NCBI GenBank assembly: GCA_964036665.1
Contig: OZ038532.1
Coordinates: forward strand, 16,448,537 to 16,512,536
Direction: 5' to 3'
Length of the DNA: 64,000 bases
From: Gordius sp. MW1
Taxonomy: Eukaryota; Nematomorpha; Gordioida; Gordea; Gordiidae
In this document: piece by piece, positions 1-64,000 of the stretch
Position numbering within the stretch: the stretch's first letter is position 1
Layout: each line of letters starts with the position of its first letter
Program-made: the position numbers and the translations under genes
The notes under the pieces: model-generated
Seen by the model: only the letters and a program-made list of their open reading frames with translations
What the model was told of the DNA's origin: nothing
Database searches by the model: none

Positions 1-3000
1 TTTGAAATCATGATCGCATAGTGCATTTTTGAAAAATTAAGCACTCACGTTGCGATACAATAAACTAATCGCAACAATAAAACGTTATATTTTGTCAAAA
101 TGATAGTTCTCGCAGCTTAAAACCTCTTTTCGGAAGTAAATGGAGGATAATAGGATTCTCAAATTGGCTTACTTTTATATATTTTTTCATGCTCTTTCAC
201 ATAGAATCGAAAAAAATAAATATTTTTACCTCAAAATTTTTCACATATTTTTCTTTCAACCGTATGCATCCGATGAAAGTTGTCGTTTTCAGAGGTGGTT
301 TCGATGATAAAAAGTAAAAATTTATCAGAATCAGAAAACTATTACTTTGAAATCATGATCGCATAGAGCCATTTTCAAAAATTAAGCATCACGTTGCGAT
401 ACAACAAACTAATCGCAACAATAAAACGTTGTCTTTTGTCAAAATGATAGTTCTCGCAGCTTAAAACCTCTTTTCGGAAGTCAATCGAGGATAATAGGAT
501 TCTCAAATTGGCTTACTTTTATATATTTTTTTATGCTCTTTCACATAGAATCGAAAAAAATAAATATTTTTACCTCAAAATTTTCACATATTTTTCTTTC
601 AACCGTATGCATCCGATGAAAGTTGTCGTTTTCAGACGTGGTTTTGATGATAAAAAGTAAAAATTTATCAGAATAGAAAACTATTACTTTAAAATCATGA
701 TCGCATAGTGCATTTTTGAAAAATTAAGCACTCACGTTGCGATACAACAAACTAATCGCAACAATAAAACGTTGTCTTTTGTCAAAATGATAGTTCTCGC
801 AGCTTAAAACCTCTTTTCGGAAGTCAATCGAGGATAATAGGATTTTCAAATTGGCTTACTTTTATATATTTTTTCATGCTCTTTCACATAAAATCGAAAA
901 AAATAAATATTTTTACATCAAAATTTTTCACATATTTTTTCAGACGTGGTTTCTATGATCCCAAGTAAAAATTTATCAGAATCAGAGAAATGTTACTTTG
1001 AAATCATGATCGCAGAGTGCATTTTTGAAAAATTAAGCACTCACGTTGCGATACAATAAACTAATCGCAACAATAAAACGTTGTCTTTTGTCAAATTGAT
1101 AGTTCTCGCAGCTTAAAACCTCTTTTCGGAAGTCAATCGAGGATAATAGGATTCTCAAATTGGCTTACTTTTATATATTTTTTCATGCTCTTTCACATAG
1201 AATTGAAAAAATAAATATTTTTACCTCAAAATTTTTCACATATTTTTCTTTCAACCGTATGCATCCGATGAAAGTTGTCGTTTTCAGAGGTGGTTTCGAT
1301 GATAAAAAGTAAAAATTTATCAGAATCAGAAAACTATTACTTTGAAATCATGATCGCATAGAGCCATTTTCAAAAATTAAGCATCACGTTGCGATACAAC
1401 TAACTAATCGCAACAATAAAACGTTGTCTTTTGTCAAAATGATAGTTCTCGCAGCTTAAAACCTCTTTTCGGAAGTCAATCGAGGATAATAGGATTCTCA
1501 AATTGGCTTACTTTTATATATTTTTTCATGCTCTTTTACATAGAATTGGAAAAAATAAATATTTTTACCTCAAAATTCTTCACATATTTTTCTTTAAACC
1601 GTATTCATCCGATGAAAGTTGTCGTTTTCAGACGTGGTTTCTATGATCCCAAGTAAAAATTTATCAGAATCTGAAAACTATTACTTTGAAATCATGATCG
1701 CATAGTGCATTTTTGAAAAATTAAGCACTCACGTTGCGATACAACAAACTAATCGCAACAATAAAACGTTGTCTTTTGTCAAAATGATAGTTCTCGCAGC
1801 TTAAAACCTCTTTTCGGAAGTCAATCAAGGATAATAGGATTCTCAAATTGGCTTACTTTTATATATTTTTTCATGCTCTTTCACATAAAATCGAAAAAAA
1901 TAAATATTTTTACCTCAAAATTTTTCACATATTTTTCTTTGAACCGTATTTATCCGATGAAAGTTGTCGTTTTTATACGTGGTTTCTATGATCCCAAGTA
2001 AAAATTTATCAGAATCAGAGAAATGTTACTTTGAAATCATGATCGCAGAGTGCATTTTTGAAAAATTAAGCACTCACGTTGCGATACAATAAACTAATCG
2101 CAACATTAAAACGTTGTCTTTTGTCAAATTGATAGTTCTCGCAGCTTAAAACCTCTTTTCGGAAGTCAATCGAGGATAATAGGATTCTCAAATTGGCTTA
2201 CTTTTATATATTTTTTCATGCTCTTTCACATAGAATTGAAAAAATAAATATTTTTACCTCAAAATTTTTCACATATTTTTCTTTCAACCGTATGCATCCG
2301 ATGAAAGTTGTCGTTTTCAGAGGTGGTTTCGATGATAAAAAGTAAAAATTTATCAGAATCAGAAAACTATTACTTTGAAATCGTGATCGCATAGAGCCAT
2401 TTTCAAAAATTAAGCATCACGTTGCGATACAACGAACTAATCGCAACAATAAAACGTTGTCTTTTGTCAAAATGATAGTTCTCCCAGCTTAAAACCTCTT
2501 TTCGGAAGTCAATCGAGGATAATAGGATTCTCAAATTGGCTTACTTTTATATATTTTTTCATGCTCTTTCACATAGAATTGGAAAAAATAAATATTTTTC
2601 CCTCAAAATTCTTCACATATTTTTCTTTGAACCGTATTCATCCGATGAAAGTTGTCGTTTTCAGACGTGGTTTCTATGATCCCAAGTAAAAATTTATCAG
2701 AATCTGAAAACTATTACTTTGAAATCATGATCGCATAGAGCCATTTTCAAAAATTCAGCATCACGTTGCGATACAACAAACTAATCGCAACAATAAAACG
2801 TTGTCTTTTGTCAAAATGATAGTTCTCGCAGCTTAAAACCTCTTTTCGGAAGTCAATCGAGGATAATAGGATTCTCAAATTGGCTTACTTTTATACATTT
2901 TTTCATGCTCTTTCACATAAAATCGAAAAAAATAAATATTTTTACCTCAAAATTTTTCACATATTTTTATTTTAACCGTATTCATCCGATGAAAGTTGTC

Positions 3001-3047
3001 GTTTTCAGACGTGGTTTCTATGATCCCAAGTAAAAATTTATCAGAAG
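1..3047 (+). repeat. Satellite array, ~340-bp monomers in trimeric higher-order repeat
   Basis: About nine tandem monomers of roughly 340 bp, cut by the window start so the array continues to the left. Two monomer classes are seen: A (GCATAGTGCATTTTTG, then AAGCACTCACG) and B (GCATAGAGCCATTTTC, then AAGCATCACG). Their order from about position 12 is A, B, A, A', B, A, A', B, B. The A' monomers start near 1012 and 2041, giving a ~1,030-bp three-monomer period; the third monomer is shortened by a deletion near 940. Every monomer holds TTGCGAT and ATCGCAA separated by 11 nt, a 7-bp stem-loop. No coding capacity is credible. Confidence 0.95.
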
Positions 3048-5738
3048 CATGAAAAAATATATAAAAGTAAGCCAATTTGAGAATCCTATTATCCTCGATT
3101 TACTTCCGAAAAGAGGTTTTAAGCTGCCAGAACTATTCATTTTGACAAAAGACAACGTTTTATTGTTGCGATTAGTTTGTTGTATCGCAACGTGAGTGTT
3201 TAATTTTTCAAAAATGCACTATGCGATCATGATTTCAAAGTAACATTTCTCTGATTCTGATAAATTTTTACTTGGGATCATAGAAACCACGTCTGAAAAC
3301 GACAACTTTCATCGGATGAATACGGTTCAAAGAAAAATATGTGAAAAATTTTGAGGTAAGAATATTTATTTTTTTCAATTCTATGTGAAAGAGCATGAAA
3401 AAATATATAAAAGTAAGCCAATTTGAGAATCCTATTATCCTCGATTTACTTCCGAAAAGAGGTTTTAAGCTGCCAGAACTATTCATTTTGACAAAAGACA
3501 ACGTTTGATTGTTGCGATTTGTTTGATGTATCACAACGTGAGTGCTGAATTTTTGAAAAGTGGTTTATGCGATCATGATTTCAAAGTAACAGTTTGCTGA
3601 TTCTGATCAATTTTTTCTTTGGATCATGGAAATCATGTCTGAAAACTACAATTTACATCTGATGAATACGGTTAAAACAAAATAATGTTAAAATTTTCTA
3701 AGAAAAAATAATATTTTTTTGCTATTTTATGTGAAAGAGCTTGAAAAAGTATATAGAAGTAAGCCAATTTGAGAATCCTATTATCCTCGATTGATTCCCG
3801 AAAAGAACTTTTTAGCAGCGAACACTCTCATTTTGAGAAAAGATTATTGTTGCGATGCGTTTGTTGTATCGCAGCGTGAGTGCTTAATTTTTGAAAACTG
3901 CTGCGATCATGATTTTTTCTGATTCTGATAACTTTTACTTTTTATCATGGAAATCACGTCTGAAAACGACAATTTTCATCAATTGAATACGGTTGAAAGA
4001 AAAAAATCTAAAAATTTTGAGGTAAAAAAATTTATTTTTTGACATTTTATGGGAAAGAGCTTGAAAAAATGTATAAAAATAAGCCAATTTAAGAATCCTA
4101 TATCCTCGATTGACTCCCGAAAAGTAGTATTAATCTGAAAGAACTATGATTTTGAGAAAAGACAACATTTTATCGTTGCGATTAGTAAGTTGTATCGCAG
4201 CGTGAGTGCTTTATTTTTGAAAACTGCTCAATGCGATCATGATTTCAAAGTAATAGTTTTCTGATTCTGATAAATTTTACTTTTTATCCTGGAAATCACG
4301 TCTGAAAACGACATTTTTCATCAAATAAATACGGTTGAAAGAAAAAAATGTGAAAATTTAAGGTAAAAAAAATTATTTTTTGTTATTTTATGTGAAAGAG
4401 CTTGAAAAAATGTATAAAAATAAGCCAAATTGAGAAACCTATTATCCTCGATTGACTCTTGAAAAGAAGTTTTAATCTGAGAGAACTATCATTTTGAGAA
4501 AAGACAACATTTTATCGTTGCGATTAGTTTGTTGTATCGCAGCGTGAGTGCTTAATTTTTGAAAATTGCTCTTTGCGATCATGATTTTTTCAGATTCTGA
4601 TAAACTTTTACTTTTTATCATGGAAAACACGTCTGAAAACGACAATTTGCATCAATTGAATACGGTTGAAAGAAAAAAATGTGAAAATTTTGAAACAAAA
4701 AAATTTATTTTTTGTTGTTTTATGTGAAAGAGCTTGAAAAAATGTATAAAAGTAAGCCAATTTGAGACTCCTATTATCACCGATTGACTCCCGAAAAGAA
4801 GTTTTCATCTGAGAGAACTATCATTTTAAAAGACAACATTTTATCGTTGCGATTAGTTTGTTGTATCGCAGCGTGAGTGCTTAATTTTTGAAAACTGCTC
4901 TATGCGATCATGATTTCAAAGTAATAGTTTTCTGATTCTGATAAATTTTTACTTTTTATCATGGAAATCACGTCTGAAAACGACAATTTTCATCAATTGA
5001 ATACGGTTGAAAGAAAAAAATGTGAAATTTTAAGACAAAAAAATTTATTTTTTATTATATGTGAAAGAGCTTGAAAAAATGTATAAAAGTAAGCCAATTT
5101 GAGAATCCTATTATCCTCGATTGACTCCCGAAAAGAAGTTTTCAATCTGAGAGAACTATCATTTTAAAAGACAACATTTTATCGTTGCGATTAGTTTGTT
5201 GTATCGCAGCGTGAGTGCTTAATTTTTGAAAACTGTTCAATGCGATCATGATTTCAAAGTAATAGTTTTCTGATTCTGATAAATTTTCTTTTTATCATGG
5301 AAATCACGTCTAAAAACGACAATTTTGATCAAATAAATACGGTTGAAAGAAAAAAATGTGAAAATTTTAAGGTAAAAAAATTTTTTTTTTGTTATTTTAT
5401 GTGAAAGAGCTTGAAAAAATGTATAAATTTAAGCCAATTAATTCGCGTCTGAAATCGAAAACTTTTATAGGGGGGGGGGGGGGGTGAAAGAAAAAAATTT
5501 CAAAAAATTTGAGGTCATTTTTTTCTTCTTATTTTATGTGAAGAAGCTTCAAAAAATATCTAAACGTTAGCAATTTGAGAATAATGTTATGCTCTATTGA
5601 CTCCTGATAAGAAATTTTAAGCAGCGAGAACTCTTAATTTGAGAAAAGTGAAAGTTTTATTGTTGCGCTTTGTTTGTTTTGTTTTGCTTTTTAAGTAAGC
5701 TGATTTTTTTAAATATGCTGCAAACGATCGTGATTTAT
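3048..5738 (-). repeat. Inverted, decaying arm of the same satellite
   Basis: At about 3048 the monomer order flips: the string ATATATAAAAGTAAGCCAAT, read on the minus strand in the left arm, now appears on the plus strand at about 3057, 3404, 3750, 4070, 4420, 4747, 5086 and 5420. The first monomers are nearly identical to the left arm. Later ones accumulate substitutions and small deletions, and the last (5485-5738) is barely recognisable and holds a run of about 18 G. The short open frames at 3268-3534 and 4608-4808 lie inside monomers and are not genes. Confidence 0.9.
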
Positions 5739-5748
5739 CGAATACATA

Positions 5749-5915
5749 TGCGTAGCCAGGGGGGCAGGGGGGAGCGGCCACCCCCCCTAAATGGCGAAAA
5801 ACTTTTTTTTCAATGCAAAAGATTAAAAAAATTTATGTTTTGCCCCCCCCCCCTTTTTGAACTTTTGAACGTTTCGCCCCCCCCCCCCCCTAATCCAGAA
5901 CCTGGCTACGCCCAT
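5749..5915. mobile_element. Foldback element with GCGTAGCCAGG ends
   Basis: GCGTAGCCAGG at 5750-5760 is mirrored by CCTGGCTACGCC at 5901-5912, with long G and C homopolymers inside. The ends resemble hAT-type termini of the CAGTGGCGTAGCCAGG kind; see the better preserved copy at 63462-63722. A target duplication is not evident. Confidence 0.6.
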
Positions 5916-6222
5916 GATCTAATATATAAAATTCTCGTGTCGCGGTTTTTGTAGCCAAACTCCTTGAAAACGGCTTGACCGGTTCTTATGTAAATTTCTG
6001 TGCATTTTTGGTAGGTATGAGAATATGTCTTAAACTATTTTTTAAACCCCTAATTAAGTAATAAAACGGTGCAGTATTCTTGTTTTTTTTTACGTTTTGA
6101 CACTTAATAAAATTTCAATCATACGCATCATGACGTTATACAGGAATACTGTAAATTGCACAATGTAAACTTCATATATAAAAAGGCTGAAGTATTCTAC
6201 TTATAAGAATACCAGATAGCTA
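5916..6222. other. Unassigned AT-rich spacer
   Basis: I see no coding region, RNA gene or clear repeat here. Confidence 0.5.
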
Positions 6223-6660
6223 GGGCGTAGCCAGCATCGGAATTTGAGGGGGGCAAAAAAGTTTTAGGGCGGGGGTGGGGATAAAATAATATTTTTTGAT
6301 AATAATTTAGCCAATATTTTAATAAGCTTCACAAAGTTTTGGATTTAAGGGGGGCAGCCGCCCCTCCCTGCTCCCCCCACTCAACAAAATATCTAGCATA
6401 CCCAACTCATGACTTCATACATGCAAATACGACAATGTAAATAATCTTTCTTATATAAAAAAATAAAGTATTCTTTTTAAAAAACTATTCTATTAATCTA
6501 TCAACATATCAGCAATATGTCTATTTGTGACTTAGATTTGGGCACATCATGCTTTTCCCACGGATGGCTAAAAATTCTTTAAAATTATTCCTAAATTATT
6601 ATCAAAATATTATTTTGCCCCTTCCTAAATGCCCCTTTCTAATTCCGATGCTCGTGTGGG
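6223..6660. mobile_element. Foldback element carrying helicase scrap
   Basis: GGGCGTAGCCAGCATCGGAA at 6224-6243 and the following ~70 bp (G-rich, then AATAATATTTTTTGATAATAA) are repeated in inverted orientation at 6588-6652, ending ATTCCGATGC. Between the arms lies a short piece of Helitron helicase coding sequence at 6517-6567. Confidence 0.55.
6517..6567 (+). pseudogene. 17-codon fragment of Helitron Pif1-type helicase
   Basis: The plus strand reads [17 protein letters not shown]. This is nearly identical to a segment of the helicase remnant on the minus strand at 31439-31876 (one change, then divergence after SHG). The matched block ends sharply, so it is a captured or left-over fragment rather than an independent gene. 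Confidence 0.75.
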
Positions 6661-6732
6661 GTTTAAGGTTATAATAATACATTGCATAATACACACACAT
6701 ATCTTTTAAATTAAGGCCATTTGATATGTAGG

Positions 6733-6776
6733 GTAGAGCCTTGCACGGGCCGCCCGAAGCCCGGCCCGGTGTAGGG
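6733..6776 (+). mobile_element. Solo end of GC-rich hAT family
   Basis: TAGAGCCTTGCACGGGCC followed by GCCCGAAGCCCGGCCC matches the left end of the complete element at 28827-29507. No partner end or target duplication was found nearby. Confidence 0.5.
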
Positions 6777-7375
6777 TATATTCAAGAATAGAACGCACTA
6801 ATTGGCTTGAAGCGTAAACATAAACAAAATCACGTGATTTTTACCAAATCGCCATTGGTTATGAACTTTATACAGAACAATTGAAACCTTAGAAATGAGT
6901 CGTTAGGAAAATAAATAACAACCGTAACCATTTCCAAGTTTGAAATTTGGTTTGACTATGATAAGTTGTGTATAGGTAATCAAGAATAAAATTTCCATTT
7001 AGTAAGCATTATATTAAATGCTATGCAAATTATGAGTTTTATGAAAGATTTATACACTTGTGATAACAAAATGTTATTTTCTATTATTTACCTTTATTCA
7101 ATGTTATATTCTAGTTTTTCAAATTTGGTTGTTAACTTTGACAATGTCAACTACATTTGGCCTAAAAAAGTTGGCTATAATGACAAAAAAGATTAATTAT
7201 TTCTATTTTTACTAAGCTTTTCTTTAGTTGTAAACACGCAATTTCTAAAAACAAGGAATTTAATGAATGTTAAATGTTTAGACACATTAAATCATTAAAT
7301 ATCTTCATTACGAAAATTGAATTTTTATTAGCATCTTCATCTAATATTAAAGTGGTATCTTAATAACGATAATTA
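6777..7375. other. Unassigned AT-rich sequence
   Basis: No gene, RNA or repeat that I can support. Confidence 0.5.
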
Positions 7376-7885
7376 TCGCCAAGGGAAAACCGCAAAACAA
7401 TTTTTCAAATTTATTTTAATTTTGGGACACCCTAACGGATAAATTTTGTTTGAATTTTTTATTTAGCTCTAAAAATGTCAATTATGACAATGTCATCAAA
7501 TTAAAACCGAAAAACATTATTTTTAATTATTATTAATTAATTTTATGACACCCTAACCCACAACGTTTGCATTTTTTATTTAGCTCTAAAAATGACAATT
7601 GTCACAAGGTAAAACCGTAAAACAATTTTTTTTAATTTATATTAATTTTATGACACCCTAACCTACTAATTTTTGTTTTAATTTTTTGTTTCGCTCCAAA
7701 AATGACAATTGTCACCAAGGTAAAACCGCAAAACATTATTTTTAATTTTTATTAATTTTATGACACCCTAACCCACATATATTTGTTTAAATATTTTGTT
7801 TAACTTTTAAAATGTCAATTATGACTAGTGTCACCGGAGTAAACCCAAATTTTTTTTATTTTTAAATTTTATGACACTTTAATCG
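7376..7885 (+). repeat. Degenerate ~110-bp tandem repeat, about five units
   Basis: The phrase TTTTATGACACCCTAACC recurs with spacing of roughly 100-120 bp (about 7424, 7546, 7647, 7764 and a weak copy near 7868). Each unit also carries CTCTAAAAATG followed by the palindrome TGACAATTGTCA or a decayed form of it, then GGTAAAACCG. Confidence 0.8.
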
Positions 7886-8729
7886 ATTGCTTTATGGTTC
7901 AATTAATGTTAAGTACTTTATATGTAAAAATACTTAAATCATGATGATAAAATTAGCATTATATGACAGCTGCCTGATAGTGCGCTATAATCAAATTTGC
8001 TGAAAACTATGTTTAATTTGAAACAACCCTGCTCGATACCACGGTTTATATCAAGCAACTCCGCTAGATGCCCAGCTAGTTTATATCAACCAGCAGCCAG
8101 CAGCAGCTTTAACCTGTAACCGGGTGCAGCATGTGCTTGTTATGCCAGATGGGAATAGTAGGAGATGTATGCTACTACCATGGGTTATGGCTGTAGCATT
8201 TAAGCCTATTAACACCTCTACACGTTGATAGATAAAAACAATAGAAATTACAAATCTGGTTATAGCAAAAATTAACAATAGCGATTATAGTGATGGATGT
8301 TTTTATATAAATAGAATAAGTACAAATGGTATTAGAAAAAAGCGAAAAGGAAAAATAGCTTAAAAATAATAAGCGAAATAAAGGGGGAACACAGGCTTTT
8401 ATATATTAATATAATAACTCTGTTTAACCCTTAATAGTATAATGTAATGAAAGAGTAGGTAAACATAGTAAATTGTGCTTGTGGGTATGAAATTGGATGG
8501 GTTAGTAGTTTATATCTGGGCTTGGACGGTCGATCAGAACGCTTTCCACGAACTTTCTTTCTTAGTTGTATCGCGCTCTGTAAAGGACAGTCGGGTTGTC
8601 CCCAATGCTATGTTAATTGTTTAACCAGTGTCCGGCTACGGCGGACTGGGTCGTGCATCTTGTTAACGGAGCCTAGTGCTCTGATTCTTTGTGCAATTTT
8701 TGATTCTCCAACTTAAAAATGGTTGCAAT
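7886..8729. other. Unassigned; locally less AT-rich
   Basis: 8040-8280 and 8510-8710 are less AT-rich than their surroundings and hold short open frames in several frames, none recognisable. This could be the decayed 3' end of the Penelope-like element that follows on the minus strand. Confidence 0.35.
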
Positions 8730-10990
8730 CGGCGCAGGATATTTTATAAATTAAATTTGAAACAAGATTTTTATGTATTGTTATTAATTCGTTTAATTAG
8801 TGAAAATAGGTTGGATGTGGTTTTCTGAGAAAACTTAAAATTGTCTATTTTGCGAAAATGTAAAAAAATTTTGATTTCTTTTAGGAAATTATTCCTAAGA
8901 TTAGTGTGAAATGGTATAGAGATATAATGATCTGTATTAGGAGCTTAATCTACATTATAGTTGAAATTTTATTTATTTTTAATGTTTGTGATCAAATCAA
9001 GGGAATAATTTAGCTAAAAATCTTTGTGTTATATATTCAATATTAGATTCTAGAGAAAAATGAGTTATAGCTCTTTTAACCATCATCCTAATAGTGTTGA
9101 TTTTAAAAGATGGGAGTGGCTGTGCCATGATATTAATTGAGATGAGTCAGTCGGTTTACGATAAATTGTTGTGATAATTTTATCATTTAAGTTATTGGGG
9201 GTTTCATCTAAAAATGGTAACTGTCTGTTGGTTTCTATTTCAACTGTAAAGATTATCTTTTTATCAAATGAATTGAACACATTTAAGAAATTTTTTAAAT
9301 CAGTAGTTTGGTCATGAGGCCAAATACATAAAATGTCATCATCATATCTGGCATAAAAAGGGGGGAATAACATAGAGGATTGTATGTAGGATTCTAATTC
9401 GTTAAAATATGTTAAAAGTTATGGGAAAGGGGATTATACCATTACCATCATTTTGATCATAATTAATGTTATTAAACTGAAAGTTATTTGTTGTGCAAAA
9501 ATTTAATAATTCTTTAAAGATAGTTTTGGTAAAGGGGGATTGCTGAATTTGGTTATAAAGTTTCAAACAATAATTTATGGCGTCGTCTAGAGGAATGTTT
9601 GTAAATAGTGATTGGATGTCAAAACTTAGAAGTAAAAATGAATCTGGTAAAGAGCAGGTTTTTAAGTGATTAATCAAATCTAAAGATTTTTTAAGAATTA
9701 AGGGTGTGGTTGTAAAATTGGTATTAGGTTTTGACTAACATTAAAGTTGTAGGAGTTATATGAAGATAATATTGGTCTTAATATTGAAGGTTTATAAATT
9801 TGGGTAACCCATAAATTTGGGGAGTGCGGGAGATGGACGGTCTTAACTTCCAATATAAAGATGTACTTATTACAATTTTTTGATAGATTTAGTAAAAAAA
9901 ACTTTGTAACCTTTTTCCCGGACATTAGTAGGATTCTTTTTTAATTCCTTGAAACTATTATCTTTTAAAATATCAAGCATTTTTTTGTTAAAATCTTCTG
10001 TATTCTCATTACTAATAACACTGGTCAACAAAAAAAAATAACCGGGAAACGGTCAACATATTTCGATAGAGTTTTTGTGGTGAGCACAAATATGTTTCTC
10101 GTTTTTTTCCTATACGTCAGTTTTTTAGATATTTCTATTCAAGGTTGCGAAAATGACCGTTTTTGACCCTTTTTGATGCTCAATAGAGCGATATTGAAGG
10201 CTAAAATTTTTTTTTTAATTTCTAAGTGGTAGAACCAACTTAGGGTAAAACATTGAAAAATGAATTTTTTCCCTATTGTTTTTACTTTTTCCAATATATC
10301 GATTTATAATTAGTCCCTATGCGAAGCGGCATCCTTTGAGCCTCCCTCCCTCCCTCTCTATCTAATTGGGTTTATAACACTATACTCTTGGGGCATGTGA
10401 GTGATTGATGGATGATGCGGGGGTGTGGGTGTGTAAGAGTAATGGCGTAATACGAGCTATTCCTCTAGTAGAGAGGGAGGATGACAGGAGTAGTAGTAGG
10501 AATAGTTCGTATTAACCAACTACTCTTGCACCCACCACACTCATCAATCACTTACATGCACCAAGGGTATAGTGTTATATAAGCATATAAGCCAATTAGA
10601 TAGAGAGAGGCTCAAAGGAAGCCGCGATTTTGCATAGGGACTAATTGCATTTGATATATATTAAAAAGTAAAAACAATAGAGAAAAAAATCACTTTTCAA
10701 TGTTTTAAAAATTTTTAGCCATTCAATATCGCCCTATTAAGCAACGAAAAGGGTAAAAAACGGTCATTTTCGCAACTTTGAATCGAAATATCTAAAAAAC
10801 TTGACGTATAGGGAAAAAACGAAAAACATATTTGTGTTCACCACAAAAAACTCTATCGGAATATGTTGACCGTTTCCCGGTTATTTACACAAGACCATTA
10901 TTTGTTGACTAGTGTAATTGTCGTCCTTTATATGATTTGCATATTCTTATAAAACTATTAGATTTTATTGATTTGACAATTGAAAAAGCT
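8730..10990 (-). pseudogene. Penelope-like element reverse transcriptase, dead and interrupted
   Basis: Read from right to left, the minus strand gives Penelope-type reverse transcriptase blocks in order. A KG-R-T-T-like block lies at 10918-10990, then ISNENTEDFNKKML near 10010. QIYKPSILRPILSS follows near 9770, then SFDIQSLFTNIPLDDA near 9630 (first catalytic Asp). The catalytic YDDD in FYARYDDDILCIWP lies near 9340 and LPFLDE...TIYRKPTDSSQ near 9150. A linker block IPFHTNLRN is seen near 8900. The G-x-x-MGSPLSP motif is corrupted, and frames break at about 9390, 9690 and below 9083, so the element is inactive. A GIY-YIG nuclease domain, usual for many Penelope elements, was not found. The 896-bp palindrome at 10019-10914 interrupts it. 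Confidence 0.85.
10019..10914. mobile_element. 896-bp near-complete palindrome, PIF/Harbinger-like MITE
   Basis: The element starts CACTGGTCAACAAA and ends TTTGTTGACTAGTG, flanked on both sides by TAA (10016-10018 and 10915-10917). The inverted repeat runs almost to the centre near 10468: AACGGTCAACATATTTCGAT is mirrored at 10857-10876 and TATAACACTATACTC is mirrored at 10566-10580. A 3-bp TAA target duplication is typical of PIF/Harbinger elements, but no transposase is present, so the class is inferred. It sits inside the Penelope-like reverse transcriptase. Confidence 0.85.
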
Positions 10991-11568
10991 TCTTTTACTT
11001 TTTTTTTAATTTATATTGTCAGCTTTTGATGGACTAAGTGTTTATTGTCAGGATATTTATATATTGTGGTTAAAATGTTATTAAAGCTATTCAATGTAGA
11101 AAGTAAATTCATTTATTGTTGCTAAGACAAAATTTCGGGCCAAGTATAAACAAATCATTTTAAGTTTGATCAAAGTTGACATTAGATAAATTTACAAATG
11201 ATGTTTATCAGTGTTTGTTATGGGTTTCTGGGTAAAATAATCTAAAGGCTTATGAATAGGGTGTACGGGAAGGGCTTTGACATCTTTTGAGCTGGGCCAA
11301 ACATCTTTATTATAGACTAAAATGTTATAATATTAATTTCAGTATTATTGAGCAATAATTGTTGAAGTTTAGCAAATTTCTATTGTAAAGTTAATTTGGT
11401 AAAATAATGGTTTGTAATTTCAGATTTGATAGTCTTTTTTTTAATTATGGATAATTTTTGTATTGAAAATATTAGTAGGAAAATTAATATTGTTGATAAA
11501 ATTAGGTATTACATTTTGTTTTAAGCAAAATTTTAAGAAGTAAATTTTATTTGGTCATGCATGTAGAG
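10991..11568. other. Possible decayed 5' part of the Penelope-like element
   Basis: AT-rich sequence upstream (minus sense) of the reverse transcriptase blocks. Frames are broken by many stops and I cannot align any part securely. Confidence 0.3.
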
Positions 11569-13426
11569 TAGTGCTGTAAACATTTTTAAGAAAATCGAAC
11601 GCGTTCGCGTTCAACGTTCATTGACAAAAATCGAACGCGTTCACGTTCGTTCAAAATTTTATGATAATTTTTTTTAATTTAATATAAATAAATGTCTTAT
11701 ATTTTTTAACACAATATATTAGCCATGATAAAAAATAATAGTTTTATTTCGACAATATAATTATAAATTAATATAATAGTGCGGACATAAAGATTTTTTA
11801 TTTATAAAATTTCCTATTTATTTATATTGATAAATGTTTTTCAAAACTTTCGTCGGATAAGCAGGAACGCTTGGCAGTTAATACAGCATTAGCTATACTA
11901 AAAACCCACTCCACAGGGGCAGATGAGGAGATTGGAGTCAGAGATCAGATTGCCCGGCCCGGCCCGCTGCCCGAACAGGCCCGGCCCGGCCCGTGGGCCG
12001 GGTCGGGCAACTTTCCTAAATTTTTATTTTCGGGCGGGCTCGGGCGGGCACGAAGAAGATAGGATTCGGGCAATTCAGGCTTAATGAGTTTTTAGATGGT
12101 GTATTTTTTTGTTACTTTTCATTAAATTGCATATGAAAATGCTAAAAAATCGCCATCCGTCCCCAAGTTATTTTTACAATTTTTGCCAGAACCCCTTTAT
12201 TTCCATCAAGTCCCTAGCTAGGTTATGGAAAGGATTAAAATATTTATATTTATGCAGCCCTTTCATTGTTCGTAATTCGCATGTGCCGTCTATACATAGT
12301 AAAAATCGTCACGCCCAAATTGATACAACGCCTGAAAGTGTTAAATTTCATTCTAATATCATTTAATTTTTTAACAAATGATTTAACAAGGCTTCTCCAA
12401 ATTCACCTTTATTATTCCCTTATCACTCATCGCTAAGCTCAAATATTTTAGAAAGACCAAAAACTACGTTTTTTTGACCAATTAGGATTAAAATTAAAGT
12501 ACAAAAGTTTCATTTGAAAAAATCATTCGACTTTTAAATATTAAAAGAATTTTAGGTCGCAATTCGGGCCTAACAGGCAAATTTAATATTTCGGGCCGGG
12601 CACTTCGGGCAGCATTAATGTTTCGGACGGGCTCGGGCGGACACCAGAAGGGTTCGGGCGGGCTCGGGCGGGCAATGAGGTTAGAGAATTGAACCGGGCC
12701 GGGTTCGGGCAGAAAATTCCTAACAAATCTGACCTCTGATTTGGAGTATTTTACTTAATAAACAAATCTTTTAAATCAGGAAATTTATTAAAAACATTTA
12801 ATGTTTTATCCCTCGCTTCAAAAAATTACGATAAGATATCATCCTCCAATCCGCCCTCTACTTCCTTGTCAAAAAAATTTCGGAATCGACCGTGTCAATT
12901 CTAGGGGTTTCAAACCCTTTTTTATATAAAACTTAAAGTTTATTCTTTTTATATTTAGTAATTATTGAATTCGGTCCTTTATATGAAATGAGTGAAAAAT
13001 ATTTATCATATTTTGGCCATGGCAATGTCAATTCATCTGCTGATTTTTAATATTCCAAATCTGAAGATGATGACAATATAATAATATGATTGTCCATATT
13101 AACCTTTAAATTAAAATATAATTAATAATATCAAATTAATAAACTTTAATCTTATCTTCACGTTATGGTATTTTAAAAGTATGAATAGGTAATATGAAAA
13201 AGGAAAAACAGCTGATTAAAAAATATAAGACTTTTTTGTTACAAAATTCGGATTAACATTATTTTTCAAATATATAAAAATAAAAAAGGGGTTTTTAAAT
13301 TGAACGAACGTTAAATTCGAACGCGTTCATCAAAAAAGGAACGCGTTCACGTTCAAAGTTCACCAAAAAAAAGAACGCCGTTCATCAATTTTTCAAAAAA
13401 TTTGAACGCGTTCATTCACAACACTA
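11569..13426. mobile_element. hAT element with GAACGCGTTC repeats
   Basis: Ends are TAGTGCTGTAAACA at the left and, read inward on the minus strand, TAGTGTTGTGAATGAACG at the right. An exact 8-bp target duplication ATGTAGAG flanks them (11561-11568 and 13427-13434), as expected for hAT transposition. Subterminal regions at 11597-11660 and 13300-13412 repeat the palindromic motif GAACGCGTTC many times. No transposase is left. A second hAT element is nested inside. Confidence 0.9.
11939..12738. mobile_element. Nested hAT element of the CGGGC-rich family
   Basis: Starts CAGAGATCAGATTG and ends AAATCTGACCTCTG; flanked by ATTGGAGT (11931-11938) and ATTTGGAGT (12739-12747), an 8-bp duplication with one later inserted T. 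Subterminal sequence is built from GCCCG/CGGGC repeats, otherwise rare in this AT-rich DNA. Related copies lie at 25178-26467 and 52344-52780. It is inserted in the hAT element at 11569-13426. Confidence 0.85.
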
Positions 13427-13434
13427 ATGTAGAG

Positions 13435-14177
13435 TAGATATATTGTTTTTAACTATGAAAACAAATTATGACTAGCAAAAAAATGCAAATGTGGAAAATC
13501 CTATTTAATGTGTATCGTGTTCCAGAAGCGGAACACGATTTAAAATAAAAAAGGTTTGAAGGGAGGATTAAGGAATAAATTGGGAGAATTGAGGAAGGAT
13601 AGGGGCATATGTTGGGATACTATAATCAGACGGCCGGACGGTGGACAAAAGGTTACCATACTCCACCGCCTGCACGACAATATACCTTCATTGGTTTTAC
13701 TACATGGTATTTTAATTAATTTATTTATATCCGAGAAAATTGCAAGAATTAACTAATAATTGAAAAAATCAAACAACTCTCGATACAGTACGTTGTGTAT
13801 AAAATTTACTGATGCGTGTTCGTGTTGATCAATAATCATATATGGGGGAAAGAAATAACAAATACGTATAAGCGCGTGGGGGGGGGGGAAGTATCACACA
13901 CGTAAGGAAAATTAAATAAAGGAAAAGACGTGTATACTCCAGTATACAACAATGTGACATCAAAATATGAATATGGCTTAAAGGATTAATTACTAAAAAT
14001 TATAGATTAAACTTCTTATTAATTTAGCAAAAGTTTTAAGCAAAGAACACAACGTATTTTAGTAAGTGGATCTAGACTTGTTAATGGATCGGTTTTTATA
14101 AGCGAATTTTGTCACTTAACAGACCATAGTTTAATATTAATAAAGTCAATAATTAACGCTAATTTTACATAGGAATA
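13435..14177. other. PTS 3' flank, no recognised feature
   Basis: Downstream of the PTS stop codon on the minus strand. It holds a G-run at 13877-13889 and short unrecognised open frames; the 3' untranslated region of PTS must begin at 14177. Confidence 0.4.
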
Positions 14178-14367
14178 TTAATTTTTTATAATTTGCTCTC
14201 CATAATAATCAACATATTGTTTTTCGGTTTCATGCAACCGAACCCTGAACAGCATTTGAGGGTCTGGTAAATATGGGATAAGCAATTGCCATATAAAAAA
14301 GGCTAAATTTTCGACAGAACTTAAACGTCCAGTTTCGGCAAAAAAGGGTATATCGACATCAAGATAC
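14178..14367 (-). CDS. PTS: PTS exon 2
   Basis: The acceptor TTCAAATAG precedes 14367. The first base G completes AGG (Arg), followed by YLDVDIPFF, SVENLAFFIW and RLHETEKQYVDYYGE, and the stop TAA is at 14180-14178. This is the conserved C-terminal half of the enzyme. Confidence 0.93.
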
Positions 14368-17300
14368 CTATTTGAAATTAATTAAAATATGATTATCAAA
14401 ACTAAATATCTAATATAACCATTAACAGAATAATCAAAAATAGACTTTAAGACTTAAAAACAAAACATTTAAATAGCTATTGTGTATCACAACTCACAAT
14501 AAACACACATAACTTTATCTAATGATTGTTGCAGTTCCTTGAAATATATTTAATGCCAATTTTCTGTTCTCATATAAGGGAAATTATGTATAACAATGTT
14601 GCATTATTCTTATGTAAATAGTTTTTGTAATCACACCTTTTTCAATTATAATAATTTAATATTTAAATTCTATATATTAATTTCAAGGAATAAATAAGCT
14701 TTTTGAATTGCCTTTATATATCACTAGCTGACCCGGCAAACGTTGTTTTGCCATATTAAAAATATTTAAAAAAAAAATTAAAAAATTTAAATAAGAAAAT
14801 TTAAAACTACCAAAAAAAAATTTAAAAACTCAACTAAACGAAAAATAACAAATAATTGATAATTTTAAGGGTGGTTAAAAACACAAAATTTTACCTCAAT
14901 AATGTTCGAATTTAAATTTTCATGAAGCAAATTTTTTAAATCAAATTTACCTATAATCATGGGCGTAGCCAGTTTTTTTTGATTAGGGGGGGGGGGGGGC
15001 AAAACGTTTAAAAGTTCAATTAGAGGGGGGCAAAACATAAATTTTTTAAATTTTTCAATGTTTTTGCATTGAAAAAAATTTGGTTTCGCAAATTCGGGGG
15101 GGGGGGGGGGCAGCCGAGGATTTCAATACAAAAACCCTTAAAAATATGTTTTGCCCCACCCCCTAATTAGCCAGGCAGACGGGGGTAGGGGGCGCGGCTG
15201 CCCCCCCCCCCCTATTTGAACTTAACTCCAATTAATACAGATGCTTATTGGCGAATTTACACAAAAATAAAAGATCACTATGGAAATCGTCAAATCTAAC
15301 ACGATTTCCATACACGGATCAATGCCATCCAATTAGATTTTAACGCGTTTCCTTTTTAATATTTTATTTACCAATGTATTTTACCCATGTGATTATTAGA
15401 ATAAACTACTATTTGTTTAAAAAAAAAATTGTTTTGGTAAAATAAAATTTAAATTACGGTTGCATGAAAATTTTTGGATAGTCGAGACCTTTTTTTTTTG
15501 ATCTCAGGAAAATTGTTGGGTAGTCAAGACCTTTTTTTTAATCTGCCCCCCCCCTAATTCAAAACCTAGCTACGCCCATGGATATATCAACATTTATTGG
15601 CACTTTGTTAAAAGTATTTTCATTTTTCTCATTGTTTAACGTGCAAAAAATTACAAAATTAGATTTTTTAATTTATTTAGCCACGCAGGAGGGGGGGACA
15701 CGACCGTCCTATAATAATAATAATAATTGAAGCAAAAAATGGCTTTGATAGTGCGTAAAAAGTTTTCATTTTCCGCAACACATGCCTACTGCATTTATCA
15801 CCAGACTACCTACACGATAGATAGATAAGATACGCAGCAGTACGTGATGAGGGCAGGGCGTTTGATTGACGTTCGATACAACGTCAAAACGCATAAAACC
15901 CAATATCTCGAAAACTACTGGACCGATTTAGCTCGAACATATCTTAAAACACGCTCCGGAGTGGCAGATATAAACTGTGAAATTTTGAGCCAAATCGGTC
16001 CGATAGTTCTCCAAAATTGGTGGCGGCATACACACATACATACACACACTAGCTGACCCGGCAAACGTTGTTTTGCCATATTTAAAATATTTAAAAAAAA
16101 AATTAAAAAATTTAAATAAGAAAATTTAAAACTACCAAAAAAAAATTTAAAAACTCAACTAAACGAAAAATAACAAATAATTGATATTTTTAAGGGTGGT
16201 TAAAAACACAAAATTTTACCTCAATAATGTTCGAATTCAAATTTTCACGAAGCAAATTTTTTTTAAGTCAAATTTACCTATAATCAAAAAAAAATATCGC
16301 GCCTGGCCTTTATGATAAAATATAAACAAAAGGCGGATACGGATACGCATATAGGTTATTTAACGAAAAATAACAAATAATTGATATCTTTAAGGGTGGT
16401 TAAAAACACAAAATTTTACCTCAATAATGTTCGAATTTAAATTTTCATGAAGCAAATTTTTTTAAATCAAATTTACCTATAATCATGGGCGTAGCCAGGT
16501 TTTGGATTAGGGGGGGGGGGGCAAAACGTTTAAAAGTTCAATTAGAGGGGGGCAAAACATAAATTTTTTAAATTTTTCAATGTTTTTGCAGTGAAAAAAA
16601 TTTGGTTTCGCAAATTAGGGGGGGGGGGGGGCAGCCGAAGATTTCAATACAAAAACCCTTAAAAATTAAAAAAAAAATTATGTTTTGCCCCACCCCCTAA
16701 TTAGCCAGGCAGGCGGGGGCAGGATGCGCGGCTCCCCCCCCCCCCCCTATTTGAACTTAACTCCATTAATACAGATGCTTATTAGCGAATTTACACAAAA
16801 ATAAAAGATCACTGTGGAAATCGTCAAATCTAACACGATTTCCATACACGGATCAATGCCATCCAATTAGATTTTAACGCGTTTTCTTTTTAATATTAAT
16901 TGCTATGCAATTTATGGGCTCGTTTTTTATTTACCAATGTATTTTACCCATGTGATTATGAGAATAAACTACTATTTGTTTAAAAAAAAATTGTTTTGGT
17001 AAAATAAAATTTAAATTACGGTTGCATGAAAATTTTTGGATAGTCGAGACCTTTTTTTTTAATCTGCCCCCCCCCTAATTCAAAACCTAGCTACGCCCAT
17101 GGATATATCAACATTTATTGGCACTTTGTTAAAAGTATTTTCATTTTTCTCCTTGTTTAACGTGCAAAAAATGACAAAATTAGATTTTTTAATTTATTTA
17201 GCCACGCAGGAGGGGGGGGGACACGACCGTCCTATAATAATAATAATAATTGAAGCAAAAAATGGCTTTGATAGTGCGTAAAAAGTTTTCATTTACCGCA

Positions 17301-19447
17301 ACACATGCCTACTGCATTTATCACCAGACTACCTACACGATAGTAGATAGATAAGATACGCAGCAGTACGTGATAAGGGCAGGGCGTTTGATTGACGTTC
17401 GATACCGCGTCAAAACGCATAAAACCCAATATCTCAAAAACTACTCGACCGATTTGGCTGGAACATATCTTAAAATACGCTCCGGAGTGGCGGGAATAAA
17501 CTGTGAAATTTTGAGCCAAATCGGTTTGGTAGTTCTCCAAAAAAGGTGGTTTCATTTTTATATATAAGATTTTTTAAAGTTATAATCGCTATTAGTATGT
17601 GTTTTTATTTATTAGAAATTTGAGCAAAATGAACTTTATAATTATATAATAGAGTTATGCTGAAATTACGTTTTACATGGTTTGTTAACTTGAGTTTGCT
17701 TAGTGCCATGCACCCTTGGGTTGCATTGATTTATCCTAGAGAACGCAAAGTTACTTTTTTCAACACGAACCCGACCAGGCCCAAAAGGGTTGACATTTTT
17801 TACCGAATCCCTCAAAGCTTTTAAAATTTTGCTATTCGACGCGAGATTAAGAAAGAATGCGGTGGGTAAAATTTAATCAAAAAATTAAAGTGCGATTTAT
17901 GAAACTAATTGATACCGCAGATTTTTATTATTAAATTTATTTGAGTGATTTACTAAAGTGATGTATAATTATGATAGCATCTACCATATCGGGTCGCAAT
18001 TAATTTCAAGTATATAGTTTTGCAAATAAACTATTCAATGAATTTAAACTTATTTTTAATTTCGTTTATGAATATATATTTATGTAGTTTAAATTAAATT
18101 GCCGTCCAAATCAAAACAATTGATTTAAATAAACAAAAGGAAATTAATTAACTGAATAGCCGGGCTATATTAGATAAAATTAGTAAAATAAATTCCTTCG
18201 TAGATTTATTTGCAATAAAAGACGTATTCAACTTCTTAGGAACTAGTTTTACTTTTAATATTATAGTTTTAAATCCTAAAGAATATATAATTTCCATCCC
18301 TATATTTAATTACATATTGTATTCCAATAGTTTTGCTTGAATCATAAATATATTATTAAACCATAATATATATAATCGCCTTCAACTTCAATGTGGTGTC
18401 ACAGTTTTGCAAAGAATTTGAAATGTTGCCACGGTGTTCGGGTTTAAGGGTAGGAATTAATGTAAAGATTATATCAACTCTCAAAGCTAATTTATTATGG
18501 CTGTGGCTAGATAATATTGAGGAGTGATGCAGCACCCTATACTTTAAAAAATGGTCGTTTTTATTAATTTTATAATTTTACTAAAATCAAAATATTCATT
18601 CACCGTTTCATTTAGTACTTTTACAAAATATATTTATATCCTTTTTCTAAAATAAATAATATTAAAAAGCCTTAATATAGTCGTTTTTTAATATAGCCGT
18701 TGTTTTTTCACAATATGTTAAAATTCCGGAGGATATTTTTTCTGGGCTTAATTAAGAAACAAACGTTGGAATACATAATATTAATACGGATTGAATAATT
18801 AAGAGGTCGAATTTGGGTTTGTTGAAGTATAAGAGGAAAATCTACATGAAAGAGCATTTTTTAGTTTGACGAACAGGTAGAAAAAAATAATTTTACACGC
18901 CTTTCTCGAATGATTCCTTCCGAGGGTAAAACTCTAGCTAACCCGCTGCTGGGAACCCTAGTATATTCCCGCTACGACCACGCAGCAACAAGTTTCTATG
19001 AGATTTTTGAGGATGCAACACTAAATTTATGCTATAATTGACAAGTGCAGCTACCGCCTCGCTTAAGAATATGAAATGCATTCTTACTTAGATAACACCG
19101 CTTGAATTATTATCATTATCTATGTACAAAATGTGTAAATCTAATAGATGATATTTAATTATATCTTGCCTATGATCCAAAACTTCAATAACTTGTTTAT
19201 GGATAACATCTTTCAATTTCGAAGTGTCCCATACCATACCATTGTTGATAGTCCCCCTGATAGTTACCTCTAAAACATAGTTGTGACCATGGAGTTGGTT
19301 ACATTTATTAAATAACTTTCGATTAGTATCTGGGGATAAGGTTGGATCGTGTAATCTATGTGCTGCATTAAAACATTCCTTTCTCGTAAGTTTCATAATT
19401 GGGATAAAACTATCAAGGGATTGCGAATCTATAGAGGCTACGCTCAT
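14178..19447 (-). CDS. PTS: 6-pyruvoyl-tetrahydropterin synthase, two coding exons
   Basis: The product makes 6-pyruvoyl-tetrahydropterin from 7,8-dihydroneopterin triphosphate, the second step of tetrahydrobiopterin synthesis, as a cytosolic zinc enzyme. Exon 1 is 19447-19170 and exon 2 is 14367-14178; joined they give 155 residues, close to the family's ~145. Visible landmarks are the zinc histidines in NAAHRLHD and LHGHNY, the catalytic Cys in FNKCNQLHGHNY, and the Asp-His pair in VLDHR. Across the junction LDHR continues as YLDVDIPFFAETG, then SSVENLAFFIW and the substrate-binding Glu in HETEK. The intron starts GC (AG|GCAAGA) and ends TAG|G, in phase 2. It holds two Helitrons. The start ATG follows a splice-acceptor-like TTTTCTTAG, so a 5' non-coding exon may exist; a second Met is 17 codons in. 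Confidence 0.93.
14724..16048 (-). mobile_element. Non-autonomous Helitron, copy A, 5' end lost
   Basis: On the minus strand the 3' end is a hairpin (GGCAAA...TTTGCC) followed by GGGTCAGCTAG, ending at 14724. The CTAG fits the Helitron CTRR terminus. The other end runs directly into copy B at 16048 without the TCTTATATATA terminus. It carries a foldback element at 14958-15580. The 70-codon open frame at 15844-16056 belongs to the conserved Helitron 5' region and is not a gene. Confidence 0.75.
14958..15580. mobile_element. Foldback element inside Helitron A
   Basis: Begins CATGGGCGTAGCCAG and ends CTAGCTACGCCCATG, with G runs near the left end and C runs near the right. The same insertion is at the same place in Helitron B, so it predates their duplication. 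Confidence 0.7.
16049..17569 (-). mobile_element. Non-autonomous Helitron, copy B, both ends present
   Basis: The minus-strand 5' terminus TCTTATATATAAAAATGAAA lies at 17569 and the 3' terminus CTAG at 16049. The plus-strand flanks are A (16048) and T (17570), the A/T insertion context of Helitrons. It shares the internal sequence of copy A and has an extra internal duplication (about 16148-16255 repeated at 16362-16470). It lies head-to-tail with copy A inside the PTS intron. Confidence 0.85.
16484..17101. mobile_element. Foldback element inside Helitron B
   Basis: CATGGGCGTAGCCAGG at 16484 is mirrored by CTAGCTACGCCCATG ending at 17101. Its internal sequence is nearly the same as the copy at 14958-15580. 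The following ATATATCAACATTTATTGGC also recurs at 31329, beside the Helitron helicase remnant, tying these elements to one Helitron family. Confidence 0.7.
17570..19169. other. Rest of the PTS intron
   Basis: AT-rich, with no repeat or exon that I can support. A tetrahydropterin-synthase exon is not expected here because exons 1 and 2 join without a gap. Confidence 0.5.
19170..19447 (-). CDS. PTS: PTS exon 1
   Basis: Coding from ATG at 19447 to the split codon AG at 19170. It carries the N-terminal half with the catalytic Cys and all three zinc-binding His. Reading on past 19170 destroys the similarity and reaches a stop after 27 codons, which places the splice donor at CATAG|GCAAGA. Confidence 0.92.
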
Positions 19448-19449
19448 TC

Positions 19450-22400
19450 CTAAGAAAATAATATTGATAAGGTGTAGTTAGAAATAATTAACCATATGTG
19501 ATATACAAACAAGTGATGCTTCAAAAAATAAAAAGTTTTATAAAGCAGTAAGTTATTTTAACATTATTGTATTAATCAATTGACCAGACTATATTGCTTG
19601 AAAATTAGTCTTGTGTTTGCAATGATCTTTTCGTGTTGATTATTAATTTTCTTCAACAAATTATTTAAATCGATTAAGATGGTAATAAAATACTTTGATT
19701 AATCCATATAATTTGATTGAGTATACTTTGGGTCGTTCAAAAAACAATACTCTAAAATTATGGTATTCACTTTGTACAGAAAACAACATCATAAAACTGT
19801 ACTGCTAATAAGGTTCAAATATTTAAATATTATCAAAAATTTAGATTGGGGCTTTTACTTTAATAAAAAAAGTAAATTTTTAAATTAACTAAAAAATTTC
19901 AGTATAAAATATATAAAATGAATAGTTTTGATGTAATGTTAAAATAAGATTTAAAACGCGGTTTTTGTTTTAATAAAAAATCAATTTAATAACGGAAACT
20001 TAAATTAGCAAAATATATACTTATTTTTTGTAAAAAGCACCAAATAAATCCCAACTACGTGCGTAAATTGAAGTAGACAATTGAGGGCAAGTCCGGGTTA
20101 TTCAAATTTTGAGCGGGCCGTGCTGAAGGGGGCAAGATGTTTTAAAAACGCATTTTGAGGGGGCTTTTCTATCACTATTAATTTTATGTCGGCGTTATTA
20201 AGACAATTTGATTGCTTTTAAATTACTAATTTGTTGCCAGACACTTATTAACAAATTTAGACGGTAATTAAAATTTTTATTATTAAAATCTATTATCAAA
20301 TAAGAGATTCTGGTTGCGTTTGTGTAATCATCACCAAATTTGAAATTATATGGACATTAGAAATTTTTTTGTAAATCATTTAGGTTATGTTGTTAGATAA
20401 ATAATGTTTAATTTAAAAGTTAAATTTCGTAAATTGTATGATGACGGAAAATCGGTTGCAGGGAAGGGGAGGGGGATTTCGGGTTAAAACCCCTACCCCC
20501 CTTCATTGATAAAAAAAATTCAAAAATTTATGGAAAAACTCAATGATATTTGCATAATCCAATTAAAAATTAATTTTTCCTCTGTGTTTTAACATGCTTA
20601 TGTGAATAAGCAACTTAAGAATTCTTGTTTTTTAAGGAAATTTCTTTATTAGTGACTGCAAGTGTTGTTATTTGTTCAACATATATTATACCCAGATTTT
20701 TTTATACAAAATATAAATTGTTACTCCTCTTAACTTTGCAAATTATTTTTAAATTCTACTTTGAGATGATCATAACAAAGTTAACTTTATTAAAGCAAAT
20801 AGTTGGCATCGGCCAAATTTGATTTTTAAAGTGGGGCTTGGACGGGCGTCAAGGTAACCAAACGGACTGGGGCCGAGTCTAGCTATAAGTAGGCCCGAGG
20901 CACGGGTCCGACTAGCATAATTATTCAAATAATGTTTTTATTTTTATAAGAAATTGTGTCTTTAATGACGTCTATCAAATTTAATATTTTTACAATAATA
21001 ATTTAATCATTTTAAATATTTCCTCGTCGTTTATTCGTATATTTGATATAAGTGGATCCTGAAAGTTTCAATTTTTTATAAGGTTGAAAATTAACAAAAA
21101 TAGGTAATTATTGTTAAATAAAATTAACCTTACATAGAGTTTCTAATTATATTTGAGATGGTTTTATGCAGCTACAAGTGCTAGTCGCTTGTTAGAAGAA
21201 AAAACTACGTTTGATACTGATAATTTTTTAACATAATTATTATTGAACTTTTCAATATAAATATTTTATTATTTTAAAATTGACAAAATACCGCAATTTT
21301 GTGAATCTTTTAATTGGCCATTTAGCTCCTGAGTTACTATAAATATTATTAAATGTACCCTGAATTATATCGAAAACGCAAAATGTCCATTTTCAGTATA
21401 CTTATTATATCGACAAAGAAGGGGGGGGGGGTCGGTTTAAAATATTTATTTTGGGTTAACACTGTATATAGTTTATATTTAAATTGATATAAAACTTTCT
21501 TTTGAATTCTTGGTTAGCTAAGGTGTCAGAAATATTAAACATCTCAAAAACAAGTATTAAAAAATGCACAAATTACTGCAGTTGTTCTACTTTAAATTTT
21601 GTCAAGCCATAGATATAATTATATCTCAACATATGTCAAACCAATGCAGTTTTAATTAATTATTAAGTTATTGTTATATAAATGATTGTAGAAAGACAAG
21701 TTAATAAATAGTTCCATCTAATAGGAGCTGGATATTTTATAAGTAGGATTAGGAAGGTACTAGTTTCCTTTCCTTTGTAAATAAAATTTAAAACATTTAG
21801 TTATAACATGTTAGTTGCTGCTTAATAAATATTCTTAAAAAAAATACTGATATATTTTTACAACCAAAATGGATTATATGTACTATCATGTAAAACTTTC
21901 AAATATATGATTATTTTACTTAAATTTGTGTTCAAACAAAAATCATAAGAAACTAATTTAAAAAGACTGCTAAATAAACTTTTGAAATAAGGTAATTTAC
22001 AATAACATTTATTACTTATAAAATACAAGTTCAAATTCTAAATCTCTATAATATTTTGCATTCAATGCTAATTTCATCACATCTTTATAATAGTATAAAA
22101 TTCAAACAATTATTTAATAAAATTAGATAAATTCTTAATAATATACCAATTCAAAAAAACATCAGCTAATTTATAAAATAATGGGTCATATGGTTTTCAC
22201 ATCATACTGGCTATGATGATTATTTGAAAACATAGTGCAGAAAAATCAAAGTCATAATAAGAGTAGCTAATCAAATTAGCAAATTGTAATAAAGGTTCTT
22301 AGTTATTCATACTTCAAAAGCGTCCGATATACCCTTTTAAGTAATTAGTGGCATAAAGTGTAAACTTGTGTGAAAAATATAGATAAAATTTACCTGTAGA

Positions 22401-22707
22401 GATTTAAGGTGCATGGGGGTAAAATAGGTCATTGTTACACGATCCAAATTCTTGTACTGTATAAGCGATCTGACATTCCATTTTCTTATTCAATCCAAAA
22501 AATCACGAACCCCGATTCCTGTTTTTCGCAATCGGAAATTCGTAAGAAAAAAACAATTTTATATTCACGTTTTCATATTGTGGTTTCAATCTCGCAAGAG
22601 CAGACATATTATTTGATAAAAATACTTACTTTTGGCTGACTATAGTATGTGTTTTATTTTTTATATACTATAATATATTAATTTTAGGTGAGTTTTGTAT
22701 GTTCATA
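19450..22707. other. Upstream of PTS; nothing recognised
   Basis: AT-rich. Contains a G-rich patch at 20461-20505, a GC-rich scrap at 20831-20913 (GGGGCTTGGACGGGCG and GGCCCGAGGCACGGGTCC) that may be a hAT relic, and a G-run at 21421-21430. The PTS promoter must lie here but no motif can be assigned. Confidence 0.4.
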
Positions 22708-22772
22708 GTGGCAGTGGGTATAGTTTAGTCTTTAAAACAGGAGCTCGCAGGTTCAATCCCGCTATTCGCACT
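22708..22772 (+). ncRNA. tRNA-like sequence, possible SINE head
   Basis: GGGTATAGTTTAGTC resembles an RNA polymerase III A box and GGTTCAATCC a B box. A partial T-stem (GCAGG with CCCGC) and GTG/CAC acceptor ends are present, but the anticodon arm is too short for a working tRNA. It lies just upstream of the RTE LINE and could be a SINE head or tRNA pseudogene. Confidence 0.35.
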
Positions 22773-23099
22773 TATTTCAAATATTAAAAATATCTAGCAT
22801 TGTCAACATGACTGTCAAGCCTGGATAGCCGAGCATCACACCTGATCCAAGTCCTCTATGAAAGTTCAGAATAATGAAAGCATGAAAGAGCTAGGGCGTC
22901 CAACGAAACAACGCGAATTGTAGGCGCCCGTAGCATGTGAAAAGTCAACAAGAGTCACTAGACCTTCCGCAAACAAATTTAATTAAAAAACCAGTTTACT
23001 AAGAATAAGATTGAGAGTGGGCTCGCTAAATGTTAGAACGATGACTGGAAAATGCCGAGAAGTTACTGACACCCTCAACAAGCGATGGGTCGATATAGC

Positions 23100-24252
23100 T
23101 AGTGTTTCGATCTCGTCTCGTCTCGGTCTCGAAAACAAAATCTCGTCTCGTCTCGGGAGCGATTGAGAAAATCTCGATCTCGTCTCGTCTCGGTCTAGAA
23201 AAATCTCGGTCTCGTCTCGTCTCGACGAGAATTCTCGTCTCGTCTCGACTTTAAAAAAAAAATATATTCGGAATAAAAATTTCTCCTGTTTGATTAAAAA
23301 TATAAATAAGTGTTCAAAAATCCAAATGGCAAATTTTATATTTTTCGAAAAACTTTAATACACAAACTTTTTAAAGATTTAGCGGGACACGACATCTCAG
23401 TGACAATATAAAGATATGAATTAACTCATAAAGATAACATTTTCTATAATAAGTGCAGACTAAAAAAACTATAAATAAATTTGAAATATAAAAAATTAAA
23501 TTTTATTGTTCTAGCAAATTATAATATTTGTATTAAATTCACTGTGTCTGTCAACTATAAATGGACTTCAAAAATTATAAGTTCGCTTACAGTTGATTTA
23601 GTTGCATAATTGAGAAAAATGAGACCCTTTATTAACCTTTGCTAATGCTTCAAAGTAGACCTTAACATATTTAAGGCAAATGTTTAAGTCCATTAATATA
23701 ACCATCATTAATTTAACCCATAGTGTTTATTGCATGTTTACTATAGCGCTATAAACCTCAAAGTGCGAGTGACATTTAATGATGTTATTATTATTTATGA
23801 TAACTAGTTGCACAAATTAAAACGTTGTAAAAACAACAATAAAAGCAGCATTATTATAGAAATAAGAACATAAGGTTTAAACTTTAAATTAATGAATACG
23901 TATTTAAATGTATGACAAAAATCAACCATACTTAGGTAAATGATTGCCAAATTTTAATTTTTTTTGCAAAAATATATAATATTAACTACACTTGGGATTT
24001 TTTTTATTCCATACATATTGATTTACACTTAATACCTTAAATGTAAATTAAAGTACACAATAATTTACTAAAATCTAACGATCAATAAAAATTCGAGATC
24101 TCGCCGAGAAAATCTCGTATCGTCTCGTCTCGACCTCAAAATTCTCGTCTCGATCTCGACTCCATTTTTCAAATTCTCGTCTCGTCTCGTCTCGGTTTTT
24201 CGAGACGAGACGAGACGAGACCGAGATTTTTCTCGGTTTTTCCGCATCACTA
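23100..24252. mobile_element. hAT MITE with CTCGTCTCG subterminal repeats
   Basis: Left end TAGTGTTTCGATCTCG; right end, read inward on the minus strand, TAGTGATGCGGAAAAACC. An exact 8-bp duplication GATATAGC is at 23092-23099 and 24253-24260. Both subterminal regions are packed with TCTCG repeats (GAGACGAGACGAG in the other sense). Removing the element and one duplication restores the LINE reading frame exactly (VDIA-CVQE). Confidence 0.92.
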
Positions 24253-25177
24253 GATATAGCATGTGTGCAAGAATCAAGATGGAAGGGTGCAAAAGCAAAG
24301 CTAATAGGTGAAGCCTATAAACTTTACTTCAATTGCCAAAAAACAAATAAAAGTGGCATGATAATCATATTAGCCTCACATTTGCAGGATATAGTCATTT
24401 AAGGTATGAAAAATAAGGGAACAGATCATGATGTTAAAATTTTGCTTAGAAGGTGAAATGATTAATGTAATGTCTGGTGCTCCTCAAATAGGATACACAG
24501 ATAAAGAAAAGGATGACTTTCAGCAGGAATTCGATGAAACGATAGTTATAATTGGAGCAGATATGCGGTCACGTGAGCAAAACAAAAGAAGAATTTGAAC
24601 GGTACCATGGTGGAAATGGATACGAATTAAGAAACGATAAGGCGACGAAATTATTGAAAATAGCGGTGGCCTTTGATTTGGCCATCACAAATGCCTTCTT
24701 CTTAAAAAATGTAAATCACCTAATAACGTAAAAAAGTGGGAATCGGTCTTCGCAGATCGACTTAATCTTAATATCGAGAAAAAAATTATAAAATGTAGGC
24801 GATTGTAAGGTTATACCAGGTGAGGCTATTGCAGCCCAGCATAGATTTGTTATGATAGACTATGTCATCTCCATGGCGAAAATACAAAAGCCGATAAGAT
24901 TTTATAAAAAAATCGAATGGTACCGGCTACCAAATTGAAAGATATTTACAATGATCAAATAATTGAACGGCCGCAAATAGATGGTCATCAGAATGCTAAC
25001 GATATGTGGAATAACTTAGCTAACAATGTTCGATCAATAGAGAGATGCGATCAAGGAGAAGGTAAACCAGGCACACAATAATGAGACATGATGGTGGAGC
25101 GAAGACGTGCAACGCCTAGTAGTTCAAAAGAAAGATTTATAAGTTATGGTCAGCCGTAAGAAATGACGAAACACCCA

Positions 25178-26467
25178 TGGGCCGCGTCGGGCCGGGCAAC
25201 TGTCCTAAATTTTATTTTCGGGCGGACCCGGGAGCACGATGTTAGGATTCGGGCAATTCGGGCTTAATGAAATTTTTTAGATAATGTATTATTTGGTTGC
25301 TTTTTTATTTGATTGTATATGAAAATGCTAAAAGAGTTATGAAACTTGATTTCGCCATCCGTCCCCAAGTTATTTCTATAATTTTTGCCCGAACCACTCT
25401 ATTTCCATCAAATCCCTATCCCTACCTACGTTCATGGAAAGTATTGATATATTTATAATTATGTAGCCCTTTCAATGTTCGTAATTTACATGTGCCGTCT
25501 ATACATAATACAAAAGCGTCGCCCAAATTGACACAATGCATGCAAGTGTAAAATTTCATTCTAATATCATTTATCTTTTTAACAAATCTTATTTGGAACA
25601 AAGCTTCCCCAGTTCGCCTTTATTATTCCCTTATCACTCATTGCTATCGCTAAGCTATTACTTATTTTTACAATAATAAATTCCTATACCTTTCTTTTTT
25701 TGCTTTAAATTAAGAAATTTTCCCATAAATTACATATTGATTAATTATTGTTTTTTATAAAAAAAAAAGTAAGTTCTAAGAGCACAGATTGACTAATTGA
25801 ACTGATTTTATTCATTAAGAAGTTTTTATAGGGTAGGGGCTTAAACGGGTTAACCCAAAAGGGGAGTATAATTTTGTTTATTGTAAGATTATTTATAAAA
25901 TATGTATTCTTTAAACTTAATTAAAAATATGCATAAATATTTTTATGGACATTGGCTGCATTTAATTAATGCTGTTATATGATTTGTAAACGTTCTAACA
26001 TGTTTGTACCTAAATGCATTAGCAATATATATATTAAAATATGGTGACCTATAGCGGTTTTGCCAGTGATAACAATATTTTAAAGAAACTCTGGCCAAAT
26101 ATTTTAGAAGTACCCAATACTACGCTTATTTGACCTATTAGGATTAAAATTAAAGATCAAAATTTCATTTGGAAAAATCATTCGACTTTTAAATAATATA
26201 GGATATTAGATTTTGGGGGGGATAATAAAATATTGCTATATTGGTTTTATTCAATATGCCATTAATTAAATGCTTATTTTTAATGGTGGTTGAAAGAATT
26301 TGAGATCGCAAAACTTCGGGCCTAACAGGCAAATTTAATATTTTGGGCCGGGCATTTCGGGCAGCTCTAATGTTTCGGGCGGGCCCAAGGCGGACACCTA
26401 AAAGGTTCGGGCGGGCTCGGGCGGGCTCGGGCGGGCAATGAGGTTAAGAAATTTAATCGGGCCTCTG
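25178..26467. mobile_element. Truncated copy of the CGGGC-rich hAT family
   Basis: Internal sequence follows 11939-12738 closely (GGGCAACTGTCC, GGATTCGGGCAATTCGGG, and GGGCGGGCAATGAGG near the right end). The right end is internally deleted to GGGCCTCTG and the left end lacks the CAGAGATCAG terminus. It lies inside the RTE LINE. Confidence 0.7.
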
Positions 26468-26479
26468 ATGACCATTAAT

Positions 26480-27942
26480 ATAATATGAACATACAAATAA
26501 GAGTTCTGATTATGTACGATATTACTAAAACACGTCACATTTCGCAACAGTTATATCCTTCGGTTTTATGTGACGAGATTTTTTTTAATTGTTAATTAAA
26601 TATACTTATATAGATTTGGCTGAATTTTTTTTATGCCCTCTGCGATTTCTGTGCATTCCGAACGATTGATTTAAAGTTCAATCATGAGTCTGCCAATATT
26701 TATGAAGTAACAGTTCTCAACTAAAAATCACATTATGCATTTGTTTTCCCATTCACATTTCCTTTCACACTATAATATTACGGTTGGCAGGTGCATTCTA
26801 ATCTATTAAATTTTATGTAAATGTTACGATCGCAAAACAATTTAGTAAATATATGTTTGTAGAGAATTAATTTAAAATGGTAAAAGTATATACTTTAGAA
26901 CATATTATAATATGGGTTTACACTAAATTAGAATGGTTAACTTTTGAATGTTGAGGTATTTGTTATGAAAATATAAAGTAGCAATTTAAACCTAAAAATT
27001 TCTATATTTTAGTAACAATCCTACTTTTATTAATTTTATTACTTTGTAATGTGTGCAACTAATCACTTATGTATAAATAAGGACGAGAAGTATTGACACG
27101 CACTTTTGTGGATTCTTTGACAATATAATAATAATGAAAATGCAATAAATTCGTTAGAAACAAATCATAAGAGTTATATTAAATGTCTTGAACATAAATA
27201 TAAAGGATCCACTTATTTTGGTTGATGCTAACTAGGGTCCCAGCTAGTTCAAATAAGCGATTAAGTTAAATATGAATAAACCTAATTTAGTGTGTCTAAA
27301 ATTTTTAAATATTTTCATTAATTAAACTTGTAATAAATGATTATACAATGTTATTACCTAAACATATTTATATAAAACAACATGGCATTAACACGTGACA
27401 ATGTAATGAATTGCGCATTATTGGGATCTTATGATGTATTTGAATAAACTATAAATTGGACTTTGAAGCTTTGTAATAAAACTAATTTTGCATGTCGTGG
27501 CATATAGGATAGCTTTACAATTTTAATAATTTTTTTTTAAACTTATGCCCATACTATAGAAACTGAACGATAGAATTTTAAAGTGTAGACAAGCATAATA
27601 GTAACATGTTTTAATTTTATTAAATTTTATTTGGATTTCTTTATAAAAACAGATACAAAACCATAAATTGCTCAGCAATTAATATAAAAAATAATATATA
27701 GTAAAGTAGCTCAAGCGATATTAAACATGTTCATAAGATTTTAAAATAAGAAATCATTAGCCATCTAATTTTTTTTTTATATATTTCAAGATTTAAAAAA
27801 AAAATCGGGAGAAAAATTTATGAATTAAAAAAAATTTAAGTTCAGACATGTCGAGAATTCCCGTCGAGACGAGACTTAGATTTTCGTAACCCGAGACGAG
27901 ACGAGATTTTGCTTTTGAGACCTAGACGAGATCGAAACACTA
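26480..27942. mobile_element. Inverted, diverged copy of the CTCGTCTCG hAT family
   Basis: The right end GAGATCGAAACACTA at 27928-27942 is the mirror of the left end at 23100. GACGAG repeats precede it at 27862-27930. Internal patches such as GTGTGCAACTAATCA near 27050 match the inverted first copy. The left end is not recognisable. RTE LINE sequence resumes directly at 27943. Confidence 0.6.
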
Positions 27943-28826
27943 TGGGCAATTAAGGAAAAAAGGAGCAATGGCTACAATGGAGATGCGAATGTTACGATGG
28001 ATCTTGGGAAAAAGTTAAAGAACCATATAAGGAATTAAGACATAAGGGATAAACTAAATGTAGTTCCAATTCAGGGTTGGTTATAAGAAGATTGAGATAA
28101 TATGGTCATTTACAGTGATGGGACGAAGGTCACCTGAACATATCAAGAAGGTTCAATTCGAAGGTAAGCGAAATAGAGGGAGACCTAAGATGACATGGAA
28201 CAAAGAATAGATATGAACTTGAGAAGGTAATAGGTAATGCGAACCTGGTGTAAGTGCAGGAATACTTGGAGAAACTACTTGAAGGAGCTGATCACTAAGT
28301 GTGACAAACAGCTATAGTGGAAAAATTTAAAGATACATTAACTATTTTTAATGGACATTTGATTAAGAGATTAGAATGTTATAATTTAAAAATATAATGT
28401 TGCCCTTTAATTTAGGAAGTAAACTGTATAACGTCAAAGAATACTTAAAGAAGTTTAACTCCTTTTCATTGATAAAAATTTAAAAAATTTTCCCGAATTA
28501 TATGAAAAAGTTAATGATATAAATAAGACACTTATTAGTGTTGCGATGATTGAAAAAGCATAGGTTGACTAATATTGACTTTATGATTGTATCCCGTGAT
28601 CTGACAAATAATTCTGATATAAAATTTTACGCTGAACTATATGTTTTTAGTTTTTCAAGTCGTCTAGATTTTGTAATAAATAAGGATAAAGGTGCATAAA
28701 ATGGACTTTTTAACGATTTTGAGGCTATCACGCCATTTTAAATTTTTATTTATTAACTAGCTGACCCGGCAAACGTTGTTTTGCTATATACATTATTTTT
28801 AGAAAATACTATAAGTGATGTGCATG

Positions 28827-29507
28827 TAGAGCCCTACACGGGCCGCCCGAAGCCCGACCCAAGCCCAGCCCGACACGATCGGGCTTTGGGTAAAGCTCGG
28901 GCACAATTTAATAAAACAATCGGGCCTCGGGCTTGGGTCGGACCTGATAAGGCGGCCCGACTTAAGGCCCGAGCCCGGCCCGATATGACTAAAGCAAACT
29001 AATCGTTTATAAAATATTTAAACAAACTCATCGATATTAAATAATTATCTTCGTACAGCATACAATATAGCTTCCAAGTTACAGCTTTTTCACCATGCCT
29101 ATAATAATTTTGACATAAATTGCAAATCATATTATAGTATTTAAATAATTTCATAGTAGTTATTACTTTAGAAATTAAATAAGGAAATTTCTTAAAAAGT
29201 TTTTTATTTGTAACTGTTAGATAAAAAATATTTTATAAAGTTAGATTTACAGTTATAAATTATTGGCTGAATAAATTGTAGCGAGTGAAAATAATTTTAT
29301 TTCAAACTTATCCTAGTTGTAAATTACGATTAAAAACAATTTAATGCATTATGTATTTATATGTTAAAATAATTTTCAAAAAATTTAAAATATTCTATTT
29401 GAAAAAAAAAGTTGGTCGGGCTCGGGCCTGGCTCGGGCAAAATAAAAACTTTGACTTTGGGCTCGGCCCGGGCTCGGGCAGAAAAAAATTCATTTTGCAG
29501 GGCTCTA
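28827..29507. mobile_element. hAT element of the GGGCTCGGGC family
   Basis: Left end TAGAGCCCTACACGGGCC and right end TTTTGCAGGGCTCTA, with an exact 8-bp duplication TGTGCATG at 28819-28826 and 29508-29515. Subterminal blocks consist of GCCCG/CGGGC repeats, and the centre is AT-rich. No transposase. It sits about 70 bp inside the Helitron 3' end. Confidence 0.9.
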
Positions 29508-29515
29508 TGTGCATG

Positions 29516-30245
29516 CTCTTCGTTATACCTCGATCATATAATGAGCGATTAAAATATAATTGTCCTATGGGAAATAATTAACAAATTTAATGTAGGAAGA
29601 ATTAACACGCTAAATACAAAATATAAACACATAAAGCAAAGTACTTAACATCAAATTCTGTTTTGCTTTGCTTTACACATTTTGCCTATATAAATATACT
29701 GTCAAATAAATTAATACATAATTTAATTTGTAAATTGCCACAGGTTTGTTTTAAAGGTGCTAAAAACTTTTTTGGTCCTACCGCAAAATCCCGATTCTGG
29801 CAAATGGCTGTTTTCGGACTTATTAAAACCCCAACCCGCCCTAAAAATCTGTTTTATTTTTGCGCCTGAATATATTTTAGCGCGCCCAGCTTTTCACTTA
29901 TTTGGGCAAACTACAATTCTGCTTACATCAGCTTAGAAACATTAGGTATATCGTTGCCCGCCAACCGAGCTTTATTCCAATAGGGTCTCATTGTTATCAT
30001 GTTTTGCTGATATATTGTGTGTTTAAGCCAGCAGGTACCATTATAGACGTAGCCCGACACTCTATCCTCAATTTGCCTCCGTTAATTTTTACTATTAATT
30101 GCATAACAAATGAACTCCCATACGAATTTAGAAGCGCCTAATAAGGCCACACAAATACAGCAAGTAGACAGGGGTTTAAGGGGCGGAGCCCCTTGAGTAA
30201 GGTTTAGAGGGGCAGCCCCAGCCGGGGTACAGGGGTGAAGTTTGT
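29516..30245. other. Helitron-derived non-coding sequence
   Basis: No gene. 30170-30238 holds GGGGCGGAGCCCCTTGAG and GGGGCAGCCCCAGCC, short GC hairpins like those at 31280 and 49603-49775. Confidence 0.4.
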
Positions 30246-30660
30246 TTGAATCTTCTTCTTCTTTATCAGTTATTTGGTCCCACGGTCATGGGGTTTGTTT
30301 TGATAAGTTTCTTGCATCTTGACCGGGTGAGTGCCATGTCTTGACTACTCTGTAGCTTTCATAACTTTATCGCCTTGCCCGTTCCACGTAACACGGGGTC
30401 TCCTCTTCCTCTCTTCTCGGCACCTCCATGTCCAGTACTTTTCGATTTAGGTCATTCGTGTCCCTCTTAGTATATGTTCATACCACCTTAACCGATTTTC
30501 GTTAATCATGTCCGTCATAGGTTGAATATTCATTTTTGTCATGAGAAAGTCATTCGTCATATGGTCGAGCTTAGTTTACCCCAAGCTCCACCGTATAATT
30601 CTCATCTCTGTGGCTTCTATAAGCTTTCCTTCCCTGGTGTTTAATGCCGATGCTAATTAA
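30246..30660 (-). pseudogene. RTE-clade LINE, 3' end fragment
   Basis: The minus strand reads ATEMRIIRWSLG, then MTNDFLMTKMNIQPM, NENRLRWYEHILRGT and RPRVTWNGQ, the C-terminal tail of an RTE polyprotein, with several stops. It ends in GAAGAAGAAGATTC repeats, as RTE elements commonly do. It belongs to the same clade as 22986-28317 but is a separate, 5'-truncated copy. Confidence 0.75.
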
Positions 30661-31438
30661 TCAATTTTTAATTCCTTACTTAATTTATTATTATGATAAA
30701 GTCAAGTTTTACAAAAAAAGAAGGTTTTTTTAAACTCACTTTGTTGTTCACATGTATTCTATCTTTATCTAATTATTTTAATAATCCACAGTCCAGGTTT
30801 AAAATGCTCAATGAAACGACCATTGTCTTACGTTAATTTGTATGAGTCAGGCCTGAGGCGAAAAGCCGCTTTTATTTTTGCGGCCGAATCGAGCCTGGAG
30901 CAACATCATTAATCTCGGATATTTCCGAAACATGCGAATATCCCCTAACTTCCTAAGCAAACCCTTTTTTTTGTTTAAAATATACCTAGATATACAGCAT
31001 TAAAAACTGAGATATTGGGTCGTAAAAAAGCATTGCCCACAAACCTTACTTTGGTCAATAAGCTATCAGTGTACTCAGATAATTCATAAAAACTTAAAGC
31101 AATCGGTATAAGCATGGACGTGCCAAGCCCTCAGGTCCGTTTTTCTCAGCTGCTTAAATTTCATATCAAATGAAATGTTTTTCAACGAAGTGTAGAAGAG
31201 TTTAGGTTAAAGGCTCAACAAAAAACAACACGGGGCCCGGGGGCACTACCTAACGCCAAAGAACCGAGGATAATAACCTTGCTAGGAGTTAGGGGCGGAG
31301 CCCTTCTTAGACGTCCGAAGAACTGAGATATATCAACATTTATTGGCACTTTGTTAAAAGTATTTTCATTTTTCTCCTTATTTAACGCGCAAAAAATGAC
31401 AAAATTAGATTTTTTAATTTATTGTTCGCTCTCTATCT

Positions 31439-31876
31439 TCACAAACATGTCGACCATGAATTGTTGCAAAGCTCACTACATCGTAGTATGACGTTGTCTT
31501 GACCGCGTCTAATCATCAAACGATATGCATAATAAAATCCTTCAACCTTCTTGTTTGTTTCGGCTCCTGTAATAATGTGTATTCCAATTAATTGAAAATT
31601 AGTAATCGTGTTTTTAATAATGAATAAAGTACCTGTTAGGAGATCTCGTTGTTCATCATCAATCTCTAAGTGCGATGGAGTATACAATGTTTTTGGTTGT
31701 CCATCTTTAGCCAACACAATCAAACGGGATGGTTTCCAGCGAGAACACGCCACGTATAGTCCGTGGGAAAAGCATGATGTGCCCAAATCTAAGCCACAAA
31801 TAGACATCGTTTGGTTTTGCGCCTTATTGATAGTCATTGCGAATGCCAATCTAATGCAAAATTTAAGAACCTTTTG
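31439..31876 (-). pseudogene. Helitron Pif1-type helicase, C-terminal remnant
   Basis: The open frame runs from about 31876 to 31439 and is preceded by an in-frame TAG. It shows the last conserved helicase blocks, [20 protein letters not shown] and [18 protein letters not shown], followed by [17 protein letters not shown]. These are the hallmark C-terminal motifs of Rep-helicase proteins in Helitrons; the ATP-binding motifs and the Rep domain are absent. The last ~70 codons are not recognisable. The flanking string at 31329-31420 also occurs in the PTS-intron Helitrons, so this is their likely autonomous relative. Confidence 0.85.
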
Positions 31877-32479
31877 AATCCTATGCTATATAAGTTATGT
31901 ATCTTCAAAAAATGATTAAATTTCCTTAAATTAACACCAGTAAAAGGGCTATTGTTTATTTCATAAAAAAATTAAGATTTTCCACAAATTTGGCTAATTT
32001 CTCTCTATCATTATGATTATGATCCAAAAGCCAGCGATATATAAATGCTTCTTCAACGTAAGAAAATTTTCTTGATGCATCTAACTAAATCCAACATTCC
32101 AATAATAGAATCAATTATATAAAGAACTCCAGCCCTATCTATGTATTTTTTGTCTAGAATTACTTAAAGGTGAATTTATCACTAAAAAGTAAAGAACTGT
32201 ATATTCAAATTTTTAAAGAAAACGATAGATACGCATTACGTCATGAGGTTGCGTTTGAATGACGTTTTATTAAACGTCAAAACGTATAAAACTAAATAAC
32301 TTTATCGTCTTATGACTTAGATATTTGGAATATAGTTAAAAATCTAGGCTCAGACCTACCAATCATTCGCAGAAATTTTCATCCAAATCGGTCCAGCCGT
32401 TTCGGAGGAGTTGAGGACACCACACCGTGACACGAGAATTTTATATATATAGATATTTTTTTGTCTGTATGGTCATAGT

Positions 32480-32640
32480 TTAATTTTTTGATTTATTATT
32501 ACTTGTAAACACAAATACATTTTTAGTTTTTTCCCTATACGTCAAGTTTTTTAAAAATTCGCTGGCAAAGTTGCCAAAAATTGCGATTTTGCGTTTGTTT
32601 TTTGAACGTGAACAAACTGCAAATTAATCGGTTAGAATTA
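32480..32640. mobile_element. Arm relic of the palindromic MITE family
   Basis: TTTTCCCTATACGTCAAGTTTT and the following AAGTTGCCAAAAATTGCG match an arm of the element at 10019-10914. The other arm is absent. Confidence 0.45.
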
Positions 32641-32937
32641 ATTCTTAGATAAAGGGGAGGAATGTATTTACAATTTTCTTTTATCCTAGCACATTTACAT
32701 TTTAAATTATATACAAAATTAACTTATCCCTATCTTTTACATTCAAGAATAATATAAATAAACTTGTGTCGAAGCATGATTTTGTGTCCAACCCCAAAAT
32801 CCAAAATAAATAAAGGAGAGGAATCCATTATAGATTGTTAATTTAATAAACATCAATTAATTATAAAGTGGAACATTATAAAAACAAACCTTTGTTTATA
32901 CTTAATAAAACACAAAATTGATTATGTAATAGACTTT

Positions 32938-33080
32938 TAGCGAGCCTTGCGTATATCTAGGCCTGGCCCAAGCCCATTAGGTATATTACGGCCCGTTCAG
33001 GCCCAGCCCGTTGTTATATTTAAAAGCAGAAGCCTGTTTAAGTCGCACCCGGCCCGGAGGCCGGGCAGTGCAAGTCTCTA
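32938..33080. mobile_element. Short GC-rich hAT-like element
   Basis: Left TAGCGAGCCTTGCG and right GTGCAAGTCTCTA are imperfect inverted ends around AGGCCTGGCCCAAGCCC and CACCCGGCCCGGAGGCC. It resembles a much shortened member of the 28827-29507 family. No target duplication. Confidence 0.5.
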
Positions 33081-33279
33081 GTAGTAATGGATAAACAACA
33101 ACACGCACTCAATTCCTAGAGTTAAAGGAAAGGAGGGCGACCTTAAGTCTGGGCAATTTGTCAATGTAAAAAATACAGATAAGTTAATTTTGATCAAAAA
33201 TTAATAGAGCATTTTTTTATTGATTACTCTCCCCTTGATTTATAAAGGAAATTTATTTGACTAATTACCCCGACAGGTA

Positions 33280-33659
33280 CCAGTGTAACTTTTAGGTGAC
33301 GCAACTTTAGAACCACTTTTCTCAAAAACTACTATAATATAAAAACATTTTTTAAATAAAACTTGAAATATTGGATTGGGAAAAATCATCTGATAAAATT
33401 TTATTACTTCTTCTTCATTGGTTCTTGAATTAAACTCGTTCAAAAATCGCAATTCCGACCTGCCTCCTTTTATGCAATATTTATGTACACTCAACAATAA
33501 GTTTTTGCAACTTAATTTACATATTTAAAATCTGCATAATTTTTCCAATATTTTGATTGTAATTTTAAATTTTTATGAGTACTCTAAAGCAAATTTTAGA
33601 GTACTTTAAAGACTTTAAAATTTGCCTTAAAGTTGAACGTCACCTAAAGGTTACACTGG
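33280..33659. mobile_element. 380-bp element with ~30-bp terminal inverted repeats
   Basis: CCAGTGTAACTTTTAGGTGA at the left is mirrored by TCACCTAAAGGTTACACTGG at the right, and the match continues inward to AACTTTA. A solo end (CCAGTGTAACCTTATTACCG) occurs at 35334. The 78-codon open frame on the minus strand inside is not recognised. Flanks do not show a convincing duplication. Confidence 0.65.
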
Positions 33660-35010
33660 GCAGAGATTATGTGACTTAATTATAAAACTATGCATCCATT
33701 AATGATTTTTTAATTTTCTTTGCAAAAGTTGTTAGTATAAAGGGGGTGGGGGTAGAATAATCAAGAATAGCAAAATTTTGCGCTTTAAGGTATAAAAAGT
33801 CTTGGTAAAACTATATTTTCGACTTTCAATGATTTTTTGATAGGAAATATGGCGGATACATGGTTTTATACCTCTTAATATGCCAAATACGGCTAAAATT
33901 GGTTCCGCTGATAATTTTAAAGCGGCCTAAGATAGAAATCTACTTTTCTATAATTCATTCTAATTTTATTATATTTTCATAAAATTTTCCCCGTGATTTT
34001 AATAGTAGATGGCAAACTTTTTGTAGCAATAAATCCGGCGTTATAAAAAGTTAAAAGACATTGAAAATAGAACTTTGACTGTCGTTACTCCTTTAAATAA
34101 TATGCAGGTTTTATTATTTTGCTTTAGATCTTTAATTTATATGCAAAAACTCATAAATCCAAAATTAACGATCAACGAATTATATATTTTACAATTTTTT
34201 AACTGGTATTAGTCTCTCAAAAATGTCTAACGTTTTGAAAACTTAAGAAGTCCCATTCTTCAACAAAATAATATACAAAGGTATGCGTAGAAATAGTTTT
34301 CAAGACATAATTAGACAACTCTAGATAGTCCAAACACACTAATTTTCCAAGGTTTGAAATTTTCTGGATATTTTAAATGATAGGTTTAAAATCAATTAAA
34401 ATAGTGTAACCTATGGTGCCTTTTATGGACATCACATACAAAGCAATTCATAAAAGCTAAGCTTTTTAGATTTCGTTTAAAGATATGGTGTAAGGCCACT
34501 ATATCTTGTTACCTTTGATTAGTACCAACATGCCATGTTATCGTTGTTCAGGCAAAATGAAATAGGATTAGAAGGTTTGTATCTTTTAATCTATATTCTA
34601 ATAATATCTTTACAATCGCTTAATTAATAAATTGTCTCAAAAGTGAACATTGGAGCTACGAAAACAGTGGGTTTAAATCGTTTTAAATGCCAATTGATCG
34701 ATAAAAAATCTTTAAAAAAAAAGAAAAGATTTATTCCTCAAAGAAATATTTCTAACTTCATGGCATCACGTTAACACGATAACCATAACGAGGCTTTTTC
34801 ATTATTAAACCTATTAAATGTAATAGAATCACACCTTTTTAAAAGTACATGAAAATATTTTAGTTCAATGCCCAAGATTATGTAATAAATTTATGGGCGG
34901 TGTAGAGTGCTCTGATTAAAATTTGATGCCACAAAAATATCTTTTCGGGGAATAAATTGGTGCTTCCCATTATGTGGATTGGATGTCGCTTACTACAATG
35001 CCTGCCAGCT
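33660..35010. other. Unassigned sequence between PTS side and NCKAP1
   Basis: AT-rich, many stops, no repeat that I can define. The 3' end of NCKAP1 may lie here or just to the right. Confidence 0.4.
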
Positions 35011-35178
35011 CTATTGTCTTAACAAAATCATGTAACTCTGCAGTTTTAAAAAATGAATTGTAAAAATTATTGTTAAAAATACGGCCAACTTCATAAGTGA
35101 ACTCAAAATATTAGCTTTTGGAAGGTCAGGGATGTGATAGACGTTTATCAACAAAAAAGTGAACTCAACGGCGCTGCT
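35011..35178 (-). CDS. Weak candidate for the last NCKAP1 exon
   Basis: The minus strand has an acceptor-like CATACAG before 35178, then 55 codons in the phase required after the exon at 40208-40116, then a stop. The text around LLINVYHIPDLP and NILSSLMKLAVF can be aligned with the NCKAP1 C-terminus only loosely. If right, the 4-kb hAT element sits in the last intron. An overlapping frame (EVGRIFNN, AELHDFVKTIELAG) also looks protein-like, so this may instead be an unrecognised gene or transposon piece. Confidence 0.25.
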   Translation of the reverse strand, partial: SSAVEFTFLLINVYHIPDLPKANILSSLMKLAVFLTIIFTIHFLKLQSYMILLRQ

Positions 35179-36249
35179 CTGTATGCAGCTAGGCAACCAT
35201 AATTTTATGCCCATATTACAATATCAGACCTCACATTTATTGTTGATCTTCGTTCCAATATAATTAACTAACTTTGTTTCACTTATCTTAGGCATTTAAT
35301 GAAAATTGAAATTAGCTTATTTTTTAGTCTCCCAGTGTAACCTTATTACCGAGAATTTTTAAATTGTTTAGTCATCTAGAGTAGTGATGGGAAAAAGGTT
35401 AGCACTAGCGCGCTTAGCACCTCCCCGCTGATGGGAATAGCCTATTAAATACGCTATGTCTACTAGCACATACTCACTTTAAGTGCTATAAGCTATAGGA
35501 GATGGGAGGTTTGAGGCGCTAAAGCTATGGGAGGTTCGAGGTGCTATGAGCTATAGGAGATGGGAGGTTTGAGGTGCTATAAGCTATAGCCGATAGCACT
35601 TAAATGCGCTACTCATATAGCACGTGGCTAACACTGGGAATAATTTTTTTAATTGTTTATTTATTAGATAATAAATAAAATACATCTATTGTGCGCCACC
35701 ACCTCAATTTTTTGCCCTATCTTACCATCTAACTACGACTTATTTTAATATAAATTTAATTAAGTGTATGACTTTAAGTTAAATATTTTGCATTGCTTCT
35801 ACATTTATTTTATCAATAACTCGCCCTTCCACCCCCCCCCCCCTCTGAATGACGAAAAAAAAAATTCCAATGTAATAAAACCCTTACAAACTAATAATTT
35901 TTTTTGTTTTGCCCCTCCCTAATTGAACTTTTAACCGTTTCGCCCCCCCCCCCCCTCTAATCCAAAACCTGGTTATGCCCTACGCCCATCTTTTTGAGAA
36001 TAAAAAAATTAAACCCCCCCCCCCCCCTTAAGTTAATCCATATCCCATCAGGGCGATTATGTTTCAATGAAAAGAAAAACAATAGAGTGAACTTATGCGT
36101 ACTCCCTCATGTTAAATTACCAAGAAAAGGTCAGGGTTATCTCCAACTACATTAAACCAAATGCTATGCATGAATAGCTGGAGAGGAATCGACATCAATA
36201 ATTAACAAAATATTTGCCTGTTTTAAAAAATTTATATATATAACTAATA

Positions 36250-36935
36250 TATATATATATACTCGGGCCTTCGGCCCTTGTAAGAAGGGGGAGAAGGGGA
36301 AGGGGGGAGGGGGGAAGGGAAAGGGGGACGACTCATCTATACTCCGAATAAACGTAGCATATTTGCTATGCAATTTATGGGCGAGAAAGGTTGGAAGGGG
36401 CGAGAATGCCTATAGGGGGGGGGGTATTAAATGCAAAATTATTAGTTAATTATTAATTTATACAAATATTTAAAAAGGCAAATGGTATTAACAAGAACAA
36501 TACATTAATTTAAAAAAATAAAAAAAATTGCCCTCGCCGGGATTCGAACCCACATCAGTAGAGGCATAGGCTTTTGTAGGGGCACAGGGACCTATATTAG
36601 AGGCGTAGGCCCTTGTAGGAAAGGGCATAGGGTAATTACCAATGTTAACCTAATATACCCAATTCAAAAACGAAAAAATAAAATTTTGATTTATTTGGCC
36701 AATGGTCATTTTTTCATTGGTCAGTAGCCAGCGGACGGTCAAAAATTCATATTATCAAGGGTATTAACAAGAACAAAATATTAATTTAATTAAAAAAAAA
36801 AAATAAAAAAAAATTTGTCCTCTCCTGGGCTTGAACCCAAACCTCCAAGTCACAAAGCTGGCGCCAATAACAGGGTAACGGACGGACGGACAACCAAAAA
36901 CGAGCCCATATATTGCATAGCAATTAATAATGCGA
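36250..36935. mobile_element. Short copy of the TTGCTATGCAA-ended family
   Basis: CTCGGGCCTTCGGCCCTTGT (hairpin GGGCC-TTC-GGCCC) and a polypurine tract lead into TTGCTATGCAATTTATGGG at 36363. The mirrored CCCATATATTGCATAGCAA lies at 36907-36925. Inside are two tRNA-like B boxes on the minus strand (GGTTCGAATCCC near 36545; GGGTTCAAGCCC near 36835) and one copy of the GGCCAATGGTCA unit. It is nested in the 4-kb hAT element. Confidence 0.6.
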
Positions 36936-38117
36936 AATGGTCGAAAATAAAATTATCGTAGTTTGTGATTTTTAACAAGAGTATTATCATATAGACGTTG
37001 ATAAAGATATCTCACTTGGGAAATCTTTTATAATATTTACCAAATTTAGTATAAAATAAGTACTTTAACCGGCTGAAATAAAACGTATTGGAAAATATTA
37101 CACTTAAAGATTAAATTTGTTATTTAAGTCGGATTTGTATTGGTTATTAATTAGTAAGTATTATGTTGAGGTGACCGGGGTAGTCGTAGCCAGGGAATAA
37201 TTATTTTTCATAAAATTCATATTTTTTATGTTCAGTTGAAGAAAAGGATAAAGACATTAAAGAAGAGAGCGAAAAATTAATTTTCTTTTTATACTACTAA
37301 TCAATGAATAACATAATATGAGTGAGTACGCATAAGTTCACTCTATTGTTTTCCTTTTCATTGAAACATAATCGCCCTGATTATGGAAATGGATTAATTT
37401 AAGGGAGGGGGGAGTTTAATTTTTTTATTCTCAAAAACATGGGCGTAGGGCATAACCAGGTTTTGGATTAGCGGGGGGGGGGGGCGAAACGGTTAAAATT
37501 TCAATTAGGGAGGGGCAAAAAAAAAATATTAATTTGTAAGGGTTTTTTTACATTGGAAATTTTTTTTTGTCATTCAGAGGGGGGGGGGGGGGAAAGGCGA
37601 GTTATTGATAAAATAAATGTAGAAGCAATGCAAAATATTTAAATTAAAGTCATACACTTAATTAAATTTAATTTATATTAAAATAAGTCGTAGTTAGATG
37701 GTAAGATAGGGCAAAAAAATTATATTTTCACAGAGAAAGGGTGGTGGCGCAAAACAGATGTATTTTATTTAATATCTAATAAATAAACAATTAAAAAAAT
37801 TATTCCCAGTCTATAGGAGTAGCGCATTTAAGTGCTATCGGTATAGTTGTTAAATTGCTAAGTAGCTTCAACTAAAAACGCGAGCACGAACACTAGCTGG
37901 GTAATATGCTAGTTTAAAACAATGAGTGCTAGCTGCTCGGTGCAATAGTTTTAACAGTAGCACGTAAAAATGCTCGAGAGGTTAGTCGAAGCAGCCAAAG
38001 CTGATAAAAAATTTAGGAGGAACTCGAGCAGTAAATTCAAGCAGATAGTAGATTGAATTGCTATTTGTTAAAATTACAATTTAAATCCTATTATATATCA
38101 TAAATAAATTAAGAACT

Positions 38118-38945
38118 TTGCCCCCCCCCTTATTTTTTACCCTCTTTCTTACCAGAAGGGGGGGGGGGGGGGTGTTTTGCCCCCCCCCCTATTTTTTATC
38201 CTCTTTCTCCCAGAGGGGAGATGGGAAGGGGGGGGGTGCCCCACCCCTCCTTATTTTTTATCCTCTTTCTCACCAGAGGAGAGATGGGGCCCCCCCTTAT
38301 TTTTTATCCTCTTTCTCACCAGAAAAGAGAGGGGGGGGTGTTTTGCCCCCCTCCCCTTATTTTTTATCCTCTTTCTCACCAGAGGGGAGATGGGGGGGGG
38401 GGGGGGGTGTTCCCCCCCCCCTTTTTTTATCCTCTTTCTCACCAGACGGGAGGTAAGGGGGGGGGGGGGGTGTTTTGCCCCCCTTATTTTTTTATCCCTC
38501 TTTTTCACTGGTGCCCCCCTGGTAAGAAAGAGTAAAAAAAGGTTGAGGGGCAAACGGGGTAAAAAATAAGGGGGGGGCAAAACATCCCCCTCCCATCTGA
38601 TGAGAAGGAGGATAAAAAATAAAGCCATCTGGTAAGAAAGAGGGTAAAAAATAGGGGGGGGGGCAAAACACCTCCCCCTCCCCTACCCCTTGGTGAGAAA
38701 GAGGATAAAAAGGGGGGGGGGGCAAAACACCCCCCCTCCTTTCTGGTGAGAAAGAAGATAAAAAATAAGGGCCCCCCCCCCCCATTTTTCCTCTGGTGAG
38801 AAAGAGGATAAAAAATAAGGGGGGGGGGGCAAAACACCCCCCCCCCCCCATATCTCCTCTGGTGAGAAAGAGGATAAAAAATAAGGGGGGGGGCACCCCC
38901 CCCCCATCTCCTCTCTGGTGAGAAAGAGGATAAAAAATAAGGGGG
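38118..38945. repeat. G/C-run minisatellite, itself inverted at its centre
   Basis: Units of about 45-65 bp have the core TTATTTTTTATCCTCTTTCT, then CACCAG, flanked by runs of 7-17 C or G. From 38118 to ~38515 they run in one direction and from ~38520 to 38945 in the other, making the centre of a 1.35-kb palindrome. The several long overlapping open frames on both strands arise because the repeat lacks stops; they encode only Pro/Phe/Gly-rich low-complexity strings. Confidence 0.9.
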
Positions 38946-39414
38946 GGGGGGCAAAGTGCTTAATTTATTTATGATATATACTATGATTAAAATTGAAATT
39001 TTAACAAATAGCAATGCAATCTACTATCTGCTCGAATTTACTGCTTGAGCTCCTGGTAAATTTTTTAACAGATTTGGCTGCTTCGACTAACCTCTCGAGC
39101 ATTTTTACGTGCTACTGCTAAAACTATTGCACCGAGCAGCTAGCACTCATTGTGTTAAACTAGCATATTACCCAGCTAGTGTTCGTGCTCGAGCATAGCA
39201 CATAGTTAGCATTGCTAAAGTCCGCAATTTAACTCTAGCTATCGGCTATAGCTCATAGCACCTCAAACCTCCCATCTCCCATAGCTCTAGCGCCTCAAAC
39301 CTCCCATCTCCTATAGCTTATATCACTTAAAGTGACTATGATAGCCGCATATGGGTGCTTTGTGCTATAGCTTTAGCTCCTTAAAAACGCTATTTCCCCA
39401 TCACTAATCTAGAG

Positions 39415-40115
39415 CATATTTAGATGCCCCAAAAATTTGTTTATAGAATTTGGTTGGGCCGAACCGTTAGTAGTACCTGCCGAGTTGATTTGCAAGTTAA
39501 CGACCCTTGAAAAGGCCATAATCGCTGTTTTTAGCAACTTAAATATTTCAAAAACTTGACGTATATAGAAAAACTAAAATAACATTTTTGTTTCATCGTA
39601 AAAAACTCTACGCGAATCGGCAAGCAGTTTGTCGGTTGATTTTATAAATCTATTATTTGTTAAGCAGTGTTATTAAAGTTTGAAATCAATGATTTAATCA
39701 ATATCTTAATAAATTTTTAATGGTATTATTCATAAAAAAAACTAGGCCATTGCAAGCGACCATTTCGAAAGCACCTATAAAATAAACTATTGAATATCTG
39801 TACAAATAAATGGGCTTTACATTTTATTTAAATAAATATAGCTAATTCTCAAATTGACATATTATATAAACAATGAATATAATGTATTTTATAAAAATAA
39901 ATTACAAAAATATGCGATATAAAAGGATTAAAGCTCTTAAAAATTTATTTAATAATGTTATAAATTAAAACTTGCAATTCTTGTAAATGTTATTGCAAGC
40001 ATTTTGAATGAGAATATAAGGAAAGCAGGCATCTAATAGATCATGTGAAAGGTGTGAAGATAGATTAACGATCTAAACCAAAATTTTAGTATATCTTGAT
40101 GTTAAGTCATTTTAC
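39415..40115. other. NCKAP1 3' region with palindromic-MITE arm relic
   Basis: 39430-39665 resembles one arm of the 10019-10914 family (AACTTGACGTATATAG, AAAAACTCTACGCGAATCGG, TTATTTGTTAAGCAGTG) and is followed by TTA. The remainder is AT-rich without recognised exons. Confidence 0.45.
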
Positions 40116-40208
40116 TTCTTCCAAAATCAAACACACGGTGTCCCTGTTATAGGATATGTTTTCTTTTTCCGAATCATGACAAATTCTGAGTAAGCATGAT
40201 GAGGAGAG
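40116..40208 (-). CDS. NCKAP1: NCKAP1 exon (last certain one)
   Basis: Acceptor TACTATAG, donor GAA|GTAAAA; 31 codons. Reads [20 protein letters not shown], then [11 protein letters not shown], matching the family's ASSSLLKIG...NRESVYLLLD. Confidence 0.88.
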
Positions 40209-43200
40209 CTATAGTAAAAAAAATGACAAAAACATATAGTGTCAACAACGACAAAATTACTCTGAAAACGGTTTACAGATTTTATTATAGTTCGTTGTGC
40301 TGATGAACATGATTTTCTTATTTTTTCTATACGTCCATTTCTAAACCAATTGGTTTTAAGGTTGCGAAAATAAGCTTTTTAGGAAGTATATAATTGAAAC
40401 AAATCGATCAAATATAAAAATAAAACATAAGTTACAACTTAAGGTTCATCCTTTAAAAAATAAAAATATGAAATTTAAACGATTTTTTCTAATTTTTTAA
40501 TTAAACAGTGTTTACTATTCTAGGCAAAGAGGGAAACGTCTAGCGCGATTTTACAATATTAGATATAAGAATAAGTTAATTTTCAATATAAATTAAAAAT
40601 CCAAAATAGAACAAATTTTTTAAACGTTAATTGGTTTTAGGACTTAAAAGCATAAACTTATTTTCGCAACTTTGAACCAATCTTAAAACATGACGTGTTG
40701 GAGAAACGGGAAAAAATATTCAAATGCACCACTAAAAACTCTATCAAAATTTGCTAGCCGTTTGATTTAACTAATTCATTATTTGCTAACTAGCGTTATT
40801 ATTAAACTTTAAAAGCTGAATGGGAGAGCATGGAGCTAATAATTAAATTTGAAGATTTTCACAACCTGCATCTTTGCGAAATGTGAAACATCGTTCAAAA
40901 AGACTTCTATATTAATAAATGAAGTCATTTTATTTTAAGTTGAAACCTAAAAACTATAAAAGTTTTAAAATGTATAGTTTTTCAAGAGTTATTTATAATA
41001 ATATACAAGGAATTTTTATAACGCCTTTACATATCAAATGAAGACAATAGCAATGCAAATAGATGTATAAAGTTGTTTTTTGGATTTAAATTTATAATTT
41101 ATTTTTTCTATTTAATGCTTATGTATAAGTTATTTCACATTGCATGGAGTTACTTAAAATCCTACTCACTAAATAGGGAGAATTCATTAACAAATTATAA
41201 ATAAAAACAATCAAAATTTTGACTAATTAACACACGCAAGGTTCTTACAGCCAAAAATTCTTTATGCCTATCTTTGAGATCGTTCTTGCCATGAAGGTGA
41301 AGAAGAGTCGAAAAAACTACATCAAGACCTTTAGCTAAGCAATGGGCATTATTTCTCGCTCCTACAATTATATATACAACTTAAATCATAAAAATAATAA
41401 TTTAAAAATTATAACTGATAAATTATAAATTGAAATAAAGGAATTATTTATTATATATAATAATGTATACAATAATGGTTAGCATTTATCATATTTCGCT
41501 GATCCGCCACGCTAAGTTTTAACTTGTATTTGCTTTTTTGCCTCATTTTAAACCGCTTATTAGGACTATGATTATAGCATAAAAGATTAAAAAATAATCA
41601 ATCCTCAATTATAGGTGAACTTAATTAATATGATGAATAGTGCTATTTATAAATTGTAAAATTTATAAAGCTTTATTAAAAATCAAACTTTATTTAACAA
41701 AAAATCTACTAACAGTAATTTATAGACTATAAAAAGTATATCAAAGATGACGGTACTAATATTTTTAAATATGGCGGGTCGGGCTCGGGCAAAACTTTAT
41801 TACCCGACTGAAATAGGATTTTATACCAAATCAATAAAAAATAAATATTTTTGTAACAGCTTATAAATTTTCAATTCCAGTTCCTCGCCTATGTTTATAA
41901 TGTTTTTTGATCAAATTGCAAATACTTTGTATCAATTAAACTTAAAAAAAGTAAACAGTTCAAAAAGCTTAATTTATAAATAATTAATAAATTTATTATT
42001 ATAAAGATATAATATTATTTTAATCAATTAAGAGAATAAATTATAGCAATAGAAATTGGATTATCATTCTAAACTTATAGATGTTGTAAATCAAATTTCT
42101 TCTATATTTATAAGGTACTATTTGAAAAATATAATTTGCCTAAAATTTTGTAATAAAATTATCAGACCGGGCTGGGTTCGTACCAAAAATAAATAAAACC
42201 TTTCGGGCCGGGGTCGAATCATTTTGCAGGATCCTTAGTGTGGGGAAAGGTCATAGAATTAGACTCAAAAGATAATCTGCCTGGAAAGTCAACTTTGAGC
42301 AACTTATGGATATGAGAAAAAACAATGGATCTTCATTTGCGTTTTAATGATATCGAGAAAGCTTTCGACAAAATTGATAGGCAGTTTCTTTGGCACAACA
42401 TGAGTTACTATGCATTGTCATGTACGTTATAAAGCTAACAACAGACATCTGTCATAACGTATAAACTTCAGTTTAACATCATGTGGTGTGGTACAACATC
42501 TTAATAATTGTGTCTAAATATAATCGACACCTAGTCCCCAAAGCTCTTCATAGCAATGATGAATTGGATAACTAATGAACTGAAACGCGAACGTTCAAAT
42601 GTAGAATTAGCAAGGCAGGTCAAAGTGTGGTTGGATCGAATTGTGGGGATAAAAAAAATGATTATACGCTTGTAGTCGGGAAATGAAGACAAAAAATCAC
42701 ATCTGCAAATTCCTGCCAGATTTTTATTCAGTAAGAAGGATTTGCAATATATTGATTGGCTCTAGGATAAAATGTGATGGGGTGTGTGAAAAGCGAGATT
42801 AAAGCAAGGCTAAACGCATGATGCTAAAATTAAGCGAATTAAGTGGTGTTGGTGTACTATGCGCCAAAGAAGAAGTAGAATTTAAAAATCAATTATTACT
42901 AACATATTAACAAAAAAAAATTCCTTTTTTTAAATAACACTATGAGCCTATGGGTAACACTTTGGGCTTTTACGTACGACTGACATTGTTGGTTCGAATT
43001 TTGCTTCAATACATAAACACTTTATTTATTTATTAGCCTTTATAAAATGCACTAATGAGCGAAGTTTCTCCATACTCAGGAAATTCGAAACTTATTAAGA
43101 AAACTCGGGCCTTCGGCCCTCGTGGGAAGGGGGAGAAGGGAAGGGAAGAGGGGAAGGGAAGAGGGGAAGGGAAGGGGGGACGACTCATCTGTACTTCGTA

Positions 43201-46200
43201 TAAATGTATCATATTTGCTATGCAATTTATGGGCGAGAAAGGTGGGAAGGGGCGAGAATGCCTATAGGGGGGTATTAAATGCCTAATGATTAATTAATTA
43301 TTTATACAAATTTTCCATTATAGGCAAAATGTAATATAGGCAAGGGTTAGGGTTAGATTTAGTGTTTGCTTCTAGTTGCGTATTACATTAGTTTTTATGG
43401 CCTTTAGTGATTATGGGTCTAACAAACTTTATATTATAAAACAACACAATGTTAAGAATTTGCAGAATTGTTGGGAGAAATTTTTTGTTGAATTTGAACA
43501 ATTTTTAATTAAAAAAATCAAAAATTTGGCCAATGGTCACTTTTTCTCTATTGGTCAGTACCAACAGATACTCTATAAGTCAATAATAGCCAAAAAAAAC
43601 GGAAAAAAAAAATTTTGATGCTCACTTTGGCCAATGGTCATTTTTTTCCATTGGTCAGCAGCCAGCACACGGTAAAAGTGGATATAAATTCATAAGAGTA
43701 AAAAAAACAAAAAAAATTTTCGAATCACATTTTGGCCAATGGTCATTTTTTTCCATTGGTCAGCAGCCAGGACAAGTGGATATAAATTCATAATAGTCAA
43801 AAAAAAACGAAAAAAAAGTTTTCGAATCACATTTTGGCCAATGGTCATTTTATTCCATTGGTCAGCAGCCAGCGGACGGCCAAAAAGTCATAATAGCAAT
43901 GGTAGTAACAGGAACAATCATAATAGTCAACAAAAAACGAAAAAAATAATTTCAATTCACATTTTGGCCAATGGTCATTTTTTCCATCGGTCAGGAGCCA
44001 GCGGACGGCCAAAAAGTCATAATAGCAATGGTAGTAACAGGAACAATCATAATAGTCAAAAAAAAACGAAAAAAATAATTTCGATTCACATTTTGGCCAA
44101 TGGTCATTTTTTTCATTGGTCAGCAGCCAACGGACGGCCAAAAAGTCTTATTATCAATGATAGTAACAAGAACAATCAGAAGAGTCAAAAAAACTCCGGG
44201 ATTCTAACCCAAAAACTAGTTAAATTGCATAGCAATTAGAAGTAAACAACTTTTATTTATGTTTATTATATAACATTGGTCAGCAGCCAGCGGACGGCCA
44301 AAAAGTCATAATAGCAATGGTAGTAACAGGAACAATCATAATAGTCAACAAAAAACGAAAAAAATAATTTCAATTCACATTTTGGCCAATGGTCATTTTT
44401 TCCATCGGTCAGGAGCCAGCGGACGGCCAAAAAGTCATAATAGCAATGGTAGTAACAGGAACAATCATAATAGTCAAAAAAAAAAGGAAAAAATAATTTC
44501 GATTCACATTTTGGCCAATGGTCATTTTTTTCATTGGTCAGCAGCTAGCGGACGGCCAAAAATTCTTATTATCAATGATAGTAACAAGAACAATCATAAG
44601 AGTCAAAAAAACTCCGGGATTCTAACCCCAAAACTAGTTAAATTGCATAGCAATTAAAAGTAAACAACTTTTATTTATGTTTATTAAATAACTAGTTAAA
44701 TTGCATAGCATTAAAAGTAAACAACTTTTATCTATGTTTATTATATAACAAAAACTAGTTAAATTGCATAGCAATTAAAAGTAAACAACTTTTATTTATG
44801 TTTATTATATAACTAGTTAAATTGCATAGCAATTAAAAGTAAACAGCTTTTATTTATGTTTATTATATAATAGATAATTTAACAAATCTTATATATAACA
44901 CACCGAGGGAGAGAGAGATGAGGGGTGGGGCACCTCTTATGCATGAGATAGCGATGAGGGGTGGGGCACCTCTTTCTCATGCATAGCAATTAAAAAGCGA
45001 TAACCTAATATACCCAATGCAAATAGATAGGGAGGACAACGGACAACGGACGGACAACCAAAAACGAGCCCATAAATTGCATAGCAATTAAAAGATTATG
45101 TCATGACATCGATTGAATGGATTAGCATCATTAACAATACATCAAGAATGTTCTCACCTCAGAAATTATATATAGACTATCGCCGGGCAATAAAAAAGCA
45201 ACAATTTTTTTATAATGAAATTTTTTTATACCGTTTTGTAACTTTTATTTAATCAATAGAAGTTTATTTCCAAATAATTACGTGTGTTATGTCTAAAATA
45301 CATTAAATTAGTGAGCTGGCATATTTGTAAATAATTCTTTTTTTTATATTATAAAAAAAGTTATATTTTTAAATTTCCTCAACACCCTTAGAAGTTTTCA
45401 CATTAAACTAACTTGTAACATTTACGTAAAAATAAAAAAACTAGTTCCTTAAAAACTATACTAACATAATGCATCAAATAAATTACCATTAGCATTTGAG
45501 TGATGCGTGGTACCACCCAAAATATCACTTTTAACTAGGCGTGGAAATGATAAAGCAACTAATACCATCATTAGGCAGGTTATTTCGTGCTCTTCGTCAG
45601 TCTTATAATCTTGAATGATCATCGATCGATACATCAGTGAAGTATATATATATTACTGACGTAAAAACGGCTGGGTTTCGTTTGGTCGACCTTTGGTTTT
45701 AGTGCACTAAACTCAACAAACCAAGGATTTTTTGATCTATTTTTCTTTGACTAAAAAACCTTTGGTCTATTCATGTTTAGTCGACTAAAAGCAAAGGTCG
45801 ACCAAACAAAACCCAGCCGTTTTGACAACACTGAAATATTTTTAAAAATTACCAATATTTTGCTTAATAGCTATAGCGAGAAATGGATTAACAGGAGATT
45901 CAATACCAGCTGCAGTCGCCATTTCATTAACAATCTTTAATTAGTTGAAAAATAAATGTATAAAAATTTGAAAAAAATAATTGCTTACCGTTACATCAGA
46001 ATTCGCGTTAACGTTTTGAAAATCCGTGATTGACGTCAACAAAAAAGGTGCCCTGTCTTGTAGGACCTATAGATAAAATTGTCAAGTATAACAAGGCAAT
46101 AAGTTATAAATTTACATCGTTTAACGCTTCCATGGCTAATGAATTAAATGCGATTAATTTCCCAATAAGAATCAACCGCTGTAGTATGCCATCCAAACCT

Positions 46201-49200
46201 AATAGAAATAAAGTGTTTTTAAAAATCATTCATATGACGACATGATACGAGAGTTCTAATATTTTAAAATCAATAAGGGCGTAAATTATTCCAATTGGAT
46301 AAAGAAAATAAAATTTTGTGGTATAAAAACTTGTTAAAATAACTAATTTGGAAAAAGAAGAATTTCAATAAATCTCCCCATGTTACAATGTTAAAAGTAA
46401 ATTTATGACCTCTGCGGCAAAGATAATTTCGGACAGGGCTCAAATCCAAATTAATAAGTGTGGTGTTCAACCTAAACCCCCCCCCCCCACACATACTTAC
46501 ACTTATACCCTACGATTTTTATAGTTATCCAATTTAATTATGGCAAATTTATTAATTGCTATGCAATTTATGGGCTCACTTTCCAATTTGTTTTGTCACG
46601 CTATTCGGCGTGCGCACCGAACGTGGATGTCACGCACCGAACGTGGATGTCACGCACCGTTTTGTTTACTTTTAATTTTTGTTAATTTAACCAGTTTTTG
46701 GGTTCGAATCCCGGGATTTTTTTTTACTATTATGATTGTTCCTGTTACTACCATTGATAATAAGACTTTTTGGCCGTCCGCTGGGCGCTGACCACTGGAA
46801 AAAAATGACCATTTGGCCAAAATGTGAATCCAAGTTTATTTTTCCGTTTTTTTTGCCTCTTATGATTGTTCTTGTTCCTACCATTGATAATAAGACTTTT
46901 TGGCCGTCCGTTGGCTGCTGACCAATGAAAAAAACGTGGATGTCACGCACCGAACCGAACGTGGATACGCACTTTTAATTTTTGTTAATTTAACCAGTTT
47001 TTGGGTTCGAATCTCGGGGTTTTTTTTGAATATTATTATTGTAACTGTTACTACCATTGATAATATGACTTTTTGGCCGTCCGCTGGCTACTGACCACTG
47101 TAAAAAAATGACCATTTGGCCAAAATGTTAAACGAAATTTTTTTTTGCGTTTTTTTTGCCTCTTATGATTGTTCCTGTTACTACCATTGATAATATTTCT
47201 TTTTGGCCGTCCGTTGGCTGCTGACCAATGAAAAAAACGTGGATGTCTTGCACCGAATGTCTTTTTTGTTTACTTTTAATTTTTGTTAATTTAACCAGTT
47301 TTTGGGTTCGAATCCCGGTTTTTTTTTGACTATTATGTTTGTTCCTGTTACTACCATTGATAATAAGACTTTTTTGCCGTCCGCTGGCTGCTGACCAATG
47401 GAAAAAAATGACCATTTGGCCAAAATGTGAATCCAAGTTTATTTTTTCGCTTTTTTCCGCCTATTATGATTGTTCATGTTACTACCATTGATAATCTGCC
47501 TTTTTGGCCGTCCTCTGGCTACTGACCACTGGAAAAAAATGACCATTGGCCAAAGTATGAAGTAAAATTTTTTCCCTCGTTTTTTTGACTCTTATGATTG
47601 TTCCTGTTACTACCATTGATAATATGACTTTTTGGCCGTCCGCTGGCTACTGACCATTGGAAAAAAATGACCATTGGCCAAAGTATGAAGTAAAATTTTT
47701 TCCCTCGTTTTTTTGGCTAACATTGACTTATAGAGTATCTGTTGGTAGTGACCAATGAAAAAAATGACCATTTGGCCAAAGTGTGAAACGAAATTTATTT
47801 TTTGCGTTTTTTTTGACTCTTATGATTGTTCCTGTTACTATCATTGATAATAAGACTTTTTGGCCGTCCGCTGGCTACTGACCACTGTAAAAAAATGACC
47901 ATTGGCCAAAATGTGAATCGAAAATTTCTTTTTCTCCTTTTCTTCGCTAACATTGATTTATAGACCCTCTGTTGGTACTGACCAATTAAAAAAAATGCCC
48001 ATTGACCAAAATGTGATTCGAAAATTATTTTTTCGTTTTTTTGACTACTATGAATTTATATCCTCTTTTACCGTGTGCTGGCTGCTGACCAATGGAAAAA
48101 ATGACCTTAGGTAACTTTTTATGTTTGTTATTAAGTTTTATTAATTATATTGTCTGGGTTTCTAAATTTTTAATTGATTTTATTACGTTTTTCGTTGCTT
48201 TTTCTATTTTTATATGTTCAAAATTTATAAATTTTACTCGAAATTTAAATTTTAGATAAATAGCTCTAATCCCATTTCCGAAATTTTAATATGAAATTCC
48301 AACAATATTCTTCCATTTATAACTACTTCCCTAAAAAATAACTTTTCAATGGAGAAAAGTAGTAGAAAAGTAGTAGCCAGGGTAATTTACAAATTATTAT
48401 AAATCACTCGAGATCCAGAATTTAATTTCGAAAATGTTAGTACTAATTCAGTAGGAGAAGAAGGGTAACATAGAGATCAGGCAGGATCAGGGTTATAATA
48501 TAAGCTATTTGTTATATCTTTCTTAGTTAATCGTTCATCTATTTCAGCTAAACCTAATTCAAAAAGGCATTATACAACAACGAGATGTTGTAATAGGCTT
48601 CGGGGCTCAAAAAAAAGCTAATAGATCATTTTTGAATATCCCATTTTTTATACCATTTTTGAATATCTATACTATTTTATTTTTAGATATCTTATTAATT
48701 AATCTAATTATTATTACATCTTATATTTAAAAGTCATATTTTTGAATATCTAACCCATTTTCATATATTTAAATCTTATTTTCAAATTTGATATGCGGCA
48801 TACACCTCATAAGACATCAAGTACATTTTAGGGTCTAAATTTTTTATTAGCTTTTTTCTGATCATATTTCCTCGATACGCCTATGACAGTGAACAAAAGT
48901 AAGTTTTTAAATTCACTTGACGGCGTCGCGCATCTGTGCATCACATCACATTATCGGTTAATTTATTATAAAGGGGAGAGAGGGGAGGGGAAAGGGGAGA
49001 AACAGTAGAGTCCCTTATAATTCTAATCCTGCTTACGTCATGCAAATAAAATTGTTATTTAGCACAACGCTCTCTCCTAAAAATTTTAGCCAAAGTTTTA
49101 ATAAATTTCAAATTAATTATGGATTTAAAGGGGGCAACTGCCCCTCTTTGCCACCCACTGGCTACGCCGATGTTTATTTGTACCTTCAAGGTCGATAGAT

Positions 49201-52200
49201 ATTAGGCTTATTATCTCTATACATGGGCGAAGCCAGGTTTTGGATTGGGGGGGGGGCAAAACATTTAAAAGTAAAAATAAAATATTTAAACTCATTTATT
49301 TATAATTATTTATGCATTAGGGTATATATTTTTTCTTTTTAACTTTCTTTTTAGGTTTTCTATGAAATCACAATCTAATTAAATGAAATATATTAACCCA
49401 GTAAAAAAATATATATACTTTTATAAGGTTAAAAATATATTACATAGTTGGCTGTCTTAGCCAAGGGGGAAACCCTAGTAATTATCCTACCCCCTATAGG
49501 GATTCTAGCCCCCTCTCACCTTTCTCGCCCATAAATTGCATAGCAAATAAGCTATATTTATACGTAGAATAGATGAGTCGTCCCCTCTTCCCTTCTCCCC
49601 CTTCTCCGGGGGTCTGGGGGCGGAGCCCCCAGGAGATGGGGGTTTGGGGGCGTAGCCCCCAACGGGGGTTTGGGGGCAGAGCCCCCACCGGGGGACTGGG
49701 GGCGGAGCCCCCAGCAGGGGGTTTGGGGGCGAAGCCCCCAAGGGGGTCTGGGGGCGAAGCCCCCAGTTACGCCCGAAGGGCGTATTTTATGACTGATGAG
49801 TCATCATTGTTACCACGAGATGGTACCACTTCGCTTTTTATTACCTATCTCGAGCGAGCGAATTTAATTACTTCGCGTTAGTTAGTGTTATTGCACAATC
49901 ATCATTATTAATTAATTTTAATTCCTCATTCTCGTTTTTCATATATATATTTGTGTTTCGCCTAGTTGAATAAAAAATATACTTTTGGAAGACTAATTAA
50001 TTTTAGAAAGATAATTGTCCTCCCTTTTTGGGGGAGGACCGAAATTCTAATAATTCATTAACTTATGGGATTCCTTAATTGGAGCTATCCTTTAGAAAAT
50101 ATTATTCTCCGATTAAATAAATATACAAAATAATAAGTTAATCGGCTTTGGAGGAGGGTGTAGCATTAAAAAAGTTAACCACGTATTTTTTTGTCAGTGA
50201 TGTGTCAATTATTTTATTTAAAGAGCTTTTCCATTAAACGTTTTAATTTAATATTGTAATTCAAGAAACATAAATGTAATTAAATTTTCCGTTTATATAT
50301 TTCCCTGGCATGACAGGATTTGAATAATTTAGGTAGGGGCAAATAATATTATTTAAAGTATAACCACAATTTTGTTATATCTATTTCATTTTATCAATTC
50401 TTTCTTTTTTTAAGGAGGCAGTTGCCGTTCCTTGAGTAAGCCCATGTTCCTCACAACGCATGGCTAAGTATAATTGATAACTTGGTCTAGGAGATAGGCA
50501 TGAGCTCCAAACACAAGCGGGGTATGAAGCATATTTATTTCAAATTAAGCTTTGAGCGCCTAGTTAGTCAAATAGCTTCAATAAATCATTTAACGCAATA
50601 TTTAAGAAGGTGGATGCAAATGGATTGAATTATATAACCTATTTAGAGCATGATAAAATTCTAAAAAAAGAATTTCGTAAAAATAATTAAAATTAAATTT
50701 TTAAAAAGAGGAGTTATGCAAAAATAAATTATTATATTTGTTTGAAAAGATATTTTTACACTAAAAGTAACAAATAGGTTTCACAATAAAATGTATTTTT
50801 TAATAAATTTTTTTTATTTATTTTTAATAAAAGAATTTAAAGTTGGATTGACACAAATAAAAATTGTGCGATCAGTAACGAAATTTGAAAATTTTAGATA
50901 TAACATGTTTTGCTTAATTTTTGTCGAGAAAAAAATAAAATTAAAATAGTTTGATATTTTAAAAGCTATCAAGGCAGTATTACACTGTAATAAGTGGCTC
51001 CTAAAATATATATGAATATCTCATTTAACAATATAGTTTTTTTACTTATAAATTAAAATAGGTAAAAAAATATCATTCCAAAAAGAAAGATTTTGCAACT
51101 CATTTAACAATCATGACATTTGCCTTCCCTATCTCATCTTTAATACATAAACATCTCATAGATTAAAAATTTTCATGTTGAAAACTAGACACAAAAATGT
51201 GTAAATCACCACATAAATTTAAAATAGGAATTTGCAACTTATAAAGATTGATTTACTTACAAGCATGCATGGCTTTCTATAGTGAAAAGTGGGTCATATT
51301 ATTATAAATGAAAATAATGCTAACTTTGAGACATCTTTTTGTTGAAATCCTTCAATTTATTACCATCTTCAAAATTTGTTCGTAACAATGTAAGCAACTC
51401 TTTGTGTGCTAAAACAACTTTCTAAGTTAAAGTTATAGAGTATATTAAACAAATACATAAACAAATATACGTATAAGAATATAATTTATTACTATAATAA
51501 TGGTTAACTTTTAATTATTTACTCTCAACTCCATCATTTGGCTCGCAACATGTCTCATCAATTGTTCGCTAAGATGACGCATTCCATAGGCTGTCAATAA
51601 TTCGGCCAAAGCCTTAATTTCTATAGGTAAAGGTTTTAAAAATTTTGAATTAAATTTCTACAATCATAATCTTGCAAAATTTATTTTATAAATTGAATTA
51701 TATTCAAGATCCTTCTTCTAAATGATACATTTTTTGATTTAAACATTAAAGGAACTCTGTAAAATGGTTTCGTAAGTCTTACGCATATTTAGAGAGTAAA
51801 TCCACTAAACCATTGTAAATTAATTTAATAAAATTAGTTATCGTTAGCCCTTTATAAATTATTTTTAAAAAGCTTTTTAATAATAATTTCGAATGCATTT
51901 AAGGAATTTGAACAATTGACTCAAATAGAATTTAATGAAATATTAATTTGTTAAAGTTTATTGCATAAGAATTTAACGCCATGTGATATGATTGATAAAA
52001 TGTGCAGTTTATCATCTAAATGATGTAGATGGCGATCCAATACTAATTGTAATTTCAAAGGGCATGGTAGATAAGTCTATGTTTAAATAATATCTAATAT
52101 CACAAATTTTCCAGGAATAATATAATGGAGCTAAAGTATTAGCCAGTAACAGTTCAAAAAAAGATTAAAAATCGATAATTCTAATATCTCAATATTTATC

Positions 52201-55200
52201 TATATATTAATTGATTAAGAGGCAATCCATGCTCTAAGCTAACAATATGTAACTTGATAATTAATTATGAATAGACAACAGATTCTAAAAAAATTTTATC
52301 CTCAAAATGATGGGGGGTTTAAATACTACGATAGGCTACCTATCAGAGACCAGATTTGCCCGGGCCGGCCCGCTGCCGAACCGTGGGCCGAGCCGGGCAA
52401 CTATCGTAAATTTTAACTTTCGAGCGGGCCCGGGCGGGCACCATAACAAGATTCGGGCAATTCTGGCTCAATTTTGTTTTTAAAACAATGTATTATATTG
52501 TCTTTGTGTATATTTTGCCACTTTTTTAATTGATTTCATAATGTTTGTTAATCCTAGTTCTCATTTTAAAAAAATCAAAGATTAAGATAAAATTTGTAAA
52601 AAATGTCGATATTAGTGCTAAAAATTTTAAAACACACCATTTCGGGCCGGGCAGTTAGGGCAGCTCGGATAATTCGGGCATTGCCGGGCGGACACATAGA
52701 AGGGTTCGGGCGGGCAGATTAATTATAAAATCGGGCCGGGCCGGGTTCGGGCAGAAAAATTCTAACAAATCTGACTTCTGCCACCTATCTCTCCTCTTTA
52801 ATCTATACGAACTTCCGAGTTCCTTTCCATTTTATTATCGCATAAAGCTATGTTTTAATGCCAAAAGTTTTAATTTAACCATATTATAAATTTTCGTTTG
52901 TCCCATCCCGCACTAAATAACAAATTTAACATTATTTACCCTTATTAATGTATGTTAGCCAATTGATTAGAAGGGGGAGAGACCATTATTAAATATAAGG
53001 TAAAGGATTAAGTTTTCAATAAATAAATAAATAATTAAAATTAATTAAGGTTTTTTTTTCATGTTCGAGAATGCGTTAATGTCGCTAAAGAATAAATAGT
53101 AAATTTAAAGCAAGGCGGGCAAAGGGTTTTTTTTCTAACCTTTACCAAGCCTTTACGCCTATCAGAGGCAAAAAAAACCATTTAACAATATCTCCTAACA
53201 GTTATTTCCATGACAATCCAACTGTTGAATACCAAACATCAAAATAGCTGCCATTTTACTCTAATACAGGTTTATCCCAAATATCCATAATCCTTCTACA
53301 TGAACAACACAAACTCCACAACCCAAACCGGAATCTGCCCAGTCTGCTACAGGTTAGCTTCAATTACCCTCTCTAATTTAATTTACGTTCACGGTCCATT
53401 AAAACAGAGGTGCCCAGGCTCTGGAAAACATCCAGCAGCTACAGTCCCCAAGAGGTCTACCTCTACTCACTACCATTTATTGCATAATACCTACTCCCCG
53501 CTCGAAACCACCACCACCAATACATATTCAGACATTCCTCATTCTCCTGTTAACAGGATTCTAAAAAACATCCCTAAAGGTGCCAGACATCAAGTTCTAA
53601 TTGCCCTTACTGATGCCATCTCAAACCTCTCTAAGGACCCAAGCAGCACCCTCCATTGGGCCAACCTTTTTCAATTTACTTCCCGTGTCTTTCAATACCA
53701 CCATCAAATTACAAAGGTACCCTCTCGAATTGGGTTAAACAAAACTCAGCAAAATGGGACGTTTCATCACCCCCCATTATCTACGAGCCACACATCCATA
53801 AGATTACATCAGTTCAACAAAGAGCCAAACGGGTTTCCTCAAAACTCAACCACTTTGACATCCAGGGTGCCCTTCGCCTGGCCAATTCAGACTGCAAAAT
53901 TTCCCCAGACACTCAAGAAACCTTCAAATCTTTACAAACTAAACACCCTGAAAGAAATTGCTCCCAATTTCCCCCTACAATCAGCTCCCCCTTCAAGGAC
54001 TTCACATCGCCCGAAATTCTCGAGGCTATCGGTTCTTTCAAAAAATCCTCAGTAGGTTCTGGTTTAGACGGCTTCCGTGCTTCACATTTAATAGAATTAA
54101 CAAGACCTCACATTGACAGGTCTGGCCACTTCACATCCACCCTAGCAACCTTCCTTAACCAGGTTATTAAAGGCTTAGTACCTGACGCGATCTCTCCCTC
54201 TTTTTTTGGGGCCACCTTAATATCTCTTACCAAACCTGATGGTGGCCTTCGTCCAATTGCCATGGGTTCAATTTTTAGACGCATATGCTGCAAACTTATC
54301 ATTGCACGAGTAAAATCCGACATTGCAGATCAATTAGCTCCTATCCAACTAGGTTTCGGAACCAAGGGTGGTTGTGAAATCGCCTCTCACACTGTTCGCA
54401 TAGCCCTAGCCCATCCCGACCATTCGATCCTAGCTAAGATTGACTTCAAAAACGCATTTAACACGATCTACAGGTCACACTTCTTAACCGAGGCTTACAA
54501 ATCTCTTCCCGAGTACTCCATTTTCCTTTACGCATGCTACGCTCCTACTTCCATGCTCAACTTTAATTCCAAAATAATTGCATCGAGTGACGGCATTCAA
54601 CAAGGAGACCCGCTAGGCCCCCTACTATTCTGCCTAGGTATAAAATCCCTGACTGAAGACCTAGCCTCTAAATATAATCTATCACTCAACTTGTGGTACC
54701 TAGACGATGGTACCATCAAGGGAAATGCCGAAGACGTCAAAGAAGCCCTCTCTTATCTCGAAGTCGAGGCTTCAAAAATTGGTCTCCATCTAAATCATAG
54801 CAAGACCGAGGTTTGCAAAAACAATACTGACTCTTTAAGCCTAGACCATACTTTGACGCTTTCAAACATATTCACCCTAACGAACTAACGCACTTAGGAT
54901 CTCCCGTAGGTGGCTCACACCCTTGTAACAAGTCATTAACAGAGACAATACAAAAACTAGTAGAAATCAAACCCCTCCTTTCTTACTTGGCAGCCCACCA
55001 GGCTTTCTTTTTAATTAAAAACTGCTATTCTTTACCTAAGATAAATCATATCTTCAGGTCATCCACCTTATTTTTAAATCCTAATGCTCTATCTATATTC
55101 GACCAAAAACTCAAAGGTGTAGTCGAGGAAATCACAAACCTTTCTTTTACAGGGTCCCAATGGAAACAAGCGTGTCTCCCCACAAAATATGGTGGTTTGG

Positions 55201-58200
55201 GCCTGAGATCACCCCCTCTAGTAGCTTTGTCGGCCTTCATCTCAAGTCGACTTTCAGCCAAACCAATCATCGACAAAATAATCGATCAACCAGATCCCTT
55301 TACCCAAATCGCTCTCGACATGTGGAGCTCTTTGTCCGACCATAACACTCCATTCCCTACCATAAACTCTCAAAAAAGTTGGAACACTCCTCTCTACGAC
55401 CATGCCCTTAAAACTCTTATATCGGGCGCTTCGTTGGAGGAGTTACCAGCTTTAAGAAGTTTTGCATCAAGGTCCGGCCACGAGTGGTTGGAGGCCATCC
55501 CAAGTCGGACCCATGACCTTCAACTCTCCAACAACGAGTTCAGGATCGCAACAGGGCTCCGCCTAGGTTGTGATATAGTTGCCCCCCCATCAATGCAACT
55601 TATGTGGCTCATCTGTAGGTACAAAAGGTCATCACGGCCTACATTGCAAATTTAATGAGGCCAGATTTTTACGTCACACATCTGTTAATGCTCTTCCTGG
55701 CTTTCCCTCCCAATTGGAGCCTAATGGTCTTTGTCTTAGCGACAAGAAGAGACCCGATGGACAGACCCTCATCCCATGGGCAAAAGGGCTATGCCTAGCA
55801 TGGGACTACACTTGTCCGGATGCCTTTGCACCCTCAAACCAAAACAAAGACCCCCTTGTCGATTCTGAAAGAATAAAGTCAGCTAAATACGCAGAACTTA
55901 ATTCCTCACTCCTTTTCTGCCCTGTTCTGCCCTATAGTGACCACTACCCTTACAACAATAGGTCCTAAAACCCAAGCCCTCCTGAAAGAATTGGGGCGCC
56001 GTATAGCTGCCAATACCCTTGACAAAAGGGAAACTTTTTTCGGAATTATAATTTGTCATTTGCATTTCAACGCGATCGCAATTTTTGAATGTTTACCTCG
56101 CATATAATTTTTATAGTAGTATATAGTTTCATTTAATAAAAGATATTATAAGCAAAAAAAAAAAAAGAGAAGAATTTTACGTTTTTACCCTTAGTTGATT
56201 TACGTGCGACATAGATGCTTTAGGTTAAATTTCGACCGATTCGTTTTCTCGGCTTCAAAAAGGGGCGGGGCAAAACTCTAATTCTCGCAACTTTGAAAGC
56301 GATTTTTCCAAAAGCTTAATGCATGTAACGAAAAAGTTATTTATGTTCACCACAAAAAACCTATCTAAATTTGTTAGACGTTTTCAGTTGATTTCACAAT
56401 ACCATTATTTGTTGACTAGTGTAATTTGACATAAATAAACAAGTTAACTACAAGAAGGTTTCAATTTTTTTAATTACCTGCCTATTTTTTACTTTATGAT
56501 AGTTTCTAAAGCTTATTTTATGCGTTTTAAATGTTGCTACTTAGTGGTGCCTACACATCCGCGGTCTAGGAATAATAAGTGTTTATGTATTTGTACCAAT
56601 GAAGTCGACATACTCTTCGGTTGAGAATTTCATCTGTTCGTCATGGCCAAACGTGACAAAGGATTTGTAAAAGTCGGAGAAAATAATGGAATTATTCGTA
56701 GATCGCCGTAATAATATTTCCAAATACCTGTAAAATTTAAAAAATATAATTTTCTTGGCAAGTAAGTATATCTGTTCAAAACGTATAAAAAGCAAATCAG
56801 GCAAAAATGTGATTAAGGCATGCTCAGATTACCAAACAGTGTAGATTGAAGCTATTGTTTTTTCACCGTGATTATCTAAGGGCTGAGTTTGTTGCAGAAG
56901 CACATTTTTCAAAATTTTCACCAAATCTAAGTGTACTAAAAAAATAAAAAAAAACTTTATAAACAATACGTAATTAGTCAAAATTATAGTTACTATTTTT
57001 CTAATGCATACAATTGTGTCTCTTTTTAATAAATGGCTTATCATTAAAGAACTAAATTGATAATCAAAAGATTTTCACACAATACTTTTGATTCGAATTA
57101 TTTTTCGTTAATTGTCAATTGATCTAAACTGGTATTTCGGCAATATTAGTTTTTCACTTACGACATCAATCAAGAGTAAAAAAGCTGAAAACATGAGAGA
57201 TTTTGATTCCAATTAAATCTTAAAATTAAGATAGAAAAAATGATTTGGTTAGCCATCCTTTTTTACTTTAAATCCATACGTCCCTTAAAAAATTACAAGG
57301 CGAGATTGGATGTCGATCCAAGAAGGGCGATCCCAAAGCCCATAATTATTATAGTATTAATACAAAAGATAAATACGCAATTCCATTTTTTTAAGCTTTT
57401 ACCCGCTCACCTTAATTGGAATAAAGAAAGAACTAATAAATCTTATATATAAAAATGAAACTATGTATGTTTGTGTGTATGTATGTATGTGGATAAGGGC
57501 TAAATTCTGAAACTACCGGCCCGATTCGCGCGAAATTTAGCCATAGATGCCCAGGGCGGCCAGGGGTAAAATAGCTTTTTCAGAATCCTATTCTTTTAGT
57601 TTTAAAAATATCGGACATTTCGTTTTAAAAAAGGGCTAAACTCTGAAACTACCGGCCCGATTCGCGCGAAAAATTTAGCCGTAGATGCCCAGCAGATTCC
57701 TAAAATACCTTTTCGTTTTAAAAATATCGGACATTTCCCGGCCTGTTTCATTTATAGCATCATATACAATAATGACGTCATACATACGAGGCTGAAGTTT
57801 TCTCGAATTTTATTATATTAAAGAAAATTGTATTTTTAGCAAAACAACGTTTGCCGGGTCAGCTAGTACCAAATAATTATCATTTAAGCATTTTACGGCA
57901 CTATTCTTTGAAAACTGGGTAGTCTGCGTTGAAAATTTAAATTTTATTTTAATTCGTGTTTTGTAATAAAGTGACTAAAAATTTAAGTTGGATGAGCCAG
58001 GATTGTTATTTAAATAAAAAGATTTATAGACATATTAGTATGTAATTTGAAATATAGTATTGACAATTATTTGCTCTGGGCGTAATTTTAGGTAACAATT
58101 TTTGTATTTCGAGTGAGGCCGGCGTAAAAATTCGAATTTTAGATAGGGTATAAGACTAAAAAAATTAATCAGTTGCAATTTTAAACCCATCTAATGATTA

Positions 58201-61200
58201 AATATATAACTATTTTTTAAATAAAAGTTTAAAAAACATTGTCTAATTTTTGCTCAGCTCTTTAATCTTTTCCAAAGAAAAGTCATTATCCAATTAACAA
58301 GCCTAAATTTACCAAAATTTTCCATGGTATGAAAGAGGAGAGACATACAAGTACGAATTCGAGATAGCACTTCACTCGGCCTTGCTATTTCGGTTGAGCC
58401 TAAATTATACATAGCCATGGCGACTATCGATCTATAAAAATAAGAATATTATAATATAAACAAAAAATATTGCCAATAAAATAATAAAAATATCATTTTT
58501 ACAAATTTAGATATCAGGGTAATTGTTATAGTGCAAAAAGATCTTAAAGTGTTAAGGATTTTATTGGATGATATTTACTTGTTAAAATATAATTCCAATT
58601 GTTCGGTGAGATATTCGCGAGGCGCAAAGGTATGATGGCTAATGACCAAAGTTGATTGATAGTCAATAGCTGTGCAAAGTTCTGTTAAAGCCGTATATTG
58701 AATGTCCAAACTAACATACAAAAATTAAAAATATAACTAACTTGTCTTTGGACGTGCTATAAATTTTTTAAAATAATAAAACTTGATTTTAATAAGAATT
58801 TAAAAAAGGCAGGTATTTAAAACAGCAGGTGTCTGTTTACACATTAAGCTCTTCGCGATATCGTCTATAACTTTCGGATCCCGGCTTATTTTCATCCAAA
58901 TTAAGGGTACCATTTGTCATAGACGAGTTTTGATGAGAGTTAGAGAGGGCACCTTGAGGGCCAGTAGGCATTAATAACTTGTTGGATTTCTTCTTGCCGT
59001 GAGATCCCACCTTTTTTTGAAGTCCTGAAGCGACGTGCATCGCATTTTTAGGTAACACCTATAAATACGAGTGAAGACAATAAAAACAATTAATACTTAA
59101 TATTAGCGACTCTCTAAAGTTCAAAGAGATTTCTTAAAGACATGTTAGTAATTTCATTTAGTGTATACATATCTTCCTTGGCTGTTATAATCTTAGCTAC
59201 CATAAAAAAACTACTAAATATAAATTTTCGTCAAAATAATTGAAAAAAAATATAAAGAAATTAATAAAACCAAATTATTCTTATTAAAATAATATACATT
59301 ATGTTAACTATATAAAGGCTTCAGGATTTAAAGTAAAATTTCAAGGTTCCCTCTTTTATTATAATAATAATAAATAGTATGTTTTATCTATAAAACTTGT
59401 GAAATAAGTGTATCTTAATAATTAAAAATTTTAACTATTAACGTTTTATTCGTTAAACTGGCAACGCAAAGACACATATTATCATGTATGACACTTAAAA
59501 GATTGACCGTGGTGAAGCCAAGCAAAATTATTTAATGAAAAATATTTTTTTAATTTTAATATTAATATATCAAAAGTGAACACATTTAATTCATCTAGCC
59601 TCTATATGGTCTTACAAACTTAAAGTTATAAAATTTCATTTGATCAAAGTCGAGATGAATATTACAGACCTAAAAATCCGATATTTGCAATTATTCGATC
59701 CTAAAAAACTTAACTCTAAATTGACTTATTAAATACCCCTAAAAATCTACCTAATAGAAATCGCGCTTAGAAAGGAAATTTGTGCCAGTAGAGTCGATTA
59801 AAAAGAATGAGCAGATATGAATCTACTTATTGGGTTTGAAAATTTAAATGTTATTAAGTATTGGGCCTTATGTTAGGTAACTATTGAGTGAGTTTTAGGT
59901 AAGTTTGATTTATTTAAGCTAGGGTTTAATCTGGCTGCAATGAATTATTGCTTGCTAAGCAAGTTTAATCTGAATTCTGTAGCAAAAGTTAATTACAATC
60001 AGTGAAAACGTTAAATAATAATATATAAAACCAATGTCTACTCCATAAAATGCGTACTTGATCATTCATTAGGCAATAATCTTCACAAATATAGGCCACA
60101 ATTGTTCTAATTTCTTTGGAAATATCATCCAAAAACATATTTGCGAACATCAAAGATCTGTCGATTATTTGCGGCGTCTGAAATATAATTTATATGAGCA
60201 ATTATAAGTGAAATCAACTAAGCTCAGGTTTATTTCAAATATCTATATAAATTAATTTACAAACAATTTATTGTTTATTTTGGCAAAATACTTTTAGGTC
60301 TACATCTTTAATAGAAATTACGTAAAAAATAAGGATTAATCTTTTTTTGCAATTTAATAATGGGTAAGGATAAGTTTCTACGTTTAAACCGAATTATTGT
60401 GTTTGCAAATATGGTAAGCAAATGTATACTTCTTCGGGGCACATGTCATGGCATGCTCTAATAAAATGAGAGCATATCATAGGATACGAAATAATGAAAC
60501 GCATTTGTGGAGGAAATTCGAGGCCAAGTCTAAAGTTTTCTTCGAACAATCCTGGATAGAAGCTAAATACATTTAAAACATTGAAATATTAATAAAACGC
60601 CCTGCAATTGTCACATTTTTACAATGAAGGCCCCAAAAACTAAAACTTATCTAATTTGGTAGATTATTTATCCCTAGCAATATTTTATAATCTACCTTTA
60701 TAATGCTTGATAAAAAATAAAAGTAACCAATTTTAAGGGATAAGTTGTAGATGAATAAAAAAACAAAATTTTGATAGATGTTTGGTAAGATTTTCACCCA
60801 TTATTAAATGCAAATTAATTAAAAAAAGCTAAGCAAAATAATTACAACAGTAAATTAGCTTTTGTCATATATGTTACAATTCAATAATGCACTTTTTTAA
60901 CAGCTGTATATATTCGAATAATTCATAAAACGAATAAAATCAATTTGCCTAAAATAACGAATCTTTGTGATTTAACAGAAAATGTTAAATTGTGGAAATT
61001 TTAACTGTAAAATTATGAGAAAATAAAGTTTTACTGGTGTATCAGACAAATTTATTCATCATTAATTCATAGTAATATAACATTTATACAAACTAGTTCT
61101 ATAAAAGAGGACAATGAGATTAAGCAAAATTTAGAAATATTTCAATAAGAGTCTAATTCTCAAAGAAATTACTCTGCAGTTTATTTAAAAACAAAATGGA

Positions 61201-62791
61201 CCAAAATATTAGAGTAAGGGCAACTAAATGTAATTTAAAGAGAAAGGGAAATATCAAAATATGAACAAGGCATAATATATTAAAGATCAAAGTTTTTCAT
61301 ATGGGGAAAAAGTGTGATTTTTATTTTTAGGCTAAGTTTAATGTATGTTCAAACCACTTAATGATTTCTATTCCTGCACATGTTTTAAAGGTGTTTACCA
61401 GAAAGGTGAAAGATCTGAACACTCTGCTAACATGGAATCGAGGTTATCGACCATTTTGGTGTGAAATGTAATCATGTTAAGCTGTTTGGCAAATTCTGGT
61501 ATTTTGCTTAAGGAAAAGGTTGCTTTGGTAGGTGAAGAGTAAGCCTATTAAAACACGTTACATAATGAACAAATTGCTAAATTAAATTTTTATTGAATCT
61601 ATCATTTTGCTTTAACTTGGCAGATCGTCTACTTAATTATAGCAATTATTGAATAAAATTGTTAATGTTGCTAGAAATTAAAGCAATTTAAAATAAAAAT
61701 TAAAAAATGAATTATTTAATCTCGAAGAAAAATGTTCTTGGATTTCGAAACAATAAATATGGGAAAAATAGTATAAATTAATAATGCTCTACAGCATGCA
61801 AACAAAGTTTAATGTATTTGACGTTTGATAAACCTCATTTTTGAATATGAAAACTTATAAGCAACGACTAAATTAATCTATGATTAAAATAATAATACAT
61901 ATACACATTTTTAATACAATAGATCTCAATTTTAAACTTCATAAAATTAACGTAGGGAATTACAACAAGTCAGATTTATTGATTACACTAGGCAATTTCG
62001 AAAATTTTCATACTTTGTTGTAAAAGACTTTAATGAGAATTTTTTATTAACTATTATCATATGTCTCTCTGTATACATTTTTCTATATATAAGTAATTCA
62101 GTTATTTAAGAACGATGTGCATCCACAATTTAAATCTTCCTGCTCTATTCCAACCGTTCTGCATTCTCCGGCAAAAAAATACAAAAGAACAATTTGGTGG
62201 TCAGCATAGTGTTTAAAGGGTAAGTATTTAAAAAAAATTATAACATTGAAAGGCTATTTCCATATTAAAATTTTTCCATTAATTAATTTTGTTAAAGAGT
62301 ACAAAACTTGGTTAATCAGATAAAAATGAAATAAAACTAGCACAATATTTTTGTTGATTGCACAAATAAAACTCCATGCTGATTATCTAAATATGGGAAT
62401 AAATGTTAGGCGATATAAAAAGTTTGATAAAAAAAATAACTTAAAGGGATGTAGAATGACTTAATAGCAGCTAATTATAATAAATTTAAGTGATATTTAC
62501 TAATAATACAAAAATTTTGATGATGAATTTGCACTTGTCATTTTTAATATTAAATGATCAGATAACATTAAACAATAATATGAGATTTACTTGTAACCGC
62601 ATCCAATCTAATCGGAAGGCTTTTAGTTCAGGAAATGAGGAATCGTGTTTAAAACCAGAATTATTACCATTATTCTGCGTTTTATAATCATCTTTCTGAT
62701 TTTCATATAATCTTTCGAGTGACATCTTGGATAGTGTGTCATCGAACGATGTAAGAATTAGCGACTCCTCTTCTTGGCAAAATGATAGGCT
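40116..62791 (-). CDS. NCKAP1: NCK-associated protein 1 (Hem/Kette), partial gene, 17 exons
   Basis: NCKAP1 is a scaffold of the five-subunit WAVE regulatory complex, where it pairs with CYFIP and links Rac signals to Arp2/3 actin nucleation under the plasma membrane. Seventeen exons on the minus strand (listed separately) join in matching phases to 690 codons without a stop. They correspond to roughly residues 450-1100 of the ~1,130-residue animal protein. Strong blocks include [74 protein letters not shown] and AHCLAKGLD. The family is all-helical and has no catalytic residues. Introns range from 101 bp to about 5.1 kb; the large ones are large because of transposons. The 5' exons lie to the right of the window and the last exon is uncertain. 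Nothing suggests a pseudogene. Confidence 0.93.
40229..40796. mobile_element. Old copy of the palindromic MITE family in an NCKAP1 intron
   Basis: AGTGTCAACAACGA at the left and ATTTGCTAACTAGCG followed by TTA at the right. The arms pair as TTGCGAAAATAAGCTTTT (near 40373) with AAACTTATTTTCGCAACTTT (near 40655). It is more diverged than the copy at 10019-10914. Confidence 0.6.
41249..41361 (-). CDS. NCKAP1: NCKAP1 exon
   Basis: Acceptor AATTGTAG, donor GCT|GTAAGA. Reads [20 protein letters not shown], then [11 protein letters not shown]. Confidence 0.93.
41766..42236. mobile_element. Relic of the GGGCTCGGGC hAT family
   Basis: GGCGGGTCGGGCTCGGGC near the left; GGGCCGGGGTCG, then TTTTGCAGGATCCTTA at the right, matching the right end TTTTGCAGGGCTCTA of 28827-29507. 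The left terminus is missing. It lies in an NCKAP1 intron. Confidence 0.6.
42255..42870 (+). pseudogene. RTE-clade LINE, reverse-transcriptase fragment
   Basis: The plus strand reads [28 protein letters not shown] and FLWHNM, the region around the first catalytic Asp of an RTE reverse transcriptase (FxDxEKAFDxVxR). Many stops and shifts follow. It is a 5'- and 3'-truncated relic in an NCKAP1 intron. Confidence 0.7.
43520..44640 (+). repeat. GGCCAATGGTCA tandem array, forward
   Basis: Units of ~102-130 bp begin TTTTGGCCAATGGTCATTTT at about 43523, 43626, 43731, 43833, 43963, 44091, 44381 and 44510. Each can fold: CCAATGG pairs with CCATTGG, and an outer TTTTGGCC pairs with GGCCAAAA. A ~410-bp block (from 43862) is duplicated from 44274. 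The long open frame at 43739-44239 is an artefact of the unit. Confidence 0.9.
44640..44875 (+). repeat. ~62-bp tandem repeat
   Basis: Four head-to-tail units of AACTAGTTAAATTGCATAGC, then AATTAAAAGTAAACAACTTT and TATTTATGTTTATTATATA, plus single copies at 44210 and 44630 joined to the larger array. Each contains TTGCATAGCAA, the hairpin motif of the element ends. Confidence 0.85.
45487..45609 (-). CDS. NCKAP1: NCKAP1 exon
   Basis: Acceptor CATTCAAG, donor AATG|GTAATT. Reads [16 protein letters not shown], then [14 protein letters not shown]. Confidence 0.92.
45654..45833. mobile_element. 180-bp foldback MITE in an NCKAP1 intron
   Basis: ACGGCTGGGTTTCGTTTGGT and CGACCTTTGG on the left are mirrored by CCAAAGGTCG-type sequence and ACCAAACAAAACCCAGCCGT on the right. 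Ends look like CAGTGTTGTCAAAACGG (right, inward), a common hAT form. It occupies most of the 243-bp intron between exons 45853 and 45609. Confidence 0.75.
45853..45934 (-). CDS. NCKAP1: NCKAP1 exon
   Basis: Acceptor AATTAAAG, donor ATTG|GTAATT. Reads [19 protein letters not shown], then AIAIKQNI. Confidence 0.9.
45989..46066 (-). CDS. NCKAP1: NCKAP1 exon
   Basis: Acceptor ATCTATAG, donor ACG|GTAAGC; 26 codons. Reads [18 protein letters not shown], then NSDVT. The upstream intron is only 49 bp. Confidence 0.9.
46116..46198 (-). CDS. NCKAP1: NCKAP1 exon
   Basis: Acceptor TTCTATTAG, donor GAT|GTAAAT. Reads (S)[17 protein letters not shown], then [10 protein letters not shown]. Confidence 0.92.
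46550..49620 (-). mobile_element. Inverted copy of the array-bearing element
   Basis: Starts TTGCTATGCAATTTATGGGC at 46556. The mirrored CGCCCATAAATTGCATAGCAA is at 49528-49548, followed by GATGAGTCGTCCCC and the polypyrimidine tract. Inside is the inverted array 46730-48110. 48110-49200 holds no recognised feature except a foldback-element end at 49080-49175 and another at 49225-49265. Together with 43090-45092 it brackets four NCKAP1 exons in inverted orientation. Confidence 0.5.
46730..48110 (-). repeat. GGCCAATGGTCA tandem array, reverse
   Basis: The same unit as 43520-44640 on the opposite strand. It includes TGACCATTTGGCC or TGACCATTGGCC, TTTTTGGCCGTCCGCTGGCT and TGTTCCTGTTACTACCATTG, about ten times. 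Some units add GGGTTCGAATCCCGG, a B-box-like tRNA motif (46699, 47002, 47305). CACGCACCGAACGTGGATGT is repeated at 46609-46655 and near 46935. Confidence 0.9.
49603..49775 (+). repeat. ~27-bp hairpin minisatellite
   Basis: Six units of TGGGGGCGGAGCCCCCA with variants GTA, CAGA and GAA in the loop, each a GGGGGC/GCCCCC hairpin separated by GGGG-rich spacers. It is far more GC-rich than its surroundings. Open frames on both strands only spell the repeat. Confidence 0.9.
49776..51324. other. NCKAP1 intron sequence, nothing recognised
   Basis: AT-rich. No exon is expected here, because the exons at 51421-51325 and 46198-46116 join directly in phase. Confidence 0.5.
51325..51421 (-). CDS. NCKAP1: NCKAP1 exon
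   Basis: Acceptor AACTTAG, donor CAAA|GTTAGC. Reads [18 protein letters not shown], then [11 protein letters not shown]. Separated from the previous exon by an intron of only 101 bp. Confidence 0.88.
51523..51620 (-). CDS. NCKAP1: NCKAP1 exon
   Basis: Acceptor ACCTATAG, donor GAGA|GTAAAT. The split Glu joins VDFI to [18 protein letters not shown] and [13 protein letters not shown], a strongly conserved block. Confidence 0.93.
51621..52335. other. NCKAP1 intron sequence, nothing recognised
   Basis: Left part of the ~5-kb intron between exons 56597 and 51620; AT-rich and featureless to my reading. Confidence 0.5.
52344..52780. mobile_element. 437-bp hAT element of the CGGGC-rich family
   Basis: Starts CAGAGACCAGATTTG and ends CAAATCTGACTTCTG. 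The flanks CTACCTAT (52336-52343) and CCACCTAT (52781-52788) form an 8-bp duplication with one mismatch. GCCCG/CGGGC subterminal repeats match 11939-12738. It lies inside an NCKAP1 intron. Confidence 0.85.
52789..53299. other. Intron sequence and probable retrotransposon 5' UTR
   Basis: No gene. The 5' boundary of the retrotransposon that follows cannot be fixed; base composition becomes more balanced from about 53190. Confidence 0.4.
53300..56107 (+). pseudogene. Retrotransposon polyprotein (zinc finger, RT, restriction-like endonuclease)
   Basis: Domains in order are as follows. An N-terminal zinc finger CPVC-x14-H-x6-C starts at about 53336. The reverse transcriptase has [29 protein letters not shown] (catalytic Asp), [13 protein letters not shown] and [10 protein letters not shown] (catalytic DD). 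A C-terminal CNLC...HHGLHC knuckle is at about 55594. The endonuclease core KRPDG...LAWDYT at 55755-55815 has the PD-x-D arrangement of R2/CRE-type elements. Four open frames are joined by shifts near 53680, 54855, 55582 (a run of C) and 55925, after which [20 protein letters not shown] reaches a stop at 56105. Stops are otherwise absent, so the copy is young or the shifts are sequencing errors. The exact clade is uncertain. Confidence 0.85.
53300..56166 (+). mobile_element. Non-LTR retrotransposon with restriction-like endonuclease
   Basis: Single-frame type element (see its coding region), ending with AATAAAAG at 56134 and a poly(A) tail at 56154-56166. It sits in an NCKAP1 intron on the opposite strand to the gene. 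No target duplication was identified. Confidence 0.8.
56250..56418. mobile_element. Arm relic of the palindromic MITE family
   Basis: CTCGCAACTTTGAAAG, CCACAAAAAACCTATC and ATTTGTTGACTAGTG followed by TAA match the right arm of 10019-10914. The left arm is absent or very diverged. Confidence 0.6.
56597..56727 (-). CDS. NCKAP1: NCKAP1 exon
   Basis: Acceptor TTTTACAG, donor ATTG|GTACAA. Reads (W)[16 protein letters not shown], then [12 protein letters not shown]. Confidence 0.92.
56833..56935 (-). CDS. NCKAP1: NCKAP1 exon
   Basis: Acceptor TTTTTTTAG, donor GTTTG|GTAATC. Reads [18 protein letters not shown], then [16 protein letters not shown] and a split Trp. Confidence 0.93.
56936..57440. 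other. NCKAP1 intron sequence
   Basis: Flank of the Helitron at 57441. The 70-codon open frame at 57240-57452 runs into the Helitron end and has no recognisable features. Confidence 0.4.
57441..57866 (+). mobile_element. Intact 426-bp non-autonomous Helitron
   Basis: Starts TCTTATATATAAAAATGAAA, ends with hairpin GCAAA...TTTGC and GGGTCAGCTAG, and is flanked by A (57440) and T (57867). An internal segment containing GAAACTACCGGCCCGATTCG is tandemly duplicated (about 57500 and 57640). Ends are identical in type to the PTS-intron Helitrons. Located in an NCKAP1 intron. Confidence 0.88.
57867..58312. other. NCKAP1 intron sequence, nothing recognised
   Basis: AT-rich, no repeat or exon. Confidence 0.5.
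58313..58431 (-). CDS. NCKAP1: NCKAP1 exon
   Basis: Acceptor TTTTTATAG, donor TTTTG|GTAAAT. Reads (K)[28 protein letters not shown] and LLFHTMENF. Confidence 0.93.
58579..58710 (-). CDS. NCKAP1: NCKAP1 exon
   Basis: Acceptor ATGTTAG, donor AACAA|GTAAAT. Reads [17 protein letters not shown], then [18 protein letters not shown]. Confidence 0.93.
58841..59058 (-). CDS. NCKAP1: NCKAP1 exon with lysine-rich linker
   Basis: Acceptor TATTTATAG, donor [27 protein letters not shown] and KKKSNK correspond to the family's LLPKHCAKTIS...KKSKK linker; [17 protein letters not shown] follows. The Ser/Asn-rich middle is longer than in the human protein. Confidence 0.9.
59059..60057. other. NCKAP1 intron sequence, nothing recognised
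   Basis: The exons at 60058 and 59058 join in phase 0, so no exon is missing here. Confidence 0.55.
60058..60177 (-). CDS. NCKAP1: NCKAP1 exon
   Basis: Acceptor TATTTCAG, donor CAA|GTACGC; exactly 40 codons. Reads [19 protein letters not shown], then [11 protein letters not shown]. Confidence 0.93.
60430..60562 (-). CDS. NCKAP1: NCKAP1 exon
   Basis: Acceptor GTATTTAG, donor GAA|GTATAC. Reads (C)[30 protein letters not shown] and CPEE. A nearer AG at 60552 was rejected because it breaks the phase and drops FYPG. Confidence 0.92.
60563..61398. other. NCKAP1 intron sequence, nothing recognised
   Basis: AT-rich; flanking exons join directly through a split Cys codon. Confidence 0.55.
61399..61544 (-). 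CDS. NCKAP1: NCKAP1 exon
   Basis: Acceptor TTTTAATAG, donor TCTG|GTAAAC. Contains [19 protein letters not shown] and ends SDLSPF plus two bases, completed to Cys by the next exon. Confidence 0.93.
61545..62590. other. NCKAP1 intron sequence, nothing recognised
   Basis: AT-rich; flanking exons join in phase 0. The plus-strand open frame at 62490-62687 is the shadow of an exon. Confidence 0.55.
62591..62791 (-). CDS. NCKAP1: NCKAP1 exon (first in window)
   Basis: Acceptor TATATGTAG, donor CAA|GTAAAT; 67 codons, phase 0 to 0. Starts [16 protein letters not shown] and ends [10 protein letters not shown], matching the family's CPEDES...RLDWFRLQ segment, with a longer Asn/Lys-rich insert between. 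Confidence 0.9.
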
Positions 62792-63461
62792 CTACATATA
62801 TATTAACAAGATCAATTGATGAAAAAATATTTCAAAAAGATTTTTACGCAATAATTAAGTAGCCAGAACTGCAATTCCTTTTGTATTTATATGTCCAATG
62901 TATTCTCATCGTTTAAAACGTCTAACCAGATTTGTGACGATATTTTAGTAATTTGAATTTATTTGCCCTTTAATTGATTTCCCTACCGACTCGATTGTAT
63001 TAAATAATTGGGGGAAAAAAATTTATATTTAAATTTAAACTCTTTCCGTTTTTATTAAGTGATTCAAAAATTAATGTTAATGATAAACAAATTAAAAACG
63101 TTGAACGTCACAAATAGGAAATAGCCCATAGTTTGCAAGCTTCTTTTCTTGATTTACGTTGCAGGACAAACCCGTGAGCGTGATAAAGGGAGCAATTGCA
63201 CTGCCCTTTCGTCCTTCATAAAATTCCCTTTATAATTCTAGTCTCGCATTCTTTTTTTATTTGATTAGGTAGGGTATAAATATTTCAAAATCATGCCCCC
63301 CCCCTTCTTAATCGTAACAAATTAATTATTTCCCCACAAAATCCCTGCAATTATAATTTAATAATGTAATACACACACCCTAAATTAGATGTCAGAGACT
63401 TACGTTTAAATATATTCAGTTTGTGAGCAAGTGAAAATATAGCTTATTTCTTGATTCCTGG
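62792..63461. other. NCKAP1 5'-side intron
   Basis: The preceding NCKAP1 exon was not found here; it is expected to the right of the window or in the unrecognised parts. 63160-63240 is less AT-rich (GACAAACCCGTGAGCGTGAT) but not identified. Confidence 0.4.
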
Positions 63462-63722
63462 CAGGCGCGTAGCCAGGATTTTCTCAAGGGAGGGGGGGGG
63501 GGAAATTTTCAAAAATTTTACGAACTTCATCGGGAGTAGGAGCTAACTCCCGATGAATTGTCAATAAAGCCAATCCATTTAATCTATTCTTAGACATGGT
63601 ATTTCTAATGTAAGTTTTTAGCCTCCTCAGCGTTGAGAAGCTATAAAAATTTTTTTACATTTTTGCCAAGGGGGGGGGGGGGGAATTTCCCGTTCCCCCC
63701 CCCCCCCTTATTTACGCCACTG
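63462..63722. mobile_element. 261-bp hAT element with transposase remnant
   Basis: Left end CAGGCGCGTAGCCAGG; right end, read inward, CAGTGGCGTAAATAAGG. An exact 8-bp duplication ATTCCTGG is at 63454-63461 and 63723-63730. G and C runs lie just inside each end. It retains the C-terminal coding end of a hAT transposase on the minus strand. Confidence 0.9.
63503..63642 (-). pseudogene. hAT transposase, C-terminal (hATC) remnant
   Basis: The minus strand reads SFSTLRRLKTYIRNTMSKNR, then LNGLALLTIHRELA and PDEVRKIF. This is the conserved end of the hAT dimerisation domain found in ZMYM1/TTF-like hAT proteins (S-F-S-x-L-R-R-x-K-T, then L-x-x-L-A-L-L-x-I-H-R). Everything upstream, including the DDE catalytic residues, is deleted. 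Confidence 0.85.
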
Positions 63723-63730
63723 ATTCCTGG

Positions 63731-64000
63731 TTATGTAGACAATCATGGTAAAATGAGTTGAGACATAAATATTCAATATTTGACAAAGATCTCCTCCTAA
63801 CAGTCTTTATCTTTTTTGATTACTAGTCATTTACTAAAGACCATTTTTTAATTAAATAGTGCAAAGCTGTTACTGTATGTAAAACATGGAAACTACCACG
63901 CATCTAAAAATGAGATTGCAGGTGCAAAATTGTTTCATTGTTCAGTACCAAGAGACGGTCTTTTTGTTTCACATTTTGGCCAACTTAAGTAATGGAAAAT
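63731..64000. other. Unassigned window edge
   Basis: AT-rich, no recognised exon; presumably still inside the NCKAP1 gene. Confidence 0.35.

Follow-up and report, generated by a model that had tools for sequence, protein, structure and literature searches.

Transposons of the hAT superfamily have short TIRs that begin with TAG or CAG, and one of them, Tol2, encodes a transposase and contains, in its interior, inverted repeats a few hundred base pairs long. For Ac/Ds, excerpts of PMC3260210 describe 8-bp duplications, a TIR reading C/TAGGGATGAAA, and subterminal hexamers that are bound by the transposase. Hermes, as portrayed in excerpts of PMC10368747, has dissimilar ends and an 8-bp target of the pattern nTnnnnAn, and a BED-domain binds its left end and not its right. 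In the non-autonomous copies of Galileo, the inverted repeats lengthen through the recruitment of inner sequence and through tandem repeats, and its authors propose repair templated by a homologous inverted repeat (PMC3573991 and PMC4168063, both in excerpt).

The locus analysed here spans 35382-39406 of the window, that is, of the whole 64-kb stretch of DNA that was analysed. It is read as two non-autonomous hAT-like palindromic DNA transposons, one of which is nested inside an arm of the other, with a probability of roughly 84%. Elements of this kind, non-autonomous and of foldback build, are already known; a hAT element with long inverted repeats in its interior, going by the literature searched, looks unusual. 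Among the literature matches listed, which include few subscription papers and lie outside Repbase, there was no hAT foldback element with these features. Nothing relevant on Tol2 was present among the matches listed either, and the one text match to "internal inverted repeats" (PMC2874221, in excerpt) concerns piggyBac. A paper on the transposons of Rhizophagus irregularis (PMC11075540, in excerpt) mentions hAT families, but its text offers no match by which the present element could be recognised.

Ends and target-site duplication of the outer element

The outer element is flanked by an exact 8-bp target-site duplication, ATCTAGAG, at 35374-35381 and 39407-39414 (both on the + strand). Since the adjoining bases differ, the duplication is 8 bp and not 9 bp long, and it conforms to the nTnnnnAn pattern quoted for Hermes (PMC10368747, in excerpt). 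The same 8-mer has one extra occurrence in the window, at 34319 on the - strand. The inverted TAGTGATGGG ends of the element comprise a left TIR, TAGTGATGGGAAAA (35382-35395, + strand), and a right TIR, TAGTGATGGGGAAA (39393-39406, - strand), which are identical in inverted orientation at 13 of 14 positions. These TIRs are of the hAT type and fall within the hAT range of ~10-25 bp (range from PMC3942097, in excerpt). Both the duplication and the hAT-type ends had been named in the original prediction for this locus, and both are confirmed. The pattern TAGTGATGGGNAAA matches the window with zero mismatches at the two outer ends only; at up to 3 mismatches it matches 28 sites in the window, compared with 27.2 by chance, i.e. 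without excess.

The chance occurrence of such a structure was assessed with a first-order Markov model of the window; in its 20 copies, an 8-bp duplication combined with a 10-bp perfect TIR, 300-10,000 bp apart, was found at a mean of 0.15 pairs per copy (largest count, 1). The real window contains 27 such pairs with a start beyond 5.5 kb; pairs with smaller start positions, which lie in a tandem array with units of ~343 bp, are not part of this count. These 27 consist of the outer pair, 5 pairs internal to the palindromes, and 21 pairs that belong to the tandem arrays of 43.6-47.9 kb. When the window was filtered for hAT-like ends accompanied by a duplication, three pairs passed, the outer element and two elsewhere.

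Arms, unlike termini and loop of the outer element

Without the nested insert and one copy of its duplication, the outer element is 2,621 bp long (4,025 - 1,396 - 8), a length that counts the repeat in its loop. The first of the two inverted repeats, palindrome 1, pairs 35584-36114 with 37314-37846 at 87.7% identity (BLAST). The two halves of the element were also aligned from the ends inwards, with similarity judged against 300 shuffles. Bases 15-85 of the left and right halves have an identity of 0.46, equal to the shuffle mean of 0.46, and 184 of the 300 shuffles scored equal or better. Over bases 86-733 there are 28 mismatches between the halves among 600 aligned sites (4.7%), plus indels, several of which fall in G/C runs. 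The inverted-repeat arms start only ~85 bp inside the element ends, and the left terminal region (35396-35466, + strand) and the right terminal region (39341-39392, - strand) have no detectable homology to each other.

The left arm (35467-36114, + strand, with an approximate outer edge) carries the subterminal repeats AGGAGATGGGAGGTTTGAGG together with GTGCTA motifs. The right arm, on the - strand, consists of an inner part up to the nested insertion site (37314-37841) and an outer part beyond the nested element (39246-39340). Palindrome 1 was considered as a foldback insertion in its own right and rejected, as the inverted symmetry runs past its edges (35584-35631 vs 37812-37846) into the outer subterminal repeats. 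A piece of one dispersed repeat is found in both the left arm (35832-35980, + strand) and the right arm (37448-37591, - strand), with relatives in the window at 5778-5913, 14961-15110, 16487-16631 and 49225-49272, of which the second and third both lie within one tandem duplication. The presence of this piece in both arms at similar identity indicates that it predates the inverted duplication of the half-element.

The loop (36115-37313) contains repeat X (36261-36930, + strand), in agreement with the proposal that another element is hosted here. Relatives of repeat X are located at 43103-45091 and, reversed, at 49604-46549; a target duplication was sought for the copy in the loop, and none was identified.

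With respect to the features of Galileo/FB foldback elements, the locus has long inverted repeats with internal tandem repeats; the inverted repeats of the outer element do not reach its ends, and the picture is less clear for the nested one. The best known foldbacks with tandem repeats belong to other superfamilies, and a Mutator-like FB or P-like Galileo origin, with duplications that just happen to be 8 bp long, was considered. Such an origin would account for the combination of long inverted repeats and tandem repeats, as in Galileo and Tetris (PMC3573991, PMC4168063 and PMC4079207, all in excerpt), and Tetris duplications of 8-10 bp would cover the length observed here (PMC4079207, in excerpt). 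It is nevertheless very unlikely, given that the outer TIR TAGTGATGGGAAAA is similar to C/TAGGGATGAAA, the TIR of Ac/Ds (PMC3260210, in excerpt), that the outer duplication has a length of exactly 8 bp and conforms to nTnnnnAn, and that the outer inverted repeat, in contrast to the terminal repeats of Galileo, does not extend to the ends; these arguments are weaker for the nested element.

A second palindromic element, probably inserted in the right arm

The second inverted repeat, palindrome 2, is detected by BLAST as a match of 37881-39191 to itself with 81.5% identity, minisatellite included, and two successive inverted repeats are thus present as had been described. The whole of palindrome 2 is enclosed in an insert of 1,396 bp (37842-39237), which has TATAGTTGTTAAATTGC as its left end and TAGAGTTAAATTGC, read in reverse, as its right end, and is flanked on both sides by an exact 8-bp duplication of its own, GCTATCGG (37834-37841 and 39238-39245, both on the + strand). 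This second duplication was overlooked in the original prediction.

The insert splits the right arm of palindrome 1, which reads ...AAGTGCTATCGG, followed by the 1,396 bp and then by GCTATCGGCTATAGCTC..., whereas the left arm, reversed, reads ...GCGCATTTAAGTGCTATCGGCTATAGCTT... uninterrupted. The nested target is intact in the left arm, where a single copy, written CCGATAGC, is located at 35590. When the arms were realigned minus the insert and one GCTATCGG copy, the junction was free of gaps; the nearest gaps are one of 12 bases, ~33 bases away on one side, and one of a single base on the other side. On the + strand of the window GCTATCGG is found at three places, the third being 54025. Two random places in the window had an 8-mer in common in 16 of 200,000 draws, a frequency that is to be read in light of the insert boundaries having been set after the duplication was seen. 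Given this second 8-bp duplication, and the break that it marks in an arm whose partner is continuous, 37842-39237 is best regarded as a separate insertion. Therefore, the outer duplication is evidence for the outer element alone.

The locus had been predicted to be a 4-kb element that was composed of two palindromes and transposed as a single unit. Both palindromes are present, but the outer element is limited to 2,621 bp, and palindrome 2 most likely entered it separately. A single 4,025 bp non-autonomous hAT element, transposed as one unit with both palindromes integral to it, would explain why the whole locus lies between the outer TIRs and their 8-bp duplication and why GTGCTA is found in the subterminal parts of both palindromes. 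This possibility is highly improbable, however, as palindrome 2 has an exact 8-bp duplication and breaks an arm with an uninterrupted counterpart, and as the left arm of the present copy already displays the insert-free site with a single GCTATCGG. Nothing shows a joint move of the composite; one may have occurred later.

Arms, tips and minisatellite of the nested element

The left arm of the nested element (37881-38138, + strand), which consists of a unique part and the first minisatellite bases, and its right arm (38934-39191, - strand) are 258 nt long and 93% complementary. Beyond base 45, 15 of the 234 sites aligned between these arms are mismatched (6.4%), and there are indels in addition; before base 45, 7 of 40 sites are mismatched. 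Bases 15-45 show a slight similarity between left and right, with 12 of 300 shuffles equal or better, and since they are marginally alike, unlike ends are not established for the nested element.

The 8-bp length of the nested duplication is that of hAT duplications. With C at position 2 and G at position 7, the target GCTATCGG departs from nTnnnnAn, a pattern described as a preference (PMC10368747, in excerpt). The left tip of the element reads TATAG, not TAGAG, and the element is absent from the pairs returned by the filter for hAT-like ends and a duplication. On account of the target pattern, the irregular left tip and the filter result, the nested element is termed hAT-like rather than hAT.

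The nested arms lead into a minisatellite with C and G runs and units of ~50-60 bp. Its forward half (38121-38508, + strand) contains 7 core motifs in one orientation (38143-38499), and its inverted half (38520-38951, - strand, edges approximate) contains 8 in the opposite orientation (38521-38917), a few spelling variants being counted; the flip of this G/C-run minisatellite at the centre had been correctly recognised. Folded as DNA, the 906-nt centre of palindrome 2 has an energy of -363.5 kcal/mol, compared with -179.1 kcal/mol (sd 6.1) for 20 shuffles (z = -30).

At the sequence level, the nested element is not similar to the outer element beyond short motifs. Arm divergence does not differ significantly between the two (Fisher p = 0.30), which fits, without proving, that the nested element was already palindromic at insertion. 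The divergence also bears on an assembly or library artefact caused by read foldback chimeras. Sequencing through palindromes and G/C runs is difficult, but a foldback read would give near-identical arms, and an assembly foldback is disfavoured because the arms here have diverged (28/600 and 15/234 sites, i.e. 4.7% and 6.4%, plus indels). As exact 8-bp duplications additionally bound both units, an artefact is extremely unlikely.

A subterminal motif in both elements

The motif GTGCTA (or TAGCAC) is found 11 times in the subterminal regions of the outer element and 5 times in those of the nested element, against a background of 0.18 per kb. Of its 26 sites in the window, 16 fall within 35400-39362, and elsewhere the motif does not exceed 2 sites per 1-kb window. 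The 11 outer subterminal sites compare with 0.09 expected, an enrichment that is post hoc because the motif was chosen out of all 6-mers. It is a guess that a transposase common to both elements might bind GTGCTA.

Coding capacity and relatives

Pfam searches (E up to 0.1) gave no match in the 10 ORFs scanned out of 13 of at least 45 aa that overlap 35382-38000, consistent with the earlier view that the element has no transposase. No hAT transposase domain was detected in the 26 window ORFs scanned, comprising those 10 and 16 others, none of them from the minisatellite or among the short ORFs of 38000-39406. Elsewhere in the window, which is low in G+C, there are an RT domain (53.6 kb) and an ORF that resembles an exon of PTPS. 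A tRNA and Rfam search of the window gave no match.

BLAST identified no second copy of either element within the 64-kb window. The matches of the element to the window were confined to the arm piece at 35832-35980 and 37448-37591, to repeat X, and to one match of 23 bases. No relatives were found among viral contigs (three DNA patterns and one protein, the RT at 53.6 kb), among contigs of prokaryote genomes (one DNA pattern), or among plasmids and phages (searched with 35300-39500); these null results say little, because the collections are not eukaryotic. A peptide-pattern search matched 7 stretches, of which 0 were confirmed.

Proposed origin and implications

Judging from sequence, both elements are most likely non-autonomous, of the hAT type, and moved in trans. 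A half-element would first have taken up the piece of the dispersed repeat, and the palindrome would then have formed from ~85 bp inwards, probably when one half was copied over the other during the repair of a break or gap. The outermost ends stayed unlike, perhaps because a hAT transposase needs left and right ends that differ. The outer foldback element (TIR TAGTGATGGG, 2,621 bp) would have moved into ATCTAGAG by cut and paste, with a hAT transposase acting in trans, and the other palindromic element, 1,396 bp in length, would have inserted into GCTATCGG in the outer right arm.

A broader and rather doubtful interpretation is that hAT elements of a class present here repeatedly turn palindromic inside while their unlike ends are kept. 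Break repair would copy a half up to the terminal recognition region, with selection by the asymmetric transposase halting the copying, and the two elements would be independent products, both recognised by one transposase via GTGCTA.

Taken alone, the locus is a clean and largely ordinary case of nested transposons, and it serves as a caution that a composite within one duplication need not be one element. If other copies show a palindromic interior together with unlike ends, they would constitute a genomic record of the reach of the asymmetric end requirement of the Hermes type. A pattern common to other copies would also show how inverted duplications arise in cut-and-paste elements.

Comparison with known elements

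The non-autonomous elements of the maize Ac/Ds system are like the locus in their 8-bp duplication, short TIR and lack of a transposase, with subterminal short repeats as a putative further likeness, and many copies of Ds2 likewise contain "filler" genomic DNA. The locus differs from Ac/Ds in its palindromic interior and in its candidate subterminal motif, GTGCTA rather than AAACGG (PMC3260210, in excerpt). Hermes has in common with the outer element, and not with the nested one, the 8-bp nTnnnnAn target; imperfect short TIRs, and left and right ends that are unlike, are further points of likeness, to which subterminal repeats may be added. In contrast, Hermes encodes a transposase and is ~3 kb long, and the excerpted text (PMC10368747) makes no mention of a palindromic structure.

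Tetris of Drosophila virilis is similar in its absence of apparent coding capacity, in the tandem repeats within its long inverted repeats and in its duplications of 8-10 bp, and differs in a repeat unit of ~220 bp and in the Mutator affiliation suggested by its authors (PMC4079207, in excerpt). Galileo offers a parallel for the arms, in that its non-autonomous copies consist largely of long inverted repeats, that their arms contain tandem repeats and have recruited inner sequence, and that other transposable elements are nested inside (PMC3573991, PMC4168063 and PMC2775673, all in excerpt). It belongs, however, to the P superfamily, its long inverted repeats are terminal, and 7-bp duplications appear in two Galileo table rows (PMC2775673, in excerpt). 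By analogy, the palindromic interiors observed here resemble those of Galileo, with the symmetry of the outer element ending before its tips.

Other repeats and ORFs in the window

The third palindrome of the window (43103–49604) is larger, extending over ~6.5 kb, and both of its halves are related to repeat X, a sequence that lies in the palindrome loop of the outer non-autonomous hAT-like foldback element. It carries tandem arrays in inverted orientation with a tRNA-like motif, GGGTTCGAATCC; no tRNA was detected by ARAGORN.

Another hAT-like element of 681 bp is located at 28827–29507, with an exact 8-bp duplication (TGTGCATG), the terminal inverted repeat (TIR) TAGAGCCC and ends that are rich in GGGCTCGGGC. 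The 1,858-bp segment at 11569–13426 is a possible hAT-like element, with a duplication (ATGTAGAG) and the ends TAGTGCTGTAAACA and TAGTGTTGTGAATG, whose TIR is weak when taken alone. The element at 10014–10919, with ends CACTGGTCAACAAA and CACTAGTCAACAAA, is self-complementary (73% across its full length), and partial relatives of it are found within the window at 40660–40800 and 56272–56426.

Satellite-like tandem arrays with a unit of ~343–346 bp occupy the window edge (1–5439), and a tandem duplication is present at 14722–17549, with copies of ~1.2 kb each that share 89–97% identity, depending on the piece compared.

An exon-like ORF for 6-pyruvoyl tetrahydropterin synthase (PF01242, E 7.4e-17) is located on the minus strand at 19091–19477, and the element at 53291–55968, which is spread across several overlapping ORFs in differing frames, carries a domain of the reverse transcriptase family PF00078 (E 1.5e-19).
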